A stretch of 64,000 bases of DNA from positions 107,300,436-107,364,435 of the forward strand of contig NC_056001.1 of the NCBI RefSeq assembly GCF_018446385.1, read 5' to 3'. Source of the DNA: Zingiber officinale. Lineage: Eukaryota; Streptophyta; Magnoliopsida; Zingiberales; Zingiberaceae. The notes below the pieces were generated by a model. The model saw only the letters and a list, made by a program, of their open reading frames with translations. It was not told where the DNA came from and ran no database searches. Of the stretch, positions 1 through 64,000 are shown piece after piece (the stretch's first letter is position 1; the number at the start of each line of letters is the position of its first letter). Position numbers and translations under genes: made by a program.

Positions 1-853
1 AGATTTTTTTTTTCTGAGCCCTCATTCGAAAGCCCGCACAAGATTTTGATGAATAACTAGGGAAAACGATCAAATATATTAATATGGAGGAAGCTTAAGT
101 CACCCGAAAGAAGAAAGTCAAAGCCCACGCTCCGACCGATCGAGTAGAGAGGAAGCCACCACTGCCTCCTGTTTAGCCTAAAGATCCCTGGCCGAATCTC
201 CCTTTGTTTCGAGAAGCAGGGGTGGCACAGTGAGTTGAGGCTGTTTGGGTTCCTATCGACCGACCTTCCCCATAGGAAGTCCGATACTGCACTTATCACC
301 GGTCTCACACTCATGAAACAAGGAACTGCTTCCAGTTCTCTCGGAATTCTCACTGAGCAGCAGAATTAAGCCTGCCCCTACTTAAAATCGCGCCCCATCT
401 TCTGCAGCAATAGGCCAATAGCTCCAACTTCTCCACGTGATCGACTAATCCACCTCTGGGGAAGGAGTAGTCAGATGGCCCGTCTGACGATAGAGGAAAG
501 GAAATGAGGGGGACCCATGAGGAGGAGAACCGAGGAAATGCTGTCATTTGTGACATTATGTAGCCGAACCCTCTATTCAGTAGAAAAGCTATGTAAGACC
601 AGTCAGAGATGTAACTAAGCTAGTATCCCAAGGAGACGGGCTGCACAAAATCTTCAAGAAACTTATGTCCAACGAGTACTGTCTCTGAAGGGGTCAATGG
701 TGAGAAGATGGATCGCCCATGTAGTGTGAATTAATTCCAACCTTACCATAATTAAAGAACATTCTCTATCTGTGTTAATCTTTACCTAACGGTCATATTC
801 TAGACTCTCGTCCCAATATGAGTTATAATTGAGTAGGGCTCTCACGTCTCAAC
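1..853. other. Unassigned repeat-like DNA at window start
   Basis: No convincing gene is seen. Two open frames on the minus strand (57-353 and 350-556) have no recognisable domain and no supporting neighbours. The stretch is more GC-rich up to about 700 than the AT-rich DNA after it. It ends where a long LTR-like repeat begins at about 854. It is probably part of a mobile element cut by that LTR, but I could not assign a family. Confidence 0.3.
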
Positions 854-2383
854 TATTAGAGTGTATACTAAAAGCCTAACTTTTGTGTAAACATTTATTT
901 TATAAATAAAAAATCACATTGGTCAAATGTCTACATTTATATACTAAGTGTAGTTGTTCAATTAATTTATATTGTAGATAACATGGTGTATGATGTCATA
1001 CACAGAAGATCATGTTATCAATTCCTTATAAATTATAAACAGTAGCTCACGACTAAGATGGAAAGGAACAAATCATTGGAATAGTCGTAGTGTAATTTGG
1101 TATTAGTTTATCTTAACTATAAAATTACACTAGTACACTCAAAGTGTATTGAGCTGGACCATTTAAGGTAAGTTCTTTTTATATTGACTGCATAAAAGAA
1201 CAAGACATTTGTTATTATGGAAGTGTGTGCTCTTAATCCTGATATAATAACAAGCACATATATCTAATATTTATTTCTTTGACTTATCAAATGGTGCGAT
1301 TTAGTTCGATAAATCAATATGCCCGATAAGTTGGGAAATGATATTATTTATAGTGTGTGTTGTTGATTGTAGAAGGAAACTGTGTCCTAGTAATCTAGGT
1401 TGATGATGCCCCCAAGAGGAGCTCATAAGGATTGTCATGAAAACCCTGCAGGTGGACTTAGTCCGACATGACGATAAGGTTGAGTGATACTACTCTTGGA
1501 GTTAGATATTAATTAAGTGAGTTGTCAGTAACTCATTTAATTAGTGGACATTCTATATCTTAAACACAGGGAGACTAACACACTTATGATAAGAAGGAGC
1601 CCAAAATATAATTTGAGATTGGTGCGGTAGTTCAATAATAATTCTTTAGTGGTATGAATTATTATTGATGAAATTAAGTTGGGTGTTCGGGGTGAACACG
1701 GGAAGCCTAATTTCATCGGGAGACCAAAACCAATTCCTCCTCTCAGTCCCTATCGTAGCCTCTTATTTATAAAGTATTATACCCACCTATACCCACCTTC
1801 TTACCCACCTTAAGGTGGCCGGCCAAGCCTAGCTTGGAGCCCAAGTTAGGGCCCACCAAACCAAGGTGGGTTGGTTACATTAGGTGACCGACCATAGCTT
1901 GAACCCAAGCTTGGTGTGGCTGGCCACAATGAATTAAAAGGTTTTTTTTTTTAAATCTTTATTATGTGAAAGCCATGGTTTTAAAAGAGAGTTTAAAATT
2001 TAAAATTTTCTTTTTATAGTTTTCTACAAAAGATTAAGTGAAAGGTTTGATATATTTCCTTATTTGTAGTTAAAAGGAAGATTTTAAGTTTTAATAAAAC
2101 TTTCCTTTTTTGTAATCATCCTCATGATTTAAAAGAGAGTTTTAAAATTAAATCTGTCCTTTTATAGATTCTACAAAAGATTAAGAAAAGATTTGATATC
2201 TTTCCTTATTTGTAGATTGAAAGGAAGATTTTAATTTTAGAGAAAACTTTTATTTTTGTAAATCATCACATGTTCTAATAGAGAGATTTTAATTTATAAA
2301 AGTTTCCTTTTATAACCAACCATGAAAGGAATTTTCAAAAGAGAAATTTTTATTTAAAAATTTCTGAAAACAAATTAGGAAGT
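854..2383 (+). mobile_element. LTR fragment, copy 1 of a family repeated at 61733
   Basis: From about 854 this stretch matches the sequence starting at 61733 in the same orientation. The match is close for roughly 900 bases (for example GTATACTAAAAGCCTA near the start and the GAACACGGGA segment near 1695) and looser but clear to about 2383, after which the two copies diverge. The copy at 61733 begins TGTTAGGATG, a typical TG start for an LTR. No coding sequence is present. The fragment is probably a 5' portion of an LTR truncated at 2383. The superfamily is not determined. Confidence 0.65.
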
Positions 2384-3719
2384 TGGAGATGACCTTGGCG
2401 TTAGGATCTGAGAGCACGTTGTAGAGCCACATGGAGTAGTAATTGATTGCACAGAAACTGATCACGATGTAAAGAGTAAGATGGGAGAATAGAGGTTCAC
2501 AACATTGACACTTAATTCTATCTTCGAGGCTTCTTTTATATCCGAGCCACTACTCGATCTGATACGGCTGACTTTCTGAAATCGCAAGTGATCCATCGAC
2601 TGATCAGGATGATTCATTGATGGAACCCTAATGAATATGCTCAGGTTTGCATCCACCTTCATGATTTGATTTATCGTGAAATTAGCTTGATCCATCAACT
2701 AAACCACTTTATCCATAGGTTTCCTTTTAGTTGAATCCGGATGATTTGGCTAATCAGTCTGATCTCCATAAAATCTACTGATCTGTCAATAGAACAAACC
2801 TATCCATAGATAGAACCCTTTTTTCCTTTTGTTCTCCAATCCAATCTAGTCTTATCTCGATGAAATCTTTGTTTTGTCGACTAATCACCTTGATCAGTCG
2901 ATGAAACCAATTTTTCCTTTTTATCTTCTGATTCAGATATGAACTATTTTTGGATTTCCAAGGATTCGTCAACGGAACCACTCTATCAATTAATGGTACC
3001 ATTTAATAATTCTTATTTCCTACAAAATAGTGTTAGCACAGATATAATATTACCCTACAAAATAGAGTTAGTATAAATAATATATAATAATGATGCATGA
3101 GTATAACAGTAAGGATTATCTTGATCTCAACTTAAAAATCTCCATTGATTTCTTCAGTTGGATCAACACCCAAGATTTGTCCTTACCAGGATACAACCTC
3201 ATTGCACTCTCTCTAGGAACTTACATCTGTTCCTCCAGACCTATTTAGACTTTCTCTACTCAATATTTGATTGCTTGATCTACTAAGACTTTTCCTGCAA
3301 GACTTCTCATTACCTAAGGTTACCTCCCCTTAGGTTTTCCACTGTCTAGCTTTACTTACTAGGACTTTCCACTGTTTGGCTTCACTCACCAAAACTTTCA
3401 CCACCTAGCTTCACTCACTAGATCTTTCCACTGTCTAGTTTTACTCACTAGGACTTTCGCCACCTAACTTCACTCACTAGGGTCTAACTTCACTTACTAG
3501 GACTTTCCACTGCTTAACTTTACTCACCAGAACTTTCACCATCTAGCTCCACTCACTAGGGCCTAGCTTTACTTACTAGGACTTTTATTTTTCTTGGAGT
3601 TCACTCCTCCAAGACTTATCACCCTTTTACTAGTCATTTGATTAACCTTGACTTAACTAGACTCCAATAAATATATTATCAAATAAATATCAAAATTCTA
3701 GAGGTCGATTGCACCAACA
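2384..3719 (-). mobile_element. LTR fragment (Copia-type), 5' start at 3719 on the minus strand
   Basis: On the minus strand this starts TGTTGGTGCAATCGACC at 3719, the same opening as the solo LTR ending at 10473. It also contains tracts related to the LTR at 25437-26715: gtcgact-type palindromes around 2565-2910, the ctacaaaatag repeats around 3020-3070, and the repeated cttcactcactagg motif at about 3330-3600. The left end is lost near 2384, where another LTR abuts. It interrupts Copia RNase H coding sequence immediately to its right, so it is an insertion into that element rather than its own 3' LTR. Confidence 0.6.
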
Positions 3720-6300
3720 AGTACCATATTCCTACATTAATTGTTCCCTTAAGATACCTAAAAATTCTTTTAACATTTGTTAGGTGATATTCTTTAGCAT
3801 AAGTTTGGTATCTAGCATACATACTTATTGCAAATAATATGTCAGAATTGCTTACAGTTAATTATAACAAAGTTTCTATTGCACTTCTATAGTATCTTAG
3901 ATCAACTAGTTTTTCATTTATGTCATTATCTAACATTATGTTGGTTGTCATAAGAGTTTTAAAGTCTTTAGTATTTTTCATTCTAAATTTCTTAATTAAT
4001 TCTTTTGTATATTTGTTTTGGTGTACATAGTTTCCTTCTTTGGTTTATTTTATTTGTAGTCCTAAAAAGAAATTTAATTCACCTACTAAGTTCATTTCAA
4101 ACTCTTTTTCCATTAGAGTTATAAATTCTTTTAGAATTTAGAATTGGTTGAACCAAATATTATATCATCTATATAGACTTGGGCTATAAAAAATATCCAT
4201 TCCAAGGGTTTTGATAAAAAAGTATTAGGTCAATTTAACCTTCTTTAAAACCCTTTGAACTTAGAAAACTAGAGATTCTTTTATACCAAGCCCTAGGTAT
4301 TTATTTTAATCTATATAATGCCTTTTTTAATCTAAATATATGATTTGGATTTTCTAAGTTTTCAAACTCAAGTAGTTAACCTACATAGACTTATTTCTTA
4401 ATTTGCCCATTTTAAAACAAGGATTTAACATCCATTGGATACAACTTAAATCCTTTATGTGCTACATAGGCTAGCAGCATTTTAATAGATTTAAGTCTAG
4501 CTACCAGGGCATAAGTCTCATCATAATCTATTTCTTCAACTTGACTAAACCTTTTAACAACTAGACGAGCTTTGTTTCTAACAATTTCTCCATTATCATC
4601 TAATTTATTTCTAAAAACTCATTTAGTGTCTATTATTGACTTGTTGTTAGGTGGATGTACTAAGTTCCAAATTTTATTTCTTTCAAATTGAACTAACTCT
4701 TTTTTCATTGCAATCACCCAGTCAGGTTCAATCAATGTTCCATCTATTATTTTGGATTCAATTTTAGAAATAAAGACTATTTGACTTATGTTTCTAAAGG
4801 CTGATCTAAATTGTACTCTTAGTTCTGGGTCACCTAAGATTGTTCAATTGGATGATTTTGATTTGTTCGTAGTGTTACTTGATTAGGTTCAACTTCTTGT
4901 TTATTTTGACTTTCTTCTTGTAGTTGATTTAGTCTTTCTTCTTCTTGTTGAGTTTTTTTTATAGTGTTGATCGTTTGTTTTCTCAAAATTAAGTTGTTCT
5001 TGATTTAAGTTAGAATACTTAGAGTTAGAATTTTCATCAAATGTGACATTAGTGGTTTCTTCAATCTTTAGTGTAGTTTTGTTATATACTTTATAAGCCC
5101 TACTATTAGTTGAGTAACCTAGGAAAAAAAAAAAATCCTTTTTTGAGTTTTTGATGTAAATTTTCATAGATAATCTTTAATATTTAAGATGTGTACATTA
5201 CATCAAAATACTCTTAAGTATTTTATGTTGGGTATTTTATTAAAATAAATTTCATAAGGTGTTTTCATTTGTAGTTTATTTATTATAATTCTATTTTGAA
5301 CATAGCAATCCATATTAATAGTTTTGGCCCAAAAATAGTTAGATAGATTATATTCATTTAATATTGATCTTGCGACTTCTTGTAGTGTTCTATTTTTTTC
5401 TACTAATATATTTTGTTGGGGGGTTTTAGGGCATAAAAATTTGTGATGATGACTATTTTCTAGACATAAATTTATAAACCTATGATTTTTAAATTCTCTC
5501 CCATTATCACTTCTATTTTTCTTAATTTTTTTTGGTCCTTTTCATTTTCTATTTGTTTATAAAAATTACTAAATATTTCAAAGGTTTTATTTTTGTGGGT
5601 TAAGAATTTTATCTAAGTGTATCAAGAGTAATCATTAATTATAACTAAGCAATACAATTTTTCATTTATTAACTTAACTCCATAGTCAAATAGATCTAAG
5701 TGTAATAGTTCAAGTATAGTATTAGTTCGACCTTGATTAGTTTGTTTGTGTGTTGACTTTATTTGTTTTCCTTCTTGACAAGGATTACAAAATTTGTCTT
5801 TTGAAATTCCTAATTTAGGTAATCTTCCAACTAATTCAAACTTGTTTACTTTTAGTATGTTTCTAACATGGGTGTGAGCTAATTTCCTATATCATTACCA
5901 TATTTTTTTCTTGCTGTGTCAAAGGATACTTAAGTTGGGGCCTAGGTAGGTTTATTGAGTAAATGCTATTTTATCTAATTCCTTTAAATAGTATATTGAT
6001 GGTTTCAACGTAATTTATTAAGCATTCAAAAGATAAGAACTTAATTGTAAAACCAACATCACATAGTTGACTTATGCTAAACAGGTTAAAGTCAAAGTCT
6101 TCAACAAGTAATACCTTTCTAATTAACAAGTTTGATTTTAATTTAATGTCGCATATTCCAATTACCTTAAGTTTGTCATTGTTTCTAAAGGTAACTGATT
6201 CTAGATTTTTAAACTTTATACTTATAAATTTTTATTAATCTCAAGTCATATGTCCGGAGTATTCACTATTAGTATCCATTTATCTAAATCTTTAGGTTTT
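3720..6300 (-). pseudogene. Copia pol relic: RNase H, reverse transcriptase, integrase side (degenerate)
   Basis: Reading the minus strand from right to left, about 6240-6300 carries a frameshifted protease/pre-integrase signature (W-L-D, then S-G-H-M-T). About 5060-5150 gives G-Y-S-x-x-S-R-A-Y-K-V-Y-N, the conserved Copia motif between integrase and reverse transcriptase. The segment next to 3720 gives G-T-I-N-V-G-I-W-Y, the end of the reverse transcriptase/RNase H region. Many stops and frameshifts show it is dead. It is the pol part of the Copia element whose gag lies at 8475-8651, 10474-10986, 13404-13592 and 25098-25425, and whose 5' LTR is 25437-26715. Confidence 0.75.
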
Positions 6301-6329
6301 TACATATAAAGTAAGAGTTAGACCAAAGT

Positions 6330-7450
6330 TTTGGTTTAATAGAATTGTTTTTAATTTTACCTAATTCATCCTATAGTTGTGTGTGAGTTGATTCAAATTA
6401 TTTTAGGATTCAAGTTAAATTAATACTTGATCAAGTTAAAATTAATTAAGTTAAAGTTTAATTTAAGATTAAGATTTAAATTTAATTAATGATTAATTTA
6501 AGGTTAATTAAGTTGCTTTTTAAGTTAATAAGTTTTTGGGTTAAGTTAATCTTAATTAATTTTAATTTGATTTAGGATTACTAATTATTAAGAATAATTA
6601 ATTCATTAATTCAAGGTTAATTGAATTAGATTAATTGATTAATTTCAAATTAAGATTGATTTAAGTTTTAACTTGATTAATTGGGTTTAATGAATTTAGG
6701 ATAAATTGATTAAGTTGATCAACTTTATCATTATTAATTTTAGATTTAATTGAATTGATTAATTAGTTAAACTGTAATTAATTAAGTTAGTTTATTAGGT
6801 TTCGAATTAATTAGAATTAAGATTAATTTTCATAGTTAATAATTATTTAATTGAGTATTAGATTAAGTTTTCAAAATATAAAGTTAAGTTGATAATTAAG
6901 CTTTATTTTAAGTGATTAGATTTTTATTAAATTATTAAAAGAAATTAAGTTTTGATTAAATTTAAGTTGTTGAATTTTTTATTTAATCAATTCTGGATTA
7001 TTAATTAATTTCTGTTTATTAATTAATTTCTGGATTTAAAGTTGATATATTATTTCCGTAATTGAAATTCATTTCAGATTAATAAAGTTGAATTATTAAT
7101 CATTAATTAGGTTTTGAATAAATTAGTTGATTATTATTTTGAGTTAAATTTATTTATATTTTGAATTAAGTTAGGAAATTTAAGTTTAATTAAAATAATT
7201 AATTATTTAATTAATTTCAAATTTAATTATTTATGATTGATTTTAAATTGTCATGATTAATTTTCTTTTAATCTTTTTATTAATTGGAGTTAAAAATTAA
7301 TTTCAAATTAATTATGAATTATTTATTAGTCTTGATAATTAATTTAGATTTGATAGGAATCATTAATTAAGGTTAAATTAATTGAGTTGATTATTAATTG
7401 ATTAATTGAAAATGGTTGTTTAATTCTTGTTAGATTCAAATTTAGTTTAG
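6330..7450. repeat. AT-rich TTAATTAAG low-complexity tract
   Basis: For about 1.1 kb the sequence is built almost only from variants of TTAATTAAG, AATTAATT and AAGTTAAT. There are no reading frames, and no exact tandem period could be read by eye. It sits inside the degenerate Copia element, between the end of gag (W-V-P-K encoded near 7880-7920) and the protease signature near 6240-6300. It therefore expanded in, or inserted into, the gag-pol junction. Confidence 0.6.
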
Positions 7451-7860
7451 GTTCATCAAGAAGGAGTTTATATGAAAAGCTTCCAAGTTGTGATGAGTCA
7501 TAAATATATCATTAAAGTAACCACGTACCTAAAATAAAACTTTCCAAAAACAAGCAACCTAAATAACTTAATACTTAGTTTTGGTCTGATTAGCTCATGT
7601 TTGACTAGAGTAGCTTCAGTTAGATCCACTAAGTCTAGTACATCAGGTAGAATACATATGATTTAACCTAAACATACATTCGACAGAGTTTTCTTAGTCT
7701 ACTATCATTCCAATTCATTCTAATACTATATTGTCAAGGTTGGTTAACCCTTTTTATTTCTAATCATTCTAATTTTTTAATTAAAACTAAGCATGCATAT
7801 TTAAAGTAGAAAATCAACCAATCATGCATTTAACATGCTAAAATCATTTTTCTATTGGCT

Positions 7861-8651
7861 CCCCTGAATTATAATATTGATATGGTCTATCTAAGTAATA
7901 GATTTGATCCTTAGGGACCCAATATTGGTTTGACTCATTTAAGTTAAGTAAACATACTTTGTTTGTCGTGTTAATCAAAGCATCATATTTCTAATATGAT
8001 GCTTGGACTTTATTTCTAATATTTTGACTAATCAAAGATAAGTATAACTTGTTTGTCGTGTTAGCTTTGTTCTTGAGTCTACATTTGGTGTACACAATTT
8101 GTTGGGGCCCAAGCATCATATTCAAATACTTGGAACCCAAATTAAACTTTTCTAACATTTTTTTGAGTCCTCTACTTGACATTTCAAGGTGAAATTTTCT
8201 TCCTAAAGTCTTGTAACTTAAGTTGAAATTCCCTCTTGAACATTGTTAATTGAGGGATTCAAGTTGACTTACTTCTTCAGGTGGTTAACTTTCTTAAGTA
8301 GCAAGTTAATTTGATCCTCAGATTTACTCAATATTTTAAACAAAAATTTAATTATTTTAAGCTTTTAAAATTTTGAAATGCAAATTACCTCATCTAGGTC
8401 TTCTAAAATGGATACAGACTCGTGACTTCTCTCGGACTCAGAATCAGACTCGAACTTGGATTCTTCGTTTCTTGTCATAAGTGCCAAGAGGCTGATTGCT
8501 TTGGTTCCTCCACATCTGACTCTTCCGAAGATGATTTGTCCCAAGTAGCCTTGAACATTTTTCTTCTTATTAAAGACTTGAGTTTGCCCTCTTTTAGGTT
8601 AGGGCACTCATGTTTGTATTGACACTTTTTGTTGCACTCGTAGCATGTTAC
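7861..8651 (-). pseudogene. Copia gag relic, C-terminal half with CCHC zinc knuckle
   Basis: The open frame on - covering 8475-8651 encodes C-Y-E-C-x8-C-P, a zinc knuckle with one ligand spacing disturbed (C-Q-Y-K-H-E-C in place of G-H-Y-K-H-E-C). An acidic segment (S-S-E-E-S-D-V-E-E) follows. The frame 7991-8182 and nearby broken frames resemble the coiled C-terminal part of Copia gag, and the W-V-P-K gag-pol junction is near 7900. The frame is broken on its N-terminal side at 8652 by a solo LTR, and gag resumes at 10474. Confidence 0.7.
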
Positions 8652-10473
8652 TGTAGGACCTTTGGCATGTGAGAGGGGAGGGTGAATCACGTGTATTTTT
8701 TTAAAAAATATATTTTTCGAACCTTAAAATAAAGTGAGTGCGTAGTGGAAAAATAAACTAAGTATGAAAAGAAAAGAAATATAAATAAAACACAATAATT
8801 TACTTGGTTTGGAGGCTTCAGTGTCTCCTACTCCAAGACCCAGGTCCCTTGGACCTATCGATGAGCAATCAATTAAATTCTCTACCGGTAAACTCCCGGC
8901 AGAGTAATCAAATACAAAGAGAATATAAGGTAAGTGTAACAACCTACACTTCCTTTAAGCAATAAAGTAAATGACTGGAATTAAGTTACCCAACACGATG
9001 ATGTGGAAGTTGAAGTGCTCGTGTGTTGGTGTCAGTCTGTCGACAGTGATCAGATGTAGCATAGTAATCGCGTGGTAGTAGTACAACAATATGGAAGTAG
9101 TCAGAGCAGTCGAATGATGAAAGAATCATGTATAAGTGTTGTTATCTGAGGATGCTGTTGGAGGCTCCTTTATAGGCATTTTCAGGCTTCTGAATCACCC
9201 CTGGGCACCTGGACTGAGGCCTATCTGATCCTGCTTTGTTGCTAAATTATCCATTTTCGGGCACCTGGACCACCTCCAGGCTCCTAGATTGCTAACATGA
9301 CTATACCTTGGTGAAGCTTTATCCGATAGCCTCTATCCATTCCTGGGCGTTTGGATCAGCTCAGAGCACCTAGACACTAACATACACCAGCCAATCGGAG
9401 CACACCAACTCAATTGTACACTTGGCTAGATTCGGGACCATACGGGCACTTGGACCCATTCTGAGTGCCCAAACCTCCGAGCGCATGGACCCTTCTCAAG
9501 CACCTGGAAGTCCTTTTTCTAGCTTTCAATTTCTTGCACGTAGCACAACAAGCATAATATTAAAAAATAAATGCTTTGACAGTATCGGGATTGTCTGATT
9601 CTGACTTCAGATTTTGTTGAAATCCTATGTCAGACCAATGTTTACTATTCTCTCAACTGGGAACGCGTCTTCACTGGATCTCTCATCTAGTTTCTTACCT
9701 GATCTTGCCTGCCAAACATAAAGTCCTCTAGATGTTTAGACTTTCTTTGATCTTGCTTAGTGTTTAATCAACCTGATCAACTAAGACTTTTCTACAACAC
9801 CAAGTTAGCACAATAGATATAAAATATTAAATTAAATCAGTGTTAATAGCTTTCAAGATTCGCTGGTCCGGTCGACCGTGCATGATTGGACGAAAACCAG
9901 CAGGTCACACATGCTTGGAGTTTACTCCTATAAGACTCCTCGTTACCTAGGGTTACCTCCCCCTAGGGTTGTCTAGTTTCACTCACCAAGACTTCCACCA
10001 CTTAGCTTCACTCACTAGGGTCTGACTTCACTCACCAGGATTTCCACCACCTAGTTTTACTCACTAGGGCCTAACTTCACTCACTAGGACTTCAACCACT
10101 TAGTTTCACTCACTAGGATCTGCCTTTACTCACTAGGATTTTCACCATCTAGCTTCACTCACTAAGCCTGGCTTCATTTACCAAGACTTCCCCTCGTCTA
10201 ACCTCCAGTTAGGACTAGTCACTTAGTAGACTTCTCACCAACCTAACTTCCAGTTAGAACTTACTCTTGTCTAACCTCCAGTTAGGACTAGTCACTTAGT
10301 AGATTTCTCATCTACCTAACATTCGATTAGGACTTACCCTTGCTAGTCATCTAGTCCTGACTAGAGTTTTCTCTTCCAAATATTAAGTCTTGTTTGGATT
10401 AACCCTTAGTTAACCTGACCAAATTTGAGTTCATTATCAAACATCAAAACCCTAGAGGCCGATTGCACCAACA
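8652..10473 (-). mobile_element. Solo LTR (Copia-type, 1822 bp) inside Copia gag
   Basis: On the minus strand it starts TGTTGGTGCAATCGGCC (10473) and ends ...GGTCCTACA (8652). The flanks are gttac (8647-8651) and attac (10474-10478), a 5-bp target duplication with one mismatch. Gag coding resumes on both sides, so the LTR cut an existing gag. A TATA-like GCCTATAAAGG on the minus strand lies at 9169-9179, and a cluster of cacctgg-type palindromes lies just upstream of it at 9190-9500. Repeated cttcactcactagg motifs fill 9960-10200. No internal genes are present, so recombination between two LTRs is the likely origin. Confidence 0.8.
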
Positions 10474-10986
10474 ATTACCTTATATTTGGTGTATTTGAGG
10501 TATTTTGTACTTTCTTCAAATTCCTTTTGGTGAACTTCTTTTTAGTAAACATCTTTCATACCATATTTATCATTTCCTCTTCATTGTTCGAATCTGAGTT
10601 TGACTCACTCTCATATTCTTGTTTCAGTCTAGACTTGGACTTAGCCTCCTTACTTTTGTTTTGACCTTCATACAAAGTTATACCTTTCTCAGTCTGACTA
10701 AAGTTAGTCTTCTCATATAATTCTAACTCGTAAAATAATTGTCTAATTTAATAAAGGAAAGATCTTTCGAAACCTTATAGGCATCTACCATAGATGTTCA
10801 CAGTACATTTCAAGGGAACGAGTTTAGAGCATACCTTATAATATCCTGATTTTTGTGTTGGTGGCCGATGACGTAGAGCTCATTGATGATGTCTTTAATT
10901 TTGTGTAGTTGAGTCATGGCTTCTCCATACAACATTTTAATATTGAATAACTGATTTAAAAGTAAATTTCCTTTAGTTACCTTTGA
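10474..10986 (-). pseudogene. Copia gag relic, middle part
   Basis: Minus-strand translation gives a lysine- and glutamate-rich stretch (S-K-S-R, then E-S-E-S-D-S-N-S-E-E) and then, at 10700-10980, the end of the UBN2/retrotran-gag domain. It includes segments like K-I-K-D-I-I-N-E-L and Q-L-F-N-I-K, with scattered stops. It joins in sense to the zinc knuckle at 8475-8651 across the solo LTR on its left, and to 13404-13592 across the solo LTR on its right. Confidence 0.65.
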
Positions 10987-11757
10987 TGTAACACCCCACC
11001 CTCCTCACTACTAGACTGTGAGGGCGGAGCGCTACTGGACTACTAACTTTACTTAACTATCCTTGTTCAATGTTGATAGAAATTCCTAAAACTCTCGGAG
11101 AACTCAAAACATACAATTAACTAGCAGCGGAAGACTAAATGACTCATCTAATACATTCTTAATAAATTCTTATGCTAGGTCCCAAGGCTTTTATAGTCCA
11201 GGCATCACACATCCATCCGCACCTCCTTGTCGCCTTCCTTTGCTATAACTTTTCCTTTTCTTTATCTGCAGTAAGAGGAAATGCAACTATAAGCAAAATT
11301 TGCTTAGTAAGCGCTATCTAACTCAGAAAATCACGAATGTGCATGTATACGAAAAGAACTAGAAACTATATGCTCTAAAAAGAAATAAAGCATAAACATA
11401 ACTGCTCATGTCAAACTAATAGCAAAGAAAAGCTAAGGAATCTACCCATATAATTCTAATAGCTAATCATGCTACTCATCTAATAGGTAAACATGAAAAC
11501 TACTCATCCACTAGATAAACATGGTAGAATAAAGAACTAACTTACTGATTTTCAGAACTATATGAAATTTATTTCATTTGTTCTAACTTAATCTTTAATA
11601 CTTTATGTTTATGTAAAACTCGTTTTACTTGTTCAAAAACTTACACTTATAATACTTCAAAATAATAATCAACTTCTTCTTGGGCCCGACAACTGTACTT
11701 ACTATGCGCGCATCCCTAACTAGACCCGAGATAGCTGGTCCAGAATCTAGTAGGGTT

Positions 11758-11957
11758 ACTAGGTTATCTAAACCTAGGGACCGATTATGGGAACCCAGCC
11801 CAAGGACTACTTAGAGTCCTGCATACTAGGTTATCTAAACCTAAGGACCGACTATGGGAGCCCAGCCCAAGGACTACTGAGAGTCCTACATACTAGGTTA
11901 TCTAAACCTAGGGACCGACTATGGGAGCCCAGCCCAAGGACTACTGAGAGTCCAGTA
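11758..11957 (+). repeat. 67-bp tandem repeat, three units
   Basis: Units start at 11758, 11825 and 11892 with actaggttatctaaaccta and run through cccagcccaaggactact. The period is exactly 67 in both steps. It lies inside the solo LTR 10987-13403. The + frame stays open across all three units because 67 is not a multiple of three and each frame happens to lack stops; I do not read it as a gene. Confidence 0.9.
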
Positions 11958-12189
11958 CAGTGCCACTGATAAAAGTAAAATACTTGTTATCTTTTAATAC
12001 TTCTAATATATAATGCCTCGGTTTTAACGAGCACCTTGTGTGCCAAAATCCCTAAAGTCTTGACTTTGGGATCTACTTAAGGCCTTGGCCTTTTTCTTTC
12101 TTTTCTTTATCTTTCTTATATTTGTTAATACATCTAATAAAAGAATGTTTTTTTTAAAAACTGAAATGTTTAAACAAATTCTAACTTTG

Positions 12190-12620
12190 AAATGCATAAA
12201 CAAAAATCTGCATACTATGCTAATCAAAATTCTGCATACTATTCTAATCAAGATTCTACATTCTATGCTACACTATTTCTGCATACTATGCAAACAAAAA
12301 AAATCTGCACTATAAGCTTAATTAAAATCTGCACTATAAGCCTACATGAAAATCTGCACTATAAGCTTAATTAAAATCTGTACTATAGGCTTAATTAAAA
12401 ATCTACACTATAAGCGCTTAATTAAAATCTGTAATATAAGCTCTACATAAAAATCTGCATTATAAGCTTAATTAAAATCTACACTATAGGCTTAATTAAA
12501 AATCTGCACTATAAGCGCTTAATTAAAATCTGCAATATAAGCTCTACATAAAAATCTGCATTATAAGCTTAATTAAAATCTGCACTATAGGCTTAATTAA
12601 AAATCTGCACTATAATCGCT
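12190..12620 (+). repeat. Array of short AT-rich repeats (ctgcactataagcttaatt type)
   Basis: Roughly 15 imperfect copies of a unit of about 25-30 bp, with the core aatctgcactataagctta. The left part has ctgcatactatgctaatca variants. A higher-order duplication is visible around 12395-12470 and 12505-12580. It lies inside the solo LTR 10987-13403. Confidence 0.8.
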
Positions 12621-12844
12621 TCTTATGCTTCGAATTCAAGAAGAACAAAGGTCCGAAACTACTCCTACTGCAGGTGAGAAGCACTTACCTTGCTTCTTGG
12701 ACTCACAACCGAACAAAAAGGGCTTCTAGGACCTTGGCCGGCTGCCGGAGATGATGCCCTTACTCCCTTTCATTTTCTGCCCGAGCTCTGCCATCGTACG
12801 CAGAAGAGAAGGAGAGAATGGTTTAAGTCATGGGAAAAAAGAGC

Positions 12845-13175
12845 ATCAACTTATTCCTTTTTATAACTTAATATTTCTGTTAACTCCTTAAATAAATTCG
12901 CTATCTTTTCTAAACAGACAAATCCAACATCAACTTATCCCTTTTATAATCCAATATTCTGTTAATTATCTTAAATAAATTCGCTACTTTTTCTAAACAA
13001 ACAAATCCAACATCAACTTATCCCTTTTATAATATTCTGTTAACTATCTTAAATAAATTCGCTACCTTTTCTAAACAAACAAATCCAAGATCAACTTATC
13101 CCTTTTATAATCCAATATTCTGTTAACTATCTTAAATAAATTCGCTATCTTTTCTAAACAGAAAAATTCGTTTGC
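12845..13175 (+). repeat. Tandem repeat of about 80 bp, four units
   Basis: Units start with atcaacttat at 12845, 12929, 13012 and 13090, each running through aataaattcgctat and ctaaacaaacaaatcc. Spacing is 84, 83 and 78 bp, so the units differ by small indels. It lies inside the solo LTR 10987-13403. Confidence 0.85.
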
Positions 13176-13403
13176 ACACCTGGTTAGCTGGGTTTTGACC
13201 AAGCCAAAAGTCGTGGGTTCAATTCTCGGCTTGGACATTTTTTGTCGAAACTTCCTTCGTTTAGTAAAAATACCAAACGACCTCCAAAAATTACATAAAA
13301 ATACTCTAAAAATTTCTAAAAATCCCTAGAATATTTCTATAGCATTTTTAAATATTTTTAAATTACTTTTAGGACTCTAATTGAGGAAATTTGGGGCGTT
13401 ACA

Positions 13404-13592
13404 TTTGAGTCATCGGTTCCTTCATGCAATTTGACTAGTCGGTCCTATAATTCTTTGGAGTTGTCGAATGGACCAACTCGATTGAGCTCCTCCTTGGTTA
13501 GGCCACATTGGAGTGTGTTCATCATCTTATAGTCGACTTGGGCCTTCATTTTCATTTCAGGACTCCACTTTTCCGAGTTTAGTCGTTCTCTA
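13404..13592 (-). pseudogene. Copia gag relic, UBN2 domain
   Basis: Minus-strand translation reads M-K-A-Q-V-D-Y-K-M-M-N-T-L-Q-C-G followed by L-T-K-E-E-L-N-R-V and L-V-K-L-H-E-G-T, typical of the UBN2/retrotran-gag domain of plant Copia gag. The right edge at 13592 is the insertion point of the gag-only element 13593-25097. The domain's N-terminal part resumes beyond it at 25098. Confidence 0.8.
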
Positions 13593-14573
13593 TGTAAGTA
13601 TCTCAAATAAGTTTTGATATGATTAACCAGGTTAAGTTAAGTCCTGCGGTATTTTGATCCTTGTGTCATAGTGTGCAGGAACTTAGGAACACAAGAAGTT
13701 GAGTGGAATATGCAGTGGGTGAGAAGCATGGCACGGGAATCGAGTCGACGAGTTCAGGTGCATCCAAGAGATAAGAAGCTGCGGAAGAGTACATCGGTGG
13801 AGTGAGAAGGGCACGCGTAGCACTTTCGAGAGACAAGAAGTCGAAACAGAAGGCTGCTCAAGGAGAAGGCTAGAGTTAGGTTCGGATGAGCTCAACTCTG
13901 GAAGGTTGGAGAATCACCCCAGGAACCAAAGAAGGAGCAAGCGACCGGAGAAGGAACCAATGGCCGGAGAAGGCACCGGACAGTCAACCTGAGGATGACT
14001 GCTTCGAGCGCCCGAACAAGATGGTCCGGGCACTCAGACCACCAAGGCACCTCATAGGCACCTCGTCACAGTGTCATTGCTGTGGATCACGTTTGGGTCC
14101 ACGTCAGCAACTATTCGAGTGCCTAGACATGGTCCAGGCGCCTGGACATGAAAAAAAATTCAATCTTGAATTCATTCTGTGGAGATAAAGTTTACCTCAT
14201 TAGGGCGCCCGGAGAGAATCTAGGCGCCTGGAATTGCCACCTCAGTAAATGGCTAGTTTTAACCATAGGACTATAAATAGAGCTCTAGTCTTTTTCATTG
14301 AGCACAACACTTACTGTAATCGAATTTCTATTCTATTTTTCAAGTTATGTACTTTTGTCAAAGGAGTCTGCTAGTTGAGCTTCACTTGCCTTAGATTTTC
14401 AATCTCACTGGTTGCCAACCAAGTAAACACTTTTGTCTTGTAGTTATTTTTATGTATTTTAGTTTTGTTTATTAAAAGTGTTTGTATTAACTTTAGTCAA
14501 AAGATTCGAAAAGGGTGTTTTTGTAATTTTTGGTAATTCACCCCTCCCTCTTGGCAATCACACAGGATCAACA
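13593..14573 (+). repeat. 5' LTR of gag-only element A
   Basis: It starts TGTAAGTATCTCAAA and ends GGATCAACA. It matches the 3' LTR starting at 16899 (TGTAAGTACCCC) across the aggaacttaggaacacaa segment, the ggcgcctgg-rich cluster, the TATA box and the cagttgagcttcacttgcc end. A TATA box ctataaatag is at 14271-14280. Short ggcgcc-type palindromes cluster at about 14005-14235, just upstream. Confidence 0.85.
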
Positions 14574-14575
14574 AT

Positions 14576-14587
14576 TGGTTTCAGAGC
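14576..14587 (+). other. Primer binding site of gag-only element A
   Basis: TGGTTTCAGAGC starts two bases after the LTR end ...caaca. It differs by one base from TGGTATCAGAGC, the usual plant PBS complementary to initiator Met tRNA. It fixes the element's orientation as +. Confidence 0.8.
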
Positions 14588-14619
14588 AAGAACACTTTAA
14601 AAGGACTAACCGCCGATCA

Positions 14620-15961
14620 AAGTAATGAAATCGACGACCAAACCAAGCCTCAACCCGCCAAAGTTTAAGAGAGAGTTCGTACACTAGAAACATTGAATGG
14701 AGGCATTTCTAAGAACATATTTTGAAATTCTTTTAATAATAAAGTATGATTTTATAGTTCCCAAGGATCAACAAGGAGAAGAAAAAGAAGAAATTTTTGG
14801 ATAAAGAATGAACAAAGTGACTTCGTAGCCAACAATAAAGCGGAATACCACTTGCTAAGTGTATTACTGCCTCAAGAAGTCAACCACATCGGAAGCTACA
14901 CCTTGGCCAAAGAACTCTGGGAGAAATTCCTAGAGCTCCATGAAGGAACATCCGAAGCAAAGCTTGCTTCATGGGATATTCTTCGGAGTAAGTTAACAAA
15001 CCTCCGCTTAGAAAAAGGTGAGACAGTGGCTCAACTACACATAAAGATCAAGGAGCTGATCACCGGACTAATCAATCTCAGTGAAACGGTAATCAACCAG
15101 GACTCGGTCTGCTATGCACTCTATGTCTTTCCCAGAACTCCAGAGTAAACCTCAATCATAGATGTCTACTACATCTCTAAGGACTTGGAGCTAAGTACCT
15201 TAGAAGAACTTTTTTTCAACATTAAAATTACATGAATCTAGATGTGCAAGTACAATAAAGGAGTCAAACCAGAACTTGGCACTGAGAGCCAAAAAGAAAG
15301 AAAAACCCAAGTCAGACTCAGACCTTGATGCAGACCAAGAAGCGTTTATGGTAAGAAAATTTTAAAAAAAAAATCTACCGGATTTAAAGAAATACAGACC
15401 AAGAAAAATCCAAGGAGCAAGCGAAAGATTCGATTCTACAATTGTTAGAAAGAAGAATACATGAAGGATGACTGCTTGAAGCTCAAGAAGGAGAAAGAAA
15501 AAGGGCCAAAGCGAAACAAGTACAAAAATCCCAAGGCCACTTGGGATGAAAGTTTGTTATCTGAATCCAAGATAGAAGCCTATATTGGACTAGCACTGAT
15601 GGCTAGTCATGAAGAAGCAAGCAACTCAAAAGCTAGCATCGATGAAGGGGGAGCTACATCTAAAGAAAGCAGCTGTGAAGAAGAAGAATCCAGCTTCAGA
15701 TCAAATTTGGTAAGTGAGGTATGTCTTCTACCACCTAACCAGTTATATTATGGTATAAAATCAATGTTCAAATCTTTATGTAAGTTTAAAACTAAGAATA
15801 TAAATTTGAAAATAATTTTAGCTAAAGCATGCCCACTAGAAGAAGTTGATAAAGTTAAAACTAAAAATACAAAATTTAAAGAACAAATAGAAAATTTTAA
15901 AAATTCTGCATGTTCAAATTTTGCTACTTCAAATTTAAGAAAATATCAAGGGATAAATTGA
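14620..15961 (+). pseudogene. Broken gag of element A
   Basis: The frame 14852-15148 has the UBN2-type gag domain: A-K-E-L-W-E-K-F-L-E-L-H-E-G-T near its start, then L-R-L-E-K-G-E-T-V-A-Q-L-H-I-K-I-K-E-L. The frame 15461-15961 continues with the zinc-knuckle C-terminal half (E-E-Y-M-K-D-D-C), lysine-rich and acidic segments and a coiled tail, ending at a stop (15959-15961). The frames are separated by stops and frameshifts, and the knuckle lacks a clear G-H. It is therefore non-functional gag. Confidence 0.75.
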
Positions 15962-16898
15962 TATTATAGATTTTATAAAGGTCAAATTAGAAAAGTAATA
16001 AGAAAATATATTCCAATAAAATTTTGATTAATATAGTAGGTAGGGAACAACCTATATTAGGTTCTAAAATCATGCTTAGGTTAAATCTTTATGCATATTT
16101 TAATTTTAATTTATTTTAATATTTTCATTGCATGCTTAAATTTTTTTAACTTTTTAAAATAAATTGTTTCATATCCTTTCCATTTGAAATCAATTATATC
16201 TTAATTTTTTCCATAAAAATTATTTTATTACTTATCCGTAGGAAAATTTTCAAAATTTACCCTTAATGAATTTCTACGATTTTTTAGAAAAATTTTAATT
16301 TTTAATATTAAAAATTCATAAAAAATAAATTTTTGGAAATCATTTTTTTTCAGATATAATTTTTATTTTATATATTTAAAAAAAGTTACAAGATTTTTAG
16401 AGTTCAAAATCTATTTTTAATTTTTTTTAGAAAATTACATCTCTCTTGATAAAATAATTTATAATTCTGATATCAATCTTGTTTACTCATAAATATTTTA
16501 TCACAATTCTAGATTATTGTATTTAATAGTATGAAAAAAAAATTAGAATTTTTTAAATAATAAAAATATTTTTAAAATTATTGTTTCAAAAACTAGTTTT
16601 TAAGTCATGAAAATTCAGATTTTTGAAAAATAATTCCCAGAATTTTTCTAAGTGTTAGTCACTATTTATGTATCCCTTAGAATTTTTCTAAATTTATTTC
16701 AATATTTACTCCTATTTTTAATATGATTAAAGGGGGAGAAATTGGAGGGGTAAAGTTATGACTTATTTGTAAAATATTAGTTGAACTTAAATTGCTTTAT
16801 TTATGTCAATTTATTTTTGTTAAATAAATTTTTATGTCTATTTTACCATAACTTTAACTGGGATTGATGCATATTAAAAATATTAAAAAGGGGAAGAT
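15962..16898 (+). other. AT-rich non-coding interior and PPT of element A
   Basis: There is no reading frame of note. The stretch has long AT runs and a purine tract aaagggggagaaattgg at about 16729-16745. A second purine tract, aaaaaggggaagatt (16885-16899), immediately precedes the 3' LTR and is the likely polypurine tract. A related AT-rich region, inverted, occurs at 60080-61050 next to another LTR of this family. Confidence 0.6.
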
Positions 16899-17650
16899 TG
16901 TAAGTACCCCAGGTAAGTTTTGATGTAATCAACCAGATTAAATTAGGTCCTTTGGTATTTTGATCTTTATGTCTAAATATGCAGGAACTTAGGAACACAA
17001 AAAGTCGAGCGAAAGACATAGTGGATGAGAAGGATGGCATGAGAATCGAGTCAACGGGCTCAAGTGCATCCGAGGGACGAGAAGCTGCGGAAGAGTACAT
17101 CGGTGGATTGAGAAGGACGCACATGGCGCTTCTGAGGGATGAGAAGCTGGAGCGAAAGACTGCTCGAGGGGAAGGCCAGAGTTGGATCCGGGTAAGCTTA
17201 ACTCTGGAAGGTCAGAGGATCACCCAAGGGGATCAGAGAAGGAGCTAATAATCGAAGAAGGCGTCGGACAATCAACATGAGGCTGACTACTCTAGGCTCC
17301 CAGACAAGATGGTTCGAACGCCCGAACCATCAAGGCACCTCATAGGTGCCTCGTCGTAGTGTCATTGTTGTGGATCACCTTCAGGTCCAGGTCAGCAACG
17401 ATCCAAGAGCCCGGACATGGTCTAGGTGCCCAAACATAAAAAAAATAATTCAATCTCGAAGTCATTGCATGAAGATAAAGTTTGCCTCACTGGGGGAGCT
17501 CGAAGAGGGTCCAGGCGTCTAGAGTTGCCACATCAGCAAATTGTTAGTTTCGACTAGAGAGCTATAAATAGATCACTGGTCTTCTTCATTGAACACAATA
17601 CTTATTGTAATCAAATTTCTATTTTGTTCTTCAAGTTCAGCACTTTCAAC
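16899..17650 (+). repeat. 3' LTR of element A, left part
   Basis: It starts TGTAAGTACCCCAGG after the PPT and carries a TATA box gctataaata at 17561-17570. It is interrupted after tcaac (17646-17650), the target duplication of the nested element. It resumes at 24838 and ends at 25097. Confidence 0.85.
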
Positions 17651-18198
17651 TGTTGGGACCGAAAAGTAACTAGAGGGGGGGGGGTGAATAGCTCTTCGCG
17701 TGCTCGTCGTCGGTGTTGCTCGTTTCTTCAGAGATATGCAGCGGAAATATAAGAAACAAAAGCATACAATGCTAACAAGGATGGTTTACTTGGTATCCAC
17801 CTCACAAGAGGTGACTAGTCCAAGGATCCACACCTACTCACGCACCCTGTGAAATCGCTCCTTTTCAGTAACTACTGAAGGCGGAGAAGCCCTACAAACC
17901 TCACAATACAAGAAGAAAGCAAGGGAAACAAATACAATAGATATCTTACAAGATATGGAATGAAAACCCTAACCCTAGCTTTCTTCTTCTTACTTTTGAT
18001 CCTCCTCTTGACTTGGGAAACCTCCAAGAACCTTCAATAACTGGCGATCTGAGCTTGAGAGAAGTGTGGAGAAGTCGCTGTGTTGATCTGAGATGAAATC
18101 GTGAAGTTCTACCGCAGCCATCGCACGCCTGCAGCTCAAATGCGACGCAACGGTCGGATCCCGATCGATTCGAAAGCTCCCAATCGATCGGGGAGGCT

Positions 18199-18459
18199 TT
18201 GGATCGATCCACGGATCGATCCAGAGCGCCTCTGTGCTCTTGGAAAACACCTGGATCTATCCACGGATCGATCCAGCGCTTATCGCGTGAACCAGTAGCG
18301 TCCCAATCGATCGGCTGATCTATTGGGACCTCTGGATCGATCCACTGATCGATCCAGAGGTTCTCTGTTCGCTGGGAAAGGCCTGGATCGATCCACTGAT
18401 CGATCCAGAGCTTTCTGTTCGCTGGGGAAAAGCCTGGATCGATCCACTGATCGATCCAG
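18199..18459. repeat. Array of gatcgatc inverted repeats in LTR U3
   Basis: Three perfect units, starting at 18332, 18383 and 18434 (51 bp apart), each consist of ctggatcgatc, spacer cact, and gatcgatccag. Two more degenerate units start at about 18199 and 18251. A fourth variant, ccaatcgatcggctgatctattgg, is at 18303. The same array is in the other LTR at about 23912-24162, one unit shorter. Related gatcgatc motifs recur in the element's interior at about 19975-20150. Confidence 0.9.
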
Positions 18460-18499
18460 CTCTTGGTTTTTGCCCAAAACCAAGTCCCAAGCCTCTCAA

Positions 18500-19112
18500 A
18501 CTAACATTCGGTCAACCTTGACCTGTTGGCACATCATGCCTAGCATCTGGTCACTCTCTTGACCTTCCAGGTCTCCCCACCAAGTGTCCGGTCAATCCCT
18601 TTGACCCACTTGGACTTTTCTCTTTGTGCCAAGTATCCGGTCACTCCCTTGACCTACTTGAACTTCCACCAGATGTCTGGTCAACCTTGACCCATCTGGA
18701 TTTCCTCATACCAAGTATCCAGTCAATCCTTTGGCCTACTTGGACTTCCCAACACCAGATGTCCGATCATCCTTGATCCATCTGGATTTTCCCTGTGCCT
18801 GGCTTCACTCGCCAGGACTTCCAATCTGCCTAGCTTCACTCACCAGGACTTTCTTCTTCCTGGCTTCACTCACCAGGTCTTTCACCTAGCTTCACTCACT
18901 AGGATTTTCACCTGGCTTCACTCATCAGGATTTTTTTCTGCTTGGCTTCACTCACCAGGACTTTCTTCTGCCTGACATCCCAGTTAGGACTTCCCAGTCA
19001 AGTATCCGGTCATCCTTGACCTACTTGACTCTTCTTCAATCAACCTTGTATTGTCAAACATCGAAACCCAAACCAAGACTCAAGCTTGATCAACTAGGTC
19101 AACCTTGACCTG
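18500..19112. promoter_or_regulatory. Cluster of W-box cores in LTR U3 of element B
   Basis: About a dozen TTGACC or TTGACT cores occur on the two strands, several as tight inverted pairs such as GGTCAA-cc-TTGACC at 18510-18523 and near 18678-18691 and 19099-19112. TTGAC[C/T] is the known core of the W-box bound by WRKY transcription factors. The position, at the 5' side of U3 on the element's sense strand, is where enhancers of plant LTRs lie. WRKY binding is inferred, not shown. Confidence 0.55.
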
Positions 19113-19130
19113 AGGGATGTTGCACCAACA

Positions 19131-21488
19131 ATCTCCCCCTTTTTGATATTTGACAATACTAACACTATCACTTACAATACCACATGTAAGTTAGGCTAAT
19201 CTCATAGCCTAAATATTCTTCATGCCACTAGGTAATGAATACATTAAGTTAAGCCCTTCATTTTCCCCCTAAGAGGGCAAACTCCCTCTAGGTAATGAAA
19301 GCCTAACTTACTCCCTTTCATTCTCCCCCTATTGGCACACATCAAACCATGCCCCATTTTTGGGCACACATCAACAAATTCACTTGTTGAAAACTCTCCC
19401 CCTGAAGAGTTGCTCATTGTTGTTCACAACTTCACTCGTTGTGATCAACACGATAATGAAGGTCTCATACCCTTCATTATCCTTAACCCTACATTCTCCC
19501 CCAATGTAGGCAAGTGCCCATCCTTGAGCATTATCCACTTGAAACCACTTGAATAATGAGGATATCCACTCCCCATTAAAGTTCAAACGCTCAACCTTGA
19601 GCATGTTCTTAACGGAAGGTTAACCACCTTCCAAAGTTCATTAAAAATAATTTTCATGTCTTTAAAGAGTCCCTCCCCCTAAAGACATGGTGGTAACTTC
19701 TGTTATTGCACCAACAATGACTTGGAATCCCTAAAACTTTAGGAAACCTAATTTTAGAAGTTTTGAGGTTCAAATATTTAAAATTTGAAACAAACCTCAA
19801 CCTAAACTTCAACTTAGCCTTCCTTAACCAATCCATCCTTGTTTTTTACACGAAAACACCTTTTTATGCATACAAATGTATTTTCAAGGGATTGGAATGG
19901 TTACCTAGACTAAAATAGGTTCAAAGATGCTGAAATCAGACCTTCCAAGCCAAAATCAGCATCTTCGATTGATTAGAGTTGGGTTCCAATCGATTGAACC
20001 CTGCTGAATCGATCCACTGATCGATTCAGTCTTCTTGGATCGATCGGCTGATCGATCCAGCGAGCTTCTGCTCGCGAGAAATACCTTCTTAATCGATTGG
20101 CTGATCGATTGAGGCACTCCAATCGATCCACCGATCGATTGAAGGCCTGAAATTGCTGAAATTCAATTTCAGCCAATTTCAGAAACCCCTAGAAAATTCT
20201 ACAAAATTCCAAAAATCATAAAAATTTGTGTAGACATTATTTAGGATATAATTTATCATGAAAAAATAGTTTTCTAGGAAAATATATCATATTTTCAAAG
20301 ATTGACATAAACTTGAGAACTCGCAAAAACTTTAGTGTTTTCTTCAAGTTTGTGTCTAACTATTCAATGGTGATTACTATCAAAAGATAGCCTTCACCAA
20401 GGTTTTTCAAAATTATTTTAAAAACATTTTCAAAACCAATATCCCACCATATTCCTTGGGCTTAATGCTCATTACTCGTACATTAGCTTTCCCAATGATG
20501 GGAAAACACATAACTATATGTTTTGATGAACTTAAAACTCAAAAGAATGCACTAAATCAACATCTTGAATTTTGTTCATCATCCTAACATCTCACTTGTA
20601 TCTAATGTGCACTAAAACACATACAAGTCATCTTATTGGTCTTTGTGAGATATAAAGTTTGGTTTTTACCCTAATCTAGGGATCATGCATATCTATCTAG
20701 GCATTTTGTGGATATTGAACATCCACTTAGGATGTTACTTGTTAATACCACTTGTTGACAACACTTGTTGATAAATGCCATTTGTCCTTGCTTTTAAGGA
20801 ATTAAACATAATGCATGATAATGTTATGGCATACATCAAAATGAAATAGCTTTCAAAAGAAAGATTCCTATAATTACATGATGTATGTATGACATGACAT
20901 GGTATTTTTATATTTTTCATAATAAGTCATGAATGAAAAAATAGACATGATGTCATGGCATATGATGGGCAAATAATCATGGCAAGGTTTAGCATAAATA
21001 AAATATACCTAGATTACCTATCTAAGTATCCTTAACCACTTAGCTAACTCAAAATATACAACTTGTTTTAACTTAAAACGTTAAACCTAGATTGCCCTAA
21101 ATGCTTCAAAGAAATGCCAAAACCTAAATTGACATTTATATTTCTCTTGATTTGTTTATGCCACTTAAAAATTAAGCATATCCTTAAATGTTGACATATT
21201 CCATTTTTCCTCAAGAATAATCACATAAATCAAGGCCCAGATTGCCTTAAATTTCTAAGAGAATACCAAAATCCCAACTTGGTATTTCTCTAGGTTTTCC
21301 CAATTTATGCCATTTTAAGATAAAATCAATTTCCACCATTAGGCACATTTTACTCTTTCAAGGAGTAAATAATAATTCCATTTCATTTTCAAAGGTTAAC
21401 AAAAACCTTGAAAATGCTCCTTGAGTGTCAATTTCCTCAAAGTTGGGTTAACTACCCTTCTAATCGGAGTTGACACTCTCTAACCCAT
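19131..21488. other. Non-coding interior of element B between gag and 3' LTR
   Basis: Only short frames occur. It begins with the PPT (19131-19144) and pyrimidine-rich tctccccct tracts at 19270-19500 that would be purine-rich on the sense strand. It includes gatcgatc palindromes at 19975-20150. In an autonomous Copia element protease, integrase and reverse transcriptase would lie here; none of their signatures was seen. Confidence 0.7.
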
Positions 21489-23228
21489 TTATGGGGTAGA
21501 GAAGATGCTCCTAGGAATCCAACACCTATTGGTGCTCCTTGGATGCTCTAGGTACTCACTAGGGATAACTTCCCTAGATACCTTCCTAGTGACCTTGTTG
21601 GGCTTCTTAGAAGCCTTGGTCACATTTTCTAGGTCAATTCTAGGGATAGCCTCCCTTGTGACCTTGTTAGTGACTTTCTTAGACTTCTTAGAAGTCTTAG
21701 TCACTTTGGTTGCAAAGATACTTCTAGGGATATCTTCCCTTGTATCCTTGACTTGACCTCTAGACTTAGGGTTTGTTCCATACCTATATGGAACCCTATG
21801 ATAACTAGGCACATCCTTTTTAGCTTTGGGTTTGTATCCCAACCCTCTATGGTCATTGGATGACTCTTGTAGTACTCCTAAACCTAGGTTTTGCTCATTT
21901 TGCCCTTTTAGGATATTTTCCATCCTTTTTAGGGTCTTTTCCATTTTATCAAGTCTTAACCTCAAGACTTGATTTTCTTTCCATAAATCCCTAGATTTTG
22001 GTTTTCTATTTAATCCTTGAGCGTTTTTATTTCTAGGTATATAGTTATTGATCTTAGTGTTCTTGCCTAATTTTTTATCTACATTCCTAGCCCTAGGTTG
22101 AGAGGTTTTAGCATGAAAAGCTACATGATTTTCTTTAACTTTATCATGCCTCCTATTTTCATGGTAAATAGCATTAAAATGATATAGGTTAGTACTTGCA
22201 TGCTCTTTACCATAATTCAAAGGGGTAGGCTCAATAAAAGATACCTTTCTTTTTACCTTGGAGGCTCCCCCTTGAATTGAGCTTCCTCCACGAGCCTTGA
22301 CCACCTTCTTCCCCTTGGGGCATTGACTTCGATAATGCCCCTTTTGATTGCACAAGAAACACACAATGTGCTCCTTGCTCTTCTTTGTTCCGGGGATGGT
22401 CTCCTTGGGCTTCTCCTTGCCCTTTTGTGTCACTTGACCCTTCTTCTTGGCCAAGTTGGGACACTTGCTCTTGTAGTGCCCACTTTCCCTACACTCAAAA
22501 CATATTATATGATTTTTATTTTTAATTGAACCATTTATACCTTCTTGTGTAGGGATGACACTTGCTCCTCCATTTGATATTTCTTGAATTTTGGAGGTGG
22601 CACCATCTTCTTCTTCTTCACTTGACCCAGATGTGGAGGCCTCTTCTTGCTCCGGGTTCATTGATCTACACTCCCCCTCAATCCTAGAGGTGGAGGCTTC
22701 ATCATCTTGTACATGGAACAAGGAGTATGCTCCCTCCTTGTTCTCTTCATTGCACTCCCTTGAAGATGAAGCTTCTTCTTGGACTTCCTCTTCTTCGGAA
22801 GTTGAGCATCTCTCAACTTCGGAGTCCTCCTCTTGGTCTTGCTCCAATGAGTCGCCCTCTTTGGATTCTTCTTGATTCGGTAAAGTGGAGGGGATCTCAT
22901 GAATTGATGCTAACTTGCTCCAAAGCTCCTTGGCATCCTTGAATTCCCCAACTTGAGCCAAAATATTGCTTGGCAATAAGTTGACCAAAAGCTTGGTCAC
23001 TTTATCGTTTGCCTTGCTCCTTTGAACTTGCTCTTGACTCCATTTGCTTTTCTTGAGAGGCTTGCCCTTGGAGTTTGTTGGAGCTTCAAATCCTTCCATG
23101 AGAGCAAACCATTGCTCTATCTCCATCATAAGAAAATTTTTGATTCTTGATTTCCAAGAATCGAAGCTTGTGGATGTGTATGGTGGAGCCACCCTTGTGT
23201 CAAATCCAAGTCCATCTTGGAATTGCAT
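21489..23228 (-). CDS. Gag protein of element B, intact
   Basis: One uninterrupted frame of 579 residues from the first in-frame Met after the PBS (23228). The frame is also open upstream, but only through the PBS into the LTR, so the longer version starting at 23513 (a GTG) is not used. The N-terminal 110 residues form a UBN2/retrotran-gag-type domain (S-F-D-S-W-K-S-R-I, later K-L-L-V-N-L-L-P-S and K-E-L-W-S-K-L). An acidic, serine-rich stretch follows. Two CCHC zinc knuckles come next, C-F-E-C-x4-GHY-x4-CP and C-F-L-C-x4-GHY-x4-CP. Then there is a basic region, a short coiled coil around L-R-L-R-L-D-K-M-E-K-T-L-K, and a basic tail ending in W-I-P-R shortly before the stop. In Copia polyproteins a W-V-P-K-like motif marks the gag-protease boundary, so the frame stops just where pol would begin. 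Gag packages element RNA; here it is the only protein retained. Confidence 0.88.
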   Translation of the reverse strand: MQFQDGLGFDTRVAPPYTSTSFDSWKSRIKNFLMMEIEQWFALMEGFEAPTNSKGKPLKKSKWSQEQVQRSKANDKVTKLLVNLLPSNILAQVGEFKDAKELWSKLASIHEIPSTLPNQEESKEGDSLEQDQEEDSEVERCSTSEEEEVQEEASSSRECNEENKEGAYSLFHVQDDEASTSRIEGECRSMNPEQEEASTSGSSEEEEDGATSKIQEISNGGASVIPTQEGINGSIKNKNHIICFECRESGHYKSKCPNLAKKKGQVTQKGKEKPKETIPGTKKSKEHIVCFLCNQKGHYRSQCPKGKKVVKARGGSSIQGGASKVKRKVSFIEPTPLNYGKEHASTNLYHFNAIYHENRRHDKVKENHVAFHAKTSQPRARNVDKKLGKNTKINNYIPRNKNAQGLNRKPKSRDLWKENQVLRLRLDKMEKTLKRMENILKGQNEQNLGLGVLQESSNDHRGLGYKPKAKKDVPSYHRVPYRYGTNPKSRGQVKDTREDIPRSIFATKVTKTSKKSKKVTNKVTREAIPRIDLENVTKASKKPNKVTRKVSREVIPSEYLEHPRSTNRCWIPRSIFSTP

Positions 23229-23347
23229 CTTGAAGTTGAGCTTCTTGAAATCTTTGACTTTTGATGAATTTGCTTCAACTTCTTCACCTCTAGCTTTGCT
23301 TGTTTTGTTTTCCCCTTCCGGCGATGATTCCGGTGAAGAGCAACCTT

Positions 23348-23359
23348 GCTCTGATACCA
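23348..23359 (-). other. Primer binding site of element B
   Basis: TGGTATCAGAGC on the minus strand is an exact match to the usual plant initiator-Met-tRNA PBS. It is two bases downstream of the 5' LTR end. Confidence 0.92.
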
Positions 23360-23361
23360 CT

Positions 23362-24832
23362 TGTTGGGACCGAAAAGTAGCTAGAGGGGGGGGTGAATAG
23401 CTCTTCGCGTGCTCGTCGTCGGTGTTGCTCGTTTCTTCAGAGATATGTAGCGAAATATAAGAAATAAAAGCATACAACGCTAACAAGGATGGTTTACTTG
23501 GTATCCACCTCACAAGAGGTGACTAGTCCAAGGATCCACACCTACTCACGCACCCTCCACTATGAAATCACTCCTTTTCAGTAACTACTGAAGGCGGAGA
23601 AGCCCTACAACCCTCACAATACAAGAAGAAAGCAAGGGAAACAAATACAATAGATATCTTACAAGATATGGAATGAAAACCCTAACCCTAGCTTTCTTCT
23701 TCTTACTTTTGATCCGCCTCTTGACTTGGGAAACCTCCAAGAACCTTCAATAACTGGCGATCTGAGCTTGAGAGAAGTGTGGAGAAGTCGCTGTATTGAT
23801 CTGAGATGAAATCGTGAAGTTCTACCGCAGCCATCGCAAGCCTGCAGCTCAAATACGACGCAACGGTCGGATCCCGATCGATTCGAAAGCTCCCAATCGA
23901 TCGGGGAGGCTTTGGATCGATCCACGGATCGATCCAGAGCGCCTCTGTGCTATGAGAAAATGCCTGGATCGATCCACGGATCGATCCAACGCTTATCGCG
24001 CGAACCAGTAGCGTCCCAATCGATCGGCTGATCGATTGGGACCTCTGGATCGATCTACTGATCGATCCAGAGGCTCTCTGTTCGCTGGGAAAGGCCTGGA
24101 TCGATCCAGAGGCTTTCTGTTCGCTGGGGAAAAGTCTGGATCGATCCACTGATCGATCCAGCTCTTGGTTTTTGCCCAAAACCAAGTCCCAAGCCTCTCA
24201 AACCAACATTCGGTCAACCTTGACCTGTTTGCACATCATGCCTAGCATCTGGTCACTCCCTTGACCTGCCAGGTCTCCCCACCAAATGTCCGGTCAATCC
24301 CTTTGACCCACTTGGACTTTTCTCTTTGTGCCAAGTATCTGGTCACTCCCTTGACCTACTTGGACTTCCACCAGATGTCTGGTCAACCTTGACCCATCTG
24401 GATTTCCTCATGCCAAGTATCCAGTCAATCCTTTGACCTACTTGGACTTCCCAACACCAGATGTCCGATCATCCTTGATCCATCTGGATTTTCCCTGTGC
24501 CTGGCTTCACTCACCAGGACTTCCAATCTGCCTAGCTTCACTCACCAGGACTTTCTTCTGCCTGGCTTCACTCACCAGGTCTTTCACCTAGCTTCACTCA
24601 CTAGGATTTTCATCTGGCTTCACTCACCAGGATTTTCTTCTGCCTGGCTTCACTCACCAGGACTTTCTTCTGCCTGACATCCCAGTTAGGACTTCCCAGT
24701 CAAGTATCCGGTCATCCTTGACCTACTTGACTCTTCTTCAATCAACCTTGTATTGTCAAACATCGAAACCCAAACCAAGACTCAAGCTTGGTCAACTAGG
24801 TCAACCTTGACCTGAGGGATGTTGCACCAACA
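23362..24832 (-). repeat. 5' LTR of element B (1471 bp)
   Basis: It is a near-identical direct repeat of 17651-19130 with scattered substitutions, a few inserted bases near 23555, and loss of one palindrome half-unit near 24097. It ends ...gttgcaccaaca at 24832 followed by the target duplication tcaac. Confidence 0.9.
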
Positions 24833-24837
24833 TCAAC

Positions 24838-25097
24838 GTCCTATACGAGGCTTCTCCGCCTTCGACTTGTGTTGAAGAAGGAGTCTGCTAGTTGAGCTTC
24901 ACTTGCCTTGGATTAACAACCTCCTCGGTTGCAAACCAAGTAAACACTTTTGTCTCGTACTTATTTTTATGCATTTTAGTTTCATTTATTAAAAGTGTTT
25001 ATATTAACATTAGTCGAAAGTTCCGAGAAGTGTATTTTTTTTCGTAATTTCAGGCAATTCATCATGCCCCCCCCCAGTCGACCGCACAGGACCAACA
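24838..25097 (+). repeat. 3' LTR of element A, right part
   Basis: It resumes after the second tcaac copy with sequence matching 14350-14573: gagtctgctagttgagcttc, aagtaaacacttttgtc, attaaaagtgttt. It ends aggaccaaca at 25097, followed by ctcta, the duplication of element A. Confidence 0.85.
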
Positions 25098-25436
25098 CTC
25101 TATGTTCAGTTGGTGGTGAGTATCCCTTTATGATTGTGAGCCACATATTAATGTTAGATTTGAGGAAGCCTTCCATCCTTTGTTTTCAATAACTGAAGTT
25201 TTCTCCATTGAATAATGGAGGATAGACCATACTATATCATTCTAGGTGACACATCGATATTTTTGTGATAAGAGATAAACCAAAAGAAATTTAAAATCTT
25301 GGAATTAGTAGTGAAAGATAAAAAAAAATAATGCTATTGAAAAAGAAAAGAATTTTTTTTCCAAAAATTAGAAAAGATTTTGAAATGCTCGAAAATATGC
25401 TAAGTTATTTGAGAGCAAACCAGTTCTAATACCAAG
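25098..25436 (-). pseudogene. N-terminal gag and PBS of the host Copia element
   Basis: Minus-strand translation near 25100-25176 reads M-E-G-F-L-K-S-N-I-N-M-W-L-T-I-I-K-G-Y, the N-terminal motif of plant Copia gag. It joins across element A to R-E-R-L-N-S-E-K-W-S at 13592. Upstream is an AT-rich leader, and a PBS-like TGGTATTAGAAC lies at 25423-25434, two bases from the LTR. The leader has no other gene. Confidence 0.75.
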
Positions 25437-26715
25437 TGTTGGATCATAGTAGACAAGAAAGGGGGTGAATCTCATTCGTTTGAAATCTTTTCTTTTAAAT
25501 GTAAATCAAAGTGCAGTGAAAAGAAATAAACGCAAGAACACTGTTCCTTTTTTTACTTGGTTCGCAGTCTACTGACTACTACTCCAAGGTCCGCGATCCT
25601 TGATCACTTTTGTTTGATAATCCATTAAATATTTGAATCACACAAAAGATGATGAGGATAGCAATAACGATACTATCTCCTTATAGAGTAAATGCAAGCA
25701 ATAATGTAAATATACCGACAATAATAATGGAAGATGAAACGTAGATTGTCGGAGAGTCTTCCGGTGTTGTAGTAACAGAAGCTTACACTAGCAGTGAATG
25801 AGCATAGTAAGAGATCGAATGAAATGAGTTGTATTCAGCTCGAATGCTGAGGCCTTCTTTTATAAGCATTGTTCAGTTGACTGACCCACCGTTTCGTCGA
25901 CTGAACCTTTTAGTTGACGGAGCATCCTATCCATCGATCGAACATTGCGCTTTTCCTTGTTTGCTCTAATATGATCCTATGATTTTTGTTGTTCAATTAA
26001 AAGATTAAGTTTATCCATCGATGAAACCCGTAATTTCCTTTCCAATCTGGCTTGTCATTACCATAGTTAGATCCGTCGACTGATCTAAGTTATCCATCGA
26101 CTAATCCAAGTTTTATCCGTCGACTGATTCAAGTTATCCATCGACTCAACTAATCCTTCAGTAAATTTCAAAACTTTGTTTGTCTACAAAACAAAATTAG
26201 CATAGACAATATATAATAATATAAGTCTTGTAAAACAGAGTTAGATGAATTGATAGTTGGGGCAGTCTTAATATCAACTTAGAAACCTTCTTACTTCTTT
26301 AGTTGGATCAACATCTAAGGTTTACCCTACCAGGACACGACCTCACTGCACTCACTCCAGGAGTTTTCCTCAACTCACCTATCAAACATCGAGTCCTCCA
26401 GACCTATTTGGACTTTAAATGCTCAGCATCAAATCAACTTACTAGGGCTTCTACTTGATTTAATATCGGGTCCTCTAGACCTATCAAATTCACCTACCAA
26501 ATGTCAGATCCACTTGACCCATCTAGACTTTTTATCTGGTTTTCATGATCTATTGAGATTTTCCTGTCCTAGTATCAAGTCTAGTTAACCTACTAGGACT
26601 TTCCAAGTTGAGCATTTTGCACACTTGATCAGTTCATCAAATAATACCAAGACTTAACTTAAATCTTTGACAATGTCAAAACATAAGTTTAATTCTAGTG
26701 CTCCCTGGTCCAACA
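25437..26715 (-). repeat. 5' LTR of the host Copia element (1279 bp)
   Basis: On the minus strand it starts TGTTGGACCAGGGAGC (26715) and ends CTATGATCCAACA (25437), next to the PBS. A TATA-like GCTTATAAAAG lies at 25857-25867 on the minus strand. Upstream of it, at about 25870-26150, are repeated gtcgactga / catcgact motifs. The remainder resembles the LTR fragment at 2384-3719, though with marked divergence. Confidence 0.8.
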
Positions 26716-28640
26716 CTATTTACTCATTCAACAAAATTTAGATGTGATGCATGTTGAGAAAATTTTCTTTGATAATATCTTCAACACTGTGATGAATGTG
26801 CCTGAAAGAAATAAAGATACTACAAAATTACGTGAGAAATTAAACAACTAGTCAGCAGACCAAAGTTGCATCAGGATGAAACAACCAATAAATTTTCAAA
26901 GACTTATTATACATTGGACAAAGATGGTTAGTAAGCTTTATGTAGTTGGTTGAAAAAAATTAAATTCTCAGATGGGTATGCCTTGAATATAACTCGATGC
27001 GTGGATATGAAAAGTTTAATGATGTTTGGAATGAAGAATTATAATTGTCATATCTTCATGCAAAGACTTACTCTAATAACTTTCCATGGCCTACTTCCCA
27101 ATAATATTTGACAAACACTTAATAAATTGAGTCTATTTTTTATAGATTTGACATCAAAGTATATTATGACGGTCTTATGTAAGCTGGAGCACATATTTCT
27201 ACCTTTTTTTTATTTAATGGAACATCTACCAATACATTTACCTTACGAGGCACGATTAGTTGGTCTTGTGCAGTACAAATGGATATTTCCATTTAAATAA
27301 TTTTTGAGAAAATTAAATAATAATATTCGTAAAAAAAATAAGAGTTGAAGGGTCAATATGTAATGCCTATTTGGTCAAAGAAGCATTTTTTTCTCATATT
27401 ATTTTGTTGATAATGTCCTCGAAATTCTAATGGCACTCAACTGATAGATCCAGAGATGTTTGTGATTTTTAATTTTTCTAGTAAGCCAATGAGTATATCT
27501 ATCTCTAGATGGTTAGCTCAACAAGAATACCATACTGGAAGAATATACATACTTCTAAACTGTGATGAGATCAAACTATACATAAAATGAGTTAACTTCT
27601 ATAATCAATTATTTATCTTGTTATATTTATTGTTATCCCAATTGTCTTAAAATTGTCTTCCATGATAGCTTGTACAAATAACAACTTCAACTATAAAATT
27701 CATCAATGGGTGCTAGTGAGGTAACTGAAAAGTTAGAGACTGAATTTGTGTTATAGTTTCAAATCTATGTAAGTTAGATAATTTTACAAAATTTTCATCC
27801 ATGTGTATTAATTCTCATCTAATTTTTATCATAACTACATTTATATGTGGAAGACATTAAAATATCAAATGTGCAAGATGAAAGGATAATGAATCTTATA
27901 TCAGGACCTCTCCGTAAAATAATGGTGTCCTCATATTACTATGTTAATGACTTCAAATTCCATGTGGCACAACGAGATTCACGCAGATTAACTTATAATT
28001 CTAGTATTTGTATTATGGATTTATCGATAATAGTAATCCCGAATTTGATTACTTTGGTAGACTTGAAGAAATCATATAAATTGAATATCCTGCATTACCT
28101 ATAAAAAGGTGTGTGTTATTCAAATATTCATGATATGATCCGACTCCAAGAATAGGTACTATAATACATGCAATCTATAATTTAGTTGTGGTCAATACAA
28201 ACAAAAGGTGGCAACCCATCTATTGAGATAATGCTTGGTTGTTGTTGTTGTAATGCAAACAAAAGGTTCAGACATAAGTTTGAACATTTCATTTTCGTAG
28301 TACAAGCGGGTCAACTTTTCTATATTGAATACCCTATAAAGAGAAGAAGATCTAGTGAATGATTAATTGTTTGTTGAATGAAGTCTCACTTGACCATAAA
28401 AATTTAGAGCACTATCACTGCTCAAAACTATGATGTATTTTAGAATGACGAAATGGAAAGACCTTATGTTGATTCATAACTTCAATCCACATCCCAATTA
28501 CTTATAGATATTAATGCCACTTATGAGGAGATAGATGAATGAGAGATGTCTAACAGTGAGGAGCTTATTGAACTAACAGAGTCTAGCGATGAGAACTTAG
28601 AAAATGTTAATGTTCATGATTTAGATTGTAATGATAATTA
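26716..28640 (+). pseudogene. CACTA (En/Spm) transposase relic, TNP2-like
   Basis: The + translation begins with a segment like M-H-V-E-K-I-F-F-D-N-I-F-N-T-V-M. Then come D-G-Y-A-L-N-I-T-R-C-V, F-H-G-L-L-P and E-H-L-P-I-H-L-P-Y-E-A, all conserved in TNP2 transposases of CACTA elements. The frame at 27847-28104 adds the downstream S-G-P-L-R-K and Y-Y-V-N-D-F-K-F-H block. Stops and frameshifts are frequent. The 5' part is absent because the Copia LTR ends at 26715. Confidence 0.8.
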
Positions 28641-28766
28641 AATATTAGCATTATTATTTATCAAGTAAGTTATGGTTCCATCTTCTTCTCTTTTTTTTTT
28701 TTGCATATATCATCATGTTAGTAATAGTATTATGATGTATTGTAATGTTATTTTATAGATATTATC

Positions 28767-30095
28767 ATGTCAGACCAAGCAGTCACATCCCATGGTCAGA
28801 TTGTGTTGAGGGTTGTTGAGAACTCGTAAGTATTTATATAATTAATAATTTAAATTTATATATGACTTTATTTATAACATATTCATCATACCTTAACTTT
28901 TTTTCATGTAGTTTTACTCCGGATGACCATTGGGTAGTGACGTATATTAGCAGAAAATTTAAAGAACGAGTTTGCTCTTCTCGTACTACATGGAGGCAGG
29001 TAGACCAGGAGATGAAGGACTTCTATTATTTGGAATTTTGGTAAGTAAATTGAATATGTTTGGTATTGTATCATATATCTATCCTTTTTATACTAATTTG
29101 TCAACTTATTATTGTAGAAAAATATACCTGGGAGGCAGGGTAGGAGGCTCAATTTAAAGACATTTAGAATACTTATTGTGCAAAACTGTACAAGGACCTT
29201 CTATACAAGTTGAGAAAGAAGAGCACGAGGCCAGCGCATGTATTAGAAGAGATATGGGCTGCATAGACTACCATTTGGGCTACAGAAAGGTGGCAATCAA
29301 ATTCTACAGCTGCTCAATCAAATAGAAATGCAGAGCCCACTGGCCCAACACTGGATCCATGAAGCATATCTCCAGATCTTTATTTATTGTAGAATATATA
29401 TTTGGTGAGTTTAATTTAAAGTTATACAAGTAAATTTTAATTTATTATCAAACATGTATAAATTTGATGCTACTTTTTTTATATGTAGGAATGTACTCTA
29501 CAAAGATAGTCCACTTATTGGGAGATATTTAACAAAACTCAGAAGAAAAAGGATGACAAATGTGTCGATACTCGATCCTAGGCTATATATATAAGAATAT
29601 TAACTTTATTACATATTGCCATTAACAATGATTAACTTTAGTAATAATGTATCAAATATTAATTATTTATTTTTCTTCACACAGAAGAAAATGACTAATG
29701 GAGTGACTCAGACATCTCAACCATCAGTAAAGGAAGGGGAGTCACAGGCTTTATCCACCAAGATGATAAATGACATTTATTATGATATTGTTGGAGGAAG
29801 AACAAATAACTCCTCCCTCTACAGCATTGGCTCCCAGGCCAAAGTGGCATATGATCGTTTAAGGACTCCTAGGGGTTGTCCTAGTTCTCCTTCTACTAAG
29901 GTGCAGTCATTAAGATAAGAAAATCAAGAACTGAGGGATCAACTGGCAACAGTGGAGTAGAGGCTGGTCGATCGGGAGGTGAGAAATGATGTTGTCTTGG
30001 CTGATATGCGAGCAGTCATTACTCAATTTAACATATCACAACATCATTTTGGGGCATAGGAGACTCAAGACCCACGGGACCCTATTAAGTAGCTC
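28767..30095 (+). pseudogene. CACTA second ORF relic (TNP1/Ptta-like)
   Basis: It starts at ATG 28767 with broken frames. Conserved pieces are W-R-Q-V-D-Q-E-M-K-D near 28990 and, in the frame 29616-29918, D-I-Y-Y-D-I-V-G-G-R then Y-S-I-G-S-Q-A, the hallmark of the plant Ptta/En/Spm accessory protein. A coiled tail (E-N-Q-E-L-R-D-Q-L) follows. Apparent introns bounded by gt...ag occur near 28826-28911 and 29042-29117. Confidence 0.7.
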
Positions 30096-30186
30096 ATTAC
30101 GAGGTATGTTCAACTGCGCGCAACTTAGTTTTTTTATCACTCATAAAATATGCAAAATATATTTATTCAGTTTTAAGATTATAATA

Positions 30187-32290
30187 TGTATTGAGGATAG
30201 AATTTATGCACTTTATTAATGATAATATGTGGTATATAAATACCATTACAAATGAAAAATAGGAAAACACATAAAATAAGAAAACATATAAAATACTAGA
30301 AAATAAATAAGTATTTCTTAATAATAATTATTCTCTAATAATTAGGAAATAAGTAAGTATTTCTTAATAATAATTAATTTCCTAATAAATAGGGAACAAA
30401 TAAATATTTACTAATAATAATTATTTCCTAATACACCCCTTCAAGATGGTGTCCCAGAAATGACACTAATTTTGCTACAAATAGCAAACAGCCGAGGTCG
30501 AGAAAGTAACTTGGCAAGTGCATTAGCCAACTGATCATCAGCAGGAATATGAGTAACTCGTAGTTCGGAGGCCTGCGCCAGATCACGAACAAAGTGATAG
30601 TCAATAGCCAAATGCTTCATCCAAGAGTGAAAAATAGGATTAGCTGAAAGATATGTGACACCCAAATTATCAGTGAAAAGTACAGCAGACGTGATAACTA
30701 GAAGAAGCAGGTCTGTCAAAAGTGACTTAATCCATTGGATCTCAGACACCGAAGAGGCAATGACGTGATATTCAGCCTCAGTCGAAGACCACACAATCGT
30801 ACGTTGTTTGGTAGATTTTTAGGAAATCGGATTAGTACCCAAAAAATAATAAATGCACCCATAGAACACCGATCATCTGGATCTCCTGCCCAGTCTGTAT
30901 TGGAGAAACCATGAAGAGTAAAAGGTGTATCCACAAGAAGACGAATGCCAACATCCCTAGTACCATTGAGATACTGAAATAGACACTTCGCAGTGCCCCA
31001 ATGCGTCTATGAAGGAGCATACATAAACTGTGAGAGCTTGTTGACAGCAAAGGAAATATCAAGATGAGTCATATAGAGATGTTGTAAGCTCCCAACCACT
31101 TGTCAGAACTTAGTCGTATCAAAAAATGAAGACCTATCATGTAAAGTAAGATGAGAGCAGCAACAATAGGAGTGGAGACTGGCTTGGAGTCAAGCATGTT
31201 GTGTTTGGAGAGAAGATCAATGACATACTTTTACTGAGACAAGAGAAGACCATTTAAGGTTGGGCGAACCTTAACACCACAGAAGAGGTAAAGAGCTCTA
31301 AGATCCTTAATCACAAATTTTGCATGAAATTTACATACTATGACTTCACGAACTTGCAGAGCATGTGAGATATTGCAGTAATCTTGACTAAGACAATTCA
31401 AGACATGAATAGAGAGTTCATCAAAGTCAATTTTGACATTTATAAGCGCAAGAGCGTCAATATTTATTTTGATGTCCTGCATATAATCAGTGATAGATTT
31501 GTTACCCTATTGAAGGATGACAAGATTTTGACAATGAGTCATAATCGTACCACATGAGGGAGTGACGTAGGTTCTCTCCAGTGTCTATCATGCGTCTCTA
31601 GATGAAGTTGATGAAGAAATAAACTACACAAGTGTAGGAGACATCAAACCTATAATAGTGTTGAGGAGAAGTTAATTCTAACGAAGCTAGAGAATATGAT
31701 TAGGAATTGCCTGAGAAAGCGTGACATCTGTAGGCGTTATCTGCGCAGGTGGGTAGGGACGTGAACCATCAATAAAATCCAGTAAGTCATATCCGAATAG
31801 AAGATATGTGAACTGTAAGTGTCAGACAGAGTAATTGGAGGTGGTGAGTTTCAATGGTGCTTGAGCATTGACATTGAGAGCCACAAGGACGGAAGGTGAA
31901 TCAGGAGTATTTGTGAGAGATAGCCGGCGAGTGATGTCATCGGCGATAGCCATTGTAGAAGGCGACCGGTAGGTATTGTGGAGAAAAGAAAAAAATGATT
32001 GTTGTTAAGTTTAGCGCTCTGATACCATGTTGATGATAGAATTCATGCACTTTATTAATGATAATATGTGGTATATAAATACCATTACAAGTGAAAAATA
32101 GGAAAACATATAAAATAGGAAAATATATAAAATAGGAAAACATATAAAATACTAGAAAATAAATAAGTATTTCTTAATTATAATTATTCACTCATAATTA
32201 GGAAACAAATAAGTATTTTCTAATAATAATTATTCCCTAATAACTATTAAACAAGTAAGTATTTACTAATAATAATTATTTCCTAATACT
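30187..32290 (-). mobile_element. Small Copia element, internally deleted, with LTRs and PBS
   Basis: The LTRs of about 250-260 bp are at 30187-30435 and 32028-32290. The PBS TGGTATCAGAGC on - is an exact match (32027-32016) directly beside the right LTR. The interior has a gag start (Met at 31953), a UBN2-like gag part, and then an abrupt switch to reverse transcriptase/RNase H. The RNase H region has S-S-T-E-A-E-Y-H near 30785 and I-P-A-D-D-Q-L-A-N-A-L near 30540. Protease and integrase are missing, so an internal deletion of a few kb is likely. The right LTR ends aatact rather than aataca. No clear TSD was found. Confidence 0.8.
30441..31953 (-). pseudogene. Fused gag-reverse transcriptase/RNase H relic of the small Copia element
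   Basis: From 31953 the minus strand encodes a gag N-terminus with A-D-D-I-T-R-R-L and L-T-T-S-N-Y-S. Further on, 31231-31482 has I-K-I-N-I-D-A-L-A-L and C-N-I-S-H-A-L-Q. After about 31330 the similarity changes to Copia reverse transcriptase/RNase H (Y-V-I-D-L-L-S-K-H-N, P-V-S-T-P-I). It ends with the RNase H C-terminus in 30441-30794. Stops break it throughout. Confidence 0.7.
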
Positions 32291-32899
32291 ATTCTCATCT
32301 TTAATTGCATTATATTTTCTAAGGAATAAATAACTATTGATATATTCTATATATCATCACCATCAAAAATCCAAAATATTATTCAACTACCATTTTTTTT
32401 CATGTAAAATTAGTTATACATTCATGGTTTTAGTGTATTGTTTCCATTGTTAATTTTTGAATCAATTTGTCTTGCATGATTTGATAATAATCTATTATAT
32501 TTTACTTTTTACAGGATTTGATAGTACTAGCTCATAGGAGTGTATTTGAATGTTTTTGTAGTAGATTATGGACATGATTTGTATATCTTTGAATTTGTGT
32601 ATCATTATTTGATTTGGATAGTTTGTTGTGGATATTTGTGATAGTTTATATGAATTTGGATTGTTGATTGTGAATGTTTGTATCACAATTTATTTATAAA
32701 TATAATGAGTTTGTGAATGTATTGTTGATTTGATTGTTTGTTTATGGATTGTAATGAATCTGTGAATGTATAGTTGATTGGATTAGTTGTTTGTGTATAG
32801 ATTGTGAAGGTTTGTGTATAGTATAATGCAAGGCAAGCAGGGTTTGTATTGATTTTGTGACCGTTCGTATTGATTTAAAAAAAAATATAAACAAGGTAA

Positions 32900-33433
32900 T
32901 TGTACATTTGAAAAAGAATTTGTGAAATTTTTTGAAGATTTGCGATGGAATTAATGTTTCTGTTGCTAGTTAGCGATAGAAACCTTAATTCCATTGCTAA
33001 TTATCGTAATAGGAACAGTATTTTTTATGATAATTAGCAACGAAATCGACAATATAAATGCAAATTTTGTCACTAATTTTAGTCACGAAATGTAACTTTC
33101 GTCGCTAATTAGCATAACGGAAACCATTTTTATCAACTAATTATCGACAAAAGCATAAATTCCATGGCTATTATTAGCGACGGAAACATAAATTCCGTCG
33201 CTATGTTTCCATCGCTACAATTAGCGATAGAAATTACGTTTCCATCATTAATCATAGCCACAAAATTATCTTCCGTCATAAATTTGCGACAGAATTTAAA
33301 TTTCGTCACCCAAACCGGCTACGACTCAATATCTTGCGACTAACATATTTCTATCGTAATTCTGTCACTATAATCGAATAACGACGAAATAGTGACAGAC
33401 ATACCTATCGTTAAAAGCAATTTTTTTGTGATG
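32900..33433 (+). repeat. CACTA 3' subterminal repeat region and degenerate terminus
   Basis: Many copies, in both orientations, of motifs such as ttagcgacggaaa, tttccgtcgcta and attagcgatagaa occur. This is the usual build of CACTA subterminal regions, where the accessory transposase binds. The end near 33433 reads caatttttttgtgatg; its reverse complement, CATCACAAAAAAATTG, is one or two changes from a normal CACTACAAAAA end. No coding sequence is present. The DNA between the small Copia element and this region (32291-32900) is AT-rich and unassigned but is probably CACTA interior. Confidence 0.7.
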
Positions 33434-34550
33434 AAGGACGACAGTTGACTACACAAGATCAACCTCGCTCTGATACCAACTAACGCATCGGATAACTATC
33501 AAATTTGTTAATTCGCACATGAATAAAGGAAGTGACTTCTAATCTTTGTTGATTTGAAAGAAGAATATTAGGACAAAAGAAAACTCATTGTTTCATAAGG
33601 AGATGACGGCTAGAAATAGTATATCCCAAAACTATCTCAAAACATTAAATATGATACTTATATAGACAGAATACTATAATCGTAAGATAAAAATATCAAA
33701 AATAATTTAAATACCTAAAATATAAAAATTATTAAAAATAGTAAAAAAAATATTCAAAAGTTCTTAAAAAGACCTAAATGGACTCTCCTATAATAATATA
33801 GATCTTTAAATATTACACATCTAAATTCTGAATCAAAAGTTATGATTTATAAAAGATTACTCTATCGAATTCGTATAGTCATGGAAGAGGGAGAAGAGCA
33901 ACTAATTGACATCATCGCCGATGACGGCGTGGGCATCTCTGAGGCCGCCGTCTTCATATTTAGTGATTAGTTCAACTCCGGTGGCAATTACTCGCGTGCT
34001 TTTTGTTTATTTTGTGTAATTATCTATGTTTATTATCAAATTTATTATAGGAGCATACGTATTATAAAAAATAATTAATGTATGTGATCATAAATTGATA
34101 TTACAAAACAAATGTAACTCTAAGTTAATCTAACTAATCGGACAAATCAAGAAAACGCCATTTTGTTTTAAACATGATTAGGAGTAGGACTGGTTTTAAG
34201 GACCACAGGAGACGAGACGAGGCGAGGCGAGGCGAGGCGAGTGGGGAGATGTTTCCTTTCATCATCAATGCTTTCCAAGTTGGGTCCGAACCATCGATTC
34301 ACCCGCGGATTGTGAGCCAAATCGGTCCAGGAATAAAACTTTGACCCGGCCGAATCTCGAACCGGTTCGGTTGACCGAGTGAGACATTGGTTTACATAAC
34401 GAAGCCGACGGAGGGGGAGGCATCGCTGAGCTGCGGCCGCGCGCATTCGCCGGGAGCCAGAGCGTCACGCTCCGCCGCCACCTCTCGTCCGATAACCTCC
34501 TCCTCGATTTACCTCGAATCGGTGACCTGCAATCGTCAGAACAGCGATTG
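33434..34550. other. Intergenic DNA upstream of the WD40 gene
   Basis: It contains gctctgatacca (about 33469-33480, a PBS-like string without an adjacent clear LTR edge), AT-rich DNA, a 29-codon open frame at 33881-33970, and a (GGCGA)n microsatellite at about 34211-34240. From about 34300 base composition rises sharply in GC towards the WD40 gene, as expected for its promoter and 5' leader. No obvious TATA box was identified. Confidence 0.5.
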
Positions 34551-35855
34551 ATGAGGGAGAACGGAGGCAGCAGCAGAAACGGCAACATGCAGTTCTCCGA
34601 TCCCCTGATGCGGCCGTCGGCCGACGACGAGGAGTTCCTGCGCCAAAGCAGCTCATCTACCACGGCCAGCTCCTCTGGAGAGTACCCCATGGCCATGAGT
34701 GGCGAGAGCTCTCCTTTCGTCATGTCCCCCTGGCACCAGTCGGCGTTGGACAACCCCCTGGACCTCGCCGGAGCCAACCCCCGCAATGGCCTCATCACCT
34801 CCCTCGTCCGCGAGGAGGGACACATCTACTCCCTCGCCGCAGTGGGCGACGTCCTCTACACCGGCTCCGACAGCAAGAACATCCGCGTGTGGAAGAACCA
34901 GAAGGACTTCGCCGGGTTCAAGTCCAGCAGTGGCCTCGTTAAGTCCATCGTCGTCGCCGCTGACCGCATCTTTACTGGACACCAGGACGGCAAGATCCGG
35001 GTTTGGCGTGTGTCCCCTAAGAATCCGACCGTTCACAAGAGGATCGGGAATCTACCACGCCTCAAGGACGTCCTCCGGAGCTCGCTGAAGCCTTCTAATT
35101 ACATCGAAGTCCGGCGCCACCGTAGCGCCCTCTGGATCCGCCACTCCGACGCCATATCCTGCCTCAGCCTCGACGAGAAACAGGGCTTGCTCTACTCCGG
35201 CTCCTGGGACAAGACCTTCAAGGTCTGGCGCATCGCCGACTCCCGGTGCCTCGAGTCCGTCATCGCCCACGACGACGCCGTCAACTCCGTGGTCGCTGCC
35301 TTCGGCGGGCTCGTCTTCACCGGCTCCGCCGACGGCACCGTCAAAGTGTGGCGACGGGAGCTTCTGGCGAAGACCACCAAGCACTCGCCAGTGCGGACGC
35401 TACTGAAGCAGGAGTGCGCGGTGACGGCTCTCGCCGTCAGCCCCGCAGCGCCCCTGGTCTACTGCGGCTCCTCCGACGGGTTCGTCAACTTCTGGGAGGG
35501 GGAGGCGCAGCTGGCGCACGGCGGAGTGCTCGGCGGCCACAAGATGGCGGTGCTCTGTCTCGTGGCTGCCGGGAGCCTCCTCCTGAGCGGCTCCGCCGAC
35601 AAGAACATCTGCGTGTGGCGGCGGGACGGCGGGGTGCACTGCTGCCTCTCGGTGCTCAGCGGCCACACAGGTCCAGTAAAGTGCCTGGCGATCGTGGCCG
35701 ACGGCGAGGAAGAGGAGGTCGGAGGCGGAGGTGCGGCCAGGAGCTGGATCGCGTACAGTGGCAGTCTGGATAAGTCAGTGAAGGTGTGGCGGGTGTCGGA
35801 ACAACCCCCGGATGCGTTGCTGAGAGCGCCGATGAACGTGCCGGCGGACCCCTAG
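34551..35855 (+). CDS. WD40 repeat protein, JINGUBANG-like
   Basis: A single GC-rich exon of 434 residues. The in-frame TTG three bases earlier is not a start; ATG 34551 is. The N-terminal 85 residues are serine-rich and probably disordered. Seven WD40 blades follow at about 88-115, 126-153, 197-227, 238-268, 288-315, 328-357 and 370-414. Most end in recognisable G-S-x-D-x-x-x-x-V-W or close variants: [50 protein letters not shown]. The layout, with the conserved [11 protein letters not shown] before blade 1 and a basic insert between blades 2 and 3, matches the plant JINGUBANG family. Arabidopsis JINGUBANG restrains pollen germination; the function of this copy is inferred by family only. 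Absence of introns is normal for the family. It converges with the acyl-CoA synthetase gene 671 bp downstream. Confidence 0.9.
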
Positions 35856-36526
35856 GCTGTACAGCGGGGGCGTCGATAGGATGCCGCAATCGTGGCGCGT
35901 CCCGCCACCAACAGTTGGTGGCTTAATTAAGATCATTAACTCTCGGTGTCATTTCCAGCGGGAATTTTCAGCAAAGCTTAAGCTAATTAACATCAATCAC
36001 AGCGATGGATGGTAGAGAGACGAAGGAGACGAGGCTACGACAACTCGACCCTGCGACTCGAACAGCATGTTTTGGATTACTTTCGGATTTTTCTATAAGC
36101 ATGTTGGAGGCATTTACAAAATTAATGCACATTGTGAACTTGTTCGTACAGCTCAGATTTGACATGGTTAGGCTCAATGTTCAGCAACAGTTCGCAGTTT
36201 CTCGTCAATCTAATCTGACACTGTTTGTTTGTTTGTTTATTTTCTTACTGCTATAGAACATTTACAATCATGCTAGGATATTTTAACATCCTGCAAACCA
36301 TTAAGAGAGTATTTAATTATCCAAGGATGTCTTGTAGTAGTTAAAAAAGACGATACATGCCAAAGATTACTGAGATGATGCTTCTCTTTCCTGTTTTTTC
36401 GTACTTATATCTAAAGATTAAAATGGACGATATTGTTTTGCACACTGATTATTAAATATACAAGCACTTCAGGTTCAGACTTGCATGCGCATCTTCTCAG
36501 TGGATTTTATTATGTGTTTGATAGCC
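35856..36526. other. Shared 3' intergenic region of two convergent genes
   Basis: It lies between the WD40 stop (35855) and the acyl-CoA synthetase stop (36527). It should hold both 3' untranslated regions. The short open frames at 35983-36256 show no domain. No mobile element was recognised. Confidence 0.6.
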
Positions 36527-39500
36527 TCATCCTTTCCTCTCTTTAGCTTCTTGGTAAAGTTCATCAATGCGTTCCTAAAATGGTTATTTGGGTTCAGTTA
36601 GGCGCAACGAGTCAAAGAAATATACGCGAAATTGAGTTGGGACTCTTATTACCTTGAAATGTTTGAGCAGCTGGGGTCGTTTTAGCTTGAACGTTGGAGT
36701 GATCAGATCTCTCTCCATGTCAAATGGTCTGGGCTCCAGGTGAATTGACTTCAACATCTCAAATCCCTTAAGCTGAGTAAAGAAATTTGAATGCCAATCA
36801 GACTGAACTCAATTGGAAATAAAATATTTCGATAGATTACTGGCATACTTGATATTTTTGACCAGTTTTATTGAGTTCCTCCATGATGTGTTTCCTTGCT
36901 TTTGGATGTTTGCACAACTGATCAAAGTCCCCACTCACATCATTGGATTTCGCCCATTCCTCCAATAAGCTCTTTTCCGGAACAACAACACCCACAAGAA
37001 AGGATTCAAAGCTGTTTCCATAGACCCAAATCTATAACACAGAAGATTGTTATCTTGCAATGGGTTCAAATTTTGTATTAGTGAAAGTACTTGAGATTGT
37101 CTCTAATATCTAGATTAGTAATAGACAGTAGTAATAACATTGGAGTACCGATGTGAGAAGAGGACATTGCATATATGTATTTTCAAGGACCTCCACAGCG
37201 ACATATTCTCCTTGAGACAGTTTAAAAATGTTCTTTTTTCGATCTATGATCTTCATTGCACCGTTGGGCTGCCATTCTCCAATATCACCTACGAAGTTTA
37301 AATTTACAATTAGGCAAAAGCAAAAAGTGTTTGTTTGAAGCATTACATCTCGCCGAAGCAAATGTACTAACTGGACACTTCTCAATGATTATTAGCTAAA
37401 ACTATACCTGTATGAAACCAGCCATCAACAAGAACTTCATCCGTGAGGTTTGGCCGCTTGTAGTAACCAGAGAACAATGTGTTACCCCTCAAGCAAATTT
37501 CACCTTGGGGTGTGCTTGAGTTAGCATCATACCCCATCTCTGGCACTGATTCCAGCTTTGCCTCTATTGTTTTAATAGGAACCCCAACTGTTCCCATCAT
37601 GGATAATACATTTGCTATGCAAGTAAAGCATCCTGAACAACTTTCTGTAAGACCTGCATATGAACCGTGATTTTATATTAGCACCATTTTGTTGCCATTT
37701 AAATTGCTAAACATGAAGCTTGCTGTTCAAGAGTCCCATACTTACCAATTCCTAGTACTCATTTATAATGACATTATCTATGTGATATTTTGTCAGAAAC
37801 TTAGTCTTATTATGCTAAGTATGAAAATATGCATATACAAAGAACTTTAATTTTTAATGTTTGCCATTTACATAGTTCAAATGACTTGATTATCTATTTC
37901 TTACCATATCCTTGTATAAATACACTGCAAGTTGCAACTCTAAGAAACTCTTCCACATGCCTCGGTATTGGTGCAGCTCCAGAAATCATAATGCGGACAC
38001 GACCTCCAATAGCTTGTCTTATCTACAATCAGTGGAACTCAGACAATTGAAGAATGAGCAAATATAAGTTTTATCAGATTGAGCTATTTTGTTGAAGCTA
38101 ACGTTATTAAAAATTAGCCTGTCAAAGAACGGTGATGCTTCGTCTTGTTTCAATCCCTTCTTCATGTTTCTCAATTTACTGATGAAAGCACAATTATATC
38201 ATACAAAACTTTAATAAGAATCTCAATGCCTAAACAACTGCACTATCCACCAACTTACTGATCATAAGCATACTGGAACAACTTCTTCGATAAGAATCCT
38301 CCAGATGAAATCCTCTGATTGATACCTTACATCCAAAATATCTCAATATCAATAAAGTTCACATGATAGAGAAAATAGAATTATCTGATTAAGAAGCAAT
38401 ATCATACCTGAATATATGCGGTCATAAACACGAGGAACACCACAAAATATTGTAGGTTTTAGCACCTGGATGTCTTCCATTAAGTACCTAACATCCTTGA
38501 AGTTTCATATGACAAATATTTACATTTTCGTAAAAAAAATGAAACTGGTTATTATCATGAAAAGAGGATGCGGTGGGTCCTACCCCTTGCCAAAATCCAA
38601 TGGAGGCACCCTTATAGATGCAGTAATTTTCAAAGGTCTGATCAAAGACATGTGCTAGAGGAAGGAATGAGAAGTATGAATCTTCTGCAGTCACCTATGA
38701 AAGAAAATACACACTTTAGCAACATATATACGATGATCCAGAGAATTATATATAAGATTTTTTCACAAAAGCCAGCAAAAGTGGATTATGAAAAAGATGT
38801 ATACATGAATCATCCCGTATTTGATTCATCAGAAGGATAGAAACTCCAAATGAGTTAAAAAACTACTCAACTTTACTCCACCAAAACTAGAAAAATATAT
38901 AAGAACTGAAATATAAAACATGAAAATCACAAGGACATTTCAGGTTCTTGTCGCAGTTATATATATATATAGGGTTTACCCTGCACAGCCACGCTGGGCG
39001 ACCGGCGTTGGCACCTCTCACACGAGAGGCCCCTCCGCACGTGAGGGTCGCCCACACTGGTCGCCCAATATGGGCGCCGAGGGTAAAAAACCCATATATA
39101 TATGTTACCCTACTTACATTATGTTATTTGATAGATGGCAACTGTGTTCATCTACAAATTCAATAGTGCATGTCATCTCGAATTCAGCGAAATGAAGCAA
39201 TATATTCTCCAATTCAATTGTTGATATGTGTGTACAAAGAACTTCCTGGCCAATCATAATACTCATGGAACTAAGTCATTTTAATGAATTATGCAGCAAG
39301 ATCCATTCCATATGTAAGAGGCTTAAGTCAAGATTTTGCAGTGGTAGATTATTATCTAACTGTTTCCACTAAGTGAAGGTTATTGAGATGTTTAATCTTG
39401 TGCATGGTTTAAAGTGCCGTGCCGAAACGGTCGAAACGTCTCGTTCCGCTCGGCGACTGGCACCGGCACGACTCGGCACCAGACCCACGACAGGTGCGAT

Positions 39501-42500
39501 ATGTTGCGCGACCCCGTGGTCACAGCAGAGGGATCGCTCAACCCTGCAACAGTAGCGAAGAGGTCGCATAACCCTTCCGCTGCGGTCGTGGAGGCATCGT
39601 GTGACCCTGCAGTCACTGCAGAGGGGTCGCACAACTAACGTGGTCCCGCCGAAAGAGTCATGCAATCCCCGTGGCCATGGCTAGTCGCGCAACACCGAAG
39701 TCATGCGGGCTCGCGAGTGGTGTCGGATTTCAGATTTTTTTAAGTAAACTTAGGCTAATTTTTTTAATCAACTCCTAGTTATGGTGGAGATAATCTAAAG
39801 AGACTTTATTAAACCCTAATAAAATTATCTAATTAATTTTATATTTCATTTATTTTAATTTAAAAATTATAATAAAATTTTTATTTATTTATTTATCTAT
39901 TTTCATATATTTTCCTTTTTTAAAAGATTATTTTTTATTTTGTTTATTTTTTAAATATTTATGTTAAATATTTTAGTTTTTAATTAATATATTTTATATT
40001 TAAAAAATACTAAAACTATATCGTCACGATACGGTACCGAAACCGTATCGTTCCGATCCAGAACCGAAACTTCGGCACGGGTCGAAATTTTAAACCTTGA
40101 TCTTGTGACAGAACCATTACAGCTTTACTTATGATAATTTTGGAACAGCATTAACTGCACATTCCAGAAATGAATTCCTCAGAAATCAATCCTTTGGATA
40201 TTTTTGGGTGTTGTTTGTTATAGCATGTACCAATTAGAAGTTAAGTGGGAAAGAAAATATTGTTTATCTTGCTCAAAATTAGTTGTTTAGATGCTGTTTG
40301 GGTGCTGTTCGTTATAGGATGCACTAATTAGAAGTTATAAATGGGAAAGAAAATATTGTTTATCTTTTGTTATTATAATGTTATTATAAGTCTATTACAT
40401 GGTGTATATACAAGACTCAACATATAACCCAAAACTTAAAATACTTTATGGAACAGAGCCCTTAACACCTAGAATTAAGAACACACCCCCTTCAGCAAGA
40501 ACATATATATTATCTACATCCATCTTGTTCTCGCAATATTAGAACAAAAGGTGATATCGCTCACCCTAAGTGGCCCAATATCACCGGCCCCACGGCAAGA
40601 TACAAGTTGTTCTTGCAATATGTATATATATACATAGAGAGAGGGGGAGAGGGAGAGGGAATGAGAGAGAAGCTAAGATACAATCACAAGAAAGTGTAAT
40701 AGAATATTAGTGGATATTGATTCCCTTGACCTCAGATCAACATGCTGATGAGAGGATGAAGCATAGTTCTAAATAAGACCAATAGAAAATAGTGAAGAGG
40801 AGGCGGTGGACTGCTTAGCAGCAGACATGGGAAATCACTCAATTTAAGATGTGGTAGAAGCTGCTCATCTTAAGATGCAATAGAAGTTGCTCGAAGGAAG
40901 ACAATAGAGGGGAAACCACAAGAAGTTGATGTTAGGGGCTTCAAAAAAAAGGGAATTAAATGCTGAATACTTCCTCAAGTAGGTAACTTGACAATGAAGC
41001 CTTTTGTGAGCCAAGAGAAGCGACCCACCAGATTTGGCAAGAACATCAACAAGGTTGCTATGTATATCGACAGATGCAGATCAAGGGACAAATGTAGACT
41101 TGGTTAAGAGATGACAGAGAAAAGTAGGTACTGACAACATGAGGAGATCCAGAACTTTGATGTGCAAGTAACAACCCTGTTTACCTCATAGTAGTATGCC
41201 TGTAAAAATTAATTTGGCCCATGAAAAATATTATTGTGACACATATCAGGCCTACAAATAAAAAGAATTAATGCCTACATAAACCATAGTGCCGAATGAG
41301 ATCCTTAGTATGGCCCTTGGAGAACGTCCTTTTACCAAAGTTGGATATTAAACCTGGAAGCAATATTGGCAAGCATGCAAATTCTATCATGAATCAGAGC
41401 AGATAAAGCAAAACATATAATAATAAAACCAAGGTCGCACCACTTTATCTGTCTCCTGAAGCAAATGTTCGTTGTTGATGACCTCAGCAAGTATAGCCCT
41501 GTTTGTCAATATGACACCTTTTGGTTCTCCAGTTGTTCCACTTGTGTACATAATTGTGCAAATATCATCCTTACTCTTTTGTGGAACTTCACATGTTACA
41601 TTTACCTAAAAGGTCAAAACATGAGATCATACTTTAGCATTTCTTTAACTACAAATCTTCATAGTTATCAATTGATGAAAACAGAACTGATTGGTAAAAT
41701 AGAATGGACATATCATTCTGTAATTTAGGACTATGCACCTCTTCATCACTTGAAGTAGACGCATATCAAGAACTTTTTTATTATTTTCACATGGATAACA
41801 TAACTCTGGAACTATTGATATGTTGTAGAACAATATCATCATCTATGCTTCGAGATTGTGCAGCAACTAACTCAAAAAAATTAGCATGCTGTTGAGTAAT
41901 AAGCATTGAGAAAGCCTAGAGTATAAGTTCTTAATTATACCGAGGAAACAAACTCCTCCCAGGAAAAGAAAGATACTCCAGCTGCATCAGCTAATCTTTT
42001 CTGTTCATCGGTTACCCTTCTGAAGCTGACAATCGCTGCATGCAGTATTTAGTGTCACCTAGTGATTCCAAACTGATTGTATGGACAGATTGAGTTAAAA
42101 TATTCAACATACTCTTTAGATGGGCAGCACACTTTGAAAGACACTTCAAAATCTGAGAATAGAAGAACCATAGTAAGCATACAATATTGAAAGTGTCATA
42201 TACCATTATTTCAACATTCTAAGACTACGTGTCATATAAAATAAAATATTACTCTAAAGTTTGAATAGGAACCTTTCATTGGTTGCTTATAATTATGAAG
42301 ATTCTTTCCTACATAAGTGCATATAGAGACGACGCCTTATCTCACTAGGTGAAGTTGGCTATATGGATCTTTCTATGTCATTTGGCTCTATCCCCTAATG
42401 TATCATCATTTAGATTTAAATAAATTTTATCTTATTTTATTGTAACTAACCAGAAGGAGAGCCTTGGCGCAACGGTAAAGTTGTTGCTATGTGACCAAAA

Positions 42501-44332
42501 AGTCACGGGTTCGAATACTGAAAACAGCCTCTTGCAAAAGCAGGGTAAGATTGCGTACAATGGATCCTTCCCCGGGACCCCGTATAACGGGAACTTCGTG
42601 CACCGGGCTGCCCATTTTTTTTTATTGTAACTAACCAAGTCTTTTTTGGTCTTCCTTTTCCTCGTTTGATATACACATTTGTCATAGCTTTACATCGCTT
42701 GACTGGAGTATTTATTGGTCATATAAATATATGTTTGTACCATCTTAAATATGTCTTCAGAATTTTCTTTCAATAGGTGCAATCCAACTTTCTCTCTAAT
42801 ATTTTCATTTTTGATTTTATCCATCCTTGTATGTCTGCACATCCACCTTAAAATTATCATCTCTGCAACTCTCATTTTCTGCTCATGTGCTCGAGTCATA
42901 GCCCAAATATTCAACTCCATAAAACATAATAGGTGTAACCTGTTGGAGCAATCCCAATGGTCCGTGCGACCATGTGTTTTGGTGTTTCGGCAAAGGGTTT
43001 AAGTTAGGATTACCCTCGTCATTTGATACGTGCATGTGAGTATGCAGGTTTGCAGGATACACATATGACTCAGCTTGATGGCTTCGGGTTCGGTGAAGGA
43101 TGGAGCATCCGAGAGACCGTGGACAACGCAGCAAGGACAAGGACCGAGGGAAGCGACTTCGAGGCATACACGAAGGATGGTATTGGGGACGAGCAGCAGG
43201 CTTGGATGCATCCGAGGGACGAGAGCCAAAAGAAGTAGACTTGAAGGCAAGAGGTCAAGGTTGCAAAGAAGAGTCAAGTGAGTCGTGAGGGTACGAGTGC
43301 ATGAGAGATTGTACCTAGGGAAAAATCCGGGGAAGAGGGGGGTGCACTGTACCAGTCAAGAGTTACTGTAGCAGGTAATGGCACTGGAGCAGTTACTGTA
43401 GCAGTCGACTGGTGCACTGTAGCAGTCAACTGGTAGTGAGTCGTTGGGCTAACACCAGTCGGCTGGTGAAAGGACCAGTAGACTGTTAAAGGTAAAATAA
43501 CAGGGTTGTTTTCTTCCCAGCTCTATAAGAAGGAGCTTGGGATAGCCGGCCAAGGTGACGAAATTAGACTTTGTTAAAGCCTAATTAGTAGTCACAAAAG
43601 TTTTCAAGTGTTTTTGTAATCCAAGAGGTCTTGGTGAGTTTTGTGGTGAGGTTTCTCCACCCACAAGGAGCGACTTGAGATAGCCGGAGTTTGCCGGAGG
43701 CTAATCCGCCGAAGGATCGGGATCGTCCACCTCAAGGACAGTCATAGAATAGGAGCCCTAATCTCCGAACCACGTTACATCGACGTGTATTAGTTTCCTT
43801 GTTCTTTTTCATTGTCTTTAGCTTTCGTATTTGTATTTGTTATTATATTTCCGCTTGTGCACTAACGAATACCTAGGAATCGAACGATTTGGGGGCACGC
43901 CTATTCAACCACCCTTCTAGCCGGCCGCAAGATCCCCTACATAACCAAGGTTTAAAATCTCGACCCATGCAAGATTTTGGTTCTAGATCAGAATGATACA
44001 GTTTCGATATCGTATCGTGTCAATACGGTTTCAATACAATATATATATATATATATATAAAATTTTAAAAAAAATTGTATATTAACTTTACGTAACTTGA
44101 TAGCATACATTTATCAAAACTTCCGAAATAAAGGATAGGTAATTAAAAGTATTTTTTTTATATTTATGGTTCTAAATCTCTTATTCTAAGATAAAAAAAT
44201 ATTATCTATAATAATTATATGAATTAACAGAAAAAAACCTAATTTATATATAATAATAATATAAAATTTTAATTTATTTGATTATTAATTTATATAATTA
44301 TAGTTTATAAATATTCTAAATAATCTATATTA

Positions 44333-44391
<59 letters not shown>

Positions 44392-47300
44392 ATTGTTAGC
44401 GTCTGCATTCTAAAAATCAAATTTATTTAAAAATTTATATATTTTTTAATTTTTTAACAATAAAATTTTAAAATTATTTATCAATTTTTAAAATTATTTT
44501 AATATTTTTATAACATTTCAACCTATTTTTAATTTATAAAAATAATTTAAAGTTTGATTTTAAAATTATTTTAAATTATATCACTATATATTATATAAAT
44601 TATCTATTTTTTTACTTTAATTTTTTTATATTTTTAATAAAAAACAAAATAAAATAAAATTATATATTATAATTATATTAATTAATTAACCGTTTATTTA
44701 ATTAATTAATAATTTATAAATAATATATAATAATTAATTAGAAATTATATATATAATAACAATTTTAAATTTTAATTATAAGTTTTTTAAAAACCCTACT
44801 TTTTCTTTTGCGATGTGCTATTCTACCGCTGCCTCCCTTCGCACACAAGTCGTCGTCGCCTTGCCGCCATAGTCGCCTCACCGCCACCGCCACTATTGAT
44901 CTCTCACCGATGGCCTCACCGAGGCCGATGTTCCAGGTAAGTGATCTGTAAATTATCCCAAAGATTCATTCTTCCTTCTTCCTCCCTTCTATCGCGCGAC
45001 AACGAGCACGCACGATTCCTTCTGTCGTGCAACGACGAGCGCACGCAATTCCTTCTGTCGCGTGACGCATGTCGAAATCATTGCTATTCCAATGCCAGTT
45101 TCGGTGCTTAGGCGGAACGGTAAGTTTCGACCGTTCCGCCCGGCACGGAACGAAACCCTAAACCCTGGGTATAACCGCCATTTTGTAAAACTTCCCTTTA
45201 AGTCTTAGAGGTACTTTAAGATCATAAAGAACACATGACGTTTTCCTCCATTTCAACCATTCCGCTTGTATTCTATGTAAGACATCTCGATCCCTCCATC
45301 GTTTTGTAAAAATGATCCTAAATACTTAAAACTTTCACAGATAACTCGTTATTTCATATCTTAAAAATTATCTCATCTCATATTGCTAAACTTAAATTTC
45401 ATATATTCTATTTTTACTCTACTAAGTCAAAAACCTTTCACTTCTAGCATTTCCCGCTAAGATTCGAGTTTAGCATTTGATTCTTCACCAATCTCATCTA
45501 CCAAAACAATATCATCTATAAACAACATACACCGCGTTTCTATATCTTGGATGTGTCCAATGAGTTCATCCATAATTAGTGCAAAAAGATAGAGACTTAG
45601 AGTTGATACGTGATGTAACTCTATCTTTATAGGAAACGTTTCGGTTAATACGCCTGAAGTCTTCACTCTTGTCATTACATCCTCATACATATCCTTAATT
45701 AGTTCAATATACGCTATGCTAACACCTTTCCTTTTTAGAATTCTTCATGTAATTTCCCTTGGGACTCTATCATAAGCTTTTTCTAGATCGACGAATACTA
45801 TGTGTAAGTCTTGCTTTTGTTCCCTATACTTTTCAATTAATTGTCTGAGAAGATATATAGTTTCTATTGTCGACCTTCTAGACATAAATTCAAATTGATT
45901 TTTGGTCATTGTTTCCTTACAAATAGAGAGTGTGGATGAAATTCTTAGCATGCTTTCCTAAGTAGAAGATATTAAACTTTTTTCAAATAGATAAAAACAA
46001 GGAGATTTACTATCCTAATTGCCTTATGGCAACCATGTCCAAGGTGATTGCAATCATGTTACTAACATTAATTTAGACCTGTTTTGAACAAGTTTACCAA
46101 CCACTTTCCCATTTGGCCATCACAAATCTGGCTCACTGATTATTTGTCGCTAAAGCTCAAGCTATTAGCATCCAAGCTTGACATTTTACTATTAATGCAA
46201 CATATGGGAGCAGACTAAACAGTTCTAGCCCAATCCAAACATGTTATCTGACTCAATTTAACAAAGAATATATGTCTATCAAATAGTAGCATTGGCATTG
46301 AAACACAGAACCTCTTCGCTACCATTTTAAGTTTGACTAGCATTGTACTTTGAAGAAACCAGTTTAATAAGACAGATGTAGTCTAGTACTTTGCCATCAC
46401 GTCGTTTAAAACATTTTTTTTAGTATCCTTGCTCTTCTCCAACCAAGCTAATACATGCACCCGTTTGTTGATTACAGCAGATTTCTTCACAAATGAAGCT
46501 ATCAATGCTAGTTAATGTAAATGTCAATATTTCCAAAATTAATACTTCCAAGAATTTACAATCTCCCATTGTTCACCTTGTTTATTGTCGTCTTTATTGA
46601 ATTCATCCAACCTTAAAAGATTCATGTTTGCCTATGTATCATATATACAAGATCCACTGAGGTGAAATTTAAGTCATTTTCAGCATTGTTCTCTCAAGGA
46701 CAATCAACAAATCCTTACATGTTGGTCTGACAAGTTTATTAAGATTATTGGGATCATAGACTTAATGATGCGGACAAGGAGGACAATAGAAACATAGTCT
46801 GAGAGGAATAAGAAGTATATACTATGTTGGATTAAGAGGACACAAAAAAAATAATTTAAAACATTCAAAGCTCAAAACCTGTCTATCCTCCGCATGTTTA
46901 GATGCTTAAGAATTCATATTGACTTTATTATCTATCAAAGAATAAAGCATAGAGTATAGAAAACAAAACTAATTTTTCCAATGTGTACAATATTAGCAGA
47001 TGGAGACACCAAACATAAGAAGTCAGGGACTATATCTAGAGTTTCCACATGCAGCTCCTTTAAAATCATGATAAATCACATTGTCTTGCTTTTATTTAAA
47101 CAGGTGTCACATACAGTTAGCTGAAATGGTAATACAAAAGCTATTTGTCGAGCAATACAAGATGAACTGGTAAAACTAATCAAATGGAAAATTTACGACT
47201 AGATTGGTTCATTGCCAGAACAACTTTAAGAGCATTGACTGCAAAGTTTTAGTTCAAACTAGTTAAATCAACCCTGTTTGCTTCATACAACTATTACTCC

Positions 47301-49703
47301 CGTTCTATTTCTTGATGGATGCATTGCATATATATTCTTTATGCCCTGATCTTCCAGCCCATTTCTTTTGTCACCATATTAAACTTTCTATCTTGAAAAA
47401 ACTTCATTAACAGAAAATTTAGAAGATATAAATTATACCATTCTTCTTCTTTTTTTTTTTTTTTTTTGAAAAAGAAAAACAAATCTAGGTTCTCAGATCA
47501 GCACAGTTTTAGACAAATTTTCCCGAAGTCTAATTGCTGAACTGGTTCTTTTGACTCTGTTTCTTTTTTCCTCGTTTTAAAGAGGTATGCATTTATCAAG
47601 TTTGGATCATGGATTATATTTATAAAACTTGAGGTTTAAAACAATTAGAATTTCCTAGTATGTAAACTATACAATTTTACTTTGAAAGGATGTTGTTAAG
47701 TTGATATGTATATATATCATGAAATTCATAAAAATCATATAGTAAACAGCTTACAGAGTTTATATTGTTTTCATGGACGAAAACTATTGATACTTCTGCA
47801 TGGTTGATGATAAACTCTACTGCATTTGGTCCTGCATTACAATGGAAACTAAATAAATTGCCATCTCATTCTGAGGGAAATGATGATCATTAAGTTTTGT
47901 TATGTTAGCAGAAGAATACCAAAATAAATTATTTTAATACCCAATAATAAATTCATCCCATACCAAGCACAAGCCTTACTAAATGAAGTATCACTTTCTA
48001 AATCTAATCAAATATACAGGATAGTTTCTTTATTGCAAGGAACATCTACTAAATAAAATATTTAGCTTAAATAACAGTAAAAGCTAAACCAGAGGAATGA
48101 TAACATAAATGCTCATAATGTGCGCCAATTTGTGGTAGTAAAATAAAATACTAACCAAGGCTATCATATAATGGTACATAACAGATTCCTTGGCTATTGC
48201 AGGCCTGCAAGAAGTTGACATGATTGAGTAAATAAAATTTACTCTAAATGACGATAAATTCATTTAAAAATCAAAGCTGAAGTTTAGAAAAATGAGTTTG
48301 TGTGACTGATTTGATAAGTAACTAGAAACTCAGAGTAAAACCCAGCATATTACTTGGATGAACTTGTGCTGTCGTGCAAGGTATTAAAACCTAATACTGT
48401 AATGGAGTTTTTAATCCCAGAGAAGAGCAATTTCTCAACTAGCATCTGAAAATGGACTCATATGTAGGGGCAGAAAAAGAGTATACCTCCATGGTAATCA
48501 CCCATTCAGGGCAGTTGGGCCCATATATTCCACAGCGATCACCCTAAAAATATGATAAAAGAAATTCAAATGCATCACTTTTTTTTTTTTTTTTAAGTAG
48601 GGTCATATGAGGAGCATGCATGTTATGAATGCAAGAGTCCCTAGTTTAATTGCTCACCAAATTGACGCCACATTGCCGAATGGCAGATCCAATCTTCAAA
48701 GCTAGTTCATAAACCTCCTCATATGTTTGCCAGGCATAATCCCGTGCCTGCAAATTGAACATTTAGTTTCTCCAGATAAACTCTTAATCCTAAAATTTCC
48801 CTAAATGATAGGTAATTCAAAGATAGACATACATATATACCAATGAGTGATGGCATTGTCTTTACACATGCTAATAAGAAAAGAGAACACAGAAAAAGAA
48901 GCTAGAGATATGTTTCTTCTTAGCCAACCAAACAACAGTACAATTGGAGCTGCCTAGGCATACAATGCCTTACCTTCCCATCAATGAGCTCACGACAACC
49001 AAGCATTTGATTCTGAGGATACCTTTTGACTGAACCACTGCAAAAGCAACAAAAAAAAAAAGAAGAGGAAACCATCAAATAATTCCAAAAATACTTGTCA
49101 AAATTGAGTTTGCAGGGTGACACTTGTCACAATTTAAACTCAGCATATCACATAATGAGTCTAAGCATGCATATTTGGACTTTTCATTTTCTTCCCCAGA
49201 TTGTTGTTCTTGGATTATGTCTTGTAGCATTCTTCTTCAATTGGTAGACCCCTCATTTTTCATTCAAAAAACATTTTTAGGAGAAGATCCATCATTGCTA
49301 ACATTTTATGTAGAATAAGCACGCAAATAGTTCAGATACATCTAATTTCTCATTAGTAGCAGACATGAAAACACTAGCTATTTTCTAACAGAAATTAAAA
49401 TTCACTATTTTTTTTTAGAAGTGAAATTTCACTGGCTAAAACCACTTGAAATTTCAAAGTCAATACCGTTGAAGCATTTTATGCAAAATTTCAAATTTAG
49501 AAAAAAAAGAAAAAAAAAAAAAAAAGAAACAAACATAAAAAAGTGGCATAATTAAACCTGAAAATCTCCCACAGGGACTCAATCCCAAGAGGTGCTTCCA
49601 GGAGACCATCTTTTGCATAGATACTGCGATAAACAGGACCACAAGAAGGCTTCTTCCCCGTAGCTGGGTTCCCCTCCTCAACCTTGACAGCATAAACCTC
49701 CAT
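36527..49703 (-). CDS. Long-chain acyl-CoA synthetase, LACS2-like (19 coding exons)
   Basis: It activates long-chain fatty acids to acyl-CoA using ATP. The exons on - are 49558-49703, 48974-49037, 48658-48747, 48487-48543, 48156-48204, 47755-47831, 42113-42152, 41941-42035, 41441-41605, 38584-38694, 38408-38495, 38259-38325, 38103-38178, 37905-38022, 37408-37653, 37149-37288, 36849-37031, 36653-36772 and 36527-36574. They sum to 1980 bases, 659 residues, with all phases matching and GT-AG introns. The AMP-binding P-loop [14 protein letters not shown] is at about 223-236, YGLTES at 414-419, HTGDIGEW near 495-502, and the long-chain linker [16 protein letters not shown] at about 512-527. Length and exon number fit plant LACS proteins. 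The N-terminus (KVEEG...[14 protein letters not shown]) and C-terminus resemble Arabidopsis LACS2, a cutin-pathway enzyme, as I recall it; subfamily assignment is less sure than the enzyme call. Introns 6 (5.6 kb) and 9 (2.7 kb) are enlarged by transposons. Confidence 0.93.
38965..39103. mobile_element. Small GC-rich foldback element (MITE-like) in LACS intron 9
   Basis: A GC-rich core of about 100 bp sits between tatatatat runs. The left end agggtttaccct and the right end agggtaaaaaaccc are inverted copies with small indels. Further inward gggcgacc on the left pairs with ggtcgccc on the right. Two small hairpins are inside: cctctc-acac-gagagg and cctc-cgcacgt-gagg. It is foreign in composition to the AT-rich intron. 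The TA-rich flanks obscure any target duplication. Confidence 0.6.
39403..40099. mobile_element. Non-autonomous hAT-like element, 697 bp, 8-bp TSD
   Basis: It begins catggtttaaag and ends tttaaaccttg, so the termini are inverted CA(A/T)GGTTTAAA. The 8-bp target duplication atcttgtg is perfect (39395-39402 and 40100-40107). An 8-bp TSD and CA[A/G]GG-type ends are hAT features. Inside, a GC-rich part with repeated gccgaaacgg / ggtcgcacaac motifs (39410-39730) is followed by an AT-rich part. It has no transposase. It shares ends and the accgtatcg / cggcacgg motifs with the element at 43946-45167, in opposite orientation. Confidence 0.75.
40199..40370 (+). repeat. Tandem duplication of about 96 bp in LACS intron 9
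   Basis: Two copies of ttgggtg(t/c)tgtt(t/c)gttatag followed by gaagtta and gggaaagaaaatattgttt start at about 40204 and 40299. They differ by a few substitutions and a 2-3 bp indel. Confidence 0.7.
40371..41440. other. Unassigned intronic DNA, possible retroelement remnant
   Basis: Part of LACS intron 9. The minus translation near 41000-41070 faintly recalls Copia RNase H ([10 protein letters not shown]), and an aca-ccccc-ttca segment near 40483 resembles the LTR/PPT junction seen at 30431. It is too degraded to call a family. Confidence 0.3.
42453..42619 (+). mobile_element. Au-type SINE with 18-bp target duplication
   Basis: A tRNA-related head carries an A-box-like ttggcgcaacggtaaag and the B-box gggttcgaat. 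It is followed by the body typical of plant Au SINEs (cagcctcttgcaaaagcagg, ccttccccgg, cgtgcaccgggctgccc) and a short T-run. The target duplication ttttattgtaactaacca is perfect (42435-42452 and 42620-42637). It interrupts the LINE relic, so it is younger than the LINE. It is not a functional tRNA gene. Confidence 0.92.
42940..45167. mobile_element. Non-autonomous hAT-like element (1222 bp) interrupted by a solo LTR
   Basis: Its first base is at 42940; the rest runs 43946-45167 after the inserted LTR. The ends are caaggtttaaaa and ...taaaccctg (inverted: cagggttta). Flanks are ggtgtaac (42932-42939) and ggtataac (45168-45175), an 8-bp duplication with one mismatch. The LINE reading frame lies directly on both sides, showing insertion into the LINE. 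The interior is AT-rich with (TA)n and (GA)n runs at 44038-44059 and 44337-44390 and a GC-rich part at 44815-45160. It is related to 39403-40099. Confidence 0.7.
42941..43941 (+). mobile_element. Solo LTR, 1001 bp, TSD TAACC, in LACS intron 6
   Basis: It starts TGTTGGAGCAATCC and ends GATCCCCTACA. The perfect 5-bp duplication taacc lies at 42936-42940 and 43942-43946. A TATA-like ctctataaga is at 43521-43530. Palindromic cagtcgactgg / ccagtcggctgg motifs cluster at about 43350-43495, directly upstream. The insertion hit the very end of a hAT-like element. Confidence 0.88.
45966..47754. other. Remainder of LACS intron 6
   Basis: AT-rich intronic DNA with a T-run near 47450-47467. No gene, terminal repeats or target duplications were recognised. 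Confidence 0.5.
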
Positions 49704-51932
49704 GCTTCTCGTCTTTGTTTGATTGTTATATTTACTGGTTGCAAAAGGGTACTCAGTAGCTGCAGACTGAATTCAAGAAAGAGAGCATCGCCAATAAAAA
49801 AAAAGATGAGAGTGAAGGAGGAAGGAGGTGGCGGGTTGGCTATGTTTAAGTTATCCTTGATTCAACCAACTTTTGCTGCCCTTTATGAACTTGAATGAGA
49901 CTTACCGGTCATAGCCTAAAAGTAGTTGCTCATTTAACACAGCAGGAATGTATTAATCTCTAGGAAAGATGCATTATCTACTCCGATGCCACCGAGGATT
50001 CCTTTGTTGTAGTTCAATGTGCTAAAATTCTTATATTCTTACACTTCTGTGGCACATCCCAGATCACACATTTACTGAAATCATAAATGACGATTCATAA
50101 CCTCCATCAACAGCCTTACTGCTATTATCTATAATTGCACTGAATGGAAAGGCTATCTAATGCTCCATTTATCATTAATGAACATTTGGCCGATAAATCA
50201 AAGTACACCTAAACCATGGTGCATGAAAAATCAAGGTCCAAAAAAAAAATCACGAATGCTCAGTATATAATTTGCTCAATTTCCAGCAGGATAAGTTCAA
50301 TTGTTATCGGCTAAATGGACCTTTTTTAATATTCTTAAATAGGCTTGCTATTTTATCTCATAATAACACAAGCTCACAGAGTCACAAAGTCATATTTTAG
50401 GCAGATTGCATGAGTGGGTTTAAGTGAAGGAAAAAAAGGAATTATAAAGACAATAAACCATATAAAGCTGATCTGCTAGGCAATATCCAACAACTATGCA
50501 ATCTGTCACTCCTTATCTTGGGAAAAAAGAATGCATATACTATTAATCCCGGAATTGAAGTCCAACTGACAAAGTCATGCCTTGCAATTGGAAAGTAGCA
50601 TGCCATTGCATGTTAGCATTTAAATATGACAGCAAAAATATCAGCGCATCAATGCAAACCACGAGCGATGGGATCCATCATCCAGTACCACATCCATAAA
50701 TGGGCTGTTCGAAGTTGGTAGGCTATAAATCTGAAATTAAAAACCTCCACGTGATCTCGAAGCCAAAACAGCAACAGCAGGAGAAAAAAAGTAAATCCCG
50801 GAGTTCCACTGAGTCATTCTATATGCCCTGATGCTGTTACGTTATGGGTCTTGTTGAGGCATCATCCAAATGGGTCAACTGTCATTTCTCTCTCTCTTTT
50901 TCTTCTTTACTTTGTTTACTTCGAGGATTGCAATGGTAAACATTAGGAATTGCACGAAGATACCAGGCCAGTATGGGGTCTGGACTAGAGACTCAATCAT
51001 CGACCTTTTTTTTTTTCAATTTCTACCGCAATCCCGTTATCCCTAGATAAGTCGAGACGAACGAACACGCAAACATTAAAAGCAGATGTAGTATCTATAC
51101 GACAGTAACCAAAACAGAGGCGCTAAAGATTAAAGAAGGACTACCGCAGAAGGACTGGTCATGGACATCAGAAGATGTTCGTGGCCGTGCCGCTAACGGC
51201 ATTGGAGGACGGCGCGTGACCTTGTGCACCATTGACAAGGCTTGACAGCACTCACGCATCGCCAATTCCATCACTGCGCTCCCCGTGACCGACTCTATCC
51301 TCGCCATTCTCAATCCAGAGACGAGAAGGAACAGAGATCGATCGGAGAAGAAGCTCGAGATGCACCTGCGCCTGCGATGGCTCCCGTACCGCGGTACCCC
51401 ATTTCGTCGAGGACACGATTATCTTAGGTTAAATGGAAAAGAAAAAAGTTAATTACAAGGGCTAATTCGTAATATATCTTTTATTCAGAAGTTTTTACTA
51501 AACATAAAAAAAAAATTAAAAGACTGGGTCGGACCCGGCCTAAGCTCAAGTTCATTAGGCTTATTTTAAATAAAATAACATAAAAACAAAAAAAATATTT
51601 TTATAATTTATAATCAGTTCTCTTCTCAAGGAAGATCCGTACGTAACTTGAGTTATCGTGATCCGTACAAAACTCGAGTCCTCTGGGGAAAAAAAAGATG
51701 ATTTTTAAAGGTTAACAAAGTAACTCAATAAAAAATATGTAGAAGCATACTGATCCCTCCGATCCAGATCTTGATTCTGCAAACTATGTCAGCCTAGTAA
51801 AAGTGAAAACTTTGCTTCATTGGTTGAAATACAGAAATACGCTGCAGTTTGTAGCAGAAGATTATTCCCATACTGTATATAAAAAAATAAATAAATAATA
51901 AAAAAAATGCAGTCTGCTGTATGGTTTATAGT
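49704..51932. other. Region between LACS start and ABC1 3' end
   Basis: It should hold the LACS promoter and 5' leader, and the 3' untranslated region of the ABC1 gene. GC content rises at about 51095-51420. On the minus strand that stretch offers a 72-codon frame, but no domain was recognised. It could be a non-coding first exon of LACS, a small unknown gene, or an open frame by chance. The rest is ordinary AT-rich DNA. Confidence 0.4.
51095..51313 (-). CDS. Small uncharacterised open frame, possible first exon or 5' leader
   Basis: 72 codons from an ATG at 51313 with a second Met at codon 3. The start region (A-R-I-E-S-V-T-G-S-A-V-M-E-L-A) is GC-rich and follows a pyrimidine-rich stretch like a plant 5' leader. 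I recognise no family. No splice structure could be confirmed. It might be an upstream transcribed exon of LACS, whose ATG is 1.4 kb further on. Treat as tentative. Confidence 0.2.
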   Translation of the reverse strand: MRMARIESVTGSAVMELAMRECCQALSMVHKVTRRPPMPLAARPRTSSDVHDQSFCGSPSLIFSASVLVTVV

Positions 51933-54900
51933 TTAGGCTGTGCTTGACAAGAGTTCCGCACCACCATCGCCAAACTGGTACTGCTCATAAATCTGCAGTA
52001 GCAACTCCCTACAAGGAACCACGGCACCAAGCTTGATACAAGCTAAAAATGCACCTGAGAGCTTTCTGTGAAGGCTGTAGGCCTCCTCCGGTGGCGGTGT
52101 CAGCCTGTGCTTCAGCATGGTTGCACCGAGGTTCGAAATACTTCTCGTTATGTTGGCTGTGCGGAAATCATATCCACCAGGCTTCGCGAAGGGCATTCCG
52201 ACGATAAAAGCTGCCTGGACATGAGCCTCGATCATGATATCTGACTCCTCGCCTGTAAGAAAGCCAAGCCTCTGAGACATCTCGTACACTGCCTTTCTGT
52301 CGCTATTTGCACATGCGATGACCTGGGACAAAGAGTTTCAAAGTGAAAGTTCAGTTATTTTTCAATGCTTCAAATTCATAAATTGAAAATGAGAGGTCAT
52401 ACCATCCGTAGGTAGTTATCCACAAAATTCTTTGAATACTCTCGAGCTGCACCAAAGTCGATTAGATTAATGATTTTGGTGGATTCATCGAAAAGAAAAT
52501 TGCTCCAGTTGGGATCTGTCTGGAAAAACCATGAGATAGATACACTGTAAATAGGGAACAAAGTGAAAAATAAGAATTATCACATTGTAGCAATATCTAT
52601 CCCGCAGTAGCCAACTCGACCATGCCCCGGGGGCCAACTTTTAAATGTAAGTAGGGAACAAAGTGAAAAATAATAACTATCACAGGAACATATTAGCATG
52701 GCATCTAATCTGCGACAAAACTGAGCACGAAGCATACACAAAAATTAACAGATGCAATTTGTCGCAACTACTGAATTTATCCTGTTGGAAAGACACTAAT
52801 GAGAACATAAAAGTTTTAGAAATTAGGTGTAAGAAGATAAAATTGCACTTGCCTGCATGAACTGGAAAGCAAACAACTCCTTGAGGGTTAATTCCAGTAA
52901 TTTCTCCCCAACATAATCCCGAACTCCTTGACTTAGTAATGCCACTTTATCAATAGGGACTCCTGAACATGGTTAGACAATGTCAAAGACACCGAAGCTT
53001 GCAAAAACTTCTAGCAATCTCTTGTACAAAGAAAATAAAAATCAGAATATTTTGAACATAATCAAATCAATAATGAGAACAATGCAAAAGAAAGAAAGCC
53101 CAAAATCTATCATGATAAAAGAGGTAGAACATGAAAAAATAATGAACATGACCAAACAATATTTACATTATTGTCAAAAAATTCTCATCTCATGAAGCAT
53201 TTCTGCATCCATAAAAACATATCTATTCAGCTGAGCAGGTGAGAATTAAGCTGTCTCATTTAGATGATCATAAAGTGATTTGATTAAAAGTAGGACTAAG
53301 CCTATGTTTGGATGGGGTGAGGCAAGGTTCATTAATGGAAGGGGAAGGGAGGGGAAGGAAGGGAAAGTAATATATTTATCTTACCCTTGTTTGGAAGGGA
53401 AGGAAAATTCATTTGAGAGGAAAGGGATGAAAATGATGGTTAAATATACAAATTTACAAAAATATCCTCTTATTTTTTTAATAAATCTGCATGTGAAAAA
53501 ATAAATAAGGATAAAATTGGAATAATTTCTTCTTCCCCTTCCTTACACCCCAAATTGGGGTGTAAGAAATTCCGCTGATTCCCGAGCATGTAAGGGGAAA
53601 CTTTACCTTCTCTCCTCTTCCCCTCCATGACTCACTCTCTCCCAAACAAGTGTAAAAATTCTTTTTCCCCATGTTTACCCTTCCCTCCCCTTTACTCACC
53701 TCCTCCCAAACAGAGGGTAAGAGTTAGAGAGAACAATCAGAGTATCAGTTTTTTACATGGTTTAGATTCAAATTCAAGTCACAGAGCTGCCACTCAAACT
53801 TGGTCTTTCATTGTCAAATCAATAAACATCTTTCATTGCAATGATTAAAGCAGCTTCTTGTCATGCCACTATCAGGGACCGATATGTGTTCCAATTATTT
53901 TGAATCAAAAGGAAGCAGTTAGGTAAACAATGATAGATGATAAAACGAGAGAAACATGTTTAATATAAATTTCTGAGAACATTATTCAAATGTTATATAG
54001 TCTTCCAGTTCCATGGAGCTCAATGCTGAATGAAATCTGTCCGCCCTAATACAGTCTAGTACAGTGACAGGCTAGTTGATTGGCCATCAAATATTATCAT
54101 ATCTAAGAAACAATCCTAATACTTTCAGGCTTTCCACAAAATTCATTCTAAGCGCCTTCTCAAAGTTAGAAAACAATGTAATCATATATAGACAACTGAA
54201 ATAAGCACTAATTAAGTTCTCCTAATTGTTTATATCATCTTCATCAGAAATCTCCTAATTGTTTCAACATCTAAAATTTCATGTAACTTTGCTCAAAATC
54301 CCACATTCCGAATTATCTCAAACATTGTCTTTATCTTAGCTACAGTAGAATTGTACATTAAATGATTAAGTTAAAACTGTTCTTCAAAGTACTAAATTAT
54401 ACAGGACAAGAGTCCATGGTATTTGGGTCTATAGCCCACAACCACACCGAGGAATCCTAAATAAATGAAATACAGCTGATTTGAAGAGTTAAAAACTGCA
54501 TACAATACATTGACACCATGGCATATAAAATAATAAAGGAAGTTGAAAAATAATAATATAACCAAAAGTCATCTAAGTTCTCAAATAAGTGAAGTAGTTA
54601 ACAGCTATATGATCAGAACATGCAACTGAAATTCATCTCTGAACAATATAAAATTCAGAAAACACTCAAGAATGATCATAATGTCGGATTAGCATCTAGG
54701 ATTCACCTGTAATTAACTCTGTTGTTAAGACCTTTTTACTTGAAATGTCATCAATAACCCGAGGAACATAGAACCCTTTTGAATCAGATAATAATTCACG
54801 GAATCTCTTTTGATTAGCAGCTTCCAACTCGTAATCACATTCCCGAGACAGTTCATCCTTTGCCACCTTCATTACATCAAAGAAAATCATCATCCAAATG

Positions 54901-57734
54901 ATCTGACCATCTTTCTGATATTCACAGCAAACTAAGTTTTCAAAATATAGCTTGCTCCTTGAGTGTGACATTGCATCTAGTGGAAATAAATAGTAAACTT
55001 GAAAAAAAAAAACAAGTTGATATGAAATTCCCAGCTGAAAAGTAAAGTACCTAAATGATGCTTACATTAGAGTAATGCACCATGAGAATTTCACCTGTTA
55101 AAATTTTCCCTTGCAAAAGTTTTGCAATTACAGATAGGTAGCCTATGTGGAAGATAACTATAAATCAATTAGCTGAATTTTTGTTTTGAAGCAACCAAGT
55201 ATAAATCTGCTGTAGCAACAAAAATATTTTGTCAGAGACATCCTAATTGGTAATAACAATTGTGCATCAGAATTTCCAGTCATAATTAAAAATTGGAAAC
55301 ACGTGGTAGAAAAAGGAGATGATTTGTCCTCAATAGAGAATGAGCTAACCACATACAGCATTCCCTACAATTATGCAAGAGAGTTCAATGAACATCAACT
55401 TAAAACAGAACAACCTGAATTCAATGAAGAAGCACGACAGTAAAAATATTTGAGAATTAATGCAATGGAGCTCCTAAAATTTTGAACCAAAGGTTTCACG
55501 GCTCTAGTACAAGTCAGAGATCACTTCTGCAAATTCCAAAGAATCCAGGATGGTGTCTTCTAATAAATAGCATGACACGTGTAAGATTTTATGACAAGGT
55601 TAATGCATACTCATTCTACTCTCGAAATTTTGCTTCTTAAAACTTATTTTCCACTTGGATATGTACAGACAAAATGCATCATGAATTTATAAAGAATAGA
55701 ACATGGATATTCCGAGTCTCCCAGGATCAGAGTCTCCAACATAATTAATGAAAAAGACTCTAATATCCAAGTTAATTTTCAGTTTCTAGTATGGGAATTA
55801 ATTATTTTATCAACGGAATCAGTACTGTGATCATAATAATACCTTTTGCGAGATAATATCCAACAAACACAAAGAAATATCAAGCAGCTACAGCTTTACC
55901 TTGATGGCATTATCAAGAAACAGTCCTTTAGGAATGAGATTTGTGTAATCTAGTATCAGCCTGACATTTTCTATGTCACTGTCAATACTGTCTGCTACAC
56001 CAGGGTACTGTATTTTAATTGCAACCTCCATGCCATTCTTTAAAACAGCCCGGTGAACCTAAAGAGGATAGGCAGTGGTCAGTAAGGTAAGTCACAGAAG
56101 ACAATATGCACAAATCACAAGAAGTGAAAGCATTACTACTCTTCCTGGTCCATGGAAGCAAATAGGATCAGTAAAGGTAATGTATGAAAGGACATAGACC
56201 AATCTACATTGCAACAACCTGCCCTATACTTGCTGCAGCCAATGGTTCATAATCAAAGCTCCTCAATTTGGATTTCCAGTTAGGACCCAGTTCAGCATTC
56301 AAAACGTCATTCAACTGTTTGCTTGGCATCACATCAGCTCCTTGGCGAACAATATCTAACGCTGCCAATATCTGCATCAAAGAATGAGGCAACAGAAGCA
56401 TTAAGAATATTGCTCCATAATGGTCGAACTTGCTTGTGCGAATACACAGGATTACATCAACAAAGATTATAAAGTACATTTAAAAAAAAACATCAGAAAT
56501 ATCCATTTGAAAAAATTAAAGCAATAAAAATACAATAGGTTGATTTATTGAAGAAGAGCTAGTACCGGTGCTGGCACAAGGGACTCATCCTGGATGCTCA
56601 ACATCTGGCCCAACTTAAGAGCGGCCCCCCGCATTCTACATAGCGCAAGCGCCAAACGTTCAGCATTTTTCTCAGATAAAAATGGTGAAAGGACAGACTG
56701 CTTCTCATTTGTGTTGGGCATACCAAAGACAATTCTCTTTGCAGATTCTTGAATTGTACCCCAAGCAAGCCCAGCTCCCAGACCAGCAAACCTACCAAAG
56801 AAGGAAAAATGATCAAACTAATGCTCATGGAAAAATTAACTATAAGACTTGAACATGATCATATAGATAAGCTTAACTAAAAGGAAAACAAATATCAGTT
56901 CGTTTTCTGAAATGCCCTAGGTAGAAATATCTCAAGAAGCCATGTGTGAAGGACCAAAAGGTGTTATAAATGTAATACAGATGTAGCAGAGGCAGAAGGA
57001 ACTACCGTTCATTCAGTATTAGTCGCAGCTTTCTATCGTTGCATTGGAATGGGAAAAAAAAGGTTTAGTTTTTTTTAAAAAAAAATAAAAAAACTATCCT
57101 CGAACAATTGTTAAACACGAACAGACCACGGGATCGCCTACCCAAGAGCCCTGCTAAAGGGAGTAGATGGAACCCTTCTCTCGCGAGGCCGCCGACGTTT
57201 TACTAGAATAGCATCTCTTACTCCATCGGTAAGAATCTCCTTCTCAACAGGATCAGACAAGACTGGATCCTTCTGATCACCGTTCTCTCGAATAACATCA
57301 GGTACCTTCGTAGTACCAGCTTTCGAATCATCCAAGGAACCAACTTTCTCGGCCTCATTAGTGCCTTCCTCGGCTTCAGGTACGGAGGCCTCTGAACCGT
57401 GAAACCCTCCGACACAGGGTTGCGGCGGGGGCTTTTCCGAGTTGGATGGATCGCTGGTAGTCCTTGGCTTTGCAGTGATCTCATCATCTTCCGCGAAGAA
57501 GACGACGGAGGACGCCCTGGGAGAGGAGACCTGCCGGGGAGTTCCTCTAGTAAGTCCAGCAAGGTCGGTGGCAGACACGAGGGCGTTCTTGACGGCGCGA
57601 GAGACGAGGGCCGGGACGTCCCCTGCCTTGGCGGCCTCGAGGGTGGGAGATCGCTGGGCGGCCTCAGCGGCGACGAGGAATACGCCGCGTAAGATGCGGC
57701 GAAGATCCTGCAGCGGAGGTTGGGACGGCGGCAT
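51933..57734 (-). CDS. COQ8: ABC1/COQ8 (ADCK-type) atypical kinase, mitochondrial ubiquinone biosynthesis (8 coding exons)
   Basis: The exons on - are 57142-57734, 56566-56791, 56219-56371, 55900-56058, 54707-54866, 52853-52962, 52403-52519 and 51933-52322. They total 1908 bases, 635 residues, phases consistent. ATG 57734 is chosen: the frame extends upstream to 57818 but only from a GTG. Motifs in order: KLGQ at 257-260 (the KxGQ signature of COQ8/ADCK3), the alanine-rich nucleotide loop AAASIGQ at 318-324, VAIK with Lys339, ECDYELEA around 386-393, the catalytic-type loop TDPNWSNF at 468-475, and DFG at 488-490. The variable N-terminus has [17 protein letters not shown] and [19 protein letters not shown] blocks as in Arabidopsis ABC1. 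COQ8 proteins act in the mitochondrial matrix on the coenzyme Q synthesis complex as ATPase-like atypical kinases. Exon 6 ends at a GC donor (GCAAGT). Other introns are GT-AG. Confidence 0.93.
53300..53717. mobile_element. Tourist/PIF-Harbinger-like MITE, 418 bp, in ABC1 intron 5
   Basis: Inverted ends are gcctatgtttgg at the left and ccaaacagaggg at the right, flanked by taa on both sides (53297-53299 and 53718-53720). A 3-bp TAA/TTA duplication and gtttgg-type ends are the PIF/Harbinger-MITE pattern. Complementary purine-rich (left) and pyrimidine-rich (right) halves would fold on themselves. Confidence 0.7.
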
Positions 57735-59204
57735 GAGGACGAATTGATGGAGGCGCAAACTTCTCGTCTGCGAGATTTCCTTTCCCGCACAACGAACGAA
57801 TGGCAAGAAGGAAGACACGCAGCCGCAGATTGAGGAGAACTGAGAGGAGGAGCGAGGCCGAGGAGGAAGGGAGAGAACGGAGCTGTTCTCCTCCTCTCCC
57901 TAAATCTAAGTCTGAACGTGATTTTCTATTGAGAATCCCTTTTAACCGTTAGATTTGATCTGCAGCACCGATAAACACCAAAATGATTGTTGAAATTTAT
58001 TTCGATAATTTACTAAATAATGTAGCTAGTTTTGTATATTATCCAAAAGAGCATTCATTATGGAATAAGTATCTCTTCTCATTTTTCTTCTCTATAATAC
58101 CTCCCTTTTTATGTTCATCTGGAAAAAAAATTCAGAACTACTTTATTTTTTTCTTTGAAAAAAATTTAATCTCCTCTTTCATCTGTTTAAAGAGTTCGCC
58201 TACGGAACGGATTCATGGCTTACTCTCCCGTATGTTGAGCTTCATCTAGAATTTTACAATTGTCACATGAGGTAGGATCATTGTTGCCGAGACTATCACC
58301 GTGACCAACAAGCACCTTCGTAATACTGGAAAAGACACGTAGATTATTGGCACTATCTTTCTCATCCTCGTAGTTCTCCTTATCATCGAGATGGCTGTGA
58401 GCAGTAGCTGAATGAGTTGAAGATACAATAGTCGGTCCTCCTCATCGTCTCCATCACCCAAGACTCTTCTACACCACCGCTATGCCACCCAAGTGAGAAA
58501 GTGAATGAGATGATCATGATCTAATCTCATGCTTAGATAAGTGATAATAGTAATTTCTATCTAAGAGAGTGCATTAAATTTGACGAGTTAAAAATATTTA
58601 GGTATTTTTTGTCTAATTGGTTCTTGGATTTCATTGCAAGTAATTTTTATTATTTATTTTATGATTCTCTTAAGGTTGACTGAAAATTATAAATGATATC
58701 CTAACTAATTTATTCCAAAAGTATATTTTTAAGTTAGTCTAACATTTTTTATATAATGATGGGTTTGTTGGAATTTTTGTTGTCACTTTAATCATTTATT
58801 TTAGTGTCAGAATTTTAACTTTCTAACTTATTACTTGGATTAAACTGGACTGATTTTCTTAACATGTATAAAAGTCTCATTAACAATATGTTGATTGTCC
58901 GACTTTAATTTTTTTATTCTTATATTTTACTATTGTTATTCAAATGTTCTATCTTTTGAAAATAATGTGAAGAAAGAATGATATGGTCGTGGAATAAATT
59001 ATATTATGAAATGTTATAATTTTGTACTAGATTTGGACAATAATACTTAAGAGATATTTATTCTTATAATTATAATAGTACTAATCCAACTCTATTCCTT
59101 TTTCTTTTGAATTAATAGGAACGTCTTTAATTATTATTTGTAGAATATGTATCTCTTCTAGTAAAAAGATTACGGATAATAAAAGAATCTGAAATAAGAG
59201 TCAT
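57735..59204. other. ABC1 promoter and 5' leader, then AT-rich intergenic DNA
   Basis: 57735-57910 is GC-rich with ctcctcctctccc-type pyrimidine tracts on the sense strand, consistent with a 5' leader. From about 57920 the DNA is AT-rich. Short frames at 57983-58249 and 58246-58461 have no recognisable domain. No transposon ends were found. Confidence 0.45.
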
Positions 59205-61050
59205 ACCTGATAGAGTCGTGGGGCCGGCAAGAGGGAGGTGAATTGCCTATAAGAAAAAGTAACCCTTTCTCATTCTTTTGATCTGATTAGTAGCATAATA
59301 AAACTAACAATACTAAAAAGAAATAACAACTTAAAAAGAGTAGGTAAAGGCTATAGTTTTACTTGGTTATAACTTAGGTGGTTGTTAATCCAAGGCATTG
59401 AAAAGCACTGGAAGATCTTCTTCGTTGAAGACAAAAAAGTCTTTTACACGCGTTGACAGCTCAGAAATGACTAGGAAAGTTAATACAGAAGTTGTTAAAT
59501 ATTTCCTAGGTTCAGGGGTTTTTTTGTAGCCTCTAGAAAATTCTATCCCTAGCTTGAAGGCGCCTCCAAAGAGGTCAAGGCGTCTTCCATCGGATAAAGT
59601 TTATCCGCTGAGGATAAAACTTTATCCTTGGTTAACGGCTAGTGAAGGCGCCTTTAATGGTTGGAAGACGCTTTCATACTGTTAATTGAAAGCACATTCC
59701 AACCATGGAAGGCGCCTTCAACAAGATAACTCAGCTCAAAGTTGATCTCTTCTCGTAGGTGATTCTCCAGCTACCTGGAATTGAGCTTACCTAGACCCAA
59801 CTTCGACCTTATCTTCGAGCAGGCTTCTTTCTCTGTTTCTCGTCCCTCGAACACCGCGCACGTCTTTTTTGTCCACTGGTATACTCTTTCGCAGCATTTT
59901 ATTCCTCAAATGCACTAAGCCCGTAAGCTCCTTTCCTATGTCATCCTTCTCGCTAGCTACGTCTTCCGCTTGACTTCTTGTGTTCCTAAGCTCCTGCATA
60001 CTTAGACATAAGGATCAAATACAACATGACTTAACTGAACTTGGTTGACTACATCAAAACAATCATGGGGTACTAATAATCTCTCCTTTTTTGATGTACA
60101 TCAACCCAAGTTCAAGTTAGGGTTAAAAATGTAATAACATAACTAAAGTAGACTAAAAAGTGGTTGCAAAATAAATAAAAATTTTAAATCTAAAAAAAAT
60201 CCTAACTCTCTCTTAACTTGTACATATTTCTCTTTCTTTGATCACATAAAAAAATAGAAAGAAATATAATAAATAGTTAAACACATTTAAAAAAATTTCT
60301 AGGGGTATATTACAAATATTATTAGTAGGCTAATATTTTTCAGAAGTGATTTTCAAACATATTCTATTTTTATTAATTAATCTTCTATTTGACAAAAATA
60401 ATTAAAAAATTAGTTTTCAGTTTCAAAAAATTCTATAACTTTTTGTCAAACTCAAACTTGAGCAGAGTAAGTTAGACCAGTAGAAAAAATTATCATAGAA
60501 AAATATAATTTAGTTTAATAGAAATGATTTATTCTAGTAAAACAACTAATTTTCAAGAATAAATCTTTAAAAAAAATATTGTTTTTACTTCTAAAAATTC
60601 TACAAAATTTTTCTTAGATATGGAAAACAGATTGTCTAACACTAGAAAAATCAAAGTTTATGAATTTCTATTTTCTTGAATTTTAAAAATTAACTTTTCA
60701 AAACAAAATTCATAATGAATCAGATAAAATTTGAAGAATGTTAAGAGTTTTTGTTATGATAGAAGATATCATACTTTATCCCAGAACAATAAAAGATTTC
60801 AAAGATATATGTGAAAATTATTTTTAATTTTTAAAATACTATTTTTGTTAATGAATTCATAGAAAATAACTTAACAGTCAAAAAATTTCAAAATTATTTA
60901 ATATGATAAAGAATATTATATTTTATCATAAAAAACTATTTTTTTTCTAAAAATAAGTATGCGGAATAATTTTAAATTTTAAAATATGATTTTCATTGAT
61001 AATTTTATAAAAAATAACTCAACAAAAAAATCTAAAAAAAAATTCTTAAC
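59205..61050 (-). mobile_element. Fragment of gag-only family A: 3' LTR plus 3' interior
   Basis: About 59205-60078 is an LTR of the same family as 13593-14573 and 16899, inverted. The minus strand gives agtacccc at its start, then gcaggagcttaggaacacaa. Purine-rich GGAGAGAT (about 60079-60087) is the PPT. The AT-rich interior 60090-61050 corresponds to 15962-16898. Palindromic gaaggcgccttc motifs cluster at about 59560-59720. The outer edge is cut by the Ty3-type LTR at about 61062. Frame 59787-59999 is a chance frame in the LTR. Confidence 0.7.
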
Positions 61051-61061
61051 AGAAATATTTC

Positions 61062-61732
61062 TGATCCGGTGGGAAAGTGGGACCCGGATGGTAGAGTAGC
61101 CAATTACATGTCAGAGTCAAAACAGTCAACATCCAGTGCCCGGCCGGGCAGCCAATGTACCTGCCCGAGCGGCAGTGCGACAGCCCAACTCAACGCTGGG
61201 TTTCCGACGCTTGGGGGCCGAGCGGAATCCTCACTCGGCCGGACGATAGACATGGCTCGACCACGCGCGGCAGGGCGGAAGCTGGATGAAGCACTAGGGG
61301 CGAGCAGGCCTCCCACTCGGATCGGTCACTCCATCAGCAGTACAGGGGCTCAGTCGAGCAAACTCCCCGCCCAGCCTCGCAAACGACAAGAAGAGCAGGA
61401 GGGAATATCTTCTTCGGGGAAAGTGTCACCGACAAACGACATGGTTAGCGGCATGGTCAGGCAGAGAATCGTACGGTGGAAGTTTCCACTGTCACGTCAG
61501 GGATATACCCGGTCTGTTAAGGTATGGCGTCAGATGTGCTTTTCTGACACACTCATTGTAGGTATGTTTTGAGAAGCGTGCACGTCTTGATAAGCATGCA
61601 CGCGTTTTCAGGGAGTCCTATATAAAGACCCCCAGAGTTCAACGAAGGTATGCGCGATTCATCACTGTAGCTACAGTTCTTGTCATTCTACTTCAATTTC
61701 TTGCTCCCGAAGTCTAACTTAAGCGTCGGAGG
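61062..61732 (+). mobile_element. Ty3/gypsy-type LTR fragment
   Basis: A GC-rich stretch unlike its neighbours. It has a TATA box ctatataaag (61618-61627), followed by a leader containing cttgctcccga and ending cttaagcgtcggagg, the typical downstream part of many plant Ty3 LTRs. It is cut off at 61732 by the next LTR. The open frame 61069-61572 (167 codons) is in the U3 region and shows no gag or pol domain. Confidence 0.65.
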
Positions 61733-64000
61733 TGTTAGGATGTATACTAAAAGCCTAGCTTTTAGTATAAACATTTATCTAGAAATAAGAATCACATTGG
61801 TCAAATGTCTACATTTATGATAAATGTAGTTGTTCAATTAATTTATATTGTAGATAACATGGTGTGTGGTGTCACACACAGAGGATCATGTTATCAGTAC
61901 CTTATAAATTATAAACAGTAGCTCACGACCAAGATGGAAAGGAACAAACCATAGGAAAGTCGTAGTGTAATTAGGTATTAGTTTATCTTAACTATATAAT
62001 TACACTAGTACACTTAGAGTGTATTGAGTAGGACCATTTGAGGTCGTTTCTTTTATACTGACTTTATAAAAGAACAAAGACCTCAGTTATTATGGAAGTG
62101 TGTGCTCTTAATCCTAATATAATAACAAGTACATATATTTGATATTTATTTCTTTAATTTATCAATGGGTGAGATTTAGTTCGATAAATCAATAAGCCCG
62201 ATAAGTTGAGAAATGATATCACTTATAGTGTGTGTTGTTGATTATAGAAGGAAACTATGTCCTAGTAATCTAGGTTGAGAATGTCCCCAAGAGGAGCTCA
62301 TAAGGATTGTCATGTTAAACCCTGCAGGTGTACTTAGTCCGACATGACGATGAAATTGAGTGGTACTACTCTTGGAGCTAAGATATTAATTAAATGAGTT
62401 GTCAGTAACTCATTTAATTAGTGGACATTCGACATCTTAAACACAGGGAGACTAACACACTCATAATAAGAAGGAGCCCAAAATGTAATTTGGGATTAGT
62501 GCGGTAGTTCAATAATAGTTCTCTAGTGGAATGAATTATTATTGATAAAATTAAGAAGGAGCCCAAAATGTAATTTGGGATTAGTGCGGTAGTTCAATAA
62601 TAGTTCTATAGTGGAATGAATTATTATTGATAAAATTAAGTTGCGTGTTCGGGGCGAACACGGGATGCTTAATTTTATCGGGAGACCAAAACTAATTCCT
62701 CCTCTCGGTCTCTATCGTAGCCTCTTAATTATAGAGTACTATACCCACCTATACCCACCTTCTTACCCATCCTATAGGGGTCGACTAAGCTAGCTTGGAA
62801 ACCAAGCTAGGGCCAGCCATGGTTTGGTTCATGGGTGAATTCATGTGGCCTGCCCTAGCTTGAACTCAAGCTTAGGTGGCCGGCCCTATTAAAATAAAAA
62901 GGAATTTAATTTTTAAAAAAATTTCTTATGTGGATAACATGATTTATAAGAGAGTTTAAAAAAATTTAAATATTTCATTTTATAAGATTCTACAAAAGAT
63001 TAAGAGAAGAGCTAAATCTCTTTCCTTATTTGTAGATTAAAATGTTGATTTTAATTTTGGTAAAAACTTTCCTTTTAATCATGTTCATGATTTAAAAGAA
63101 AGTTTAAAAATTAAAAATTCTCTTTTATTAGTTTCTACAAAAGATTAAGAAAAGATTTAATATCTTTCCTTATTTGTATATTGAAAGGAGATTTTAATTT
63201 TTAGAGATAACTTTCCTTTTTAGAAATTATCCACATGTTTAAAAGAAAGTTTTTAATTTATAAAATTTCCTTTTTATTAACCAATCATGAAGGGATAAAA
63301 ATTATTATAAATTTCCGGAAGCAAATAAGGAAGTTTTAATTTGTGTTTAAAATTTTATTTGCTTGGAGATATTAATGTGGCCGACCATTGAAATTGAGAA
63401 AAGAATTTTGATTTTAATTAATTAAAATTTTTCCTTTTCATGGAAAAATAATTAAGGAAGTTTTTATTTAAATTTCCTTATTTGCCAAGACCAAGGATTA
63501 TAAAAGAGGGGGTAGATGTGCCTTCATGGTGAACGACTCTATTATTTTCTCCTCTCTTTTTCTCCTTGGGTGTGGCCGACCCCTCCTCTTTCTTTCTTCT
63601 CCATCTTGTGGCCGAACCTCTTCATGCTCTTGGAGTTTTAATTGGTGGCCGGATTCTAGCTTGAAGAAGAAGGAGAGAAAGCTTGCATCCCTTGGAGCTT
63701 GGTTGGTGGAAAAAGTTCTTCATCCTTTGGAAGTTTTTGCTTGGCCGAAACTTGAAGGAAGAAGAAGAAGGTGCTAGGTGGTTCTCGTCTCGGAAGATCA
63801 TTACCCACACAATGTCCGAGGTTAGAAGAGGAATACCGTAGAAGATCAAGAGATCTTTGTCTTCAGAAGAAAGGTATAACTAGTAATATTTTTCCGCATC
63901 ATGCTAGTTTTATTTCTTTGTAAAAATACCAAATACAAGAGGCATACGATTCTAGTATTTCAAATTTATTTTCGATGTTGTGTTCTTTTGTTTTTTCTTT
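61733..64000 (+). mobile_element. LTR of the family at 854, continuing past the window
   Basis: It starts TGTTAGGATGTATAC and matches 854-2383 for about 1.6 kb, then continues with gene-free sequence: tggccgacc-rich segments around 63380-63660 and a leader-like aagatcattacccacaca region. The right end lies outside the window. An 85-bp tandem duplication at 62467-62636 is absent from the copy at 854. It is inserted into the Ty3-type LTR. Confidence 0.65.
62467..62636 (+). repeat. 85-bp tandem duplication inside the LTR
   Basis: Two units beginning taagaaggagcccaaaatg at 62467 and 62552 are nearly identical (ctctag versus ctatag is the visible difference). The related LTR at 854 has a single unit, so the duplication is recent and private to this copy or subfamily. 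Confidence 0.9.

What the first reader, a model, noticed from the sequence alone, without database searches (positions are those of the whole stretch)
17651..24832. Complete gag-only retrotransposon with an intact gag and no pol
Seen: paired LTRs, exact PBS, PPT, a perfect TSD TCAAC, and an uninterrupted 579-residue gag with two CCHC knuckles. The gag stops right after W-I-P-R, where an autonomous Copia would enter protease. Known: such TR-GAG elements exist but few are catalogued. Inference: an intact gag in an element whose LTRs have already diverged suggests gag is kept by selection and the element may act in trans on, or parasitise, an autonomous partner.
Basis: partly seen in the sequence, partly recalled or inferred. 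Interest (0 to 1): 0.75.

Follow-up and report, generated by a model that had tools for sequence, protein, structure and literature searches.

The report
Gag-only Sirevirus-type retrotransposon in ginger
A jumping element of what appears to be the ginger genome carries only a shortened capsid-type gene (gag) and none of the copying enzymes, belongs to an abundant group whose gag is kept by natural selection, and so probably rides on the enzymes of complete relatives.

Summary
The window's assembly matches the published 3.1-Gb ginger genome. The element is a non-autonomous Sirevirus derivative. In all 17 copies delimited, gag abuts a noncoding linker, with no pol between. A sister family (B) has the same layout. 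A 22-base PPT/LTR junction occurs 8,519 times in the diploid assembly; of the first 20, 8 have this gag, 9 the sister gag, 3 are uninformative, 0 pol. Gag evolves under purifying selection (10 open copies: dN/dS 0.295, 95% 0.24-0.36; capsid N-half 0.126); the linker shows no codon rhythm. A pol-bearing Sirevirus-type element of the same genome shares the PPT/attachment core, PBS and poly-C signal, and its gag stops at the matching place. One correction: this gag is not complete. It lacks the C-terminal half of the capsid domain and has two zinc knuckles. Best reading: the element makes a selected Gag that loads its own RNA and borrows Pol, probably by co-assembly with helper Gag (inferred). 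TR-GAG elements and barley RLC_Giselle are precedents; the shortened, selected Gag shared by two families is the new variant.

The parts
17651..24832 (-). whole gag-only element (family A)
   Evidence: LTR pair, TSD
17646..17650 (.). TSD copy TCAAC
24833..24837 (.). TSD copy TCAAC
23362..24832 (-). 5' LTR (1471 bp), starts TGTTGGTGCAACA, ends TCCCAACA
17651..19130 (-). 3' LTR (1480 bp)
23380..23402 (-). poly-C signal near LTR end (GCTATTCACCCCCCCCTCTAGC)
   Evidence: sequence; motif described as integrase signal in PMC2829016; similar in H and B
23348..23359 (-). PBS TGGTATCAGAGC (Met-tRNA)
   Evidence: junction CA/AGTGG/TATCAGAGC as in PMC2829016
21489..23228 (-). gag ORF, 579 codons plus stop
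   Evidence: dN/dS
22899..23228 (-). capsid N-terminal half (aa 1-110), strongest constraint
   Evidence: Pfam Retrotran_gag_2 positions 11-74 of 172 only, below cut-off; alignment to the gag of pol-bearing H; dN/dS 0.126
22461..22502 (-). zinc knuckle 1 (aa 243-256)
   Evidence: Pfam
22320..22361 (-). zinc knuckle 2 (aa 290-303)
   Evidence: Pfam
21492..21953 (-). gag tail with Leu-rich (coiled-coil-like) stretch and C-terminal WIPR/WVPR motif
   Evidence: alignment with four other gag tails; coiled coil by eye, no predictor run
19131..21488 (-). noncoding linker in place of pol
   Evidence: collinear blocks with family B linker
19133..19140 (-). terminal PPT octamer AGGGGGAG, then AT/TG
19323..19330 (-). 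upstream PPT octamer AGGGGGAG
19396..19403 (-). upstream PPT octamer AGGGGGAG
19673..19680 (-). upstream PPT octamer AGGGGGAG
19145..19159 (-). left arm of inverted repeat around PPT/LTR junction
   Evidence: 14 of 15 bases pair with 19048-19062; 0 of 100 shuffles reach the score
19048..19062 (-). right arm of that inverted repeat, inside the 3' LTR
23915..24158 (-). cluster of GATCGATC palindromes in the 5' LTR (9 copies; 9 in the 3' LTR; 4 GATCGATY in the linker; 1 GATCGATC in the rest of the window)

Best explanation
It is one copy of an abundant non-autonomous family derived from a Sirevirus-type (Ty1/copia) element by loss of pol directly after the natural gag stop (supported by comparison with H and with sister family B). 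The family kept PBS, PPTs, attachment sites and LTR-end signals that match those of a pol-bearing Sirevirus-type element (H) in the same genome (shown), and encodes a Gag that purifying selection has maintained while copies diverged (shown on a sample). Inferred steps: the RNA is transcribed from the LTR; its own Gag binds it in cis through two zinc knuckles; because this Gag has only the N-terminal half of the capsid domain, it enters particles by co-assembling with Gag and Gag-Pol of an autonomous Sirevirus; helper RT/RNase H and integrase then copy and insert it. Cis preference of Gag for its own RNA is what would let selection act on a gag-only element.
For: Fixed layout: 16 of 17 delimited copies have an internal region of 4196-4311 bp, L026 has 4835; gag abuts the linker within 4 bases in 17 of 17 (and the window). 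20 haphazard junction sites: 8 A gag, 9 B gag, 0 pol, 3 uninformative. 75 scored protein hits: open frames 580-677 aa, no gag-pol fusion. Selection: 55 pairs dN/dS 0.205-0.433; 10 open copies 0.295, capsid N-half 0.126; codon positions 0.098/0.089/0.189 in gag of 16 copies, no such rhythm in the linker; sister family B also periodic, 9 of 9 fragments fully open. Helper: in H, pol follows in frame after a TAG at the matching gag end; H has the same 23-base PPT/attachment core, the same 16 bases from the PBS on, and a poly-C signal that differs by one C; H-type junction 2,746 places against 8,519 for the gag-only type. Precedents: PMC8704663 (a TR-GAG transposing in Arabidopsis ddm1) and PMC5738225 (RLC_Giselle/RLC_Inga), passages read.
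Against: No RNA, protein or new-insertion data. H was the pol-bearing element that could be found; most of its LTR does not match (about 145 bp at 73% plus short ends), its 3' pol was not read, and whether all H-type junctions carry pol is unknown. 12 of 17 delimited A copies have broken gag. The last 80 residues of gag are not distinguishable from neutral (0.44, 0.17-1.37). Low correlation of gag and linker distances (0.20 and -0.07) shows mosaic copies, so gag and the pol loss may not share one history. With 0 of 20 (17 informative) junctions, pol-bearing members up to about 14-16% are not excluded. All letters come from one genome. The co-assembly step has no direct support; the model of the capsid half is of modest confidence (mean pLDDT 66.9) and its best fold matches, Drosophila copia capsids, are not significant (E 0.35 and 0.81).
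Confidence: 0.75

Rival explanations
1. Ordinary deletion derivative: this copy lost pol, and gag is open only because the insertion is young. No selection on gag.
For: LTR K2P 0.029 (about 1.1 My at 1.3e-8, the rate used in PMC8342452); 12 of 17 delimited copies have broken gag.
Against: All delimited copies share the layout and the sister family too; dN/dS well below 1 in all 55 pairs; neutral survival of this frame about 0.04, a rough figure.
Confidence: 0.07
2. The shortened Gag acts as an interfering factor (as the truncated Ty1 Gag does) that limits helper Sireviruses; the element profits only indirectly.
For: Gag lacks the capsid C-terminal half but keeps the N-half under the strongest constraint; a trans-dominant Ty1 Gag is mentioned in a paper seen in passages.
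Against: Interference does not explain why gag is selected within the element's own lineage; thousands of copies were made, so helpers were not shut down.
Confidence: 0.15
3. The Gag forms particles by itself, with the acidic part or the coiled-coil-like tail replacing the missing capsid half, and imports only Pol.
For: Two families keep the same shortened architecture; gag is constrained in most of its parts.
Against: I recall no capsid that assembles without this half; Pol of such elements normally enters as Gag-Pol, which requires Gag-Gag contacts (recalled).
Confidence: 0.2
4. gag is conserved as RNA (packaging or replication signal), not as protein.
For: Parts of the linker and the junctions are conserved as DNA, though the copies were picked by similarity there.
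Against: Third codon positions change about twice as fast as first and second in gag, with no such rhythm in the linker.
Confidence: 0.03

Closest known systems
[quoted passage not shown] Arabidopsis AT5TE33540 of ATCOPIA63
   Same: two LTRs, one ORF for Gag, no pol; AT5TE33540 encodes a 562-aa GAG and transposed in ddm1, with a full-coding relative as likely helper (PMC8704663, passages)
   Different: here Gag lacks half of the capsid domain and has two knuckles; thousands of junction copies; selection on gag measured; no close full-coding relative found in the searches made
RLC_Giselle of barley, thought to depend on RLC_Inga
   Same: Copia family with a potentially intact gag and without RT and integrase; similarity to the partner highest around the PBS (PMC5738225, passages); an element named Inga is listed among Sireviruses in PMC2829016
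   Different: Giselle is described as closely related to Inga; capsid truncation and selection on gag are not mentioned in the passages read
Sirevirus-type pol-bearing element H of the same genome (L063-L065)
   Same: PPT/attachment core, PBS junction, poly-C signal, inverted repeat at the PPT, gag with zinc knuckle and WVPK tail
   Different: A has no pol; its gag lost the capsid C-half and has two knuckles; LTR bodies mostly unlike
BARE2 of barley (mentioned in passages)
   Same: non-autonomous Copia element relying on a partner
   Different: opposite division of labour: BARE2 lacks Gag and borrows it, this element makes Gag and lacks Pol

Membership tests
TR-GAG | two LTRs with TSD | tested here: met
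TR-GAG | single ORF encoding Gag | tested here: met
TR-GAG | no pol | tested here: met
TR-GAG | mobilised in trans by an autonomous element | not testable with these tools
   cis signals match H; no activity data
Sirevirus (PMC2829016, parts 1-3 of 7 read) | several AGGGGGAG PPTs near the 3' LTR | tested here: met
   4 exact octamers in the linker, all within 0.55 kb of the LTR; also 2 in gag, 0 in the 5' LTR
Sirevirus | terminal PPT followed by AT/TG | tested here: met
   AGGGGGAG AT/TG
Sirevirus | 5' junction CA/A(T or G)TGG/TATCAGAGC | tested here: met
   CA/AGTGG/TATCAGAGC
Sirevirus | poly-C integrase signal near LTR end | tested here: met
   GCTATTCACCCCCCCCTCTAGC
Sirevirus | inverted repeat around PPT/LTR junction, left arm bordering the PPT | tested here: met
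   14 of 15 bases pair, 0 of 100 shuffles; right arm 68 bp inside the LTR, farther than the average 28 in the paper
Sirevirus | palindromic LTR repeats with CGG-CCG core (13 of 21 elements in the paper have the repeats) | tested here: inconclusive
   9 GATCGATC per LTR, without CGG-CCG core (Tnd-1 in the paper also lacks it), later in the LTR than described
Sirevirus | TATA box in the LTR (all but two of 21 elements in the paper) | tested here: not met
   no CTATAWAW, TATAAA, TATATA or TATAAG in the 5' LTR
Sirevirus | RT/RNase H phylogeny | not testable with these tools
   element has no pol; hence called a Sirevirus derivative, not a member
Sirevirus | large gag with central CCHC and downstream coiled coil | tested here: inconclusive
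   579 aa, two CCHC; capsid C-half missing; coiled coil judged by eye

The most novel reading that the evidence does not exclude
A retroelement satellite with its own dedicated loading protein: a Gag that has shed the capsid C-half, is under purifying selection, and serves only to bind its RNA and dock it into particles of an autonomous Sirevirus, in a gag-only lineage old enough to have split into two families (A and B) whose junction outnumbers that of a pol-bearing relative (H) about three to one.
Probability: 0.35. Interest if true: 0.72.

Novelty: new variant of a known kind. Interest (0 to 1): 0.52.

Why it matters
Gag-only elements are usually listed as defective leftovers. Here a gag-only lineage has kept its protein under selection, changed its architecture, split into families and come to outnumber, by junction count, a pol-bearing relative. 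That makes an open question testable: do gag-only elements supply Gag for themselves in cis, for others in trans, or hijack helper particles? It also bears on annotation: the ginger genome paper retained as intact only LTR elements with complete Gag-Pol (PMC8342452, passage), which would leave these families out.

Tried and rejected
Finding relatives outside the genome: one scan of viral contigs with the gag gave 4 pattern matches, none a relative. Finding the partner through RVT_2 and Retrotran_gag_2: of the 151 RVT_2 rows four loci were read (L038-L041), three with gag and pol in one open frame and one with pol only in the stretch, none with a Sirevirus-type gag tail; the lineage of the other rows was not determined. 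H came from the gag_pre-integrs search, where by eye 18 of 150 rows have a 1038-aa open frame; one of these (C1:74382625) has an H-type junction 5.3 kb downstream on the same strand.

Considered and rejected: linker as hidden gene (no codon rhythm; no Pfam); linker as degraded pol; gag conserved as RNA only; the LTR-like sequence ending at 3709 in the window as part of a pol-bearing partner (it abuts sequence that by eye looks like RNase H, without a PPT, so it looks like an insertion).

Left out of counts: of the 20 loci, L012, L014, L018 and L023 (interrupted or partial) and further partial copies in L019, L020, L022 and L028 were not used; 18 of the 40 hits were not read. LTR distances of L009, L011, L013, L021, L022 and L027 are not used for dating because one LTR was not whole in the stretch (L009 0.135 and L021 0.553 are the largest). 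L026 was left out of the 16-copy alignment for its length. L027 and L032 are the same copy; it stops at codon 567 and was but not; L036 is broken and was in neither. The 20 loci were picked by similarity to 19000-19600, so linker conservation near that end is biased; the 20 junction samples are simply the first 20 listed. The count of 49 of 75 gag hits without stops was made by eye and favours intact copies. The B copy (L042/L020) has no in-frame ATG at the usual start and is broken there. The other LTR of the outer element does not show a clean empty site: no TCAAC there and 39 columns missing beside the joint. A genome-wide count of the gag-stop/linker junction was asked for and never answered. 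The fold search was weak; the PDB sequence search matched only the zinc-knuckle region.
Full report
What is there. The element at 17651-24832 lies on the minus strand. Its LTRs (5' 23362-24832, 3' 17651-19130) are 95.96% identical, K2P 0.0293 over 1466 aligned bases, about 1.1 million years at 1.3e-8, the rate used in the ginger paper PMC8342452 (passages). The TSD is TCAAC. A gag frame of 579 codons runs from 23228 to 21489; the 2358 bases between its stop and the 3' LTR look noncoding: 20 open pieces of at least 40 aa, none with a Pfam match, and no match to pol proteins or pieces of three other elements. The element sits in the LTR of another element: 13593-14573 matches 16899-17646 and 24878-25097. 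Joining the flanks gives an LTR that aligns at 79% (762 of 963), but the other LTR lacks 39 columns beside the joint and the TCAAC, so the empty site is only approximate.

Genome. The window is G000:C16:107300436-107364435 of a 3,090,333,446-base assembly. C2 and C15 have the lengths of the largest scaffold and the N50 scaffold (194.39 and 141.27 Mb) given for the haplotype-resolved ginger genome in PMC8342452, so I take it to be Zingiber officinale; 211 contigs are held against 219 scaffolds reported.

Copies. Twenty 10-kb stretches around linker hits were read, of the 40 matches listed, one of them the window itself. Seventeen elements including the window could be delimited. In 16 the internal region is 4196-4311 bp; L026 has 4835. 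Eleven have both outer ends in hand, and 10 of 11 have a perfect 5-bp TSD (L010 differs in one base); LTR distances of these eleven are 0.0084-0.0528. Gag is open to the family stop in 5 of 17. In all 17, gag abuts the linker within 4 bases (and the window), and the same holds for five further open copies, L030, L031, L033-L035. A protein search scored 75 of 136,107 first-look candidates: all match over residues 1 or 2 to 579, 86-100% identical, open frames 580-677 aa, 49 of 75 without a stop by my count. So no gag-pol fusion stands among those 75.

How common. The exact 22-base PPT/LTR junction occurs 4246 + 4273 times, reversed control 0. From the first 20 listed sites I read 300 bases lying 2350-2650 bp upstream: 8 hold gag of this family (A), 9 hold gag of a sister family (B), 1 an A LTR, 1 an inverted B-LTR-like stretch (69%), 1 another repeat; none holds recognised pol. 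With 0 of 20, or 0 of 17 informative, up to about 14-16% pol-bearing elements cannot be excluded.

Sister family B. L020:7359-10000 and L042 show an element with the same plan. Its gag is 39% identical over 391 aa, has the same short capsid region, two knuckles and a YWVPRS end, and its linker matches that of A in collinear blocks from the second base after the stop to the LTR. The simplest reading is one loss of pol before A and B split. A third family, C (L037, and the decayed outer element in this window), also has gag followed by PPT and LTR without pol, but with a capsid C-half and one knuckle. Fragments of further gags (L013, L024, L025) were seen but not delimited.

Selection. Among 11 gag copies (10 open, one with a stop at codon 567) 55 pairs give dN/dS 0.205-0.433, median 0.294; the highest pair has a bootstrap range of 0.282-0.658. 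For the 10 fully open copies the summed value is 0.295 (0.24-0.356). By part: residues 1-110, the capsid N-half, 0.126 (0.079-0.184); 111-285, acidic part and knuckle 1, 0.356 (0.25-0.512); 286-352, with knuckle 2, 0.243 (0.132-0.445); 353-425, 0.397 (0.249-0.64); tail 426-579, 0.450 (0.246-0.808); the last 80 residues, 0.442 (0.174-1.368), cannot be told from neutral. Over 16 copies, intact or not, codon positions differ at 0.098, 0.089 and 0.189, whereas none of six linker segments shows such a doubling. Nine B fragments of 300 bp are all open and, with the L042 copy, show 0.095, 0.122, 0.195. Distances in gag and linker hardly correlate (0.20 and -0.07), so copies are mosaics; recombination between co-packaged RNAs is a likely cause (inference).

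A pol-bearing relative. L063-L065 with L064 (C15:16765400-16768700), element H, has a gag with knuckle and a tail ending AWVPKNCVFYVV, a TAG, and then pol in the same frame, with the Pol_BBD domain of Pfam; open frames of 1038 aa recur in the gag_pre-integrs search. Only the start of pol was read. Its PPT/attachment core ATCAAAAAGGGGGAGATTGTTGG and its PBS stretch TGGTATCAGAGCAAGG are those of A, and its poly-C signal differs by one C, though most of the LTR and of gag do not match. The gag-only families stop at the matching place of the gag tail. The H-type junction occurs 1401 + 1345 times; whether all of these carry pol is unknown.

Gag anatomy. Aligned with H and C, the gags of A and B run together as far as AKELW..L..HE and then lack the capsid C-half that follows there. 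Pfam agrees: profile positions 11-74 of 172 in A, below the cut-off, against 27-134 in the H piece and 41-166 in C. A single-sequence model of residues 1-125 has five helices at modest confidence; its two best PDB matches are Drosophila copia capsids, but not significant.

What it is called. It meets the structural definition of TR-GAG. It has the Sirevirus cis motifs of PMC2829016 (parts 1-3 of 7 read) except a TATA box, and its palindromes lack the usual core; with no RT it can only be called a Sirevirus derivative. Precedents: a TR-GAG that moved in Arabidopsis (PMC8704663), gag-only elements expressed in sunflower (PMC9784723, PMC7730604) and the barley pair RLC_Giselle/RLC_Inga (PMC5738225), all seen as passages. 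Chaparro 2015, which these papers cite for TR-GAG, was not held. Searches for selection on gag of such elements and for non-autonomous Sireviruses with gag listed no paper whose title or abstract start reports a capsid-truncated, selected gag-only lineage; apart from PMC5738225 and PMC8704663, only listings of those results were seen, and one search showed 15 of 23.

Verdict. Real, confirmed, a known kind with a new twist. The absence of pol, the retained cis signals and the selection on Gag are shown on the samples named; self-loading in cis and docking in helper particles are inferred.

Noticed in passing
window 13593-14573, 14574-16898, 16899-17650, 24838-25097: The host of the insertion is itself a decayed element of family C (as in L037) with remains of a gag that has the capsid C-half, and no pol seen between gag and a PPT-like AGGGGGAG (16732).
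   Followed up: partly
window 4247-13582 (minus): Remains of a pol-bearing Sirevirus-type element: gag, protease-region, integrase and RT pieces in order, interrupted; beside it, LTR-like sequence ending at 3709 has the CTTCACTCACTAGGAC-type repeats of the family A LTR.
   Followed up: partly
L063:1-1501: In the pol-bearing element H, gag and pol are in one frame separated by a single TAG; open frames of exactly 1038 aa recur (18 of 150 rows, by eye), suggesting that the stop is conserved and perhaps read through.
   Followed up: no
G000:C15:16756591-16773991: Three gag_pre-integrs hits spaced about 8.6 kb apart; in L064 one LTR lies between a PPT and a PBS, as in a tandem array of H elements sharing LTRs.
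   Followed up: partly
window 34383-35852 (+): Open frame of 490 aa with WD40 repeats, probably a host gene.
   Followed up: no
window 856-2384 and 61735-63335: Direct repeats of 80-90% identity about 60 kb apart, possibly LTRs of one heavily interrupted element.
   Followed up: no
16 family A copies, gag against linker: Pairwise distances of gag and linker are almost uncorrelated: mosaic copies.
   Followed up: partly
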